Assembly (NCBI GenBank): GCA_949752735.1 | Contig: OX457036.1 | Coordinates: 17,036,933-17,100,932, forward strand | Source of the DNA: Lumbricus terrestris | Taxonomy: Eukaryota > Annelida > Clitellata > Crassiclitellata > Lumbricidae | Reading direction: 5' to 3' | DNA: 64,000 nt | Shown: piece by piece, positions 1 to 64,000 of the stretch | How positions within the stretch are numbered: the first letter of the stretch is position 1 | Layout: every line of letters starts with the position of its first letter | Program-made: the position numbers and the translations under genes | The notes under the pieces: model-generated | What the model was told of the DNA's origin: nothing | Database searches by the model: none | Seen by the model: only the letters and a program-made list of their open reading frames with translations

Positions 1-244
1 GATTAGCAGGAAAAAATGCGATGCATTATATAATCATGAGTTCATATACTGTGACGAAGCAACAGTAGTGCCGAAAGAGGTTTGAGACGAGATGTCATTT
101 TAAGTTTCTAAGCTGGCAGACGGTAATAATAAAAAAAATTAGTCCTTCCTGATTAAGTAATCTTAAAGCTTGTGGCATAAGAATATATCGGCTTGGTCGT
201 CGATATTCTGTAGTAAGCACTTGGAGGTCATTCTCTTTGTACAG

Positions 245-520
245 AGAATATATCGTATCTTAAAATTTGTAGAGCGCTTCTCTATCCAGAGCTACTTTCA
301 ATGCAAAGTCTCGTGGAAATATGAACACATTGAGAGAGTAAGAGGATGCAGGAAAGGTGCCAGACATGAGCTTGGCCTGAACAGGGGGAGGCCATTCCAA
401 GTGGAGGGACTTGTTGGAACAGGTGCACAGTATTGAGCTGAGGCAGATCTGAACATGAAAGACCAGGCGGTGCAAATGATTGGCAGAGCACAAAGGGCGA
501 AGAGATGTTGCAGAGGGAGG
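245..520 (-). mobile_element. LINE 3'-end fragment in intron 1 of prosaposin copy A
   Basis: Degenerate copy of the window's commonest repeat, the 3' part of a non-LTR retrotransposon with the GCGCTATATAAA-type end. The same copy sits at 26580-26870 in intron 1 of copy B, so it predates the gene duplication. It is also the best evidence that position 1 lies inside intron 1 of copy A. Confidence 0.6.
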
Positions 521-1506
521 TTTACGCAAAAAGTATCTGTTGGGTTAATTAAAAGCTTATTGCTGGTTTGAAGCTTAATTTTAGCATGCTAAGAAGTTTT
601 TGCTTTGGTGATCATAGAGCTGATGTAAAGCATTGTTCATAATTGTTACATATTTGCTTGATTGATGCACATTATGGAACACTGACACACATATAGTTAA
701 TCAGACATAGAGAAGTTTTGGATGACTGAATATCTGTCCACCTGTGACTGATCATTGTGTAAAAAATATGACCATCCCAGACTTTGATCGAATAGAGCAC
801 CCTTCTGCAACCTCCTACAATGTAATTCAGCCAAGCAAATGATTTTTGCCATGATGCAATATTTATGAAGGTGAAATTTGTGCAAATTGATGCTGATGAG
901 ATAGTTTGGCACAAGCTACTTGTAAGCTGTTTCTCACATATCTACAGGAGTTCATCTAGTGAAGCGCATATTTGCATGAAAAGGCTTTTGAATATTCTTA
1001 TTTCTACTTCCCGATCAAATGAAAGTTCGGTTCTTACCTTTGTAGATACTATACATTGCATGATTCTTGCACTTATTATATACTTATTTGCCATATAAAA
1101 GTTAGATCTTCATCAAAACACTGTGCTTGTGGCTTATTTCATACTTACCTTCAGAAGCGAATTACATTCTCGAAGGTTGAGGTGCTCTATTCCTTCAGTT
1201 AGCTGGGGCAGCCATATATCACTTCCACAGTGATAGATTTCAGCAGTGGCAGCACCACCATAGGTCATGCCAGGTCATTTTATCTATTGTCTATTTTACT
1301 CCTGACCTGCCTTATGACCTGGCAAAATTCTTCGGAATTTTAATATTTGTAATACATATATAACAACATGCTGAAAAACTGCCATGCTCTGATGCAACTG
1401 TTAGAATTGAATTGCATTTTCTTGATAGTTACTGAGTTTTGTTTTCATTGCGTTGGACAACATTGCCACAAATATTGGATTAAGGTTTTGCTGTCTTTGT
1501 TCATAG

Positions 1507-1637
1507 CGTCGGCCGCCAACGTTGATGAATGCACGTTTGGAGAGTCTTACTGGTGTAGCAGCCTGGAGAATGCTAAGACCTGTGGTGCAGTTGAACACTG
1601 CAAGTCGACCGTTTGGCTGAATGAGATCATAAAGCTG
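1507..1637 (+). CDS. PSAP: Copy A exon 2: N-terminal saposin-A domain
   Basis: Encodes a SapA-type motif beginning CTFGESYWC and continuing through AKTCG to EHCK, with four cysteines (about residues 23, 31, 40, 46). SapA domains are propeptide modules removed during lysosomal processing and are implicated in targeting. The exon enters in phase 1 and ends in phase 0 before GTTAGT. The equivalent exon of copy B has the same length (131 nt). Confidence 0.92.
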
Positions 1638-4600
1638 GTTAGTCGTTCAGATATTTTTTAACGATGCAGAAGTATATAATAAGAGCAGCTGGAGTTTTGA
1701 AGAGCATAAATTTGGAATGTCAAACAGTTGTGTGCACGAGTCTTCAAACCTACAGTGTATGTGTTCGGCACTTTCAAAGAGTGTTGTCATCAATTCTATT
1801 CTTGATTTGTAGTATTTTCCGTTTGTACCCCATTCTTATATTATGTGTGCAAAGAAAATCATGTTTCTACACCTCTCCTCTGTTGCAACTCGTACGTTTT
1901 GTGAACCCCATGTGTACATACAAATAAGCTTCTCTACCCGTTACAAAAGTTAGTTAGCTAAAGTCATTACCTATGAAGCATATATCTTACCGTAGGGTGC
2001 TATTTATTTTAGCTGAGCATCATATTTGCTTGCTGAAATTTGTTATCTGTTATGGTGCTGTTTAGATCTAACGAAAATATAATTGTAGTGTAATCAAATG
2101 CCATCAGATGATTGTAGGGTAATACAGAGAACTGCTTTTAACAAGGTCGAAAGGTGACTCAAGAAAAGGATGTGATTCAAACTTTTATTACACAATATCT
2201 TAAAGACAATAAATACCATAAGAAATATACCAAAGTGGATAGCAGTTGGACATGCCAAAATGGATGGCAACTGCACGTGATGATGGTGCATGCTTCTAGC
2301 TGTGGCTTGAAAGTAATCAGATCAGCAATGTGCCAAAATAATTTGTATCAGCGGATACAGTCTCTGATGTCATAAGCTGTCGTTAGACTTAGTGGGTCTC
2401 GGTTGTGCATTGGAAAACAAGCTGGCATGGAGATCAGTGGACCCGAGTTCAAGCCCCATAGGGAAGATGTGCTTTGTCGGCTTTAGCGCCGTTTATTGCA
2501 GGCTGTCTGTTCTGTTACTATTTAAATTTTATGTCTTCTGTCATTTGTGTTCTTGTGAATTGTTTCAATTGCATAACTAACTGTACACTGTAATCTGTTG
2601 CGGCAATTAAGAAAAATATATATATTGATGCAGAACTTTGAGAGATGCATTTTTTAAAATAGTAGCCTCTTTTTTAATTTGAGCAATTATTTGTCTTGCA
2701 CCAATAAATGGCTGCTTGCTTTTTAATGCAGAAATGTTTGAAGAGTTAAATATAAATTTATTATTTCTCTTTACCTGGGTAATTGTCTGATTTTTGAAAA
2801 CCTGCTGTATGTGCCTTTGGCTCTTAAGTTTTTGTTACACAACACGTCATATAAATAAAGAAAATGCTTTAATGTTTTCAGGACGACAGTGTGCAATGCG
2901 ATTTCTGTAAGACGATCGTACTTGACGTTGAGATCTACATCAAGGAAAATAAAACCGAGGTTAGTCTACTCAGACAAACGAATGTCATAGACAGAGGGAC
3001 AGACACAGAGATAGGCAGAATGGAGAGAGCGAAATGATGGAAGTTGGAAGGTTATCATAGAGTTAATGCATGGTTGATAGCACATTCCTTGCTAGATTAA
3101 AGGATGTTGGAGTTTGTTAAAAGTTGGACTTATATTTGTAATTGTTATCCAACGTTAAATTTTATATATGCACCATTTGATGATTCATATATGCTCCCAA
3201 ATGATCACGAAAATATCTCTTGCACGTGGGAAGGCCCTGTGTAAGGTCATCAGTTAACGGCAAGTTCAGAATTTACGTTACTGTTAAAAATGAATTAAAT
3301 CTTATATGATGATTAGGTGTTGTATGCGGTTTTTATGTGACACTGATGATAATTATGTTTTTACAGCAAGAAATCTTGGGTTTCCTGATCAATGCCTGCC
3401 AGATGATTCCGGTGAAGAGCTTGGCAAGCGAAGTAAGTTAACAGTTTTGTGTAATGTGAGGTGTTAGCATGATGATTTAGCATGATTTCGATAACTGATT
3501 CTCAAATTTTTCTCTACGGAACCATTTAATAAGAGATCTTTCCCGACTGACACAAAATAATCTGGTAAACTGTTTATGAACTGTGATTGAAGTGTATATA
3601 GTTCTGATCCATAAGAGTTAGACTGGTAAATATTTGGCAAATTCACTATTTTCCACAGTGCTGAACCTTTGATGCTCATCTAAAATTATTCTCATGGAAT
3701 CGTCTTTCCCTCAAGCTTGCGAAACCTTTAGGTTTCATGGGACAGAGCTTTGGTAAGGCCACCTTTTGCAACCAGAGCCCACGGACCATAACCACATAGT
3801 CCTCCAGGCAGATGGTATGATGAGAAAATTCTCATTAGGATGATAAATACGATTTTTGATTTAGCCTCTAATGTGTTTTTATAATTCATCGAATTTAATC
3901 AAGACATATGTTTATTAATATGTCTGTGCACCAACGTGCAGCCGTTACTTAGTCAAGTTATGGATATTCTTATCGTAATTATAGATATTTGAAATTCATT
4001 GAGTCAAATTGAACGTTGAGTGCAATAATAATAATGGATGATTAACAAGAATGTTTATTCGTTTACTGTGTCTTTGCTATTCTTTGACTTGACTTATGGC
4101 CTTGGCGATGCTCTAACATGCAGAAGCCGCTCATCTATGGAAGCTTTCCATCTCCCTCTGTTCCCCGCCCGATGCATAGCCTCCTGTATCGACAGCCCCA
4201 TCTCCTGGCAGTACTCCTTGATCATGTCCCTCCATCGTTTCTTCGGTCTCCCCCGTTTTCTCCTTCCCTGCACCTCCCCATTGAAGGCTATCTTTGGATA
4301 ACTGACATTCTCCATCCTGACCATGTGCCCAAAATAGCGCAGTCGTCTGTTCTGTGTTCTGCTCACTATGTCGTTCCGGATGTTTAATCTTTTGTATGTG
4401 ACCACATTCCGTATTTGATCTCTTCTTGTAACTCCCTCTATCTTTCGTAGACAGGCCATCTCGAACACCATTAGTCATTGTTTCTTGGTCTCCCTCAGTG
4501 TCATGTCTCGGAATTGTGCAGCACCAATGTTTCGTACATTTTGATCTTTGTGCCTCAAATAATAATTGTTTTTTTGATATGGTCATAATTGGTATAGTTA

Positions 4601-7600
4601 ATCTGTATTGTTTAAATTTTTTTATTTCAGTGTCAGTCGACTGTGCAGACCTACTTGCTGCTTATCATTGATCTCATTACCCATGATGTGGTGAGTATCT
4701 TCAATGTTCACATTTTTAATGCTTGATTCTTGAATCTTATGTTAAATTCAAAGTTATTGATTCTATCAGTATTTTGAAAATTATCAGAGCACAGGACACA
4801 GACTGCGCCATTCTAAACGATAGAATTACGAGAATACGAATAAGAAATTTTGATTCTATCAGTATTTTGAAAATTATCAGAGCATAGGACACAAAGATTG
4901 CGCCATTTTAAATGACAGAATTACAAGAATATGAATAAGATTTTTTTGTTTATCGACGATGGCTTGTATTTTTTATTGTTAAGAGTTGAGTTAGAGCAAG
5001 CAGAGAATTGTTCATGCTGTTGCTCAGCAATGTTCTAGCTTCTTCTCTTTTTATATTGTTTGACATTGCGAAAACCCGTATTAACACTTAACAATGAGGG
5101 TGTGTTGAAAGCGACTGGGTCATTAATGCTACTCGTATATTGGGGTAAACTGACTAACATGCTTAAAGATCTGCTGCCGCAAAGCTTTCCCGCAATGTCA
5201 TAGCCGATCACATGTTTTAGCATTTTAATTTGCAAAACTTTTTGTCAATATTTACTATTAATACAAAATAAAAATACTGTTTTTGTATAAGAGTTATGCA
5301 TTTGATTGACTTTTAAAGCGCTAAATAAATTTGTCTTTATATATACATAAACAGTTTGTTGATTGAACCGTGAACCAAGAATTCCAATATCTTCAATTTG
5401 TCCTTGTCCTATCTGTTTCTTTTCTGTGTAACTATCTGACGTCCACATAAACAGTGTTAGCATTAAAAGTTGTACTATTTTGGTGTCTGATAGCATCACA
5501 GAACTTTCAAAGTGGTTTATGATTTCAGGAGCCTCAAGTTATCTGCGCACTGATAAAGTTGTGCGATGGTCTCGAAGATAAAGTGTCCCATCCCAAGCTG
5601 CCAGTTGCTGAAGTCAAGCCACAGCCGATCACCAAGGTAACAAAACAGTTTACTCACGGTCATGGTAACCGTAGCAGAGTGCTTGAAATTTATTGTCTAA
5701 ATGTGTTCCAAGTAAATTATTTGGAGTAAAACTTAATGGTGATAAAAATTGTATATATGGTAATATTTTTTTTACTGGTTCTCAGCGTCTGAGGTTTTAG
5801 GAGATTTCTTAAGAAGTACAGGAGTCATGGATGTACAAAAGCGACCTCTGACCTTGTCATGTTGCTACTGAACTAAATAAACGCTTTACTGGTGAACATG
5901 TAGTAGATGTAGCTGGGACACCAATGCAGTTTTTCACTGAAGTTCTAAGAGAATTGTTACTTGGGTCTATAGTCTATACACATGGACGAAATCGTTTGTG
6001 TTTTCCTTTCAGTTGAAAGGTCTTCCAGGGCTTTTTTAACGTGCAGTTGTACACAAAATGTGCAGTTGTAGAAGCACTTATGTACAGTTAAAACCAGCAA
6101 AAAGGTCATTGTCCTCCGATTGGAAGTATTTTACCATGGATATGGGAAAGGAAAGAAGGAGTTGTGCAGTTCAAAAAATTCCTTAAAAACAGCCCTGAGG
6201 TCTTCCCACAAAGTTCGTCTTGCTGATGTGATCTGATCTGGTGTAGAACCATTATTGTAATGCCAAAAGCATTGGTCAATTATCTCTGAGTAACCCTCTT
6301 GAAGAGGCGCTATATAAATGCATCCAGTGAATGAATGGTAATTTGTTGATTACAGTTCTCTCCTCTGCCAATCCACAGTGAACCAGTCTGCACTGACTGC
6401 AAGAAGTTCTTTACTGATATCAAGAACTTGGTCTTGAGCAATGCAACTGAGGTAATTTCACATCTATTTATGTAGTGCCAGTAACTTGTAAAAAAATTAA
6501 GCGATGCTGCTAAGCTATTGTGTGTTAAGGACCTGCATGAACATTGAATACCCAACATGGTAACCATCTTGAAGGAGTCTTAAACCGACATATGCAATTC
6601 TTATCTGAGAGAACTTTGCTTTTGTAGACTGGTGGGAAAATAACATGATGAATCGACGTTGATTTCTTTTGTCTGAATGTGACAATGCTAAAATTGTTTT
6701 GCTCGGATTGTTTTGTGGATGATGAACTAAGAGAAGGTTGTATTGACAAGACCCAACTGATTATGACACTGTTAAGAAATTGAAGATTCTTTCATAAAAG
6801 AGACATGACAGTTCGGCAGAAAAAGACGAAGGGAGACCGGGAGAAGAGGGGGGTGAGCGATGGGAGGGGATTTGGGTTGAAGAGTTGATTGTAAGCAGAT
6901 TCTACATACACCTTTAGGGCAGCTTACTCCTTAACTATTTTAATTAGTGGAAAAAACCGGGGCAAAGCCGGGTAAAAAAATACACATAGTTCTTTCATAA
7001 ACGCGACAATAACAGTCTAAACGAAAGAGAGCAGTCTCTTCAGTTTGTTGGTCTTGTTTTTTGTTTCCAGGCAGAAATTGAGGCGCTCATCGACCAGACA
7101 CTTTGTGCTTATCTTGGAACATATGAAGACATGGTAGAACACAATTTTTATGGAAGAGTTTATCTTTTGATTAAATAGCTGTATTGCTTATTTTTCTTTT
7201 GTTTTACATCATTAATCAGTTTCTGTGTGTAAAATAATGCTCAGTGGTATCGGCGCCAAATGAATTACTTGGATTTGACGTCATTACAAGCGTGAATTAC
7301 AAAAGCTCTCGGAGTTGTCATCTCTAGATAATCTGTTTATTTATTGTGAAAATTTGTATATCGCCTTTCAAGATTTCTACACAGCCATGGTTACAGAAAT
7401 GAGCGTAAACGTGTTACTTTAATCATGACTTGGTGTAATTATTATTAATTGGATTTAGTTCATTTGTGTGTTTCATTTCATGTTTATGTGAATTACAACT
7501 GGTATCTAAATGTCAAAAGACTGGTGAAAACACTGGTATGGAGTGTGGCACTGTATGGGTCGGAGACCTGGACTATCAAGAAGGAGGATATTCAGAAATT

Positions 7601-10600
7601 AGAGGCTTTCGAGATGTGGATTTGGAGAAGGATGGAGAAGGTGAGCTGGACGGAGCATATAACGAATGAGGAGGTGCTACAGATGGTTGGTGAAAAGCGA
7701 TCGCTAATAACAACAATAAGAGAAAGACAAAAGAACTGGGTTGGGCACGTGTTAAGAGGAGACTCCCTCCTGAAAGAAATCATAGAAGGGAGAATGGAAG
7801 GAAAGAGAGGGAGAGGAAGACCGCGGCAAATGATGCTCGGAGGGATCATGGTCAATGGATACAGCAAACTGAAGGAAAAGGCACAGCACAGAGAGGAGTG
7901 GCGTCATTAGAGGTTGGAACCTGCCGAAGGGCAGAGAACCTAAAGAAGAAGATCTAAATGTCAAAAAAATTCCTTTCTTTCTTTCAGTGCAAGGGCTTGG
8001 TCAAACAGTATATGCCTGAAATTATGCAACTGCTGTCTTCCGAGTTCGTAAGTGTCTCCCTCTCGTAGGTTTGCTTTCTAATAGATTGTCAACATTCATA
8101 TTTGTTTTGCTCTGTATCCGAATTCTGCTCCGAATAGACTATTCGTATTTGGCCAAATGGCGCTTTTAATCTGCATACGAATAGTAAAGCTCTGCATAAA
8201 TTTTAGCGCACAGAAATAGGTTGTTTAGGAGAAACTTAAATCTCCAGTTTGTTAGATCCAGTTTGTGAATAACTACTTTCTTTTCATTTGAACTCTTGAC
8301 CACTTTGTTGCTTGTAGGACCCGAATGTGGTTTGCCAGTCATTCGGTTTCTGTGCTCAGACCATACCCGAGACCAGGACTTTCCTCATGAAGCTCAAGCT
8401 CAAGAATTCCGAATTCTACAAGATTGCCTCGGCCGATGTTTGTGTTTTATTGCATTTATTTATTTAATTTAATCTGTTTTGCAACATGAGTTATGATGCA
8501 CCTTCATGTTTTGATGTTTAATCATAGATTGTGATTGCATCTGAATGGTAAAAATGTACAGTTTAATTATTATTAACTTGTGGCTAATAAATAAAAATAG
8601 CTTATAGTTGGTCTTACATTAGGTTTCAGTGTGTGGAATACTGTTTTGGTAGTGTATGTGTGTGCAGGACTTTTGTGAGGTACTTAAAAATATATATACT
8701 TAAATTCATACATGCATACTTACATATATGAATGTGTATTTACAATACTTAAAGAAATACATGTATAGTATTGTATACATATATACTAGGCATGTATCGA
8801 ATAGGTGATTATCACTATTTAACCGAATATGAATAATTGTACCAACTATTAGAATACAAGCAGTGTACAACTGTACGCAAAGGATGAGAATACTGGCAAG
8901 TGCTGCGATAACATGGTTCAGGCTGTAGGCAAGGCATTGCTGCAACCACAGCATATATTCTGTTAATGAGAAATTTACTTCAGTTCACTTGCAATAACAG
9001 ATGCATATGCAGAAATAAATGTCAAGTGACCACTCTTTGTATTCGTTCCGTCCGCTACTATTCGGCTGAATTCCCTGGAATATACGAAGCGAATGTCACG
9101 GTACTGCCGCAATAAATATATGCATACATAAATACATATGTATGTGCATGCACGGATTGCACGCATACATGCATACTTGCTTACATATGTATTATGTACA
9201 TATCTTTGACACTCGGTTATGCTGCTAATATATGGAGTTTGTTTTTACTTTGTGAAGTCGGTATTTATTGCAGACCGTTCTTGCATTGTCTTGATGACGT
9301 ATGTTCTTCTTTTGCTAGAACTCTGCTGATAGTTGCAACATCTGCAAAGCTGTCATGAAGGATATCCAGGATCTTGACAGGAACACAGCCATCCAGGTAT
9401 GCCGATGAAGCCAAAATTTGTCTTTGTGAAATTGGCGATTGGGAGAGATGATCTGAATCTGACCTTCCTAGCACGACTGGTGTTTGTGGCTGATTTAACT
9501 CTGCTGATTTTACTTTTACTATTTAAATATTTCATTTTTATCTTTAGTTTTTTAGACTCAATTTGCGCACTAGGCCGCATTATTCTCAGCTACCAGCCAA
9601 CTATGATAGGGACTATCCAGCAAGAGTTTTATTTAGATAATAGTAACGAATACTTCTTATGAGAACAATTGTAGTGACAAACAATATTATATTTCATGTA
9701 ACCTGTATGTGGTGTGACATCTAGAATTGTCAATAAATGTCGGCTTTCAAACATTAATTGTTTGGCATATTAGATTGTTTATAGGAAAGCAGTTGAATGG
9801 TTCTCTGTAAGACTATTTATCTGACTTCTTTCAGAGTACAATTGATTTGTTAAAGGCATCTGTTAGTCAATCAGGATAAGTTTAATTATTTTACGTTATA
9901 TTGACTTTTAGACGGAGATCAAGGATTTCTTGAAGACGGAAGTTTGTGGCCATCTTGGAAATTTCAAAAGCCCTGTACGTCTTCTTGGTGATTCTTAGTT
10001 AACATGATTAGCACGAGCATAGTTAATTACAACTTTTAAAATTTGTATTGCTACCAAGTCAATCGTACACAAACGTACACAAGACAGTTCTAGTTTTTTA
10101 ACAGTTCAGTAAACATCGAATGTGACAACAGAACATAATCAATACAAATGACAGTGTTTGGAATACAATGGGTACCCCTGAAGGGAAAAATCCCGTTAGG
10201 TTCTGACCCTACTTTCAAGATTAACCCTGTAAGATGCTGGGAGATCAACAATTAGTGCTGGAAGATGATATAAAAAAGTTTATAATAAACAAATAATACA
10301 AAAAAGAAAAGGAAAGAAAATAAAGAATAAACTACAGTTAACTTCTATATACATCATTTTTTGCACTGTGTGCTCTGATTAATTGTTTAAGTGGGAAAAG
10401 GGTTTTACAGTTCATCATCATCATCGTTGTTGACCTAAGTTAAGACTTTTTAGTGACAGAGATCGTCGACAATCATCATTCTTTACTTCTTAGATATCAC
10501 CGCTTGGTAGGAATTGTTTTCTTTAGGATCTGCTGTCTGTGTTGCACATTTTTGAGCTGCTGACACTCGGTACCTAGCATTGCCTTATCTACTAATTATT

Positions 10601-13402
10601 CTTCTATGGAAAGTTCAGGAGAATGTTACTATCTGAAGACTGTTGTTGCTGATTGGTATTGTTTGCATTAATTGCTAATTACCTTGCATCGCATCCAGCA
10701 AACAATGCATATGACAGTAGTTGCACTGAAGAATGTATGATTTTTATTAGTGATGTGTCAACTGTGTGTGCATGCATTTATGTATGTATTCTATGTATGT
10801 TTGTATCTGAACATTTGTTATAAGTACTTTATATGGACCTTTCAAATGTCTGTGAAGATTGCGGTTGTAGTGCTTCAGCTGTTGCAGAAAAGGCAAAGAT
10901 AGAACTTTGAGTGATGCCGAAGATTGTTTAATTTGTTTATGATGCGGATTTTAGTGAATAATGAAAAACAGACGGAGTAGTTGTTTGCTTCTTGGTTCTC
11001 ACTGCTTTGCTCTTTGCGACTTATAATCCAATAAATTGTTTTCTTTTCCGACTTGCAGTGCATTAGTTTCGTTGACGTCTATGGTGAGATGTTGTTTGAA
11101 CTTCTGGCTAATGAACTGGTAAGTTGCTTAGACTCTCATGACATACTTTGATTTGTTTGTTTGTATGTGCACTTGTTATAGCAACCCTTCAAGATTTCTA
11201 CTCAGAAGTGCTCACGACTGCAGAGTGGACACTGAATCGAAGTGTCACACGCCAAAGCGCTGGGCAATTGCGAGTAAAGGACTTACCCAAGGCCCTACAT
11301 ATATTTAGTTGTCATATAAATGATTTCGTCTATGTCTTTTCTATTGTTTGGTTTGTTCTAATAATTAAGAAGTTTGTGTATTGTTTGGGTACTGTTGTGA
11401 GCTTATATTTTCTGATATGTTTGCCAATAGTGAAAAGATTTAACATAGCCAGTTGGTAGTCAGTGGCCTAGTGGTGAAAATGCTTGTGTGTTTGGGATGC
11501 ATTTGAGAGATGCATGAAAAGATGTGGTAGTGTGTTGAGACCCTGAAAACGTCGATCTAAAGTTGCGTAGCCTCATTGACTTATCATGAAAAACTGGTGT
11601 GAATGAAAATTGCTTGATGCAAAGAATTCTCGCTTATTGTCTTTAGCTTATTGTCGCCTGGATTATTTGCTGCAGGATCCTGAATCCAGGTGTCGCTCTT
11701 TTGGATTCTGTTCAGCTGACAACGTAATTCGAGATCCAGTGCGCGAGGCTACACCAAACAGGGAACCAGTCTCCACTCCAGCTGTCACTGCCGGTCCACA
11801 ATGCATTCTGTGCGAATTTGTAATGAGGGAGCTTGAGGACCTACTCGCCAAGAATGCCACAGAGGTATTGCTACTTCATTAATAAATCTATAATTTAGTA
11901 TATAAAGAAATGAATATAATTAACAGATAATGATGTGTGGGAGGTCTTTGAAAAAAGTTTAAGGATGACATGCTGTAAACTGTGTTCTAAGCAAATTATT
12001 TGAAGTGATTGCACTACTTCTGGCTTGCAAACCCATTTGCGTGGCAAACTTCCGTGGTTAACAGCTCCTTCAAATGTTCAGCCTGAGTAGTAATATTTAT
12101 TGGAACACAACAAACCGATAATCAGGTTTCTGCAATTGATAAGTGAATTGCCAAAAAAATGTTAGCAACTGTCTACGAATGCTGGTTTTCCATTGAAAAC
12201 TTCACAAAATTTGGTTGGTATACTGAAATGTGATGCCGGGCTTGAAACCCATTGCTTGTCGCTTCCTAGATATTGCGTTTGAGGCTGAAATAGATGAGAG
12301 GCATGGGCGGAGACCTAGGGGAGGACAGAGGGGACGGTCCCCCCCAATAAAAGTGTTGGGGGACGGCCCATGCATTTGTCCCCCCCCCAATGTTTGAGCG
12401 TCAAGATTTTTTTGGCGGCGAAAATAGAAAATTTCGTCAAGATTTTGACCGGATGACTAAAAAAAAGGTCATCAACTTTTTTGGCGGCGAAAATACAATT
12501 TTTTTCGAGATTTCGCCGGTCGTCAGAAATTTTCGGAAAATCTCGCGTCTTTCCGTCCCCCCCAATTCTCGGCCCAGGTCTCCGCCTATGATGAGAGGAG
12601 TCAAGAATGTAGAAAATTCTTAAATTCGGCAGATGGTTGCAAATTTGTCATAATTTGCAAAGTAGTAAAACGATTTTGATGCCATCTGCGTTATTCAGAA
12701 TATATTTCATTATTATCCTTCAAAATTGCAGAATTAACTAAAATTAGTATTTCTGAGATGACACGAATATCCAGAAACGTTTATTCAATTTTCTCCACTC
12801 TAAACTAAAGAAAAAATCAAATGTGTATAACTTCAGTTAGAAAAGATATTTTGATTCTGTAAATAACATTTGAAAGCAGAGCCACCATTGTAGCATGTGA
12901 CTGCATCACAAATCAGTTTGGTTTAATTCTTGTGATGTTCCTGTATTGTAATCATCATTGTTCTGGTAGTTGTTTTGTGTAGGAAACGATAAGGAAAAAT
13001 GATTATTGCTTTTTGAAAAATCAGGAGGAGATCATGGCTGCCTTGAGGAAGGTTTGTAGCTACATGCCAAAGACTATCAGAGATTCCTGCAACTCTTTCG
13101 TCGACGAGTACGCAAAGGCAATCATTGAAATGCTGGTCCAGGAACTGGATCCAGAAGTCATCTGCACCACCCTCGGACTCTGTACCAGCTCAAAGAGAGT
13201 TGTTCTAACCAAAGTTGAAGGTTAGTTTAGGATTTTACAACATGTAAAACTATTGACCAAAACTAGCAGAATAATAAACTAAACAGCTTGGCAGGGAGGG
13301 ACAGTAGTGAATGTCTTAGTATATCAGTCTTCCCTCATCTTTGTTTTGTCGTGGATTCCACACGATCTTGCTTGACAGTATTTGATGTCAATCGGTTTTG
13401 TC

Positions 13403-13433
<31 letters not shown>

Positions 13434-16400
13434 ACTATCTATCTATGTAATTTATATAGCGCCCCTTCAAGGAGTCTACTCAGAGACGCTCCCGACCCAA
13501 GCCCGGTCAAAAAGAAAAGTCTTGAGCAATCTATAGAAAGAGCCAGACATGTTCCGAGGGTGGGAACGCAGGTTAGAGGGATAAACTCAATGCAGCAGCA
13601 TTGTTTGTTAAGCAATGTATGTGTGTATTGTCTTAATGCAATCTATGGCACCTGTTATGCACGTTGTACTGTGCCAGCCGACATGAAGTTAAGTCATTAA
13701 GAGGAAAAAGTTAATGAGTAAGCAAATGTTGCTGAGGTAGCAATAAGAGTTGCTCTGCAGACACGTTGATGTGTTTTGTAATGCTTATTTAACGTCGCCT
13801 TCATTACGACGATGCTAGACTTGGAGACACATTGAAGCCAGCCGACGAATTTATGAATTTACGAATTTTTGCTGAGGTAGCAATAAGAGTTGCTCTGCAG
13901 ACACGTTGATGTGTTTTGTAATGCTTATTTAACGTCGCCTTCATTACGACGATGCTAGACTTGGAGACACATTGAAGCCAGCCGACGAATTTATATCCGG
14001 AGTTGATGGATTGATTGCATGTAGTGACAGAGAAGAGGAGTGATGGCATGCAGCTAGTCTTGCATAGCGCAACTTTTAGAGGAAGTACCATCTCAGATGG
14101 AAGAATGCTACCCCTCCCTGGACACCCCTCTAACAAGGGGTTTGTGGAAGACAACATTCCGCACAGCCAGGAACTGGTTACACAGAGTGTTACTGAAGAA
14201 GAACAAGGTGTCCCAATCCATGGATACTTGTATATATTTCCCAGTTGTGTTTGAACGCTGTCTAGTATGAGAGATTTCACTGGTACTGTGTGAGACCCCA
14301 ATAACAGGTGTCTGAACATAGTCAAAACAGACAGAAAAACGAAATGATTCCGCAAACGCATTGTACATCACAACAGACGTGTGAAATTGTAAAAAACTAA
14401 CTTCTGACAAACGATGGGCTAGAGAAATGTTGACTATGTACACTAATTAATCATTTGTGGAGACTGATGCATTTATTCGGTTAATTTTTTTTCTCTTTAT
14501 GTCTTGCCATTAGGCATATAGTTTTTGGTTAATTCGTAGGTTTTTAAGTAGAGGCTTGTTATGTTTGATGTTGAAGCTTTTGTGAATGGTTCTTTTTGCA
14601 ACTTTTATTTAGGCATCTAATTAGAGTTGATTAACTGATGCTTCAGTTGGTGTTCAAGTTGTTTAACTACTTCTACTACTGATGGTACTACTATTTCTAC
14701 TGCTGCTGCTACCAGGCCCTGGTTCGGCTGCTAGGCAAACTAGGCAGCCGCTTAGGGCTGCCAATTTTGCAAAATAAGCATAAAAATAAACTTTTTGGAA
14801 ATTCATAAATGAAATAGCGTTGGCTTATTTTAAAAATTCTTATTCGCCAGGTGGAAGCATTAATTATAGAGTTGGTGTAATATATTATGTTCTATTAAGG
14901 CAGGGTTCACCATTAAGATTTAATCATATTAATATTGGTCAGCGGGCCTCCAAAATGCAGCTTTGCCTTGAGCTGCTGAATGTCTTGAACCGGCCCTGGC
15001 TACTTCTACTGCTGCTGCTGCTACTTTATTGCAATGATTCATTGACACAAATGCAAAACGGTACAATGAAGTGAAGTTTATTGTCTCTTTTTCTCATCTT
15101 AGTCATTGTTTTGCAGGTGGGCTAGAATGCACCGTATGTGAGGCGGTCGTTCAGTATTTGGAAGCACTCGTAGAGGAAAACGCAACTATGAGTGCGCTTG
15201 AGAGTGCGCTCGAGAAAGTCTGCAATTTCCTTCCAGACAAGTATAAATCAGAGGTACATGATGTAGTTTATTTGTATATTTTTAATATTAATATTACACT
15301 TTAGTTTAAGGTACATAAAGGTGTATATCATTGTTGAAAGAGGGTGTAAAAATGAATTGTTGTTTGACCATGTGAATTACTGTATAATTGTCTGTATTGC
15401 ATTACATAGATTACATTCCATTGGATAGAGGTGCTATATAAAAATTATTGGCGTAAGTATAGTTATACGAATATACGGAGAGGATGCCTTGGATATGAAG
15501 TGTTGGCGAATTTATTTTCTTAGCCTCAGCATACGAAGGCATATGACACTACCCACCCAATCTTCACACCCACAGTGTATGTATGTATGTGCACTTGTTA
15601 CAGTGCCCCTTCAAGATTACTACTCAAGCGCTCCCGACTGCAGCACGAACACTGAATCGGAGTTTCACATCAAAGTGCCGAGCAATTGCGAGTGAAGGTC
15701 TTGTCCAAGGTCCCTACGAGTGTATGGTCATTGTGTTAATTTTTTAAGCAAGAGGAAGCCTGTGAACCAGAAATACAAGAGGAAGCCTGTGAACCAGAAA
15801 TACAAGAGGAAGCCTGTGAACCAGAGATTTGGAAATCTACTGTGTCCTGCCAAGGATATAAGTCCCAAGCTCCTGATTTTCAGCCCAGAATGTTGCCCAG
15901 TTGACTACCACTTGCCTCTGTGCATAAAAGAGAAATAAGTGAATAATTGTTTTTTGTTTTTTAAACGAGTGTTATTTTCATGATATTTTTTGTATCCTGA
16001 GTTAGTCTAACTTTACGTTTTTCAACTGTTGTAGTGTGACTACGTTGTTAAGACATACGGTACGCTTGTGATTTCGTACATTACCACCGAGTTCACTCCG
16101 AAGGAAATTTGTGAGGTAAGAAGCGTTGATACCCACATACATACTCCCGCCGGTTGTTCGTAATTTTATGGAGGAGAGGGTTACCTTAATTATGTAGCAT
16201 TCTTAACTCTTTGATGATGAGCTTGTAAAAAATGTATTATGAGAAACAAATGCAGCACGTTGTTAAGGGGTTAAACGGAAACTATAATTCATAGGTACTA
16301 TTAGTGATTCTGTTTTACCTTTGCATTAAGGCATGACATTGGCATTTTACTGAGTTAGTTAGAGGCTTTATGTCAAGTATCTTCATACATTCATACTTTG

Positions 16401-18578
16401 ATGTTACATGACTTACATCCATGCAAGTATGTGCAGATCCATGCAGACATACACACAAACGTACAGACATATGTGCCCAGTCCAGTTCTATTTAAGACAA
16501 TTTTTAATATGGGATATACGCAGTCAGCTGTTCTAAAGCATAATTCTAATTGCAGGCAGATTTAAGGTTTCACCAAGTAATAATGAATTTACTGAGCTGC
16601 TACTACTACTATTACTACTACTACTGCTGCAACTACTACTAATAACAATAATATTAGTATTAAAAATTAGTGCTGGTTATTATTATTATTATTAGCACTA
16701 TTACTGCACATTTATTAAGCACCACAATCTAATGATAGAGTATCATTTGATGGTACGGATTAACTATCTAGTATCATTCGATGGTACTGAGTAACTATCT
16801 AGTATCATTCGATAGTGCTTAGTAACTATCTAGTATCATTCGATGGTACCGAGTAACTATCTAGTATCATTCGATGGTGCTGAGTAACTATCTAGTATCA
16901 TTCGATGGTGCTGAGTAACTATCTAGTATCATTCGATGGTACTGAGTAACTATCTAGTATCATTCAATGGTACTGAGTAACTATCTGTGACTCAAGGTTC
17001 ATGCATACAGTAATCGTCTATAGGTGAGAAGACTTGAATCTGTACTCTCCGCATTGCAAGACAAGTAATAATTACTCGAATCAGTCGACTTCTGTGGGTC
17101 CGACTAGTTATTTCTGGTGTGTGAAATGAAGCTGTAATTCGGTCGGTATCCAAAATGTCCGTCCTCTGTGACTATAGCTAATTTTATTTGGCTGTGTTGC
17201 TCACAGATACATCAGAATTGAGTAATACCAGATGTTACTTTATTCATTCAGGATCATTCTCAGCCACAGCTAAAGAAAAAGACTTGGGTGATTTACGAAA
17301 CAGTATTTGATTGGTCAGAGGTATATGCACAGCTCCGAAGGAGGTCATTCCAAATGGAGTGTCCTGCCGCAGAGAAAATTCAGCGTGGCCAAGCGGACCC
17401 GTGGAGTAGTCCCCATTTGTTGCTTTTTGATGTTTGACCACAGAAATGAAATTCAAATGGCCAATGTTTTGTAATTGACGTCTAAAAACGGTTCTGGGTA
17501 CATTTTTCTGTTGCTTACAGAAAGTTGGGGCGTGCTCAAATACAGTGAAGATGGCGATGATAACTGAAGCTAAAGAAGTGAAGACCTCTCAGAAGCTGCT
17601 TGGAGAGAGCGAATGTACGTGGGGACCAAAGTTCTGGTGTACTAGCAAGGAAAATGCTGCCAAATGCCAGGTATGGTGTCACACACAGGCTGCTTAGCTC
17701 TGTGGATTTCCATAAAATTAATTGCGCTTCTGCTATATCGGAGCGCCTCTGAGTAGGTTTCTTGAAGAGGCGCTATATAAATTCTCGAAATGAATGAATG
17801 AATAAATATTTATTGTGTTTATCTAGAGCTGTCTTGATTTTCTGTATACATCTATTTTGCAGATCCGATAAGCTTTGATGCTTCTGAGCTGCACAATTAA
17901 ACAAGTTGTTTATTGCACTGTTTAAGATTGTATATATTTCTATGTAATATTGTAAGTTGGATGAAAGGAGTGCTTAAAAGCTTTGTGAGTATGGAAAATA
18001 TTCAGCTATATCGTGAAAATATATGTACAGTAAGCTCTTAGGTGATGATGAGTCATAAATATTAAGATATGTATGACGATGTGTGTGCATGGGGGTCATG
18101 CATAACTTGTAGAAATGCACACAAACCTTGCATTAAGGACTTTATAGAACTGAGCAAATTCATAATGCAGGAGTAAGAGTCTGTTTCGTTTCAGTCTATG
18201 ACATACAGTCTGGACATTACAATGGGAGATGCTGATGGTCAGGAATGGGAATCAACGAACTGTCATGTGTGAAGGCTGTGAAGATAAAGCCAATATTGTA
18301 ATTTTGTGATAGGGTCTGGTTGTATGTGTGTATGACATAGTGTGTATGAGCACTTGTTATAGCAAGATTACTACTGAGATGCGACTTAGAGCATACCACT
18401 GATCGGAGTTTCACGAGAAGCACTTGAGCAATTGTGAGTGAAGGACTTGCTCAGGATCCCTACTTGTTAGCTTGACTGAATTCAGTTGGATTCTGTGGTG
18501 TATGTTTTGTTATTAATTTGTGTTTTTTTTGCATTTTAGGCAACAGATTTCTGTGAACAGACCGGATGGGATTTCTAA
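1507..18578 (+). CDS. PSAP: Prosaposin-like gene, copy A (5' partial; exon 1 outside window)
   Basis: Precursor of lysosomal saposins, the small disulfide-bonded helical proteins that present sphingolipids to lysosomal hydrolases. Exons read directly: 1507-1637, 2882-2959, 3367-3432, 4631-4690, 5529-5636, 6356-6451, 7071-7133, 7988-8047, 8318-8437, 9319-9396, 9912-9974, 11059-11118, 11676-11864, 13025-13220, 15117-15253, 16035-16115, 17521-17670, 18540-18578 (stop TAA). All junctions are AG acceptor/GT donor and phases agree throughout. With an unseen 43-nt first exon like that of copy B, the protein would be 605 residues: SapA-N, five SapB domains each with six cysteines, SapA-C ending in GWDF. 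N-x-S/T sequons lie after helix 1 of SapB-1, -2, -4 and -5 but not -3. The exon 10 donor (GAT/GTTTGT) is weak but identical in copy B. Vertebrate prosaposin has four SapB domains, so the count of five is notable. The family is certain; orthology to a particular animal gene is inferred. Confidence 0.93.
2300..2625 (+). mobile_element. Possible tRNA-derived SINE, intron 2 of copy A
   Basis: The stretch 2390-2460 has a pol III A-box-like segment (TTGTGCATTGG) and a B-box-like GAGTTCAAGCC about 50 nt later, followed by non-tRNA sequence and an AT-rich tail. The flanking intron aligns with copy B near 27940, which lacks about 300 bp here, so this is an insertion specific to copy A or a loss in B. 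It does not fold as a complete tRNA by eye. Confidence 0.4.
2882..5636 (+). CDS. PSAP: Copy A exons 3-6: saposin-B domain 1
   Basis: Four exons (2882-2959, 3367-3432, 4631-4690, 5529-5636) encode one SapB fold with cysteines near residues 64, 67, 95, 107, 132 and 138, spaced as CDFC, NAC, CQS and CALIKLC. An NKT sequon sits at about residue 81. All introns are phase 0, and this short-exon pattern repeats in domains 2 and 3, consistent with internal domain duplication. A roughly 50-residue linker leads to domain 2. Confidence 0.92.
4090..4595 (-). mobile_element. Non-LTR reverse transcriptase C-terminal fragment
   Basis: On the minus strand two overlapping frames encode pieces of a LINE RT C-terminus. 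They include the typical segment RRLRYFGHMVRM followed by GRRKRGRPKKRWRDMI. The split over two frames and the absence of upstream RT motifs mark it as dead. It lies in intron 4 of copy A and is absent from the aligned intron of copy B. Confidence 0.8.
4759..4943 (+). repeat. Tandem direct duplication of about 92 bp
   Basis: Two consecutive copies share the start TTGATTCTATCAGTATTTTG and the end GAATAAGA with scattered substitutions. The matching intron of copy B (29850-29940) has a single copy, so the duplication followed the gene duplication. It starts about 70 bp after the exon 5 donor and does not include it. Confidence 0.85.
6026..6197. mobile_element. Non-autonomous hAT-like TIR element, CAGGGCTTTTTT family
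   Basis: Begins CAGGGCTTTTTTAACG and ends AAACAGCCCTG. It is flanked by a perfect 8-bp target duplication AGGTCTTC at 6018-6025 and 6198-6205. Length is 172 bp with no coding capacity. The 8-bp duplication and CAGGG end are typical of hAT elements mobilised in trans. Related copies lie at 20302-20496 and 41073-41267. Confidence 0.85.
6356..8437 (+). CDS. PSAP: Copy A exons 7-10: saposin-B domain 2
   Basis: Exons 6356-6451, 7071-7133, 7988-8047 and 8318-8437 encode a second SapB domain with six cysteines (about 174, 177, 206, 216, 241, 247) and an NAT sequon at about 191. The exon 10 donor reads GAT/GTTTGT, poor at positions +3 and +4, but the reading phase continues into exon 11 and the same site is kept in copy B, so I accept it. 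Confidence 0.91.
7480..7960 (+). mobile_element. Non-LTR reverse transcriptase C-terminal fragment
   Basis: A readable stretch of about 140 codons contains LYGSETWTIKK, LEAFEMWIWRRM, NEEVLQMVGEKRSL and GKRGRGRPRQ, the conserved region after the RT palm in RTE/BovB-like and related LINEs. It sits in intron 8 of copy A, sense to the gene, with no counterpart at that place in copy B. It looks younger than most LINE pieces here because the frame is still open. Confidence 0.85.
8690..9210. repeat. AT-rich intronic region with ATAC/ATGC microsatellites
   Basis: Interspersed ACATAC/GCATAC tracts (8700-8790, 9115-9190) surround a stretch with repeated CGAATA motifs. The motif ACTATTCGTAT with its inverted partner ATACGAATAG also occurs at 8138-8190. 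This may be an old DNA-transposon remnant, but I found no clean termini or target duplication. Confidence 0.35.
9319..11711 (+). CDS. PSAP: Copy A exons 11-14 (first part): saposin-B domain 3
   Basis: Exons 9319-9396, 9912-9974, 11059-11118 and the first 36 nt of 11676-11864. Cysteines lie at about 281, 284, 313, 323, 348 and 354. This is the only one of the five SapB domains without the helix-1 N-x-S/T sequon: it reads DRNTAIQ where the others have an NAT or NKT triplet. Confidence 0.9.
9975..11058 (+). other. Intron 12 of copy A, no feature beyond low-complexity tracts
   Basis: Bounded by GTACGT and an AG acceptor after TTTTCCGACTTGC. I see A-rich tracts around 10270-10330 and short TGTATGT tracts near 10780, with no coding or transposon signature. 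The copy B equivalent (34591-35364) is shorter and contains a long GT microsatellite. Confidence 0.5.
11150..11310 (+). repeat. Dispersed repeat, GCACTTGTTATAGC...TTGCGAGTAAAGGAC family
   Basis: Shares the order ‘cacttgttatagc, ccttcaagatt-ctactcag, cactgaatcg, gcaattgcgagt-aaggacttg, ccctac' with 15586-15720, 18338-18460 and a truncated copy at 41495-41560. It is probably a LINE or SINE 3' region related to the GCGCCCCTTCAAG repeat. No open frame is preserved. Confidence 0.6.
11802..13183 (+). CDS. PSAP: Copy A exons 14 (end)-15: saposin-B domain 4
   Basis: The domain starts at CILC near the end of exon 14 and finishes in exon 15 (13025-13220). Cysteines lie at about 385, 388, 416, 427, 452 and 458, with an NATE sequon at 402. 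Helices 2-4 are in one 196-nt exon, unlike domains 1-3 where three exons cover the same part. This suggests intron loss in this module or descent from a different ancestral unit. Confidence 0.9.
12302..12590. mobile_element. hAT-like MITE, CATGGGCGGAGACC family
   Basis: TIRs CATGGGCGGAGACC and GGTCTCCGCCTATG are flanked by a perfect 8-bp duplication ATGAGAGG (12294-12301 and 12591-12598). The body (289 bp) has runs of C and G and the core GACTAAAAAAAAGGTCATC. A second copy in the opposite orientation lies at 62063-62446. It is inserted in intron 14 of copy A. Confidence 0.9.
13403..13448 (+). repeat. (TATC)n microsatellite
   Basis: About eleven TATC units with one AACTATC interruption, directly before a LINE 3'-end fragment (13450-13600, containing TATATAGCGCCCCTTCAAGG). 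Tetranucleotide runs at LINE 3' ends recur through this window. Confidence 0.85.
13729..13994 (+). repeat. Direct duplication, about 126 bp with 140-bp period
   Basis: The segment starting TTGCTGAGGTAGCAATAAG occurs at 13729 and again at 13869. The two copies look essentially identical through GCCGACGAATTTAT. A short spacer with GAATTTACGAATTT separates them, suggesting a recent duplication in intron 15 of copy A. Each copy contains the small hairpin AACGTCGCC...ACGACG. Confidence 0.85.
15117..17535 (+). CDS. PSAP: Copy A exons 16-18 (start): saposin-B domain 5
   Basis: Exons 15117-15253, 16035-16115 and the first codons of 17521-17670. Cysteines lie at about 475, 478, 506, 517, 542 and 548, with an NAT sequon at 492. 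All six cysteines are present here. The fifth, in KEICE at the end of exon 17, is the one missing from copy B. Confidence 0.9.
15751..15827 (+). repeat. 27-bp tandem repeat, three copies
   Basis: Three copies of a unit containing AGGAAGCCTGTGAACCAGAA in intron 16 of copy A, the last one diverging after CCAGA. Because 27 is divisible by three it reads as a repetitive peptide (KRKPVNQKY), but it is intronic by exon mapping. The repeat is absent from copy B. Confidence 0.85.
16735..16988 (+). repeat. About 31-bp minisatellite, eight to nine copies, intron 17 of copy A
   Basis: The unit contains CTATCTAGTATCATTCGATG followed by GTACTGAGTAA. Copies differ by single bases. In copy B the same intron position (about 40445-40480) has one related unit, so the expansion is private to copy A. 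Confidence 0.9.
17614..18578 (+). CDS. PSAP: Copy A exons 18-19: C-terminal saposin-A domain and stop
   Basis: CTWGPKFWC followed by AAKC and, across the last intron, DFCEQTGWDF and TAA. The CxxGPxxWC core is diagnostic of the C-terminal SapA module of prosaposins. Exon 19 is only 39 nt including the stop. Confidence 0.9.
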
Positions 18579-20052
18579 ACATTTGGAGTTCGTCAGAAAT
18601 TCAGAAAACTGGAGGAAATTAATTACCAACTTTCTTATGTCTATATGTCTGCATTCTTTGCAAGAACATTTCTGGCCGGTTGAATGTGGTTGACTATCTT
18701 CCTACAGACATTGCTATAGATTTTTGTGTCCAAACTTTGTGCTTTGTTATAAAAAGAAGGACTGATCACTTTAGCTACAGTTGATATAATTCGTGTCATG
18801 TATATTTTGGTAGTTTCCTGGTTCAATCACTTGCACAGCTACTTTGCTTTGTTGACCTTGGTCACATTTGGATCTTTTTTTAGAGACTGCATATTTCACA
18901 GTTTAGTTTTACTCAGAGATTATCCTAACTCCCAAGTAGACTGCATTGGAATATAATGACTCCGTTCAGAAATTTGGAAATGTGATACTGAACTCTAAAA
19001 TTGGACACATGTCCAATACTTATTGTGAATGAGAATTTCTAAATATAATTTTTTAGAATGAAATGTCTGCTTGTATTATCTTAGTTTTTAAACAATGACA
19101 GTGATCGAACACTAAAAGCTGTCTGCAAAGATACTAATAAATGCATCCATTTTAGTAAATTAGTTTTAATTAGAAATTGTTTCCTTTTTAAAATAAAATT
19201 AGGCATTTGATGGTGGCCATTTGATTTAGAGCAATTGATACTGTTTTGTTTGCCAATTGATACTTCATATATGCTTTCCGGTTTAGTGCTGCCTTTTCAC
19301 TTTATTGGTTGGGTTTACAAACCAAAACACATTGTGTAAAATTATTGTAAACCCATAAAAGCTGTTTACAAAGACCACACACGCAAATTATGTGAGACAC
19401 TTTCAGGACAAAAAGGGTGTGGAGTTCCAGAGAACAAATGTGTCTGCTTTTGGTTGTAAAAAATTCGGAAGCTCCACACTGTTGTGATGCTAATACACTT
19501 CGTGAGCTTTGTTTTCTATTGCTGATTACAATACTTACTGCTAACTTTAACCTGTATTTGTTGCCATTGGACAATCTCAAGCTTTGAGAACTGGAACATT
19601 GAGATGACTTTGCATAGAAAAATTGAGTTTGCCACAATTTAATTAAGAATCCGTTGGATTTTACATCTTGCAAGTTAGTTAAGCTGTGATGCAAGTCATG
19701 CAAGATTTAAATTTATTTGAATCAAGAAGATTTGAAATTATTGTGTGGACAGTTCATGAGTTTAAGTGTGCTATATGTACTTATTCTTTAAAAAATGGCA
19801 CTTTATGGAACATGATCTGCTGAGATTTTAGCTCCAGCAATTAACTGAGTAAAAATTAACCTGGATATTAAAATATATTTCAATTTGTAATCTGGAAAAG
19901 TGGAAATCAGCAGATTTTCCGTTGACTGCGGATAGTACAGGCATATAAGGATAGCATTTTATGTATATTTGTGACTTTATTGGTTTGAGTAAAATGTGCA
20001 GAGATTTTGGCTTTTTATAAATTTGTTTGTAAAATATAATTTAACAAATAAA
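18579..20052 (+). other. PSAP: Probable 3' UTR of copy A with two candidate poly(A) signals
   Basis: No coding exon follows the stop. AATAAA occurs at 19192-19197 and 20047-20052. The whole stretch aligns with the region after the copy B stop (41672-43460), where the second site has changed to AATACA. Conservation up to about 20.07 kb suggests the transcribed unit or the duplicated block ends near there. Confidence 0.55.
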
Positions 20053-20301
20053 GGGTCTTTCATTTTTCTATCAAGTAGTAGATTTGATTATGTCGACTTC
20101 TGGCATTTCTGATAGCAAGTTGGTTTTCCACATCTGAGTTTACTAGGTTCGTGACAGTTGCTTCTGTTAAATGTGAACCCCTACGTCTGCTTGGTGTCTT
20201 TGAATTTTTCTAAAAGTTTCGGTACAGTAAGACACAATAGCTTGGCTTTACAGCTAGCCTACATGCCAATTCCAGGCTTTGTTTACAACTGTTCTTGCTT
20301 T

Positions 20302-20496
20302 CAGGGCTTTTTTTAACGTGCAGTTGTACACAAAATGTGCAGCTCTAAATGGATTTGTGCAGTTGTAGAAGCACTTCTGTACAGTTAAAACTAGCAAACA
20401 ACGGTCATTGTTCTCAGATTTGAAGTAATTTACCATGGAGGATTGGAAAGAATGGAAGGGGTTGTGCAGTTCTAAAAATTCCTTAAAACAGCCCTG
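20302..20496. mobile_element. hAT-like TIR element, CAGGGCTTTTTT family
   Basis: Same family as 6026-6197, starting CAGGGCTTTTTTTAACGTG and ending AAAACAGCCCTG. The 8-bp duplication CTTGCTTT is exact at 20294-20301 and 20497-20504. Length is 195 bp with no coding capacity. Confidence 0.88.
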
Positions 20497-20509
20497 CTTG
20501 CTTTGTTAC

Positions 20510-21110
20510 AAAATCGAGAACATTGCACGAGTTCTGTGGCATAGTCTCCTCTATTCAAGGGTATCATTCAAGGGTCTGATCTTGGACCGGTCGACATCCT
20601 TATCTTAATTTCATGATTAAACCGACTATATGCAGGCAACAGACTTTTTAAATTATATATGCTGATGACTGTTATCTGATAATCCCTGCATCAAATATTG
20701 ACATACACATTGCTGAGTTGGCTAGAAATTGTAACTTGCACCTTAATCAGAGCAAGTCATGTGAGGCCATATTTAGGTGTCTCTGTTCCTAAACTTCTGC
20801 CGCCACCCCGACCCCCATTACTGGGATTGAACAGGTTGATGTAGTCAAGGTTCTTGGAATTACACTTTCAGATAGATTGGGATTTCTGCGCAAGATGATG
20901 TAAAGAAAGGAATCATTTTATGCACTTCATTTCCATGTGGTGCATGGTTTGACAGCCAACCAACTCCATGATACACGTTCCACCTCCGTCGCACGAATGC
21001 TGTATTCTTCACCAGCATTGTGGGGTTTTGCACATGAGGGTTACTTTTGACTTGTCCCGCAGGTGCTACGACGACATTTATTGTCCGCAAATTGATTGCC
21101 ATACACTAGG
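20510..21110 (+). mobile_element. Non-LTR reverse transcriptase fragment (palm region)
   Basis: Conceptual translation in shifting frames gives GLILDRST, then a degenerate YADD box (YICDDCYLIIPASN), then LHLNQSKS, then LYSSPALWGFA. This is the order found in the RT domain of CR1/L2-like LINEs. Several frameshifts and stops make it a pseudogene. It fills the intergenic space after copy A. Confidence 0.75.
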
Positions 21111-21264
21111 TTGCTTTTACTACTGCAGATCATGTGTGCAGAGACTTGGCGACCGCCCTTTATACCCTCTGACCGATGGTCCCCACAAAGAATGGGCCCC
21201 TAAAAGTGGCAAAAAAGTAAGGTGTAACAGAACTAGGTACGTGACAGTTATTGTATTTTTTATA

Positions 21265-21900
21265 TTGTATTTTTACACTTATATAGCGTCTCTCACAGAA
21301 TGACCATTCAGAGGTGCTCTCAGCACGAAAACTCCCGGGGAAAAGAAATGTATTCAAAGAACCAGAGACTGATAAGAAAAATGAGTCATTAGTTTAGTCC
21401 GTAGTGCGGGTGGATTAAGGTCATTCAAAATGGAAGGACCAACTACAGCAAATGCCCGATGTTGGGCTAGAGCAGTCCTAGGTCTGGGAGCAAAAAGATC
21501 AAGACGGTCTGCAGAACACATTGATCGAGATGAAGATAAATGAATGAATTTGCAGTTTAATGTCACTGTGATAACAAAGATAATTAACGACGCCCTCCTC
21601 TTTTATCCAGGCTTGGGACTGGCACTGGCAGAGTGCAGCCAGTGGTGGAGTTATGAAGATGCAGGTAAAGGCTTTTGCATATGACTTGAGAGGTATATAG
21701 GGTTTATAGGGGCATGCGCTTTGGAGACCAGACAGAATCTTGTAGTGAATGCGTGAAGTTATAGGTAGTCCGTGCAATATTTCAAGCATAATTATAATTA
21801 CCCTAGCAGAAGCATTTAAGACTGGTTGAAGAGGAGAAAGACGTTGTTTTGGGAGGCCCGTGAGAAGTGAGTTGCAGTAGTCTAGGTGGAATCAGACAAG
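21265..21900 (-). mobile_element. LINE C-terminal/3' fragment
   Basis: The minus strand encodes DRLDLFAPRPRTALAQHRAF followed by AVVGPSILNDL, matching the ‘P-R-T-x-A-x-x-A-F-x-V-x-G-P-x-L-W-N' signature that closes many LINE ORF2 proteins. It begins with the TATATAGCG end. The adjoining 21553-21660 segment recurs at 22570-22670 and 24929-25040. Confidence 0.75.
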
Positions 21901-22039
21901 CGCATGAACTATAGCAGTAAAGACAGAAGGAGAGACTGATTGTCTGATTGCTCTGAGCCGCCTCAGTTGAAAAAAGGCAAGAGCGGGTCAGGCTAGATAA
22001 AAGCTTCTTAAACGCGAGGAGGAATCAAGTACGTGTTAC

Positions 22040-22125
22040 ATACATGCATACATACATACATACGTATGTACGTACATACGTACGTACGTACATACATACC
22101 CACATGCCTACATACATACATACCG
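22040..22125 (+). repeat. CATA/CGTA microsatellite
   Basis: Alternating CATACATAC and GTACGTACG units forming a locally self-complementary tract. The large TIR element at 22134 starts within a few bases of it and TACATACAT continues after its right end, so the element probably inserted into this repeat. Confidence 0.8.
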
Positions 22126-22133
22126 GTACAATT

Positions 22134-25100
22134 CAGGGCTTAAAGTCAGGCTGGACGGTCATGGACGGCGTCCATGCACTTATTTTAAAATCAACGCCGT
22201 CCTGCCACTTCTTGGCCGGTGTAGTGCGATTTACAGTCCGGCAACAAAAACGGTCCGAAACCTTCTGTCATTGGTCCACGTGACATATGACGTCAGAGGG
22301 CAACGTTAGACGCCACTGCCTCGCTTTCGTTGACAAATATGGTCCGTGTTGCTTTCTTGCGGAAAACAAGAGGCGGGTTGTTTGGACTTTTTAGTGTTAT
22401 TAAATAGTGTTAAATAGCTAAAAAGAGTTAAGGGTTGGGGGACAAGAGCCGAGAGATTAAGATGTTTTAAGGATGGGTGATCAGAGTGGTTAGTTAGCTG
22501 CAGCTGTTTTGATTCACAGAACCTGAAGAGACAGATGTAGGCTTTAGTAATATTTGAAGTTCAAGTTCAACGTTAGGCCTACTTTGTTTTAACAAAGCTC
22601 ACTATAGCGACGCCCTCCTTCTTTATCCAGACATGGGACTGACATCTGCAGATTGCAACCAGTTGTGGAGTCAGAGTCTGTCAGACAGATGTCTTTGAAA
22701 TGTATGTTAACAAACTGAATATTATATCCGTTAGACACCCTCTTTTCTTTTATAAAGTGCCTTAATAATGGATCTTGTTCTCAATTGAAACCTAGGCCAA
22801 TGCATTTGAACAAAGCTCATTATTAAAGACCTTCAGAAGTGTAGGGTTTAATACACGTTATGAAGCTGAAGAACTGTTTAAAAATTATTTTCTCTAGTCG
22901 CTGCACTGAACATGTTTAGTCTCACGTTGCTATTCTGATTTAAAAGTTAGGCATAGACCATAATTATATGTCGATTATGATAAATAATTTAATTTCGTGT
23001 CAAGCATAATTTGTTTCACATATTAATTTTTACACGGAATTACAACAGCAATGGCACTGTTTTATGTGAGCTGCTGACTCTTGCAAGTTGCAATAAGCCC
23101 AGTTATTCAATTCACAAGACTATGAACTAGGCTACATAATATTTTGTAACTGAAATAAGAAATAGCAAGGTTGGTAGAACTGCACCTTCTGAGTAGCTTA
23201 ATCGTTAGGCCTATATTTGAACTTCTAAAGCGCTAATCGAAAGCCAAACGTAAAAATAGCTGAGGGGTCAGACGTTGATTTAGGCCTATATGGGCTTGTA
23301 TTCTTAATGGATCAAGACAGAAGATCCAAACGAGCAACGATCTGGACCCCGGAGGCAGCACGTGGTAGAGGAATACCAAGGAAGAACTGGGTGGAGACTA
23401 CGAGAGGATTTGTGATGTCTCGTGATGACGTGGAACGATGCTGTTGGGGTGGTGATAAACGGTGCGGAATGCGTTGCCCGAAGTGCACATCCGCACGGGT
23501 AGGATTAGGGTCTAAGCTAAGGTAATGGGTTTTAATGAGGACTATACGGGGTCCTAACTGGGGGTTTGAACTCCCAAAACCCCACAGGCAAATTGCCCTC
23601 TGGCGATACTTTAGTTTTGAGTGGAATGCAAAGGGGTTAAGGTAAAAGAACAGATAGTTCAAGACGGCCGTTTTAAGGAGTTTTGGGGCCCTAGGCACAA
23701 ACCCTAATCTTAAACATATCCACGAGTCTAATCTACTCTATAGCTAAATCAAGGTTTCTGGGGACGAAGAACAAGTATTTGTCGGTCGACTGCTGAGACG
23801 TGCAGCGCCGAGAGGGAAGGAGGACTATGGGAAAGCAATGTGTCCCTCCATGCAGTCAGAAATTGTTGAATTTTCACATTGCATTTTAAACTGCCATCTT
23901 AATAAAATTGCTCAACATTTGCAGTGCTGACATGAGTAGCCTTGTCTAAGACTACAATGATTGTTCTTGCAATTATAATAATTTCTTAATATTCAGATTC
24001 CCCATTGTAATGATAGGCTACATGCAGCATTGTTCGCTGGGATCTAAGCAAAATTACAGATTATTATTTCAGTGCTGATTACAAAAGTGGTTGAAAGTTT
24101 CAATAAATATAGTTATTATTACAATAATAATTTCTTGACGTATCAAGTTCAGCAACTGAGTTCTGCTGCTTCTGGACATTAGGCCTATAGCAGGCTATAG
24201 CCTAACGAATAACTGCAGACAGATGAATGATTATATACAGTGTAAGAATTGCATTGGAATTGGCTTATTCCCGGGCGTTGCTCAAAAAAGGCTTGCAATG
24301 TTGACCAGGATAGGCCAACAGTTCTCGGAATTGCCACAAATGTTACACAAACCAAGGAAGAACCGTCAAAATCCGGAAGCCATGCAGCAATAATGCTGTT
24401 TTACTAAGTGTTCAAGTACCGTACGAAACATTTTGAAATTTCGACGGTTTTAAATTTGAAAGGTAGCACTAAAAAGGCGAAAATTAGCTGTACAAAAATA
24501 GTACTTGTACAAATATTAACAGCAAATTATTATACTCATTGTAATATGATTGCATCATATTATTATATTAATAGATTTTATCGTCCTATAGATATATATA
24601 ATATCATATAATAGTAAATAATATCACGGTATATTACTAGAGTTCGTGTATTATACAATAATGTAAGCAGCAATTCAAACTTATAATAACTTGAAACGGG
24701 CGTGGACTGTTTTAGTAGGAGAATTACAGAAAAGTAAGAAAAGTAGTCTGGGGCTGATGTTGATTTATAGAGTTTGAGTACAACGAAGACACTACGGGTT
24801 CCAAGGAAGACGTATAGGGCTATAAGCCTCACAACCTCTGGCAATTCTCACCAGGTTCCAGAAAGTTAGAATAGAGTATGATCTGTAGAGTTGCATCAGT
24901 TGCAAGGTTATGACAACTCTGGTGGTTTTTCAGTTTAATGTCACTGTGCGATAACAAAGATCATTAGCGACGCTCTCCTCCTTTATCTAGGCTTGGGTCT
25001 GGCACTGGCAGAGTGCAACCAGTGGCGGAGTTCTAAGGGAGTTAATTCTTATATAGGTTTGCGAAATCGTGAGAAAAAGGTGTTTACGATAAAAGATATG

Positions 25101-25672
25101 ATTTAGTTCGTTAGCGTTGTCATAACTTTAATCCACACACAAACAATCAGACGAAACACACAGGCAAACACTTTAAAATAAGATGCCCGTAACATAGGAC
25201 GCACTTAGTTTATAAGCAATACAATTTTAAACCGGATGCATCAATTAGTTCATTTTTCCAACGCGGATTTTCCATTCTAAAAATAGCATACGCAACGGTA
25301 GCCTACTTAATACCGCTTCGTCCCTTGGAATCAAGTTTTCTACTAAAATATGTTTGCATATTCGTAATGTTACTACCCCACAATCACACTTACATGCGTG
25401 AATTACAATGGGTTTTGCGCACCGAGTTTCTATGCTGAATAAACAGAATATTATTATAATTTTAACAAAGTTGGTCAAGCCATCCGGACCGTATTTGTCA
25501 ACGGATTAGATTTCGCACGTAAGTCGTGCGAGATTGCGTCCTAGCAGCGAAGTGGGCGTGGCCGGACCGTTTATGTTGCCCGGACTGTATATCGTACTAC
25601 ACCTGCACAGTCTGGAAAGGTAAGGGCCCTAAGGGGCGTCCAGGCACTTATTTTTCGACACTTTAAGCACTG
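22134..25672. mobile_element. Large hAT-like TIR element (3.5 kb), CAGGGCTTAAAGT family
   Basis: The left end CAGGGCTTAAAGTC and right end CACTTTAAGCACTG are inverted repeats of the same family as 38282-38428 and 63389-63772. Subterminal sequence (GGACGGCGTCCATGCACTTA; GGGGCGTCCAGGCACTTA) is shared with both short copies. The interior holds other repeats, including a decayed LINE C-terminus near 23290-23530 (TIWTPEAARGRG). I found no transposase. Flanks GGTACAAT and GGTACATA are similar but not an exact 8-bp duplication. Confidence 0.6.
23290..23530 (+). mobile_element. LINE C-terminal remnant inside the large TIR element
   Basis: A short open stretch reads SKRATIWTPEAARGRGIPRK then NWVETT, resembling the ‘A-L-x-W-T-P-E-G-K-R-x-R-G-R-P-K-x-T-W' motif near the end of LINE ORF2. 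The remainder is cysteine-rich through frameshift. Weak but recognisable. Confidence 0.5.
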
Positions 25673-26245
25673 TGGTACATACATATAATATGAATCCTGT
25701 GTATTATATAAAATAAACATTCCCGGTTTCTGCAGTTTCTGCATTGTAAGGGCTCCCGCCGCCCGGTCATATGTTGGGAGAGATCACGTACTTTGTTGCT
25801 ACGGCCCTGCAGGTGTGGTGTAGGCCTACCTTGTTTAATAGTAAACACAAGCTGTAGGCCTACCGGCCTGTACCGTGGCTGTACGGCATACGCCATATCG
25901 GCCTAGTAGGCTGAGCTTAAGAACCACGAAACCTAAGTTTTTACGCTGATGGTTTCAACACGCGCTTTTGTGAAGTGACTACCGAAACCAAAAATGTATG
26001 CATTTAATGTACCAAGCAAATTTGATTAATTTCTTCACCTGGATGCTTATATCGCGACTTTTGGGCTACCTTTTGATGTGACTAGAACCTGGCAACCCTA
26101 TTATGAGAGCGATCTGTTTAAATGTGTATAATATCTGTCGATTTCGAAGAATCAATCTCGTGCGTTTCTTGCTGTTTAGATTTCCATAAAATGGAGCTTC
26201 ACATCGGAATTGTTTGCTTGACTTGCAGAACTGACGGAAGACAAG
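25673..26245 (+). promoter_or_regulatory. Upstream region of prosaposin copy B
   Basis: The stretch between the large TIR element and the copy B start codon must hold its promoter and 5' UTR. No convincing TATA box is seen. An upstream ATG at 26191 opens a short frame overlapping the main start. GCTTGACTTGCAG just before 26230 looks like a splice acceptor, so a 5' UTR intron that removes that ATG is plausible. Two TAGGCCTA palindromes lie at 25821 and 25855. Confidence 0.35.
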
Positions 26246-26288
26246 ATGCTACGGTTCGTCGTGCCATTGATTGCTCTGCTGACTTACG
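26246..26288 (+). CDS. PSAP: Copy B exon 1: signal peptide
   Basis: MLRFVVPLIALLTYG has one arginine followed by a hydrophobic core and small residues near the junction, a typical secretory signal. The exon ends one base into a codon at G/GTAAAG, and exon 2 starts with two bases that complete glycine. It fixes the phase of exon 2 in both copies. Confidence 0.88.
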
Positions 26289-29200
26289 GTAAAGTGACAA
26301 AATTTTATTATGATATGCACCTTGTCAGATTCAGATCAGGTGATTGGGGATTGGGTTTAGGGCGAGTCCGCGGGTTTAGGGTAGGCCTATGTCGTAATCC
26401 CGTGTTAAAGGGCACTTTTTAGAAGCCCAGTGGTCTTCGGAGAGGAATCTATACTTACACAGAAATCCTTCCATATTCAACAAAAGCTTTCAGTAATCTT
26501 AAATTTTGTTTGGTAAAAGAGTACATTGGCTCGGTCGTCGATATCCCGTAGTTCGCACTTGGAAGGTCATTCTCTATGTAAACAGATATCGTATCATCGT
26601 ATGGATAATTTATAGAGCGCCTCTCGCAGCTTAGCCTATTCAGAGACGCCTTCAGTGCAGATGCCTTGTGGAAAAGAATCGTCTTGAGGGAGGAGCAAGA
26701 GGATTCAGAAAGGAATGGATCCCAGTCATTAGCTTGGCCCGTAGAACAGGGCAGGGCCATTCAAAGTGGAGGAACCTGTCAGAGCTAATGCCCAGCACTG
26801 AGCCATGGCAGGTCCAAACATGATGGACACAAAGGTCCAAACTCAGTGTTCAAATGCTCTTTCACAAATCCTATCTTGATTTTTCCTCTTCTGCTCACAT
26901 CTCTCGTCATTTCAACTCTAAACATCACCCACCTTAGCCGTCCATCTATCTGCCTGACTCTCCGGACTTACCCACTGCCTATCAATTTTGTTTTGATTAA
27001 GCACCTGTAAATAAGCTGGTTCCCGCGACTTTGCCTTTGTGGGCGCTGTAGAAGTCTCGAGATTACGATTACTTGGCCCCAGCGAAGTACATTCTTGGAA
27101 GGTTTAGGTGCTCTGTTCCTTCAAATGTTGAGGCATGATCCTTACAGCTTCCACAGTGATAGATTGCAAGATCTTGATATAGTTGCCATATTTTGTTTTC
27201 ATTGAATTGGACAATACTACACAAATATTATATTAGAGTTTTATCATCTTTGTTCATAGGATTTGCTGGGAGCGTTGATGAATGCACTTTTGGAGAGTCT
27301 TACTGGTGTAGCAGTCTGGAGAATGCTAAGACATGTGGTGCATTTGAACACTGCAAGTCGACTGTTTGGCAAAATGAGGTCCTTAACCCGGTTAGTGATT
27401 CAGATACTTGTTTTCACAATGTAAAAGAATATAAAAAAGAGCAGGTTGGAGCTTTACATGGCTTTCGGTTGTACTCTGGCATATAAACTCAAGTCAGGTG
27501 TTGAAAACTTGTTATTAGAATGTCAAGGAATATGAATGGCATCTGTGTGCACGTGTCATCAACCCTACAGTGTATATATGTTTGTCACGGTTTTCGAAGG
27601 GTGTTGCCATCCTATGCCTGGTTTGTGGTATTTTTCAATTGTTGTTTTTAAGCAACTTCAATCTTAAGCTGTTTTTTTATCTTCTGGTTGAGAAGATGTG
27701 GTTCTTCCAGTTTCAGAATTTTCAGTACATCTTCTGATAACTACAATTTTTTGCATTTATTTGCTCCATGGATCTGAAAAATAGGAAATGCTGATATTAA
27801 CAAGGCCGGAAGGTGGCTGAAGAAAAGAATGTAATTACATTTGACAAGATCTTGAAACAATGAATACCTTCAGACATATTGAAAAATCGATGGCAGTTGG
27901 ACATGCCATAATGGATGACAAACTGCACATGGTAGTGCATGCTTCTAGCAATCTAGAAGCGACTTGACTTAATGCAAGAAGTGCATTTAAAAATAGTCAC
28001 CTCTTTTTATTTAGATATAAAAGTGAGCATTTGTCTTGCATTAATAAATGGCGACTTGCTTTCTTAATGCAGAGATGCTTGACCATTGAAATAGAAAGTT
28101 TTTTTTTTGAACTGGGTGACTTCATCAAGTGTCGGATTTTTACTGCTGCACTATAAGAAAACATTTGCTTTTACGGTTTCAGGATGACAGTGTTCAGTGC
28201 GATTTCTGTATGACGATCGTACTTGATGTTGAGATCTACATCAAGGAAAATAAAACCGAGGTCAGTCTACTCAGATAAATGAATTTCATAGACAGACAGA
28301 TAGACAGAAAGGAGATACTTATGTGATGGAAGTTGGAAGCTTATCGTAGACTTGACGGGTGGTTGATACCGCCTTTCTTGCCAGCCTCAAGGATGTTGGA
28401 GTTCATTAAAAGTTGGACTTGCATTTGCAATTGTTATCCAGCATATATAGACGTACTGCTTGATGAGTCAAAAATGCTCACAAATGATCATGGAAATATC
28501 TCTTGGATGTGGTATAAAGTTGACAGTTGATAGCAAGTTCAGAATTTGTGTTGCAGTGAAAAGTAACTTAAATGAGGAATTATGATTCATGTGACACTGT
28601 TGAGATTTATATATTTACAGAATGAAATCTTGGTTTTCCTGGTCAATGCCTGTCAGATGATTCCAGTGAGGAGCTTGGCAGACGAAGTAAGTCAACGGTT
28701 TTGTGTAATGTGAAGCATTGTTAGCATGATGATATAAATAGATCACTGATTCTCAATCTCTTTGGCTATGGAACCATTTTGATGAGAATATTCTAGTAAA
28801 ATGTTTATAAACAATGATCAAGGTACCGGTATATGCGGTTCTAATGCATACAAGGTAAATTGGAAATTATTTGGAAAATTTGGAGTCTTCCTGGTAAACC
28901 CTTGTCTTGACCTCGGTGGCTGATTTAGAATGTATAATGCTTGCAAAAAACACTTCTATCTAATTTACTCATGGAATTGTCTTTCCCCTCATGCTTGCGA
29001 AACCCTAGAGTTCCACAGAATACAGTTTGTCTTGTCTTGTTTTTGTCTTATCTTCGGCCTTCGTCGGTCCTAGGGTTGGCCGCTTCATTGACAAGTTTCT
29101 TTATCTATCCTCTGTCTCTGCCCGGACCTGATTGAATGACTTTTCCATCCGAATTCTGATGTTGGCAATCCATCCCATCCTTGATGTTTCCTGTGTTCTT

Positions 29201-32200
29201 GCTCCTGGCACCGTATCTTGCAGATCTCTTTTCAGGCAGTCTCCCTTCTTTCTAATCACGCGTCTGAAATAAGAAAGTTTTTTCTTTTCATTTGGTTGGT
29301 TTTTCCACTCCTGTCGCCTCCAGCAACCGTTCTTTTGTTCTCTTTTCCATCCATCTTACTCTTAGAATCTGTCTTGGGCATTTAATCTTGCCTTTCTTCT
29401 GTCTTCTTCTCTTTTCTTGATAGTCCAGCTTCCGCAACCATACGTTGCCACTGGCCAGACAAGGGCCAGTTTAGTCAAGGCTAATTTTAGATATTTGAAA
29501 TTCTTTGAGGCAAATTTAAAATTGAATGTGATAATAATAAAGGTTTATTACTAAGAATTTACCTTAGTTGGGAGTTGCAGTGTATTTGATGGTTTTTGAC
29601 TAGTTCGGAATTGATGTGGTTAATCTGCTTGCATTTCAAATGTTATCTTATTTCAGTGTCATTCGTCTGTACAGACCTACCTACTGTTCATTATTGAGTT
29701 GATTACGCATAACGTGGTGAGTCTTTTCAATGTGCAATGAGTCTTTTCAATGTGCAATAATTATTAATTAATTAATTAATTAGAATTTTTATTTTTAATT
29801 CCTGCATCAAAATACTTTAATTCGAATTTGTGGATTTTTATTAAGACACTTCTGTCAGCATCTTGAAAAATATTAGAGCAGCACAGAACACAAAGATTGT
29901 ACTACCGTATTCTAAACAATAAAATATCAACGAGAATAAACTTTGTGTATCGACGATGTGTTGACTGTTGGATTGTTTAGAGTAGAGTTTGAGCAAACCA
30001 AAGAATGTTCATGCTCTTGCTTCATAATGATGTTCTACCCGTCTCTTTTTACATTCTTCACTATTGTAAAAAACAATATTAACACTTAACAATGAGAGTG
30101 TGCTAAAAGTGACTGGTAAAATTAATATAGCTCATCGTCAAAGTGTTAAATTGACTTAAATACTTAAATATTTTCTTCTGTCGTGCAGCTGACTTTCAGT
30201 GTCCAAGCCCATTCCTGTCTTAGCTTCCTCAAGGCTGCTCATTATTTACGACTATTACAATTGGAATATTGTCGTTGTGTAAGAGTGTTGTATTGGATAG
30301 ATTTTTCAAAGTGCTAAATAAATGTGTCTGTATACACGCATAAATGTGTCAGATTGTGTCTTTCTACACGCTTAGAAGGTAATAAAACCATCAACCAAGA
30401 ATTCTTTATCTTCAGTTGTTCCTTGTTCTATCTGTTGCTCCTCTTTGTGACTATGTGATAATTGTGATAGCCACATGATAAGTGTTAGCATTAAAAGTTG
30501 TGCAATTTCGGTGTTTGATTGCATTGTGTTGCACAGTTTTTTAATATGATTTCAGGATCCTCGCGTTACCTGCTCACTGATAAAGTTGTGCGATGGTCTC
30601 GAAGATAAAGTGTTGCATCGTCAGCTGCCAGTTGTTGAAGTCAAACCACAGCCGATCACCAAGGTAACAAAACAGTCGCTGACCCCATAGTGATGCATGA
30701 TATACTGAGGGCAGTATAACAATTGTAACTTGGACATTTGTATTCTGATTTGCAAAAGGTGCTGTATAATGCTGAGGTCATGAACTAGCATTTCTCATGC
30801 TGGTAATTTGTTGATTTCAGTTCTCTCCTCTGCCCATCCACAGTGAACCAGTCTGCGCTGACTGCAAGAAGTTCTTTACTGACATCAAGGACTTGATCTT
30901 GACCAATGCAACTGAGGTAATTTCAGACCTTTTATCCATCAGTTTATTTTTACTTGTATGTAGTGCCAGTAACCAGGGCTGAAAGTGAGCAGGGTCTTTC
31001 CGGGTCTGTGACCCGGCATTAATTTTCGAGACCTGCTGTTGCCGGGTCTCAGTCGGGTCATTTGTTTATCAAAACCAGTTGCGAATGACTAAAAAAAGGT
31101 CTTGAGGTGCCAAAAGTAGGTAGAAATGATAGGATTTGTGAAAATGTTGGGCAGATGACTAAAAACAGGGTCGTCAGAAAATATTTAGGGTCAAAGGCAT
31201 CGGCTCGTCCGTCAAAGTCAGACCCGGCAACTTTTCCGAACCACTTTGAGCCCTGCCTGTAACTAGTAAAAGAAATCAAGTAATGCTGCTAAGTTATCGT
31301 CGGTTTTGGACAGGTGTGAAGTTGCTACACGACAGCCATCTCAAAGGTGACCTCAGACCGACATATACTGTTCTAAATGGAAAATAGGATAATGAACCCT
31401 TGGTGATCTTTCTTTGAACTGATAATGCTAATATTAGTTGCTCGAATTGTTGCTTTATTGACAATATCCAAACGATTATGACACTGTTGAGAACTTGAAG
31501 ATTCCTTCATAAATGAGACGATAACAGTGCAAGAGTAGGATATGAGTTTTGTAAGTTTGTTGACCTTGTTTTTGTTTCCAGGCAAAAGTCGAGGTGCTTG
31601 TTGATCTGGTACTTTGTAAATCTTTTGGATCATACGAACAAATGGTAGGACACAATTTTCATAGAAGAGTTGTTTTAAAAGTAACTGTATCTCATGTTTT
31701 ATTTCATTTCATGTCGTTAACCCTGTCTGTACCATGCCATTTTAGTCCTATGCTACCGAGGGTTTCTGGACAGATTTGGCGAGTTTCGTGGACATAGATT
31801 TATGCAGCTTCTATTTTATGTAGAAACATTGAAAACTTTGAATGCGTAATTTTCATTTTTCTAACATGTTTTGTTATGCAAATTTATATAATAATTGATA
31901 AGTTCAGACTGTTTGGGCTATGTTCTTTAGGCCTACTGCTATCAATGCTAATATTAACTTTCTTATGACGCTTATTCATTCATTCATTCAGAGCTTTTCA
32001 TTCAGAGCATACTAATAGGGTCTACAAAGTAAGGCTGTCAACTATGCCAGATGATCAGCGGTATCAGATGTAGAAATACTCCAATTCAGTAAATAGAATT
32101 ATTAACGTCAGTCAACAGAACTCTACTTATTCTTTCATTCATTCCGAAAACTTATATAGCACCCCTTCAAGAAGCCTTCTTAGAGGTGCTCCCAGCCCAG

Positions 32201-35011
32201 CCATGGGAAAAGGAAAAAGACTTTAGAGATTAAGAAGCAAAGTTTGGTTGGTCAGATGTGATAAACGCAGCTTTGAAGGACGACCCTACAACTGACTGAG
32301 AAAGCCTGGCGTTACCTTGCAGCTAAGTGAGTCTGTGGAACTAGGAGTTGTCCCTTCATAGCAGTGTAAAGAACCCGACGCGCTTCAACGTCAGAGACTG
32401 GGTGACAGAGATCGCATAGGTAAGATGGAACACAACTAAGGATGCAGTGTGAACGAGGTACATAAAATATTATGTGTACATGCTCAGTGGCATTGGCGCC
32501 AAATGAATTATTTGGATTTTGTGTCATTACAAGCTACAAATTTCAAAGCTCAGAGTTGTCACCTCTATATTATCTGTGCCTTAGTTACGCAAATGATTTT
32601 AGATGTGTTACTGGTACAGTGGTACTTTAATCAAGACTCGGCGTATCTATTATTTTAATTGAGTTTGTTTATGTGTTTCATTTTGTGTTTATGTGAATTT
32701 CAGATGACGTCTAAATGTTACAGATATTTCTGTCATTGTATTTTTAGTGCAAAGACTTGGTCAGACAGTATTTGCCAGAAATCCTGAAGCTGCTGTTCTC
32801 TGTGAGTTTGTGACTATGTGCATTTAAAGCAAATTATCAATGCCAATGCTGTGCATAACTAATTTTCATAGCACTACCATGAAGAGCTTAATCAAGTTCA
32901 GTGCACAAATATCGGATGAGATGGAGGTCAGGAAACGAAAATAGAATTTAGTTGTTACAACCATTTATCAGTTCCTGAATATATAATTAATGTTAGCATG
33001 CATTTAACATTGTAGGGGACTAAGATTTTATTCTATCCTGTTGGTTTTCGTCTTAAGTGTTTTTTCTGCTTCTCAAAGAAAGGTAGCAGCCGGTGGTTGA
33101 AGCACGTACAGCTTAAGATAAATAGAGAATGTGTGTTGAACAAAATCACATTCATAAGAGAGCATTGGTTCTAAGTCGATTTTTTAAATATTTAGGCCAG
33201 GCTGACCTGTTGTTTAGGTGACTCTTAGATCTCGTGTTTGTTTGATCTATAAAGGATTACTTTTTTCATTTGTTAGTCACTTGGAAATTGACTCTTGACC
33301 ACTTTGTTGTTTGTAGGACCCCAATGTGGTTTGCCAGTCACTGGGCTTCTGTGGCAAGACCATGCCTGGGACCAGGACTTTCCTCAGGAAGCTCAGGAAG
33401 TCTGATTTCTACAATATTGCCTTGGCCGATGTTTGTGTTTTACAACATTTATTTAATTTCATCTGTTTTGCAACATGAGCTAATGCACACTCATGTATTA
33501 ATATTTTGATTGTGTATAAATGGTAAAAATGTACAGTTTAGTAGGTAATTGATAACTTGTGATTATGTAGTTAAAAAATTGCCTTGTGATGAATGAATGA
33601 ATCTATTAAACATTAAGTTGTGCTCCTAATGTATTAAGTTTGTTTGCGATTTTTTGAAACCTGTATTTGTTGCGGACGTTACTTGCGTTGTCTTGATAAA
33701 GTGTGCTGCTATTTTGCTAGAGCTCTGCTGAAGGTTGCAACATTTGCAAGTCTATCTTGAAGGATATCCAGGATCTTAACAGGAATCAAGCTACCCAGGT
33801 ATACCGCCAAAGTCAAATTTCATGTTTAGGGAAATGGAGATTGGAAGTGACTTCCTGGCATGACTGGTTGTTGTGGCCAGTGGCGTAGACAGGGGGGTTT
33901 CAGGGGTTAAAACCCCTCCCATTGGCCTAGGAAAAAGTTTTTTAAAGTTTATTTATCCACTTAAATAAGAAAAAACAAAACAATTGCTTGTAGTAACAAT
34001 TGTTTTTCTTACTTTATTTCCTTTGTTACTTTATTCCTTTTTTATTTAGTACTGTAATACTGTTGGGTTGGTGTCAGAAAGGGCGTCCAGCCAGGCCATA
34101 AACCCCCAACCCCCTCATCATAAATTCCTGGCTATGCCACTGGGTGTGGCAGATATATGATAGGTTTAAGCTCTGGCATGTAGGCATTAACTTAATACTG
34201 GCTCGATTTTCCCTATTTGGTCATGCTGGGGCTTGGAGCACTTCTGAGTAGTCCCCACGAAGATGGTTATGCAAATTCTTGTAATGAATATCAATCACTG
34301 TGATATGTTGCAGTTGCTATTTAAATAGTTTATTTTGCTGCAATTTAAATTTATACGTTGACACATGTCACATCAACGACCGGTTTTGTTTAGCATTGTT
34401 TGGTAAAGGCATTGGATGGTCTGCTGTAACGTTATTTACCTGACTTCTTTCAGAATCCTTCTACTTTGTTAAAGGCATCCGATCGTCAGTCAGGATTTAA
34501 GTTTGATTATTGTATATTAACTTTCAGACGGAGATCAAGGATTTCTTGAGGAAAGAAGTTTGTGACCATCTTGGAAATTTGAAAGCCTCTGTACGTTTTT
34601 CAACATTTGTTTGATTAATGCGATTAGCATCAGTATTATCATACTGGTTGTCATCATGGGCATTGGCCTAAGTTAAAACTTTAAATCGACTGTTTACTTC
34701 TTAAAAATCCAACGTTATTTTCTGCTATCAGTGTGGCATATTTTTTTGCTTGCGAATCTTGGTACCTAGCATTGCAGTGGCATTTATTTGATCTTTGCAG
34801 CCTTTATAGCTGCATGACTACTGATTGTTCTTCCGGAAATGTTATTGTCTGAAGACTGTTGTTGTTGTTCATTTGTATTCATTGCTGTATTTAATAATTA
34901 CTTTTCTTACCCTTGCAGATTGAGCGCATCCAGCAACTGATCATTTGGGGGTAGTAACGCGAAAGAATATATGATTTTACTAGTGATGGCTTAACTATGT
35001 ATGCATGCATT

Positions 35012-35109
<98 letters not shown>

Positions 35110-38100
35110 TGTATCTGAGCTTTTGTATAAGTATTTTATAGGAACCTTTCAGAGGCCTGTTGAGATTGCTATATTGCTGTAGTGCTATACTGTAGCAGAA
35201 AATTCAAAGATAGTTGTGTGATTGCTAGTTTTTTCATGAGGCGGATTTGAGTGAATAATGAAACCGATTGAAATAGATTAGTTGTTTAGCTGAAACACTT
35301 TCTGACTGCTTTCGTCTTTGTACAGTAATTTATTGTTGATTTGTTATTGTTTTTATTGTTGTAGTGCAATAGTTTTGTTGATGTCCACGGTGAGATGTTG
35401 TTTGAACTTCTGGCTAATGAACTGGTAGGTTGCTTAGACTCTGATGACAGATCTTTATATTATATTGTAGTCATTTTGTCTTTTCTATTTATTGCTTTTT
35501 AAAATAAGAATTTATTTTTTGTTTGCATACCTTTTTAGCTGATAATTATTTTCTTATATGTTCACCAATAGTGAACAGATTTTCCCTAGCCAATTGGTGG
35601 TCAGTGCTGATCTAGTGAAAATGCTTGTGTGTTTGAGATGCACTTGAGAGATGAATGAACAGATGTAGATCTGGTTGTTGTGGGGAGCCTTCCAAAAGTC
35701 CATCTTTAGTTGCCTAGCCTCACTGTCCAAGGCTTGGCATGAAAAATTTATGTTAAATGAAGAGAACTTGATACACAGGTTACTAGCTTATTGTCTTTTA
35801 ACTTATTGTCACCTGAATTATTTGCTGCAGGATCCTGAATCCAGGTGTCGCACTTTGGGATTCTGTGCTGCTGACAACGTAATCCTGGATCCAGCGTGTG
35901 AGGCTACACCAAACAGGGAACCAGTCTCCACTCCAGCTACTCATGTTGCTGCCAGTCCACAATGCATGCTGTGTGAACTTGTTTTGACTAACCTTGAGGA
36001 CCAACTCAGCGTAAATGCCTCAGAGGTAATTGTTACTTTATTCTTACCGCTGTTTTGGCAACATTTTATTTTTAATGGTTTGATCATTGCTATATTTAGG
36101 TAGCTGGAAGAAGTTACGGTCCTTTTTCTGCGTTCATGTTTCTGAAGTATCCCATTGTCATTTAAGAGTTGTTATGCCAGCCATGGATACACTTTGTTAA
36201 TTTAAAGTTTCTGTCTTGGATGTTTAAAGTTCTTTGATTTCCCCCCTTAAATATGTAGTTCCGGCTCGTTATCCGTAGAGTTACGGGAGCTCCGGGTTCA
36301 AAGGGTTAAATATGTAGTTGGCATTGCATGGTGTTATATGTTCTTGCTTTTTATGCTATGATTTTTATATTCCGTTCACTGTAGGATCACTGTCCATATT
36401 TATGGTTGTTGAACAGTATTCTGAGATCTGGTTTATTTTTGGTTTAGAAAACAATTATCGGTTCTTAGTAGTTACAAAAAGATAATTGAATTAATTTGTT
36501 TAAATTTTCGTAGTGAAACTTGTAAGATATGCATTATGCAAGAAAAGGTATTTCAGGCATTTGTTTAGTGTTTATGATTGTCTTAATTCAATATGGCCGA
36601 CAGATAAGAAGGTGGTGTATGTGTTACTTTAAAATTTGTGAGCACTTCATGCAGAGTCTTTGTAGTCGTCTGTTCTAAAATCACAATATCAACTAACAGG
36701 TTTGTGTAACTGAAAATTGCATGACCTTTACCAGGACCTTATTGTAGTGTGATGACAATTCAAGTTAAATCGGATACTTTAATATTTTATTTTACTCGAA
36801 AATAGGAATGGGACTTATTATATAAATTCAGATAGAATATGATGATCTATGGTATAAGAGTTAAGCAGTAAAATATATTTTAGCTCTGTTTCTCTTATTT
36901 TAAGAGACCAGTAAAAAATAATTGATATACATAACTTACTTCAGAGGTTCTAAGATTTTTCACAAAATACACCTAAGCATGCAGCCAATTTTGGCGACTC
37001 TTCATGCAATCGTCATTATATAAAAATAATTAAATTGGGAAATGTAAGACCTGTTCATTTAATTAAACTTTTAAATTTTTAACATTTTTACCCAATGAAA
37101 CATTTCTGTTGACATTGAATACATTCTAGTTTCTCCTAAAATGTTAAATTCTCCATATCTGAATTTTCAATTGGGCTGTCCGTCGTTTCTACAAATCAAT
37201 GTAAACTTAGTTGGCATAAACTAAAATTAATGGGATTTTTGCTCTTTGAACTTTCTTTAGATCTTATTAAAATGAAGATCCACAGTTTTTGTAAGCAGAC
37301 TGAGAAGACTGCTCAGAAAAGCCTCTTCTCTTTTTTTATTCTTTATGTTGATCATCCGAGAAAACCATTACTCGACGAAACTGACACTTTTGGTAAGTAC
37401 ATGTTGGAACTATGACATGAAACCAGGTGCTTTGTAATATTATTCTTCATTGTGCGTATTTGCTTGGAGCGGAGTTGCTATGAATTGCTTGGATGTGTCC
37501 TTCATTCTGAATTCACACTGTTGTTTTATAATAAATAAAATTATTATGATTGGTCTTTGAAAATCCAGGAGGAGATCGTTGCAGCCTTAGAGATGGTTTG
37601 CAGTTTATTGCCATCCTCATTCAGGACTGAATGTGATAATTTCCTGGAGTTGTACGCAAAGGTGATCCTTGATCTGCTGGTCCAGGGGGTTAATGCAAGT
37701 ACCATCTGCAACAGACTCGGACTCTGTACCAGCTCCAAGAGAGTTGTTGTAACTAAAGTTGAAGGTTGGTTTAAGATTTTGCTGCAAGTGAAAAGTATCG
37801 GGCAGTGCCAGCTGAAGGATGCAGTAAATAGCTTAGCAGTAAACAGTAGTAAATGGCTTATCTGTGGACAGTACCGGTAGCACTGCCTGACCCTTCTCTG
37901 CTCTTTGTTGTGTCAAAGGTTCATCAATGTCATATTTGATTGTAAGTTGATGTCAATGAATTTTGTCGTCTCTATAATGTCAGTATTTTTGTTAAACAAT
38001 GTATGTGTGTATTGTCTAAACACATGCTACACCTTACAAGAGCATTGTGTCAGTCTGCATGATATTAGAGTCATTAACACGTTCACCGCCTACACGCCAT

Positions 38101-41100
38101 GTTAAATGACTGAATCCGGTACGAGATATCTCGTACTGGGCGGTGAACGTGTTACGAGGTTAAATTAATCGGTAAGCAAATAACGCTCAGAGTTCATGAA
38201 GAGTCAATCTGGCAAACCTCTGCAGGTGCATTGAAGTCAGCCAAAGAATTTATATCCAGAGTTAATGGTAGATGCCTTGTTCAAAGCTTAAAGTGTGGCA
38301 GGATGGTGATGGACGGCGTCCAGGCACTTATTTTCAAATCTAGATACTGTCCTGCCACTTATTTGGCCAGCACAAACTGAAAAGCCGAGGGGCGTCCAGG
38401 CACTTCTTTTTTGACACTTTAGTCACTGGTCTTTTTCATATAATGTGAACAAGCCAAAACCATTGTGTAAACTCTGCATAGCGACCAACTATTTTCTGGC
38501 AAATGACATTCTAGCGAATCTGTGACTGTGCGGCCTTGTTGACCATGTGCACCGAATATCCACTTACGTAGACTAATGTATTTTATTGTTTATTATTTAT
38601 TTATTTATTATGCATTTAAACAGTCTCTCTCACATAACAGTCTTACCATTAGGCACTGTTTGGTTTATTCATAGTTTTTCTATTGTTGTTGAAGTTTTTG
38701 TGAATTGTTTCTTTGGAACTTTCATTTAGACATCTAACTAAAAATTATTGTCTCACTCTGCTTCATGTTTGTGCTTGAGTTAATCATAATGAAGTTCGTT
38801 ATCTTTTTTATCATAAATAGTAATTGCTTTGTAGGTGGGCTAGAATGCACCGTATGTGAGATGGTCGTTCAGTATTTGGAAGCACTCGTGGAAGAAAACG
38901 CAACGATCTCTACGCTTGAGAGTGCGCTCGAGAAAGTCTGCAATTTCCTTCCAGACAAGTTTAAATCAGAGGTACAATGATGTAGTTTATTCGCATATTT
39001 TTTAATGATACTAATTTTGTTTCAAGGTATATATATTTTTGTTGAAAGAGGTGCTTAAAATGAATAATTGTTGCTCGACTATGTAAATGTATTGTGCAAT
39101 TCGATCTATATTGCGTTTAATGCATTGATTACATGCCATTTGATAGAGGTGCTATATACCGTTGTGGTCTTCAGTATTGTTATACAGAGAGGATGCCATA
39201 GTTATGAAGTGTTGGCGACTTCATTTTCTTAGCCTCAGCATACGAAGGTAAATATGACAATCTGGAAATCTCGGTGGCCAATTACGGATTTAAATCCCAA
39301 AACTCTTGGTTGACAGTTGGTCACTGGACTATCACACGACTCTGCATAACAAAGAGAATAACTACTTTTTCTGTTAAATAGTGTTATTTTCATGATATTT
39401 CGCTGTCATCATCATCATCATCATTGCTCTCCTCCATCTGGCCGCGCCGACGATGAGGCTTTTACATGGCGTCTCCACACTGCTCTATCCTTGATGATAT
39501 CCATGGCTTTCCTCATATCCATGTGCCTTTCCTCTAGATCTTCTCTTATGTTGTCGATCCATGTTTTCCTTTGACGTCCTCTACTTCTCCGTCCCTTCAC
39601 ATTGCCATGCAGAGCCGCAGCTGGCAGTCTTCTGTCGTCCTCGATACATGTCCAAACCACGTGAGTCTTCTCTTCTTGATTTTGTCCACTATTGTTTCCT
39701 CCGCTCCCAGTTCCTCTCTGGTCTTCACATTTCTGATCCTTTCCCTTCTACTTCTGCCCAGTATTCCCCACAGCCAGCTCATTTCGGCCACTAGTAGTCT
39801 CCTTTCGTCCTCCTTGCGAAAGCACCAGCACTCCGATCCATAAAGCAGTACCAGCACTACCAAAGCTCCATACAATCTCATCTTGGTTCTTGTCGACACG
39901 CTTTTTGATTTCCACACCTTGCTCAGGCGACCAAACATCGCACATTTCGCTGTACCATGAGTTAATCTTAATTTACGATTTTCAACTGTTGCAGTGTGAC
40001 TATGTTGTTGAAATGTACGGTGCGCTTGTGATTTCGTACATTACCACCGAGCACACTCCAAAGGAAATCTCTGTGAGGTGAGTAGCGTTAATAAACACGT
40101 CACACCCTCACAGGTTGTTCACAATTTGATGAAAGACAAGGATGACCCTCATTTTGTGGAATTGTTAACCCTTTAATGACGAGCTTGTACGAAATGTATG
40201 AAAAACAAATGCAGCTCGTTTTTAGGCCCTCCCCACACCTTCGGCACACCCGCGAAGTCTGCACACGAGGCCCGTCCAATTAAAAAAGGTCATCAACTTT
40301 TTTGAAGACACATAGCTAAAAAAAGGTCATCAGATTTTTCGGCAACCAAGACGAATACATTTTCCCTGCCCCAAGACCGAAAATTTTGGCCCCTGCCCTT
40401 TGAAAATTTCTGTGTCCGCCCTTGAGTAACACAGTTTAATGATCAAGTATTATTCGATGGTACTGAGTACCTATCAGTATGTGTGAGGACTAGATCTAGC
40501 TAGGTCCATATATAGAGATGAAACTGTAATTGGGTCGGTATCCAAAAAAGTCTGTTTTCTGTGACTTGAGTCAATTTTACTCGGCTCTGTTGCTCACACA
40601 CATATCAGAATTGAGTGATACCAGATGGTTCTTTATTCATTCAGGATCAAGCCCAGCTACAGATAAAAGACTTTAGTGATTTACGAAACACTATTTGATT
40701 GGTCAGAGGTATATGCAGAGCTCCGATGGAGGTCATTCCAAATGGAGCGTCCTGCCGCAGAGAAAGCTCGGTGTTGCCAAGCGGACACATGGAACTAGTA
40801 GTCCCCATTGTTGCTTTTTGATGTTTGACCACAGAAATTAAATTGAGATGACCATTTTATAATTGACATCTAAAAACGGTTTTGGGTACATTTTCTGTTG
40901 TGTACAGAAAGTTGGTGCGTGCTCAAATACGGTGAAGATGGCGATGATAACTGAAGCTAAAGAAGTGAAGACCTCTCAGAAGCTGCTTGGAGAGAGCGAA
41001 TGTACGTGGGGACCAAAGTTCTGGTGTGCTAGCAAGGAAAATGCTGCCAAATGCCAGGTATGGTGTCACACACAGGGCTGTTTTTAAGGAATTTTTAGAA

Positions 41101-41671
41101 CTGCACAGCCCCTTCTTTCCTTTCCCATCCTCCATGATAAATTACTTTCAATCGGCGAACAATTACCCTTTTTGCCTGTATTTAACTGTACAGATGTGCT
41201 TCTACAACTGCCCAAATGCATTTAGAACTGCACATTCTGTGTACAACTGCACGTTAAAAAAACCTTGGTTTCTTCTGTGGATTTACATAAAAATTAATCG
41301 CACTTCTGCTATTAATTTGTTTTTTCTGGAGCTGTCTTGCTTTTCCGTATCTATTTTGCATCTGATAAGCTTTTCATGCTTCTTAGCTGCACAGTTGAAC
41401 AAGTTGTTTATTGCACCGGTTAAGATCGTGTATATATATATATATATATATTTCCATGTAATGATTTTAAGTTGGATGCAAGGAGACTGATCACAGTTTC
41501 CTACCAAAGCGCTTGAGCAATTGTGCGTGAAGGACTTGCTCAGGGTCACTACTTGTCAGCTTGACTGAATTCAGTTGGATTATTGGATACTGTGGTGTGT
41601 GTTTTGTCTATTAATTTCTTTTTGGGTTTTAGGCAACAGTTTTCTGTGAGCAGACTGGATGGGATTTCTAA
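26246..41671 (+). CDS. PSAP: Prosaposin-like gene, copy B (complete)
   Basis: Tandem paralogue of copy A. Exons: 26246-26288, 27260-27390, 28183-28260, 28621-28686, 29657-29716, 30556-30663, 30821-30916, 31582-31644, 32748-32801, 33317-33430, 33721-33798, 34528-34590, 35365-35424, 35831-36025, 37569-37764, 38835-38971, 39995-40072, 40908-41057, 41633-41671. The predicted protein is 602 residues: signal peptide MLRFVVPLIALLTYG, SapA-N, five SapB, SapA-C. An in-frame TGA lies just upstream of the ATG. Differences from copy A: exons 9 and 10 are each two codons shorter and exon 14 two codons longer. Exon 17 carries a 2-nt insertion that I resolve with an upstream donor, at the cost of one SapB-5 cysteine. 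An extra cysteine appears in the linker before SapB-4. If the original exon 17 donor were used, the frame would hit a stop early in exon 18. Confidence 0.9.
26580..26870 (-). mobile_element. LINE 3'-end fragment in intron 1 of copy B
   Basis: Aligned paralogue of the element at 245-520; the minus strand reads LFHKASALKASLNR, typical of LINE ORF2 ends. Presence in both genes marks the insertion as older than the tandem duplication. Confidence 0.6.
27260..27390 (+). CDS. PSAP: Copy B exon 2: N-terminal saposin-A domain
   Basis: Same motif and length as copy A (CTFGESYWC, AKTCG, EHCK); a change to FEHC and a different end (QNEVLNP) separate the paralogues. Donor is GTTAGT as in copy A. Confidence 0.92.
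28183..30663 (+). CDS. PSAP: Copy B exons 3-6: saposin-B domain 1
   Basis: Exons 28183-28260, 28621-28686, 29657-29716 and 30556-30663 keep all six cysteines and the NKT sequon. Exon 5's donor region is tandemly duplicated (see repeat at 29717-29757). Confidence 0.91.
29020..29472 (-). mobile_element. Non-LTR reverse transcriptase C-terminal fragment
   Basis: The minus-strand translation, with stops, contains WPVATYGCGSWTIKKREED, then FRRVIRKKGDCLKRDL and finally a CT/GACAAAACAAGACAAGACAA-type 3' end. This is the post-palm region of a LINE. It lies in intron 4 of copy B and is absent from copy A, which has a different LINE in the same intron. Confidence 0.65.
29717..29757 (+). repeat. 20-bp duplication starting at the copy B exon 5 donor
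   Basis: GAGTCTTTTCAATGTGCAAT occurs twice in a row starting inside the donor of exon 5. The second copy is preceded by A instead of GT, so only the first is a usable donor. Copy A has a single version (GTGAGTATCTTCAATGTTC). It ends in an ATTA microsatellite. Confidence 0.85.
30821..33430 (+). CDS. PSAP: Copy B exons 7-10: saposin-B domain 2
   Basis: Exons 30821-30916, 31582-31644, 32748-32801 and 33317-33430. Six cysteines are retained. Exon 9 ends two codons earlier than in copy A, at TCT/GTGAGT, and exon 10 lost two codons in the KLKLKNSEF stretch. Both changes keep the frame. Confidence 0.88.
30974..31255. mobile_element. hAT-like MITE, CAGGGCTGAAAGTG family
   Basis: TIRs CAGGGCTGAAAGTG and CACTTTGAGCCCTG (the latter nearly the inverse of the former). 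Flanking 8-mers CCAGTAAC and CCTGTAAC match at 7 of 8 positions. Copy A's intron 7 keeps the empty site (GTGCCAGTAACTTGT near 6475-6490), which confirms insertion and its limits. The interior has GACTAAAAAAAGGTC and GACTAAAAACAGGGTCGTC. Confidence 0.88.
32130..32460 (-). mobile_element. LINE 3'-end fragment, intron 8 of copy B
   Basis: Begins with TTATATAGCACCCCTTCAAG and continues with CTTCTTAGAGGTGCTCCCAG, the inverted 3' end of the dominant LINE family. No intact frame. A TTCATTCATTCA tract just upstream is the element's simple-repeat tail. Confidence 0.65.
33721..35866 (+). CDS. PSAP: Copy B exons 11-14 (first part): saposin-B domain 3
   Basis: Exons 33721-33798, 34528-34590, 35365-35424 and the start of 35831-36025. 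Six cysteines; lacks the helix-1 sequon, as in copy A. Intron 12 contains the GT microsatellite and intron 11 carries a MITE. Confidence 0.9.
33878..34142. mobile_element. hAT-like MITE, CAGTGGCGTAG family
   Basis: Ends are CAGTGGCGTAGAC and GGCTATGCCACTG, with flanking 8-mers GTTGTGGC and GGTGTGGC (7 of 8 identical). Length 265 bp, with G-rich and C-rich subterminal blocks (AGGGGGG, ACCCCCCAACCCCC type). Located in intron 11 of copy B. Confidence 0.85.
35014..35108 (+). repeat. (GT)n microsatellite, about 45 units
   Basis: Uninterrupted GT dinucleotides in intron 12 of copy B. The same place in copy A (about 10760-10800) has only scattered TGTATG, so the array expanded after duplication. 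Confidence 0.95.
35963..37727 (+). CDS. PSAP: Copy B exons 14 (end)-15: saposin-B domain 4
   Basis: Begins at CMLC in exon 14 and finishes in exon 15 (37569-37764), with six cysteines and an NAS sequon. An extra NAS sequon appears in exon 15 (GVNAST). The preceding linker has a cysteine at about residue 361 (DPACEA) that copy A lacks (DPVREA). Confidence 0.9.
36026..37568 (+). other. Intron 14 of copy B, no recognisable feature
   Basis: AT-rich sequence with one pol III B-box-like GGGTTCAAAGG at 36295. No transposon ends, coding signature or long repeat was recognised. The matching copy A intron carries the CATGGGCGGAGACC MITE, absent here. Confidence 0.4.
38282..38428. mobile_element. Short hAT-like element, CAGGGCTTAAAGTG family
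   Basis: A 147-bp deletion derivative of the family at 22134-25672: left end CAAAGCTTAAAGTGTGGCAG, right end GACACTTTAGTCACTG, with the two subterminal blocks nearly joined. Flanks GCCTTGTT and GTCTTTTT match at 6 of 8 positions. Intron 15 of copy B. Confidence 0.7.
38835..40922 (+). CDS. PSAP: Copy B exons 16-18 (start): saposin-B domain 5, one cysteine lost
   Basis: Exons 38835-38971, 39995-40072 and the start of 40908-41057. A 2-nt insertion near the end of exon 17 changes GAAATTTGTGAG to GAAATCTCTGTGAG. The ancestral-position donor (GTGAGT at 40078) then gives a frameshift and stop; a GTGAGG donor at 40073 keeps phase 0 and yields KEIS-KVGAC instead of KEICE-KVGAC. The domain keeps five of six canonical cysteines, so one disulfide is broken. 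Transcript data would settle the splice choice. Confidence 0.75.
39403..39948 (-). mobile_element. Non-LTR reverse transcriptase C-terminal fragment with (ATG)n tail
   Basis: The minus strand encodes MRLYGALVVLVLLYGSECW, then RRLTWFGHVSR, then after a frameshift GRRSRGRQRKTWIDNIRED and AVWRRHVKAS. It ends in a CAT/ATG trinucleotide run at 39408-39424, the likely simple-repeat tail. Placed in intron 16 of copy B, antisense, absent from copy A. One frameshift separates two otherwise open halves. Confidence 0.85.
40218..40430. mobile_element. Probable MITE remnant with GGTCATC core
   Basis: Contains AAAAAAGGTCATCAACTTTT and CTAAAAAAAGGTCATCAG, the core shared with the other MITEs here, between GGCCCTCCCC and CCGCCCTTGAG. 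Aligned copy A sequence (about 16250) lacks it. I could not define exact termini. Confidence 0.5.
41001..41671 (+). CDS. PSAP: Copy B exons 18-19: C-terminal saposin-A domain and stop
   Basis: CTWGPKFWC, AAKC, then VFCEQTGWDF and TAA. Nearly identical to copy A, so this module is still under constraint or has been homogenised by gene conversion. Confidence 0.9.
41073..41267. mobile_element. hAT-like TIR element, CAGGGCTTTTTT family (inverted)
   Basis: Reverse-oriented third copy: starts CAGGGCTGTTTTTAAGG, ends ACGTTAAAAAAACCTTG. The copy A intron 18 lacks it (CACACACAGGCTGCTTAG at 17681). Right terminus mutated; target duplication not clear. Confidence 0.75.
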
Positions 41672-43460
41672 ACATCTGGAGTTCATCAGAAATTCAGAAA
41701 ACTGGAGGAAATTAATTGCCAACTTTCATATGTCTATATGTCTGCGTTCTTTGCAGCAACATTTCTTGGCCGGTTTAATTTCTTCCTAGCGGCAGATTTT
41801 TATGTCGAGATTTTGCGATTAGTTATAAAAACAAGAACTTCTCACTTGAGCTACAGCTGATGTAATATTTGCTACGTTTCTGGTTCAATATATTGTGCAG
41901 CTTCTTTACTTTCTTGACCTTGGTCACATTTGGATTTTTTAGGAAACTGCGTATTTCACAGTTTAGATTTACTCATAGGTTGTCCTGACACCCAATTACG
42001 CTGCATTTGAATATAATGACTCTGATAAGAAATTTGGAAATGTGATACGGAACTGTAATTGGACACGCGTTCAATACTTAATGTGAATGAGAATTTTTAA
42101 ATATAATCTTTTAGGATGAAATATCTGTTTGTATTATCTTAGTTTTGTTAACAATGACAGTAATAGAACGCTAATAACTGTCTGTGAAGATACTACATAA
42201 ATGCATCCATTATAGTATATTCGATTTAATTAGAATTTTTTAATCTTTCTCATGTTTAGGCATTAGTTGGTGATGGCCATTTGGTTAGGGCAGTTGATAC
42301 TGTTTTGTTTACTCAGTTGTGCTTCAAATAAGCTTTCAGGTTTAGTGCTGCCTTTTCACAGTAATTGGTTGAGTTTGCTGGCAAAAAAATAGTGCCGAAA
42401 ATTGTAAACCCATGGAGCCTGATTAAAAAAAACTGCCACACATGCCAAATTATTAGAAACACTTTCAACGCAAAAGGATATGGACTGTGGAGTCCCAGAG
42501 AACGAATGTGTCTGATTTGTGTTCTTAAAAAAATTGTGATAGTCTCCACACTGTCATGATGCTTATGCACTTTATGAGCTTTGTTTTCTATTGCTGATTA
42601 CAACATGTACTGTTAACTTTAACCTGTATTTGTTGCAATCTCAAGCATTGAAAACTGGAACATTCAGATGTTTCTGACTTTGCCAATTTGAGTTTACCGC
42701 AATTTAATTAAGAAACCATTGGATGTTGCGTGTACCAAGTTAGTTAAGCTGTGACGAGAGATAGAAATTTATTTGAATCAGGAGGATTAAAAATTTATTG
42801 TGTGAACAGTTTATGAATTTAAGTTGCTACATGTACATATACATCTGCTTGTAAAAAATGTGACTGTGTGATATGATCTGCAGAGATTTTAGCTCCAGAA
42901 ATTTCGGATAATTGCTTTGTTTATCTAAATAATTGATTGAATTATAATTATAATTTTAACTGTTTAAAAATTAACCTGAGTATGAGTAATGTCTTGGGAA
43001 GTCACCAGCTGCAAAGCTCATGTGAAATCTTTACTTTACAGTTGTAACACGAAATACCATTGCAAATATTCCTGTAATTTTGCACTGAAGGTGACTGTTT
43101 GAGTGGAAAGACTTAACCATAAAACACCCATAGACCGAACTCTTTGTGTTGATAAGACAATACCTGCTTAAACAGGATCTTTCAGTCATACGGAAAAATA
43201 AACTTCATTGGAAATATGTTACTGAAACTGATAGTGCACACCACATTGCAGGTTTTAAAAGTTGGATATTGACGATATTTCACTTTGTAATCCGGAAAAG
43301 TGAAAATCCGTAGATTTTTCGGTTGACTGTGGATAGTGCAAGCATGTAAGGGTATCATTTTTATGTATATTTGTAATTATTCTGGTTTGAGTAAATGTGC
43401 CGAGATTTTGGCTTTCTATAAATTTGTTTGTAAAATATAACAACAAATACAGGGTCTTTC
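41672..43460 (+). other. PSAP: Probable 3' UTR / downstream region of copy B
   Basis: Aligns over most of its length with 18579-20070 after copy A, with indels. It includes a stretch at about 42930-43255 absent from A and containing AATAAA at 43197-43202. No coding exon seen. The shared end near 43.46 kb and 20.07 kb is a candidate boundary of the duplicated unit. Confidence 0.45.
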
Positions 43461-43589
43461 ATTTTTCTATCTTAGTAGATTTGGTTTTGAGTTGGTATTT
43501 CTATTTGTAAGTTTCCCACATTTGAATTTAGTTGGTCCATGACATCTACTTCAGCATTTCGAGGGTGCCCTGTTATTGTATTGTATCTG

Positions 43590-43925
43590 ACCATTAATAA
43601 AGCGCTTCTTGCAGCAAGAGCTTTCAGAAGCACTCCCAGTGCATTCAGTCCCTAGAAAACAGGCAAGTTTTTAGACGAGAGAAAGACGAGGATACACTAC
43701 CAGAGAGGATGGCAGAGCGAACTGATGTGGGAAGCCCATTCCATAGGGAGGGACCAATGCAGGCAAATGATCTGGATTGAGCCATGGTGGTCCTGACTCT
43801 GGGGACAAGGTCAATCCGATCAGAGGGCCTAAGAGGATGCAGCGACGTGGCAGAAAGGGGACACAAATACTTCGAAGCAAGACCCAATTGAGACTTAAGG
43901 ACCAAAATCAGGGCTTTCATTCATT
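43590..43925 (-). mobile_element. LINE ORF2 C-terminal fragment
   Basis: The minus strand reads LRPSDRIDLVPRVRTTMAQS then RSFACIGPSLWNGLP then LKTCLFSR. The GPSLWNGLP core is diagnostic of CR1/L2/Jockey-like ORF2 ends. The frame is open over about 90 codons. Confidence 0.85.
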
Positions 43926-44235
43926 CATTTCAGACATTTATATAGCGCTTCTTCAAGAGTAGCTACTCAGAAGCGCTCCCGACCCAACCACGGTTAAAGA
44001 GAACAGTCTTAAGAGCAGTGTAGAACATAGTCTCAAAGGCTCTGGCCTCTAGGCATTAGATGTAGTTCCACAGGAAGCCCATTCCAGGTTGCAGGGCCAA
44101 TGACAGAAAAGGCACAGCGCTGTGTAATAGAAGTGCGTGACCAGGGGACAAGAAGCTCAGGGTATTTTAATAGAAAGCATGAAGATAATCTACAAGAGAT
44201 GCTAGAATATTTCACATTATGCCTATACTAACCAA
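43926..44235 (-). mobile_element. Second LINE ORF2 C-terminal fragment, head-to-tail
   Basis: Separated from the previous one by an ATTCATTCATTT tail and starting with TATATAGCGCTTCTTCAAG. The minus strand encodes PELLVPWSRTSITQRCAF then SVIGPATWNGLP. Two related fragments in the same direction suggest one LINE tail inserted next to another. Confidence 0.82.
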
Positions 44236-44262
44236 TGCTCAGTACATCTTAAACTGAACTGC

Positions 44263-44294
44263 TGCTACTGCTGCTGCTGCTGCTGCTGCTGCAT
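44263..44294 (+). repeat. (CTG)n microsatellite
   Basis: About nine GCT/CTG units between 44263 and 44294. Intergenic. Confidence 0.85.
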
Positions 44295-45919
44295 TATATC
44301 TGTTCACATTCTACAACATTATGTCAACATAACTGGATATTTTTGTAGGTCCTTTCATTGGCCAACCATTAATATTAGAATAAATTCATTTTCTGCCAGA
44401 AGTAGAAAGTTAATAATGGAATATCAGACTGCAGCAAAGCTGAACCCATAGCCCAATATTTACCACTAGTTCAGTTTTGTGTGATGTAAACGTGTGGGAA
44501 TAAACTGAAGGGTCGTAGTTCAAACATCAAGAACAAAGATCTTTTGGAGTTTCTGTTCCAAAAAACATCTGGTGAATACAGTCGAGTAAACAAACCATAA
44601 GCAGTAATGGGGGAGTCAGGAGATGACTGGCCTATTACCCTCCTGTGCCTGGCTATGAAATGTGAAGCGGCCAGCATTTCATACCAATTAGGGAATGTAA
44701 TCCCGGGGCACTTGCTCAATCCCGGGATTCCGGGATTATAAATAAGTCAATCCCGGGATACCGGGATCCCGGGATTGGCTTATAATGGCAATTTTAAAAA
44801 TTCCTAGACATAGTTTAGTATTAGGCCAAATACAGTAAAGCTTTCTCTTTGCATCAAGCACTTCAACCGCGATCAATATTATGACTCACGGCAAGGGCTT
44901 TAGTCGGTGGTCCCTGGCAGCAGTGGGGTTTGTTTGAAACTTGAGTGATAGGCCTACAACCAGTGGCTTCGATCCCCTCTAAACAAACAAGTTAGACCCC
45001 TCTCCTCCCCCGCCCTAGCCTGCCATCTTTTGTCTCTCCTTTGACCTAGATTGCCGTGAGTTTAGCTCATTTCAGATTCCCCGGTCTTTAACTGGGTTTA
45101 AGTTGCGATCACTCTGAATAGGGTAATTGCCCTCTGCATACGATGACCCGGAATTAGGTCAGACGATACGAGGTGACCAATGCACCGACTGACCACAGCG
45201 CGAGGAACACAGCAAGGTAGCAGGCTAGCCAAGGTTAACCAGTGAGTCATCTGATATTAAGGCAGCAACAGCCCGTTTGCATGCTGTCAAGTTCAGGCGC
45301 AATTTCGGGGTGGGGGCGTCATCAACACGAGTGAATGGGAGTTGGGCGATGGGTGCCTAGTCGGCCAGCACTGCTGGCATCTTACATCTGTTTATGTTCT
45401 ATCAGTCAACTGAATGGCGTGTGGTCATTGTCATGGGCGCCCGCAGAAATTTTTGCAGGGGGGGGCAAAATTTTTAAGTTGGTCACGGTTAAATTTCCTA
45501 GTCGCAAAAGCTTAAAAATTGCAAAGCTGGAAAATGAGAATATGGGTATTTTCCAGAGAGGTTTCTTAATGCATATTTCTCAGTTTCATTTTGTCTAGGC
45601 CTATCATTTGCAAAATGAATAGTTTTCTTAGAGCGAAGAAATTTATTAAAAATCAAAAGTAGAATGTTAAAAAGTAGGTTTTTGAAGGGGCGCTATATAA
45701 TGAACGAATGAATAAATAGACGTAAAACAGGTATTAGTTTTTAAAAGTGGTAAGTACTCCATCAAATTACCTCTATATTTTAATAGTAATTTCTAAACTT
45801 CTAAAGTGCCACTCCAGTAGTCAATTATTGTAGGGCACCAGCTTATTCAGAAGCACTTCAACGAGTCATCAGGCTGTTCAAAGGGCAGTCAAGAAAGAGG
45901 TCCGATTCCTGTATCAGGT

Positions 45920-46718
45920 TGTAGGACATTAGCCCCCCTGGACATTATCCCCCCCGGACATTATCCCCCCCGGACATTAGCCCCCCCGGACATTTTCCCC
46001 CCCGATTTTGCGTAGGACATTAGCCCCCCCGGACAAAGTCCCCCCCTATGTGCAAATCGTAGAATAATATTGGATTGATGAAAAAATGCAAGTTAAATAG
46101 AAGCTGGATGAAGGTATTTTTAGATCTGAAATAGAAGCTGGATTGATGAAAAAATGCAAGTTAAATAGAAGCTGGATGAAGGTATTTTTAGATCTGAAAT
46201 AGAAGCTGGATTGATGAAAAAATGCAAGCTAAATAGAAGCTGGATGAAGGTATTTTTGATCTTAAATAGAAGCTGGATTGATGAAAAAATGCAAGCTAAA
46301 TAGAAGCTGGATGAAGGTATTTTTGATCTTAAATAGAAGCTGGATTGATGAAAAAATGCAAGTTAAATAGAAGCTGGATGAAGGTATTTTTTGATCTTAA
46401 ATAGACGCTTTATTGATGAAAAAACGCAAGTTAAATAGAAGCTGGATGAAGGTATTTTTTGATCTTAAATAGAAGCTGGATTGATGAAAAAATGCAAGCT
46501 AAATAGAAGCTGGATGAAGGTATTTTTTGATCTTAAATAGAAGCTGGATTCATTTAACACAGGCCCATTGTTACATTTTGTGCATCATTTTAGGTAATGA
46601 TATCATAGACCGGGGGGGATAATGTCCTACCCCGGGGGGGATAATGTCCGGGGGGGCTAATGTCCGGGGGGGATAATGTCCGGGGGGGATAATGTCCAGG
46701 GGGGCTAATGTCCGTTTC
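45920..46718. mobile_element. Unclassified inverted-repeat element with GGACATTA-CCCCCCC arms and minisatellite core
   Basis: The left arm (45921-46048) carries five or more copies of GGACATTAGCCCCCC or GGACATTATCCCCCC; the right arm (46607-46713) carries about six copies of the inverse. Between them lies the 67-bp minisatellite at 46065-46552. Flanks CCTGTATCAG and CCTGTATCCAG look like a target duplication of about 8-10 bp. No coding capacity. Unlike the other elements, its terminal motif is itself reiterated. Confidence 0.75.
46065..46552 (+). repeat. About 67-bp minisatellite, seven copies
   Basis: Each unit is two half-repeats beginning AATAGAAGCTGGAT: one continues TGATGAAAAAATGCAAG, the other GAAGGTATTTTTGATC. 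Unit spacing measured between GATTGATG motifs is 67-68 bp. It is the core of the C-rich inverted-repeat element. Confidence 0.92.
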
Positions 46719-48049
46719 CCCTGTATCCAGAGGGTCAGATGTTAATGCCGGTGTCGTTTAGAAAGGTTGAGGATCCCGCGAGGATCAGAAGAATGGGGTA
46801 ACAACTCTTTTGAATAGAGGAGACGGTGGTTTTGGGAGAAAATCTCTTGTGATAACCAGAGTCAATTATCCAAGTTTCTCTACAGCCTGACCTACCTAAA
46901 TTCTGTACTAGCTGGCAGCATGCAAAATGGACAAAATGCAGTCTGACTTAAAGCAGACTTGATTCCATATATAACGCTGGTGAATATGTAGATCCCCATT
47001 ACTTAATTTCAATGGGCTGTTGATAAATTTCAAATTTTTACATTAGTGTAATTTATTGATAAATAATTTTTGAGTACGGTAGTTGTGAAAAATGACATTA
47101 GCCTACAGCGAGATTCCAGACAAGTAGGCTAGGCCATAATCGATAGGAATACTATTTGTATGGGCACCCACGGGAGGGTTAAAAGTCATTGTTACCGTCT
47201 TCAGCGAGAGCTGGAAAAATGCAAGGCAGAAAATTAAGAACTTCTTTATTTCCAAAGAGATTTCATTACTTAAATTTCTGACTTTCACTTAAGTGTATCA
47301 TTCGTAACATTAGCATTTCAATGGGAAGAAATTTCTTAAACCCAAAAGTAGTAGTTAGAAAAATAGGTTTCAATTTTCCAGGGGGGGGCAAGTGCCCCCC
47401 CTTGCCCCTATGTGCGGGCGCCCATGGTCATTGTTATGGAGGAATCTATTGTGTGTATACATGAACCAAGCAAGGAATGGGAGATCGGAAAGCTAAATCT
47501 CATGCCTGATCACTGAGAAACGCCTACCTCCAGTCACCCCTCTGGGTTTTCTGCTGGTCGCCAGCTTACCTTCATTAGGGTGTGTGCTTATCTGTCGTTT
47601 TGGCGTCTATTGACCAAGGAATTGTTGCAAAATTGGTCAAGTAATTTAATAAAAAATCCGATTTTTCGGTTTTCCCAAAAAACGGGATTCCATGTTTGTC
47701 AATCCCGGGATTACGGGATTGTAAAATGTCCGGGATTCCCGGGATCCCGGTAATCGGGATCCCGGGATTACATTCCCTAATACCAATGTCTGCCTTCCTT
47801 CTCAGACATTCACTGCAGGCAACAGCAAGTTAACAGATATCAAACTTAAACTACGTTGTAAAATTTGAAGCTCGGTAGTGGCTTATAACTAGTATTGTTT
47901 CAGTAAACGAGAACTTAAGGTTTTAGTTAACTGAAACTAAAACTAAATTACACATAAAATGCTAAAATAAAACTTAAAACTGAAACTTATGACATTGCCC
48001 AAAAATGATAATTGAAGCTAAAATAGTCGTAACTAATAACAAAAATATG

Positions 48050-48692
48050 TAATGGCGGATTTAGTGTCCCAGATTTAACATAGAAATTTTGAATTATGAA
48101 TGAATAAATCTGAGTAGATCAGACTAATAATTAGCAATTAACAATAGCCTAATTATTAATAATCAATTATTCATACTTAATTTATTGTGAATTAAGAATG
48201 AGTAATGACTAATAGACTAGAAGAAAAATAGATGGTACCTGGTCTCCCTAATTTGTCAATAGTATATAAAATTTACTGTTGCACTTGCCACTGCTGAAAG
48301 AAGTTTCAGCAAATTGAAGATTATCAAAAGTTGCATTAATTTCAATTGGACTTGCTGAGAACATCGACTTTGAATCAACTATAAATCGTTTTGCTTCAAT
48401 GAAATCACGCAGAAAGCAATTTATATAAACTAACAAGTTTCTGTGTAAAACTTGGATCAATATCCAATAAATAGCATTAATAAATATCTTTTATATATAA
48501 GCATAAATTTATGTAACTCAAGTAAGTATTCAAGTTCACAAGTTTAAACAAAGTTTCTGTTTTAGATTCTTCATTCTGTTTGATGTATTCGGCCAAATCG
48601 GATGAATTATAATTAATTTACTATTTTTAACTATGCCCTCTTGAAATTCTCCTCGCTTTCCCCGTGCAATAAAACCTAAATCCGCCACTGTA
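48050..48692 (+). mobile_element. Decayed hAT element with transposase C-terminal (dimerisation) fragment
   Basis: Left ATGGCGGATTTAG and right CTAAATCCGCCACTG are inverted repeats of the common CAGTGGCGGATTTA hAT type. At 48262-48420 the plus strand reads VALATAERSFSKLKIIKS and, after a frameshift, IDFESTINRFASMKSR. These match the hAT C-terminal dimerisation region (‘A-S-A-E-R-S-F-S-x-L-K'). It is the only transposase sequence of this superfamily that I recognise in the window. Confidence 0.8.
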
Positions 48693-48994
48693 TTTACCAA
48701 TAAATGTACAATTGTTATTCATTTATAATCTTACCCAACCTGTTAAATTGTCATTACATTTGTTTTTAAATCACAGCAGAAAACACTCAAATGTTCAATA
48801 AACATTACCATGTGACATACAGAAAAAAAATGTCAAGCAAATCTAAAGTGATTGAAAATTAGAAAAATTAAAATCCAGCAGACAAAGGAAGAATCTTTGT
48901 TCTTCTGATCCATTGTTGATTAGCAGAGGGAGACGATGATTAAAGAATTCGTTGTTCAGTGTTGACTGTGGGCATTGATCACCGATATCATATT

Positions 48995-49093
48995 CTATGT
49001 TTTTCTTCTCGTAATGTGATCGTAGAGAACCACTTGGACGTACTTGGTCGATTCGATGACTGTTCGGGTGGAATTGTCACCTGGTGTTGCCAC
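48995..49093 (-). CDS. CFAP299: CFAP299 exon 6 (terminal)
   Basis: [35 protein letters not shown]. Acceptor after CCTGTTTCACAG. The ending VVxxDHITRRK is the family's C-terminal signature. Confidence 0.92.
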   Translation of the reverse strand: MATPGDNSTRTVIESTKYVQVVLYDHITRRKT

Positions 49094-52000
49094 CTGTGAA
49101 ACAGGTTTAGACAAAAATTAATCCAGGTAGAAATTATCTGGTAGATCTTGTCATTGATTATAAATTGCTTACTAGCGACTAGCATGTACTGATAATGGCA
49201 CCGAAAACCACATTGTAGTCAATTCCACGTCCAGAAAATTGTTATGCACACTAACTGTCATGCATACTAATTGTTATGTGTACTAATTGCTATGTATTAT
49301 AATTATATGTGCTAATTGTTGTGTGTACTAGGTGTCATGTAGACAAATTGTTTTGTATGCTAATTGTTATGTATACCAATTGTCACGTATATAATAATGC
49401 ATATGTATTATGTATACTAATTATGAAACTGATTATTATGTTTACTAATTGTTATGTATAGGCTACTAATTACTGTGTGTTGAGACACTTGCACCTTTTC
49501 AGTACCTCTCAAAAACACCGAAATCTTCTGCTAGGCATAAAACGAGGATCTGAATAAGTTTTTCTCTCTCAAAAAGATTATAATTATCAATTATGCTAAA
49601 ATATCCTTGCTGCACTCTCTCTGAAAAGATAGTGATTTCTGCATAATGAATTTCTATCAAGGTGATGTTAATACATTGATTTTTCCTTCATTGGATGTTT
49701 GATAATATACAGTAATCAAGTATTTACATTATGGAGCACAGTTATAGAGGATTCCTCTAGTTTGAGAATGCTTTAATTTTGGGGTCAACATTATAGAAGA
49801 CTCCCCTAGTTTGAGAATGCTTTCTTACCTTGGGTTCAACATTATAGAAGACTCCCCTAGTTGGAGAATGCTTTAATTTTGGGGTCAACATTATAGAAGA
49901 CTCCCCTAGTTTGAGAATGCTTTCTTACCTTGGGTTCAACATTATAGAAGACTCCCCTAGTTGGAGAATGCTTTAATTTTGGGGTCAACATTATAGAAGA
50001 CTCCCCTAGTTGGAGAATGCTTTAATTTTGGGGTCAACATCATAGAAGACTCCCCTAGTTTGAGAATGCTTTAATTTTGGGGTCAACATTATAGAAGACT
50101 CCCCTAGTTGCAGAATGCTTTCTTACCTTGGGGTCAACGTTGAGAATTTTGCGATCCCGTTTGTTCTTGAAAAGTAGACCTGACGCATTCTCAGCAATGA
50201 CCTGGTAGTTTGGGGTCGCATTGGACGTCGAAGTCTGGGTTTCCCAGTTATAGAAGCTGAACAGGAATAACAATTCTATTCAATCTATTGTACTGCACAT
50301 TGAATTTATATAGCACCCTTCAACTGTTTGTGCCATCCGAATTACTGCAGAGAGATCGGAGAAGAGACAAAATCAATTAAAAGATTGCTCACAAAGTTTC
50401 ATCTCTTACATCTGCATTTCTAAAGCTCTGAACCATACAGCAACTTTGCTTTGCTTACCATACCACACACAAAGATGCATAACTTACAGACTATGTACAC
50501 TATCCATCAAGTTATACGAAGTCTATCAAATGGGCTTGGATCTCTTTTTCATACCTCTGGAGTCTGGACAACCTTTTTTACTTGACGCAGCACTAATAAA
50601 CAAAAATTAAGTGGCACCCTAGAAATTTAGAGTAAACAAATTATGATTACAATTACCAAAATCTGCATGAATGCCACCTTGTGTCCTGCAATGCTAAAAG
50701 TATGTATGGCGGTTTCACTAAATAACTGAAGTGCTGCTTTATTTGTCGAATGCTACCTTGATACCGATGCCTTGAAATGCATTAAAGTAAGTAAATAAGT
50801 AAGTAAGTAAGAACATTCTTTATTAGACTACTAGAAAACACACTGTAGTTTATAGAAATTAATGAATGATCCAAATATAAGTTTCTTTAATTAGGTTCAA
50901 CGGTCATCTTAAATAAGGTCAGGCAGATCAGATTATAATTCGGATAGTCTGATTGGATTCTTAAATAAGCTTTTAGTTCATTAGGTAAACACTGGCAGAG
51001 ATTTCTTCATAGTGGATGCCAGGGCTGTACTGGTAAATTTAGAGGCGAGTATACGCTGACCGGAAGAAAAACCCGACCTGTTCGTCCCCGAAATTTCTGA
51101 CGACCTTTTTTTATTCATTGAGCCAAAATCTCATCCATTTGCCATCCGAAAAAAGCTGACGACCTTTTTTAGTCATCCAGCCAAAATTGTTTTCTGATTC
51201 CCTGATTTACTAGCGTGTACGGTGTACCCTCCTTTTTACCTGCGTATACCCTACTTTCCGGGAGGTGAGTATACAATACGTTTTTTGCCTGAGGTAAGTA
51301 TAAGCTGTAAGCTTATACCCTCGTGTACAGCCCTGGTGGATGATAAATCTCTGCATGAATTTACAAACTAAAATTTCACAGCTCTACCTGAGGTCGGTTG
51401 GTTTTGGAACGAGTCTTTTCTTTCCAGAGAAATACACCTCGAAATCTTCCACCTTCAGACGATGCGCGTAGTCTATGAAGCCGGATATTTCCTGACTACG
51501 TGGGTTCTTGTCCCGAATGAAAATTATCGTCTGCAAACAAGTTTTCATTCATAAAACTAAAACTAGAAGTGATATAACCTTAATTAATTATTGTCAATTG
51601 ATTGTTAATTATTGTCAATTGACATTTACTCTGACAAATGACAATAATTACACATGTAAAGCATCCTAGAAGTGGCTTGCTACTGACGATGCTATATAGA
51701 TTGTCTGAATTACAATTACAGCCTTATGACAGTCAATTCTGCTACAGAAGGTGCACACTGTGCACACACAGTGGCTGTGCAGGATGGTTAGCTGACAGTT
51801 AAAATACTTATCGAACAGAAATTAGCTATGAGATTTTGGATCCATTTGTACCACTTTGCCAACTCGGCTGCAATGAGTTTACCATAACTGTTGAAGAGAA
51901 GATCAAGTGGCAAGGGAGAGGATTGGATACCCATCCTCATATTCCAAATCTAAGAAAACTTCAGTCTGTAACACTTCATACTCGTAATTATATGTTGAAC

Positions 52001-54586
52001 TTAGCTTAAGGAATTGCTCCTATGTGCAAATTTATAAATGCAAAAAGAAACTAAAAAATCTTGCAGGTTTCATCTGAATCATTATTAATTGGTGTATTAA
52101 AGACTTGGTCAGGTTTTACCATATTAGACACAACTCCAAAGTTAGAGACAGCGATAGAGACAAACCAGCAGGTCATACATTCACTTGGAAATGTTTGCAT
52201 AAAAGCAAGGACAGGCATCAATCCACTTTCCACCCTCTTTCCACTAAACCACTTACCACCATCTTTCCAATAATCCACTTACCACCATCTTTCCACTAAT
52301 CCACTTAACACCATCTTTCCACTAATCCACTTACCACCATCTTTCCACTAATCCACGTACCACCATCTTTCCACTTCCCACCATCTTTCCACTAATCCAC
52401 TTACCACCATCTTTCTACTAATCCATGTACCTCCATCTTTCCACTTACCACCATCTTTCCACTAATCCACTTAACACCATCTTTCCACTAATCCACTTAC
52501 CACCATCTTTCCACTAATCCACTTACCACCATCTTTCCACTAATCCACTTACCACCATCTTTCCACTAATCCACGTACCACCATCTTTCCACTAATCCAC
52601 TTACCACCATCTTTCCACTAATCCCCTTACCACCATCTTTCCACTAATCCACTTACCACCATCTTTCCACTAATCCACTTACCACCATCTTTCCACTAAT
52701 CCACTTACCACCATCTTTCCACTAATCCACTTACCACCATCTTTCCACTAATCCACTTACCACCATCTTTCCACTAATCCACTTACCACCATCTTTCCAC
52801 TAATCCACTTACCACCATCTTTCCACTAAATCACTTACCACCATCTTTCCACTGCGATTTGCTTCTTCCCTCTGAGCGAGTGCAAGGAGCAGTGGCTCCC
52901 TGATATCTCTGCCAGCACTTGATAAGATCCTGCAAGAAAATCAATTGATCAGACTTCAGTATTCGTCTTTCATTTGAGTAGGCCGACAGACAAGAATGCA
53001 GCTCTTATTACATTGGTCAGTCTAATTACAAGTTCTGTGTGTGACCGGTAGGGGACGAAGACTTAGAAAGGGAGACAGGCCGGGATGGTCCCCTGAAATC
53101 TGTGGTGGAGGACGTTGTTGCTTATATCCATCCCCAGTATTTCAGATATATTTCATAAATAATTGTAATTGTACATTTATATAGCGCCCCTTCAAGAGAA
53201 CTCCTCAGAGGCACTCCCAACCTGATACCAAACCACAATCAAAGAGAACGGTTTTCAAACACTTGCGGAAAAGGGGCAAAGAAAGACAAAGATGTTCATT
53301 ACGGAGACTAATAGGTAACTTATTCCAGAAAGACGGACCGAATAAATATAAATAGCGTCATGAATTTCCACAGTTTTTCCACTGTTTATCCATAATGAGT
53401 AAAGTTGTTAAGATGACAGCTTAAAATTCTGCAATGTAGAAATGCAAAAAAATTTAAACAGTGGGGAGGAGGCACATCCCTTCCATAATCCCCTCCCAAG
53501 GTTGGTGCTTCGCACCTTGCGGATCGTCATTCGGATATTTATTCATCCCCCAAATCCAGGACAAAGTGTCTTGGTGACTGGTTCTGAGTTTAACAGAAAA
53601 GCATTCTTCGATCAATCAGGATTAATGCCATTTTCTAATTGGGAGGATCACTGCTAACATTGGCCAATTGTAAAAACACAGTACATACACACAGGAGACA
53701 TACGTACTGAAACTGTAATCATAAACTATAAACTTCCAAAGTGCAACTAGAAAGCCAAATACAAGGCACCAGCCAATTCATGAGTGCTGTGTCAAATCAG
53801 AATGGTTGTCAAAGGGTAGTTAGAAGGAGTCCAAGTCCGGCTTCCAGATGGTCAGACGGTGCAGAGCTCTGCTATTAAGGTTGGTGTCATTAGGTTGAGA
53901 ACTGGAATGAGGAGGATCAGATGAATCAGGATAGGAATTGTTCAAAAGGTGAGACTTCAGTTTTATAGGTATTCAGAGTGCAAGCAACAGAAACCTGATC
54001 ACACAGGGACCAATAAACAGAGACTGGCACGAACTTCAGTGAGACTTACTTCTGCTGACTTTTCTTGGATAGGCGACTAGCTTCTGCAGCAGCTTTGCGA
54101 GCTTCAAACTCTTCCCTCTTCAGGACTTCACCGCTTCCTCTGTAACCCAGCTCCACCAACTGCCGAGCCAACTCCTCATCCTTCACAACCACACAAGCAA
54201 GCAAACAATGTCATATGAACTCAGTCAAAAACAATATAACTATGCGCGCTACTGTGTTACACATTTTGTGCGATATTCAGACTTAAGGGCAGGACGTATT
54301 TCACGAAACCGGTGATCGAAATCACATATAATAAATAATAATCTTGTCAACAGAGTATAACACTAATGAACTATAAGCATACAGTAATAAAAAACATACA
54401 TTTATGTGGAGTTTTACACAACAAATTAAATAGCTGGTTTCGTGTGTTATTCTGAAACAATAGTTAAGGCCAACTAACTTCCAAATAGTAAAGATCGAGC
54501 GGCGTTATCTGAGAATCAAGAAATTCTTCGTAAGTGTTGAATTCTGTGACAATATTATCGCTCGCTCCAGCGGTTTCATCCTCCAT
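48995..54586 (-). CDS. CFAP299: CFAP299 (cilia- and flagella-associated protein 299), complete
   Basis: Six minus-strand exons: 54586-54479, 54180-54050, 52929-52839, 51530-51388, 50256-50127 and 49093-48995 (stop TAG). They join in phase into 233 residues, the length I recall for the vertebrate protein. Recognisable segments in order: [99 protein letters not shown] and [11 protein letters not shown]. An in-frame TAA lies 9 nt before the ATG. The family is found in ciliated eukaryotes and is linked to cilia and spermatogenesis; its biochemical role is not known to me. The donors of exons 3 and 5 are the origins of two minisatellites. It is divergent from PGS1, 930 bp between start codons. Confidence 0.95.
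49240..49480 (-). repeat. Degenerate tandem repeat, about 18-20 bp unit
   Basis: A dozen or so variants of ACTAATTGTTATGTAT in intron 5 of CFAP299. Units vary in length and sequence, so this is an old or fast-decaying array. It does not touch a splice site. Confidence 0.75.
49740..50126 (-). repeat. Minisatellite (49-51 bp, about eight copies) derived from the CFAP299 exon 5 donor
   Basis: Read on the gene's strand, each unit has AATGTTGACCCCAA (exon 5 end), the donor position, AAAGCATTCT, then CTAGGGGAGTCTTCTATA. Two units, with donor bases at 49823-49828 and 49923-49928 (window strand TCTTAC), keep AAG/GTAAGA intact. The others have the donor changed to AAAATTAAAGC, which destroys GT. The two states alternate at first, suggesting amplification of a two-unit block. 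Confidence 0.9.
50127..50256 (-). CDS. CFAP299: CFAP299 exon 5, abutting a second donor-site minisatellite
   Basis: Encodes [44 protein letters not shown]; ends CCCAAG/GTAAGA in phase 0. Degenerate copies of the last exon bases plus donor are reiterated in 49740-50126. Confidence 0.93.
50790..50815 (+). repeat. (AAGT)n short microsatellite
   Basis: TAAGTAAATAAGTAAGTAAG type tract in CFAP299 intron 4, five to six units. Confidence 0.75.
51020..51335. mobile_element. hAT-like MITE, CAGGGCTGTAC family
   Basis: TIRs CAGGGCTGTAC and GTACAGCCCTG, flanks GTGGATGC and GTGGATGA (7 of 8). Length 316 bp. Contains the inverted core GACGACCTTTTTTAGTCATC twice. Lies in CFAP299 intron 4 close to exon 4. 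Confidence 0.88.
51388..51530 (-). CDS. CFAP299: CFAP299 exon 4
   Basis: [47 protein letters not shown]; starts after TTTGCAG, ends CTCAG/GTAGAG in phase 2. The donor is slightly weak (GTAGAG). Confidence 0.93.
51830..51960 (+). mobile_element. SINE-body fragment similar to 62490-62640
   Basis: Shares landmarks CCAACTC-GCT-CAATGA, ACTGTT, AAGATCAAGTGGCAAGGGAG and a following CATCC/CCT block with the SINE-like tail at 62507-62600. No tRNA-like head is attached here. Confidence 0.45.
52221..52855 (-). repeat. 26-bp minisatellite (about 24 copies) built from the CFAP299 exon 3 donor
   Basis: On the gene's strand each unit contains AGTGGAAAGATGGTG, the last bases of exon 3, followed by GTAAGTGGATT, the first bases of intron 3. 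Most units keep a perfect GTAAGT; a few read GTACGT, GTTAAG or GGAAGT. The array starts exactly at the real exon/intron junction (52839/52838). Because 26 is not a multiple of three, each step to the next donor changes frame; every third one restores it. Confidence 0.95.
52839..52929 (-). CDS. CFAP299: CFAP299 exon 3, abutting a donor-site minisatellite
   Basis: Completes lysine and encodes [20 protein letters not shown] then [10 protein letters not shown]. It ends at GTG/GTAAGT, and that junction sequence is repeated about two dozen times downstream (52221-52855). The choice of the first donor is supported by phase 0 and by correct spacing to TIIFIRD in exon 4. Confidence 0.9.
53165..53345 (-). 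mobile_element. LINE 3'-end fragment in CFAP299 intron 2
   Basis: Begins TTATATAGCGCCCCTTCAAG and continues ACTCCTCAGAGGCACTCCCA, then decayed sequence. Sense of the element is minus. Confidence 0.65.
53725..54025. repeat. Dispersed repeat, uninterrupted copy
   Basis: Matches the split repeat at 45780-45915/46722-46880. Includes TAAACTTCCAAAGTGCAAC and GGTTGAGAACTGGAATGAGG. Likely a LINE 3' region; frame not preserved. Ends about 25 bp before the exon 2 donor of CFAP299. Confidence 0.6.
54050..54180 (-). CDS. CFAP299: CFAP299 exon 2
   Basis: [20 protein letters not shown] followed by a basic helix ([16 protein letters not shown]). Acceptor AAG just before GATGAG, donor AA/GTAAGT; 131 nt ending two bases into a lysine codon. 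Confidence 0.93.
54479..54586 (-). CDS. CFAP299: CFAP299 exon 1
   Basis: [16 protein letters not shown] then [20 protein letters not shown]; 36 codons ending in phase 0 at GAA/GTTAGT. The acidic variable start followed by the conserved FLDSQ-x-T-x-LDLYYLE is typical of the family. Confidence 0.93.
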
Positions 54587-55516
54587 TTTTATTTACATTG
54601 GCAACAGAAAATCCAGTGACCTCTCATTATATCTCTATGCAGCAATAGCATAGAGTTGTCATCAATTTTGATCTAAATATAGATTCATTACATTCAATTA
54701 AAAAGTAAAGGCGTAAACCGGTAGCTAAAGCTTAACGAGTGCACCAGCTTGTTCACGAGTGTTCCTTCTTGTCAGAACCACGTCCTTCGTTATTTGGCCA
54801 CCCTTCTCACTACCCGGATGTTGACCGTTTGATGGACGATGCGGACGTTAGACTCTTGAAGGGGGTCATATGGAACTTAGACATAAATCATGTTCTCTTG
54901 GGTTAATTTGTTTCCACCCATTGACCATTGTTAAAAGACCATAGGCCTATGCTCTGCGTTCGCGACCACGTGACTTTGAATTACTATTAAAAGATTAATT
55001 CAATTTCATCTCTTGAGTACGTTTTAGGACTGTGTGCAGGAACCAGTAAACAATTTTTCCCATGCTCCCAACCTTGAACTCTGCAGAAACTTATTTCAGT
55101 CCATTTTTTACAAAACATTTCGTGTAATAAGTTGCGGCCTGTCAACCTAATTTTCTTGAATAAACGAAATATTTTTTAAAAAATATAGCTGGAGCAGCGG
55201 AACGTTATGCTCTACGATGTTTGCACTAGATGCTAAGGGCAGCAATTAACAGCGTTGATTTCCGTTCTTGCTTATAATATTTATTTAACGGCGCCGTAAT
55301 TTAGACGATGATCGGCGTAAATATCCGTTCTTTTACTTTTTGTTATTTCGCTGTGGTACCAGCACAGGCCAATCTTCGTTAGAAACTACCCGTTCGCTAG
55401 AAACTACTCTACCCTGTCCGCTAGAGGGTAGCGCGCTGATATAGGCCTATAAGTTAAGGATCAACTTTCCAGTCCTTTCCAGATAGAGTGGTCGCTGGAT
55501 TTTAAGAGCTTGCACG
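54587..55516. promoter_or_regulatory. Divergent promoter region between CFAP299 and PGS1
   Basis: The 930 bp between the two start codons must contain both promoters. The right part (about 55280-55450) is richer in CG dinucleotides than its surroundings. Two TAGGCCTA palindromes lie at 54942 and 55442. No TATA box at a sensible distance is evident. An in-frame TAG at 55484 bounds the PGS1 5' UTR. Confidence 0.45.
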
Positions 55517-55572
55517 ATGTCGACCTGTTGTCGGCTTTTGAGGCGTTTGCCAAATATCGGCGTTTTATTAAG
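55517..55572 (+). CDS. PGS1: PGS1 exon 1: mitochondrial targeting segment
   Basis: First Met after an in-frame TAG at 55484; 18 codons plus two bases, ending TTAAG/GTTTGT. The donor is weak at +3/+4 but gives correct phase with the exon 2 acceptor at 57940. The basic, alcohol-containing, acid-free sequence fits an import signal. Confidence 0.7.
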
Positions 55573-58500
55573 GTTTGTCCATAAATTTTCTGATATAATA
55601 GAACTATCAGTTTAGTGAATTATGCCTTTTAGTGTCTCACGGTGCAAATTGTTTTTAATAACACATGGAAGTTACTTTGGGATTATTTGGGGGGGCAGTT
55701 GCTCAGCGTGGCCTCAACGGTTTCGAACACCGAATCAGCTGATTTTGGCTAAAATTTGTTAGGAAACATTGGTAAATGGCTATGCAGACTTGTCGATTAA
55801 AGTTTGGTCTTTTTCATAGCTGTTGCGCTTAAGTCGTGCTTATCATGCAATGTTCATAGTGAAAGATGTTAATAACGTGCTGGTTATCTTTCTGTGAATT
55901 GGTGATTAACTGTTTAGTTTACTTAGTTTAAACTCTTTTGCCACATATCCTTTTTGTGCGGGACCTTGGTATTACTTTAGACGAAAAGCTAACTTTCACT
56001 CGCATATAAACCTGCTACGCCGAAGCTGTTACTACCAGTTGCGTCAGCTTGAGGTGGTCTCTCGCTCTGTCTTTTAGTGCTGCCTTTACTCTTCACTCTT
56101 TCGTAGTTTCCCGCCTTGACTACTGCAGCACCCTCTATCATGGGCTGACCGGATTGGCTGTCCTCCGCTCTGGTGCACGACTTGTTGGCCATATTCCAAA
56201 ATACAGTCATGGACTGCTATCCTACAGCATCGTTCATTCTCTGTTGCTGGTCCTACAACCTGGAATGGCCTCCCTGTTACACTGCGCTTAATTCCCAAGG
56301 GACACTCCATTCTGTTCCTTAAGAACCTAAAAACTGTCTTATTTAGCCGTGGTTGGGTGGGAGCACTTCTGAGCAACCTACCTTGAAGAGGCGCCATATA
56401 AATTTTCTGAAATAAATGAATAAATAAATATCCTGCCACAATGTTTAGTAGATATGCTACCAGGCAGTACAATGCTATAGTACGTCATTTACTGAATAAG
56501 ACTACAGAGTGGCTTTCTGGTTAGTGCTACATTAGTGCTGTGCTACATTGAATTGAATTTTGTCATTTGCTTTAATATAGCTGAAGAACTGATAAATCAT
56601 TCTAAAGGTGACTTGATTTTGTATGATTTTGAATCCTTCAAGCAACCTGTGTTTGTGGTGACAATTTTTTGAAGGGGTCAACCTGAATCCCGAAACCCAA
56701 ATCCCTGAAACCCATATCTTTGAAAACACTGAACATGCCAGGTACACAAAATCCCGATTTCCCAAAAATAGTCTTATAGAAAGCAGCAGAACTCCCGAAA
56801 ACTACTCAGCTAAATTGAATGCATATCTTAATGGTCCTGTCAGTGTTGTTGATAACACAAACTTTTGGTGTCTAAAAATCATTGGGTTGTGTATGAAGAA
56901 AATTGATTTCGAGGATCTGGATAAAATTCCTTTTGGTGATTCAGGCCGCACCTCTTTAATATCAAGTCTTATATTGCCAAGATTTACTTCGACTTCCAAG
57001 TTCCAATCTGTCATTTGTTCCACTTGAAATGGAGCCAGGTTGTAATTTTGCCATATAACTTATTTCAATTTAACCATTTGCGTGCTAGAGGTGCAGAATT
57101 GTGACATTTATAGCTAATTCGTTTTGTTTACCTTGACCCTTTACCCGTTCATTTTTTCCCGTTAAGCCCATTTTCAGCGGATATTCTCGAGGCAAACTTA
57201 AGACATGAGCCAATATCTCCCTTGCTTGCATGTACAGTTTGCCTTGTGCTGTCTTCTTTTGGTATATACATGTTTGACAAACATCCAACATTTATGCTTG
57301 CTCCCTTCAGGCTTTGTTTCCAATATATATGGATAAAATATATATTAACTGAAATGATCGTGTGCTGTTTTGTATGCATATTGCTTACATTTGAAAGTGA
57401 ACAATGCAGACATAATTATGTATTATTTCATCAAAGGCGTCAGTTTGGTTTTCGTATCGAAACCTGCATTTGAATGTCCTGCTGATAACATTTCCTTTTG
57501 GTTTTTGACATTTTAAGACGTCTTACAGAATGACTTGCTGCATGTCTAATTCAACTTATTTTGAATGGTCAAATTCGGGTGCATTGGCCAACTTATTTTG
57601 AATGGTCAAATTCAGGTGCATTGGCCCAGCAGGGGGACAGTCTGTTGTTTGGTGGTGTTATTGCAGTATTAGGAAAGAAAGGGTGAAGGGAATTGGATTG
57701 TTCTAAAGTATGGTGATGCTTTTAATGTGAAGTTGCGGTATGAGCAGAATGGTAAGTGAGTAAGTTATTATACCAGTTGCTTATCCGCATTCAGACATGT
57801 ACACATCTTAATTAAGTGAAGCTCGACATTCTAATTACGTTGGTTTTTCCAATTTCCATATTAGATTGTCTGCTATAGATTCCAGAGCAATTGTGTGATT
57901 ATGATCATGAAGAATGGTGCTATAATAATGTACGTTGTAGAGAGACGAGAGCTGTTGCATGTTCAACAGATAATGTCTGTGCTCCTTACAGCGTCGTAAC
58001 CACAAAGAACCAATCAATGGAAGATCCTATATTAAATATGCCAAAACAACGAGATCCGAGGCATAACCTACTTCATTCAGATGGATCTGATCCAGGCAGC
58101 ACTCACACTAACCTTAATGTGTTCCGACACTTCCAGTGGATTGGCAACATTACTCCATGTTTCAGCATCCATGGCAGCCAGATCCATGTTCTCAATGATC
58201 CAAACGAATTTTATGAAGCTCTCAAGGCAAGGAGCAAACTGTTTATCTTCAGGATAGGTGAAAGTAATGTTCATCAGTGTGCGTGTAAGCGTAATATGCA
58301 CAGCCCAAGCTGTGAGTGGTTGGATCATTGAATGATCCATTCAGAGGTTGTTATGTGTGTTTGATTCCAACCTACTGTGTTGAAATAAATTGAAACATTC
58401 CATCTGATGAAATAGTTAAGTCTATGAAACACTGTTTTCTGATACAATGTCGAAACTAAGGTTTATTTGTTCTGGATTAAATGTTATTTTGATTTATTGC

Positions 58501-61500
58501 ACTTCTAATGGAAAAACTGAGTCTTTGAGATGCTTTTAGCTTGATGGCCTTAAGAGTGAAAAACTTTTTGGAGGTACTGCAAACTACTCTCTATTAGTAT
58601 GGATATGTTGTATGACATTGCATATAAACATTTCTATTTTTCTGTAGCATATATGCTGGTAGTCTAATAAAGAATAGTTACTAGCTTACTTTCTAGGATC
58701 AGTTTTAGAAGTTAGTTCTTGTAGAGAAATTTGACTGATCAATGTAATTGTGCCAAAAAATTTAAGATAAAGGCTGTTTGGCTGAACTACGTTTTGTTTT
58801 ACTGTTTTAGAAATTGTCTCGAAACTCAAAGAAACGAATTGTGCTTGCATCTCTTTATTTAGGAACTGGGAAACTGGAACAAGAATTAGTAAGTGCAAGA
58901 CTTTTATTTGCAAGAATCCTGTGCTATTCAAGTGAATTCTTAGTGATGATATTTAGCATGCAGCTCTTGTGAGTCAAGAGTTAATGTAGAGCAGATCCTG
59001 ATTAAAGAAACCTTTCACCACTACCAATAAACTCTACCTCACTGTGCAGGAATGTACATTTTTTTGGTTAGCCCTATCTTGCTGTTAGTTGAATGTGAGG
59101 CACCCTTGCAACAGCTGTGTTTGGGCACCATGGAAATTGGCATAATTATTATTATTATTATTATTTATTATTATTATTACTGTCATGAATGTACAGATCA
59201 TCTGAAGATTAGATGGTAATATGGTGAGATAAATTGGTCTTTAGATGTCAACAAAGAGAATTTACGCCTTATTTAGTCATGTAAGGTCGTTTTACAAGAG
59301 ATTCTACAGAGAAGGCAGTTATTTGATGCAGTTTCTCTATTGTATTGTATTATAAATATTATTGTATTTAAGCAGTTATAATGGGTGAACTACTCAGAAG
59401 TGCTCCCATAATTAACTCTATAATTAACTATGTTATTGGTGAATTCAATGTTAATTAGTGATTCTTCATGGTACATGCATCATGACCTAAAATGAATCAA
59501 ACTTGCGTAAAGTCTGGTATGGTGTAAAATGTATATGATCTAAATTAAGGTCGTGCCTTGTGGAAAGTTCTATCTGTTCTCAATTCAGTGTCCTGTCTGC
59601 TTCTGTCTAGGTTGATTGCGTCTACGATGCCGCAAAAGTTTCACAAGACGATGGTGGTGACCTGAGGGTAAAGTTTCTTTTCGACTACATGCGGGGATCG
59701 CGGGGAGAGAAGAATTCTCGTACGATGTTGTTGCCGTTGCTGAGGGATTTTGGCCAGAAGGTGAGCGCTGCCCTCTACCACACCCCAGACCTGCGTGGCA
59801 TCGTGAAGCGAGTCCTTCCAGAGCGGTACAATGAAACGGTCGGAGTGTCACACATGAAGGTCTACCTGTTTGACGACACGCTCATCATGAGTGGGTATGT
59901 TTTGCTTATCATGAGTGGGTATGTTTTGCTCATCATGAGTTGGTGTTTTGCTCATCATGAGTCGGTATGTTTTTGATCAGGACAGTCATGTTAGGTCTAA
60001 TGTTATTTTTTTTATTGTATTGTTTGTGGCCATTTATAAAGTACTTCTGCCAGAAAAAAGCCTTGCAGAAGTGCTCCCAGTGCGATTGACCCTGAAGAAG
60101 AAGCAGGATTTGAGGTGCAAGAAGGATGAGGAAAGATTACCAGAGAGAAAGGCAAAGTCAACTGATAGTAGTGCAGGTAAAGCGTCTGGATTGAGCCATG
60201 ACAGTTCTGATGTTAGGTATGGTATAAAGTTAGGAATGGTCAAAAACTGAGGAATTATTTCAAAAGGCTTAGGTGAAGTGTAGAAGTTTTGCATTTAATG
60301 TATATTTACATAATGCAAGGTTCGTTGATTTCTTTACTGTATTTTTCACTCTGTCCATGTCTGACTTGCACCCTATCAGAATAAGGGATTAACAAGTTAC
60401 AACTGATTTAAGAGAATGCTTGCTGAAGCTAAACCGTCAATGGTAAAACTATGTACTATCAACCACAAGTGGTGTTACCAATATAAGAAGCTCTGAGGTT
60501 ATGACCCAAAATGAGGGGCACTTAACAGTGACTACAAAATTGAGTTTAGAATGAGTTTAGAAACAGTCTCAACTCGAAATACCCTGCCCAGTTCAGTCTC
60601 TGGTCATAGGAATGTAGACAGTCATGTTGCTTATGTTAAAATTGGAAATTCATTGTAATTAAGACGATTTAGCATGAGTTCGGATGATATCTGAGTCTAC
60701 AATTATAGTTATTGGTATTTTGAATTTTGTATGCGCCTCGACTCATTAATGAAGATCAATCTCTTGCATTAACTATCTTAGGAAAGTCTTGACAATTGTC
60801 AATTGTCTTTAACTCCTCTTTGTAGTGCCAATCTGAGCGAATTGTACTTTACTGAGCGACAAGATCGTTACGTTGTCATCAACCGTTGTCCTGCGTTGGC
60901 CGATTTCTTCGAAGAGGTTGTCACAGCCGTTTCGTCGTTGTCATTTCAACTGCAACCAGATGACAAGATCAGTTTATCATCCGATCTCCAGTGTCATCCC
61001 TTTCTTGGTTAGCAGTTTGGTTTTGAATTTTCGTAAGCATTATCTTGTGCTCATGAACATACATACACACACACTTACAAACATACACACCTGTATATAC
61101 TTATATGCGTAAAATAATTATTACAGTATTAAATGCTAGAAATGAACACAACTATTTCTATAATTGTTTGGGGCGGTTGAAAGCAATTGCACTTGAAGTG
61201 CACTTCTCTCTCATTTGAATCTGTTCAATTGGTGAACATAATTAAGCATGGTCTGTGTCTGCGCCTAAGTCGATTGTGTGCTTGCTATTTGTAAATGTGA
61301 ACTGTATTTGGGATGAAGAGAAAAGGTGATGATGATGATGACGGTGGTGGTGGTGGTGATCAAAATGATACCAAACTGGTTTTAGGTTCCAACAACGGCG
61401 TTACGTACAGGAACGAAATGAAGCGGATCGTAGAAGACGCAATCGCAAATCATCGTAATTTCAACGACTACACGAACAGTCGACTCTTGTCGCATGCAGA

Positions 61501-63200
61501 CGACTTCTGCGACGATTCAGAGGCTAGAGGTCACAGGTCAGAGTCGGTTGAAGGTCAGCAAGTGGACACTCTGATCTACCCGTTAGTACAGATGGGACCG
61601 TTTGGTATTAGACACGACGAAATCGTGACGAAGGCGTTGTTCGAAAAGGCTCTGCCGGACGTTACTATTTACCTTGCGTCCGGATATTTCAATCTCACGA
61701 ATCACTACATGAATTCGATCATAAAAGACTGCACAGCAAACTTTGAGATTCTCACGGCGGCTCCACAGGTAGAGTTTTCACACTGCAGAATCGTTGTTGC
61801 ATGAGTTGGACTTATTATTGGGCTCATTTTGTCTGTGTGGACTTTTGCAGTTATCTAGACCTCGTTTTCAGGTAGAGTTTTTACACTGCAGAATTATTGT
61901 TGAGTTGTCTCTGAATTGAACTCCTAGGCTGGGTTCTATTTGTGTGTGAGGGCATGCCGGTGGGTGACATTTCCAGCTATCTGGGCATCATCTCCTTATA
62001 TTCTGGTGTAGGAAATGCACAATAGTCAAAAGTCTACTGGTTAGCATGTGGACTGTCGATCGCATAGGCGGAGACCTGGGCCGAGAATTGGGGGGGACGG
62101 AAAGACGCGAGATTTTCCGAAAAATTTCTGACGACCGGCGAAATCTCGAAAAAAAATTCAATTTTTCGCCGCCAAAAAAAGTTGATGACCTTTGATGACC
62201 TTTTTTTTTTTTTTTTTTTTAGTCATCCGGGCCAAATCTCGACGAAATATTTCTATTTTCGCCGCCAAAAAAGTTGATGACCTTTTTTTTTTTTTTTAGT
62301 CATCCGGGCCAAATCTCGATGAAATATTTCTATTTTCGCCGCCAAAAAAGTCTTGACGCTCAAACATTGGGGGGGACAAATGCATGGGTCGTCCCCCTCA
62401 ACACTTTTATTGGGGGGGACCGTCCCCCCCTAGGTCTCCGCCCATGGTCGATCGAGAGGTCGGGAGTTCAAAGCCCTGTCAGGACAGAAAATTGGTTCTA
62501 GATTTTTGCTCCACCTCTAACCAACTCAGCTACAATGACATACACTGTTAGTGGAAAGATGAGATGACAAGGGAGGGGGCTGATCACCTGCCTTCAATGG
62601 CCGACACTTAAAGTACAAAGTTGCTAGCGCTTCATTTCCACGGCTGCCTTATGGTTATGGTTTACTGAAGGGACTACTCTTCTTCTTCCTATTAAATGTC
62701 CATTGTCCAGATACATATATGTCGAGTCCTTGGGCATATAATTGTCTTAACCGTTTAATGACAAGCTGCATTTATTTCCCATACATTTTAGTGTACGTTC
62801 AGCGGTAAAGCATTAAGGATTCAATAGCAAAAATGAAGCCTCCCCTTCATTCCTACAGGGGCATGCGAAATTGTCTTAAATACTCCGCTTGTACGTTAGA
62901 TAGATATTTTTCTGCTAATTAATGTGACAAATTGTCGTTTACTGAATGTGTTCACTGAATCTGTTCACTGTCAGGCAAATGGTTTCTTTGGTGCGTCTGG
63001 TGTGTCGGGAGCAATTCCAGACGCCTACACGTACATAGCAAAGCAGTTTTTCCAGGAGGTGTCCAGAACACGGCAAGCCCACCGCATTTCGTTGCATGAA
63101 TATTTTCGACCGAGATGGACGGTCCATGCGAAGGGTCTCTGGTACTACCTATCAGGTCACTCGCTTCCTGTTGCGACAATGATTGGATCACCAAATTTTG
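55517..63200 (+). CDS. PGS1: PGS1, CDP-diacylglycerol--glycerol-3-phosphate 3-phosphatidyltransferase (3' partial)
   Basis: Makes phosphatidylglycerophosphate from CDP-diacylglycerol and glycerol-3-phosphate, the committed step of cardiolipin synthesis in mitochondria. Exons: 55517-55572, 57941-58226, 58811-58888, 59611-59894, 60826-61007, 61386-61768, 62975-63200; later exons lie beyond the window. 498 residues are visible. Residues 1-18 (MSTCCRLLRRLPNIGVLL) are arginine-rich and fit a mitochondrial targeting peptide. FQWI opens the conserved part. HKD motif 1 is H221-x-K223-x4-D228 (HMKVYLFDD) and motif 2 is H474-A-K476 followed by GSPNF. SLYLGTGKLEQEL, GSRGEKNSRTMLLPLLR and DTLIYPLVQM are family landmarks. 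Intron 2 has a GC-AG boundary; the exon 4 and exon 6 donors are locally duplicated. The exon 1-exon 2 junction is the least certain. Confidence 0.94.
55955..56430 (+). mobile_element. LINE RT C-terminal fragment and 3' end in PGS1 intron 1
   Basis: Plus-strand pieces FVVSRLDYCSTLYHGLTGL, RLVGHIPKYSHGL, LVLQPGMASLL and the terminal TTGAAGAGGCGCCATATAAA followed by an ATGAATAAATAAATA tail. The order matches a LINE ORF2 end but internal parts are deleted. It lies in the sense orientation. Confidence 0.85.
57551..57629 (+). repeat. 40-bp direct duplication
   Basis: AACTTATTTTGAATGGTCAA through GGTGCATTGGCC occurs twice in a row with one mismatch. Intron 1 of PGS1, about 310 bp before exon 2. Confidence 0.85.
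57941..58226 (+). CDS. PGS1: PGS1 exon 2, ending at a GC donor
   Basis: Acceptor GTTGTAG at 57934-57940 is the only nearby AG that fits the exon 1 phase and avoids upstream stops. It encodes a variable region, then FRHFQWIGNITPCFSI, then DPNEFYEALK. The end is AAG/GCAAGG: the spacing from EALK to KKRIV in exon 3 equals that of the vertebrate protein only if this GC donor is used. Confidence 0.82.
58811..58888 (+). CDS. PGS1: PGS1 exon 3
   Basis: KLSRNSKKRIVLASLYLG then TGKLEQEL; 26 codons, phase 0 at both ends. Flanks TGTTTTAG and GTAAGT. Confidence 0.93.
59145..59181 (+). repeat. (ATT)n microsatellite
   Basis: About twelve ATT units with one TTTA interruption, in PGS1 intron 3. Confidence 0.9.
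59611..59894 (+). CDS. PGS1: PGS1 exon 4 with first HKD motif
   Basis: Contains GSRGEKNSRTMLLPLLRDF, YHTPDLRG, PERYNETVG and the catalytic HMKVYLFDD (H221, K223, D228). It ends AGTGG/GTATGT. The junction is followed at 24-bp steps by further copies of the same exon end and donor (59895-59975). Confidence 0.93.
59884..59975 (+). repeat. 24-bp tandem repeat spanning the PGS1 exon 4 donor
   Basis: ATCATGAGTGG/GTATGT recurs with identical phase at 59895 and 59919. A third unit has GAGTTG/GTGTTT and a fourth GAGTCG/GTATGT at 59965, the latter shifted by two bases. Using the donor at 59919 would add eight codons in frame. Confidence 0.9.
60010..60300 (-). mobile_element. LINE ORF2 C-terminal fragment in PGS1 intron 4
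   Basis: The minus strand reads LTSELSWLNPDALPALL then LSSSFLHLKSCFFFR, decayed from the ‘S-F-K-x-x-L-K-T-x-L-F' ending. It begins with the GGCCATTTATAAAGTACTTC variant of the 3' end. Confidence 0.65.
60826..61007 (+). CDS. PGS1: PGS1 exon 5
   Basis: Completes GANLSELYFTERQDRYVV, the segment after HKD 1, then ALADFFEEVV and a lipid-synthase spacer ending HPFLG. Phases 2 in, 1 out. Confidence 0.92.
61386..61768 (+). CDS. PGS1: PGS1 exon 6
   Basis: Starts GSNNGVTYRNEMKRIVEDAI. An acidic insert (DDFCDDSEARGHRSE) is followed by the conserved DTLIYPLVQMGPFGIRHDE and YLASGYFNLTNHYM. Donor CAG/GTAGAG, repeated 103 bp downstream. Confidence 0.93.
61766..61985 (+). repeat. Diverged tandem duplication starting at the PGS1 exon 6 donor
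   Basis: CAGGTAGAGTTTTCACACTG at 61766 is matched by CAGGTAGAGTTTTTACACTG at 61869, followed in both by CAGAAT-TTGTTG and later by TGTGTG...CAGYTATCTRG. The period is about 103 bp. The second donor is intact but out of phase relative to the first. Confidence 0.8.
62010..62690 (+). mobile_element. tRNA-derived SINE interrupted by a hAT-like MITE
   Basis: Left piece (to 62062) has an A-box-like TTAGCATGTGGACTG; right piece (from 62455) has a B-box-like GAGTTCAAAGCC, then a body shared with 51830-51960. Removing the MITE and one copy of GTCGATCG joins the two boxes at normal tRNA spacing. Confidence 0.6.
62063..62446. mobile_element. hAT-like MITE, CATGGGCGGAGACC family (inverted copy)
   Basis: Left CATAGGCGGAGACCTGGG, right CCTAGGTCTCCGCCCATG, with exact 8-bp duplication GTCGATCG at 62055-62062 and 62447-62454. 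It has two expanded poly-T/AGTCATCCGG cores, making it 384 bp against 289 bp for the copy at 12302. Confidence 0.92.
62975..63200 (+). CDS. PGS1: PGS1 exon 7 with second HKD motif
   Basis: ANGFFGASGVSGAIPDAY, then RPRWTVHAKGLWYYLSGHS with H474 and K476, then GSPNFG across the donor TTTTG/GTAAAC. In PGS enzymes the second motif lacks the canonical aspartate, as here. Confidence 0.93.
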
Positions 63201-64000
63201 GTAAACAATTGTGAATATGTTTACATGTGTGTTGCGTATATTTTTTTGGTCTTAATATTGGTGAGATATCCAGCAAGATATTAATTCACAATCATCGTAT
63301 CTTGCCTTCCAATTGTATGCAAATGTATGCAGTCGAGTTAAAATACAAAGGATGGTGTTGATGATAAATAAGCCATTGAGCTTTCAGACAGGGCTTAAAG
63401 TGTGCCAGGACGGTCATGGACGGCGTCCTGGCACTTATTTTCGAGGCAGGACGCCGTCCTATGACTTATTTGGCCAGCACTGCCAGGACGGTCGTCCATG
63501 ACTGCCAGGACGGCGTCCATGCAGTTCACAAATAGCTGGCAAACAGGAGCCTAAAATGGCTCCATTTGAGGTCGACACAGCTAAAAATGCGCCGGTCGCT
63601 GGGGCTCCGCCCCAGACCCCGCTGGGGGAGCTTACGACGCTCCCCCAGACCCCCTAGTCGGCATGGGCTTCGTCCCTTCGGCACTCGCAGCCTCGCGCCT
63701 TCGACGCCGCCACTGACGACCAATTATACAATTCAGCGTCCTGGCACTTCTTTTTTTACACTTTAGGCACTGCTTTCAGATTATTTTTTGTTTGCTACAT
63801 TTTAATTATTTCGACAGATGAGGTGGATACATAAATGTGTATAATATACAAATATTTACTTCACAATCCTAGAATATAAACATGCATGCAATCTTGAAAT
63901 AATCATGCCCTGTAAACAGAATACAGACCTTGTTAAGCAGTGATCTTGCTTTGCTTCCTGCTTGTTACTCAGTGTTATATGTCGTTGATATTCTTGTTTT
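63201..64000 (+). other. PGS1 intron 7 (incomplete)
   Basis: Contains the TIR element at 63389-63772. Nothing coding for the rest of PGS1 (the region after GSPNFG) is seen before the window ends. Confidence 0.6.
63389..63772. mobile_element. hAT-like TIR element, CAGGGCTTAAAGTG family
   Basis: Left CAGGGCTTAAAGTGTGCCAG, right ACACTTTAGGCACTG, exact 8-bp duplication CTTTCAGA at 63381-63388 and 63773-63780. The 384-bp body is unusually GC-rich, with a palindromic GGGGCTCCGCCCC tract. This copy defines the family ends used to recognise 22134-25672 and 38282-38428. Confidence 0.93.

Follow-up and report, generated by a model that had tools for sequence, protein, structure and literature searches.

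A mirage-type minisatellite across the exon 3 splice donor of CFAP299, with a single productive donor and two sister arrays

Gene structure of CFAP299

We analyzed a window of 64,000 nucleotides (the whole stretch of DNA under study), in which CFAP299 is encoded on the minus strand. Searches with four orthologues (tblastn) placed six exons between 54586 and 48998, with the stop codon at 48995: exon 1 (54479..54586), exon 2 (54050..54180), exon 3 (52839..52929; 91 nt, ending in AAGATGGTG/GTAAGT, the slash marking the junction), exon 4 (51388..51530, starting with TIIFIRD), exon 5 (50127..50256, ending in NVDPK/GTAAGA and matching PF14713), and exon 6 with the stop (48995..49093). The six exons join into an intact coding sequence (CDS) of 702 nt, encoding 233 aa with no inner stop, and this joined CDS defines the 1308-nt intron 3 (51531..52838, minus strand) with its true donor GTAAGT at 52833..52838. 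The product of exons 2 to 5 is 76-87% identical to the matches listed (120 of 1754). In nine orthologues, SGKM is followed by TT or TS and then by I, and the window reads SGKMV, junction, TIIFIRD; this reading and the intact frame together place the donor at GTG, junction, GTAAGT, at 52839/52838. A donor at ATG/GTGGTA was rejected, since the protein would be one residue short.

The exon 3 donor array

The exon 3 donor lies within a minisatellite of 25 units (52220..52853, minus strand; TRF and unit matching), the first of which overlaps the end of exon 3. TRF reports it as a 26-bp tandem array of 24.0 copies; the unit runs from 15 nt before the end of exon 3 to 11 nt into intron 3. Allowing at most three mismatches, AGTGGAAAGATGGTGGTAAGTGGATT has 25 matches on the minus strand, all within the array and none elsewhere in the window (shuffles expect 0.00). 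The initial annotation had recognized a junction-spanning 26-bp unit at exon 3 of CFAP299, and the gene, the exon and the unit are all borne out by TRF, by the orthologue junction and by the intact 233-aa frame. It had put the array at 52221..52929, where an array does lie, but one that extends over 52220-52853, while 52839-52929 is exon 3.

When the array is cut at a fixed anchor, 22 of the 24 unit spacings are 26 bp and two are 18 bp; we explain the two short spacings by a putative 8-bp deletion between short AGTGG direct repeats. The exact GTG/GTAAGT (GTGGTAAGT) occurs in 17 of the 25 units, with 16 downstream donors thus carrying a 9-mer identical to that of the true donor; GT is kept in 21 units and lost in four. 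The altered donors that keep GT are GTAAGG, GTACGT (two units), and GTACAT; those without it are TTAAGT (two units), GGAAGT, and GAAAGT. These counts correct the earlier description of about two dozen near-identical GTAAGT sites. Units 2-8 are identical, and changes are limited to unit 1 (its intronic part) and units 9-25, which suggests that growth or homogenization was most recent close to the exon. Unit 1 and units 23-25 deviate from the consensus, and one base is common to units 1 and 24 and absent from all others, which would be the usual sign of edge units escaping homogenization.

Changes are more frequent in the donor hexamer (9 of 150 positions) than at the other unit positions (8 of 480; Fisher P 0.008, counting changes possibly shared by descent). 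When each kind of change is counted once and unit 1 is excluded, six donor changes stand against six others (P 0.038, for a 6/26 target), and an alternative alignment with the two short units misplaced gives 8/144 donor changes against 9/494 (P 0.033).

Outside the array, the 12-mer AGTGGAAAGATG has a sole match, at 62550, which we take as chance, and GTGGTAAGT is found at 45747 (plus strand), outside all mapped exons. We also considered whether the unit is a dispersed element and rejected this: the array has 19 matches at the DNA level in the whole genome, one of which is the locus itself, and the seven examined among the 18 others (L002-L008) are low-complexity arrays with no GTGGTAAGT on either strand.

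Predicted consequences of downstream donor use

We joined exon 4 in turn to all 21 array donors that carry GT. Donor 1 alone yields full-length CFAP299; donors 2 to 21 (20/20 downstream GT-bearing donors) all give a premature stop at codon 119-120, because the join of donor 2 to exon 4 creates TGA, and a TAA in the second unit is read in the frame of exon 3. The earlier remark that only every third donor keeps frame is therefore right as arithmetic and misleading in practice, as all 20 stop prematurely. Two exon junctions lie 3′ of the premature stop for donor 2, and three for the other downstream donors, so decay of such mRNAs would be expected. “Decoy donors,” one of three roles that had been proposed for the array, is what the downstream donors would be if used, each giving a truncated frame. 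Calculated in 16-nt windows, the energy of U1 pairing (kcal/mol) is -9.9 at the true site and -10.2 at exact copies; changed copies range from -4.8 to -8.5. Since the exact copies are no weaker than the true site in this pairing, position, and not strength, would have to decide in favor of donor 1 if it is the one chosen.

These truncated frames could in principle serve regulation, as a poison-donor rheostat in which some transcripts splice from downstream donors, carry a stop and decay, array length thereby tuning CFAP299 output. In its favor, each downstream GT-bearing donor stops with exons 4-6 still ahead, 16 of them match the true site in the 9-mer, and there is a precedent in IFI6, in which two repeat units further downstream reportedly act as donors and three mRNAs are made (PMC4526556). 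The excess of change in the donor hexamers over the remainder of the unit argues against a rheostat, as do the minisatellites called “mirages” in lancelets, which reportedly yield no aberrant mRNA (PMC3087553, PMC3902484); we regard a rheostat as unlikely.

Further donor-spanning arrays in the window

A second donor-spanning minisatellite, with a 49/51-bp unit in eight copies, lies at the exon 5 donor of CFAP299 (49742..50138, minus strand; TRF). GTAAGA is kept in copies 1, 5, and 7 and lost in copies 2, 3, 4, 6, and 8, the five donor-less copies having one common lost form; use of either of the two later donors would lead to a stop at codon 225. No second array-bearing sequence was found among the listed relatives (120 of 160 matches) of the open reading frame (ORF) that reads through exon 5. 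Several predicted ORFs continue past the same DPK position of exon 5, as if into the intron.

The loss of the donor from five of the eight exon 5 copies bears on another of the proposed roles, a U1 snRNP landing platform, in which the GTAAGT repeats would be retained to recruit U1, for exon definition or for suppressing premature polyadenylation. The exact donor 9-mer in 17 of 25 units of the exon 3 array is in keeping with such retention, but change in that unit is greatest at the donor positions, and none of the 108 arrays in a random 200-kb sample (see below) has a strong donor motif. A landing platform is thus disfavored, and we consider it highly improbable.

The next gene to CFAP299 is PGS1-like and holds a third array. 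Its exon at 59611..59894 (plus strand) ends in LFDDTLIMSG/GTATGT, and a 24-bp unit, made of 15 nt of the exon and GTATGTTTT, is repeated four times across this donor (59880..59973, plus strand; TRF). The second donor (+24) is in frame and would add YVLLIMSG; a donor at +70 would shift the frame and lead to a stop. Two relatives of this gene, P0147 (93% identity over 37% of the query) and P0126 (79% over 61%), read IIMSG and then pass directly into the intron with no array, so the PGS1-like array is probably a derived state. In our reading, YVLITAVMFGL of P0147 resembles the sequence after the array in the window. Another exon of this gene, exon E, has the donor CAG/GTAGAGTTTT, of which a dispersed second copy (CAGGTAGAG, starting at 61869) lies some 100 nt further along (61766..61902, plus strand); the exonic part in common is CAG only, and this pair was not counted as a spanning array.

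The recurrence of the same anatomy at three different junctions also bears on whether the exon 3 array was created or stretched during assembly. Such arrays are often assembled with a wrong copy number; however, the window lies within a 98.9-Mb contig, which suggests long reads, the units differ in a structured way, and the flanks are not unit repeats. We see very little chance that the array is an assembly artefact.

Arrays and splice donors in the window and genome-wide

We mapped 19 donors in the window (five in CFAP299, six in the PGS1-like gene, and eight in two prosaposin-like genes, whose acceptors are not among the mapped acceptors); a copy of the junction occurs within 700 nt of 3/19 donors and 0/10 acceptors. 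Against non-exonic positions, of which 1142/22793 (5.0%) have such a copy, the donors give P 0.067 (0.073 and 0.053 at other settings), and against donor-like GT sites with a nearby copy (27/366) they give P 0.16. Counted by array, 3 of the 21 arrays (hand-merged from TRF) span a donor, against 0.24-0.51 expected for 19-40 donors (P 0.002-0.015; P 0.02-0.09 without the index array). Against the random first-unit rate (78/5973), the 3/19 donors give P 0.0018, or 0.023 without the index donor. These edge-based tests look stronger, in a window that was chosen for one of its arrays.

Genome-wide, we drew on 1.056 Gb in 331 contigs. A random sample of 200 kb (20 stretches of one contig) contains 108 arrays of period at least 10, covering 15,071 bases, and a strong donor motif occurs in 0/108 of them (shuffles have a mean of 0.85). 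Three occurrences of MAGGTAAGT with gaps of 10-40 gave 141+76 = 217 matches in the genome and the backward motif 442+82 = 524; these are overlapping matches and represent a smaller number of arrays, and the pattern would miss all three window arrays (donors GTGGTAAGT, AAGGTAAGA, TGGGTATGT). We examined 20 donor-motif array loci among the 217 matches. One (L034) is a clear donor-spanning array with a 32-bp unit in a Wnt gene (PF00110, E 2.3e-9); another (L044) appears to consist of an exon end and, after it, repeats restricted to the start of the intron; three more (L032, L035, and L047) may be donor-spanning arrays but have no Pfam match; and for the other 15 no exon was seen ending at the array. 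Among these 15, the array of L037 is intronic and follows an exon-like frame.

A search for the dynein family gave 116 matches, from which 80 exons were analyzed with 160-nt flanks. Repeats touch the donor side in 11/80 and the acceptor side in 1/80 (sign test P 0.006); some of the matches end at a domain boundary instead of an exon end, and with these ends dropped the counts are 10/74 and 1/72 (Fisher P 0.009). Random anchors have repeats in 228/2987 cases (7.6%), from which the dynein donors differ at P 0.054 and the dynein acceptors at P 0.031. The asymmetry between donor and acceptor sides in this family is thus at least partly a lack at acceptors. By eye, 0/80 dynein donors are spanned by an array that includes exonic sequence, with 1.0 expected at the first-unit rate of 78/5973. 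L073, which a script had flagged as spanning (1/80), was rejected: the GT as placed falls within an array in the intron, past the point where the exon ends. Window and dynein donors pooled give 3/99 (P 0.14), 4/99 with L073 included (P 0.041), and 2/98 without the index donor (P 0.37).

These counts bear on a donor-targeted generator, that is, a process such as transcription- or splicing-linked breakage that makes tandem duplications at donors. The first-unit and array-count tests in the window suggest such a process, as do the Wnt array elsewhere in the genome and the dynein donor side; they are opposed by the absence of spanned dynein donors and the pooled P of 0.14, by the position-based and GT-site comparisons, by the fewer donor-motif triples than backward ones, by the 0/108 random arrays, and by the weaker array-count test once the index array is left out. 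A generator of this kind is improbable in our judgment. Strong enrichment at donors was rejected, on the position-based P of 0.067 and because the dynein sample did not repeat it; these samples do not support the general claim that repeats are drawn to donors. Donors show roughly no excess over random sites in the genome-wide samples, the result that had been named beforehand as counting against a general process, and the window alone looks enriched.

Discussion

The exon 3 array is likely a “mirage” minisatellite, the outcome of ordinary minisatellite growth that is tolerated because the first donor would be the one used. By chance, a short tandem duplication may have included the exon 3 donor of CFAP299 and then expanded to 25 units via slippage or unequal exchange. 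The spliceosome would use the first, exon-defined donor, and the remaining units would leave with the intron, close to neutral; transcripts from downstream donors, with their stop at codon 119-120, should be removed by nonsense-mediated decay. Later copies could then lose donor function freely or under mild selection, and arrays may persist more readily beside donors than beside acceptors, presumably through constraint just inside the acceptor (branch point, pyrimidine tract).

Tolerated growth is favored because donor 1 gives an intact CDS and the other GT-bearing donors stop 20/20, because changes concentrate in the donor hexamers and the exon 5 array has lost its donor in five of eight copies, and because the lancelet mirages reportedly leave splicing undisturbed (PMC3087553, PMC3902484). 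Against it, a purely neutral account does not predict the spanning rate in the window (3/19), which is above the random first-unit rate, and downstream repeat units of IFI6 are reported as used donors (PMC4526556). Of the three roles proposed at the outset, a tolerated slippage product is the best supported, given the array-free PGS1-like relatives, the three different junctions, and the absence of spanned dynein donors.

A bolder reading goes beyond tolerated growth: 17 donors sharing one 9-mer would compete with only the outermost productive, the excess of donor-hexamer changes would reflect selection against decoys, the arrays would be a fossil record of first-donor strictness, and their length would act as a heritable dial on poison transcripts. 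We hold this reading to be doubtful.

Mirage minisatellites are described in amphioxus Adh3, the globin genes BflGb6 and BflGb9, troponin C, and PGBD5; they are called possibly general in cephalochordates, with an unclear origin and apparently normal splicing, and are modelled as seeds of new introns (PMC3087553, PMC3902484). The exon 3 array is the same in kind, for the mirages too are tandem repeats across an exon-intron boundary in which many but not all units carry splice signals, with a unit of 10-72 bp in Adh3 and with cluster edges that escape homogenization (PMC3087553, PMC3902484). In CFAP299, the 15 exonic and 11 intronic nucleotides of the unit span the boundary with an intact CDS across the junction, the splice signal is exact in 17/25 units and GT is present in 21/25, and comparison of units with the consensus shows concerted evolution inside and divergent units at the edges. 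Unlike the amphioxus mirages, CFAP299 has 25 units at one donor and two arrays in one gene, with a third in the next gene. The published globin mirages include acceptor-side arrays, whereas none is found at the 10 mapped acceptors in the window.

The host also differs. CFAP299 of the window is 83% identical to that of Branchiostoma, which is itself 93% identical to those of Diadema and Asterias, and in a tree of 44 rows the window sequence stands beside P0002, in a poorly resolved part; thus neither the identities nor the tree, from one slow protein and one lancelet sequence, group it with Branchiostoma, and the animal carrying the array is probably not a lancelet. A literature search with terms other than CFAP299 itself returned no description of an array at CFAP299.

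Turri, Cuin and Porter, in NAR in 1995, are said to have described a human IFI6 (6-16, G1P3) minisatellite that supplies multiple splice donors, and the exon 3 array is like it in this respect. It is unlike IFI6 in that no downstream CFAP299 array donor gives an intact frame (stops in 20/20), whereas the PGS1-like +24 donor would stay in frame. The Rogers model, in which introns are gained when AGGT proto-splice sites are duplicated in tandem (PMC4974935, PMC3443670; discussed in PMC3087553), likewise has a splice signal copied by tandem duplication, but there is no sign of a new intron at CFAP299.

The array is itself real and striking, and categorically it is not new: we class it as a mirage minisatellite in which one donor is productive and the decoys are decaying, accompanied by two sister arrays. 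Gene predictors should be warned that repeated exon ends may mislead them. The choice of one 5′ splice site among identical neighbors is usually studied with built constructs. At the CFAP299 locus, a native gene presents many identical donors, regularly spaced and with one productive outcome, and two further arrays adjoin, so that long-read RNA from one animal would measure donor choice directly. The array probably extends the mirage minisatellites beyond lancelets.

At the exon borders of the PGS1-like gene on the forward strand, exon A appears to end at a GC donor (58226/58227, CTCAAG/GCAAGG); further downstream, a repeat of 2.6 copies of a 13-bp unit (62937-62970) stops just short of the exon F acceptor (62974) and does not span it. 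Elsewhere in the genome, loci L003, L005, and L006, found by DNA search with the CFAP299 array, belong to a purine-rich array of a 13-bp unit (GGAAGAGGAAGTG) that extends over more than 3 kb near G000:C19:33541000. Among the dynein heavy chain matches listed, the one at G000:C7:34616184-34617164 (reverse strand) is set apart by lying within an open frame of 3569 codons; a retrocopy, foreign DNA, and a contaminant are candidate readings of this match.

The window also contains a transposon-like element (45921-46714), in which 81-nt inverted arms, built from 16-bp GGACATTATCCCCCCC repeats and 99% complementary to each other, flank a central minisatellite (68 bp, seven copies). Translations of three fragments, at 4094-4474 (reverse strand), 7449-7910 (forward strand), and 39421-40040 (reverse strand), resemble the ends of non-LTR retrotransposon reverse transcriptases, a putative family assignment.

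A tandem segmental duplication carries two prosaposin-like genes (1-20164 and 26488-43552), whose introns are still alignable at roughly 70-90%. The tandem duplication at 13729-13994 (140 bp, 1.9 copies) is very recent, since its copies match at 100%. The eight copies of the 31-bp array at 16739-16986 have one lone stretch, 40422-40480, as their counterpart in the alignment, so arrays in this region expand or contract rapidly.
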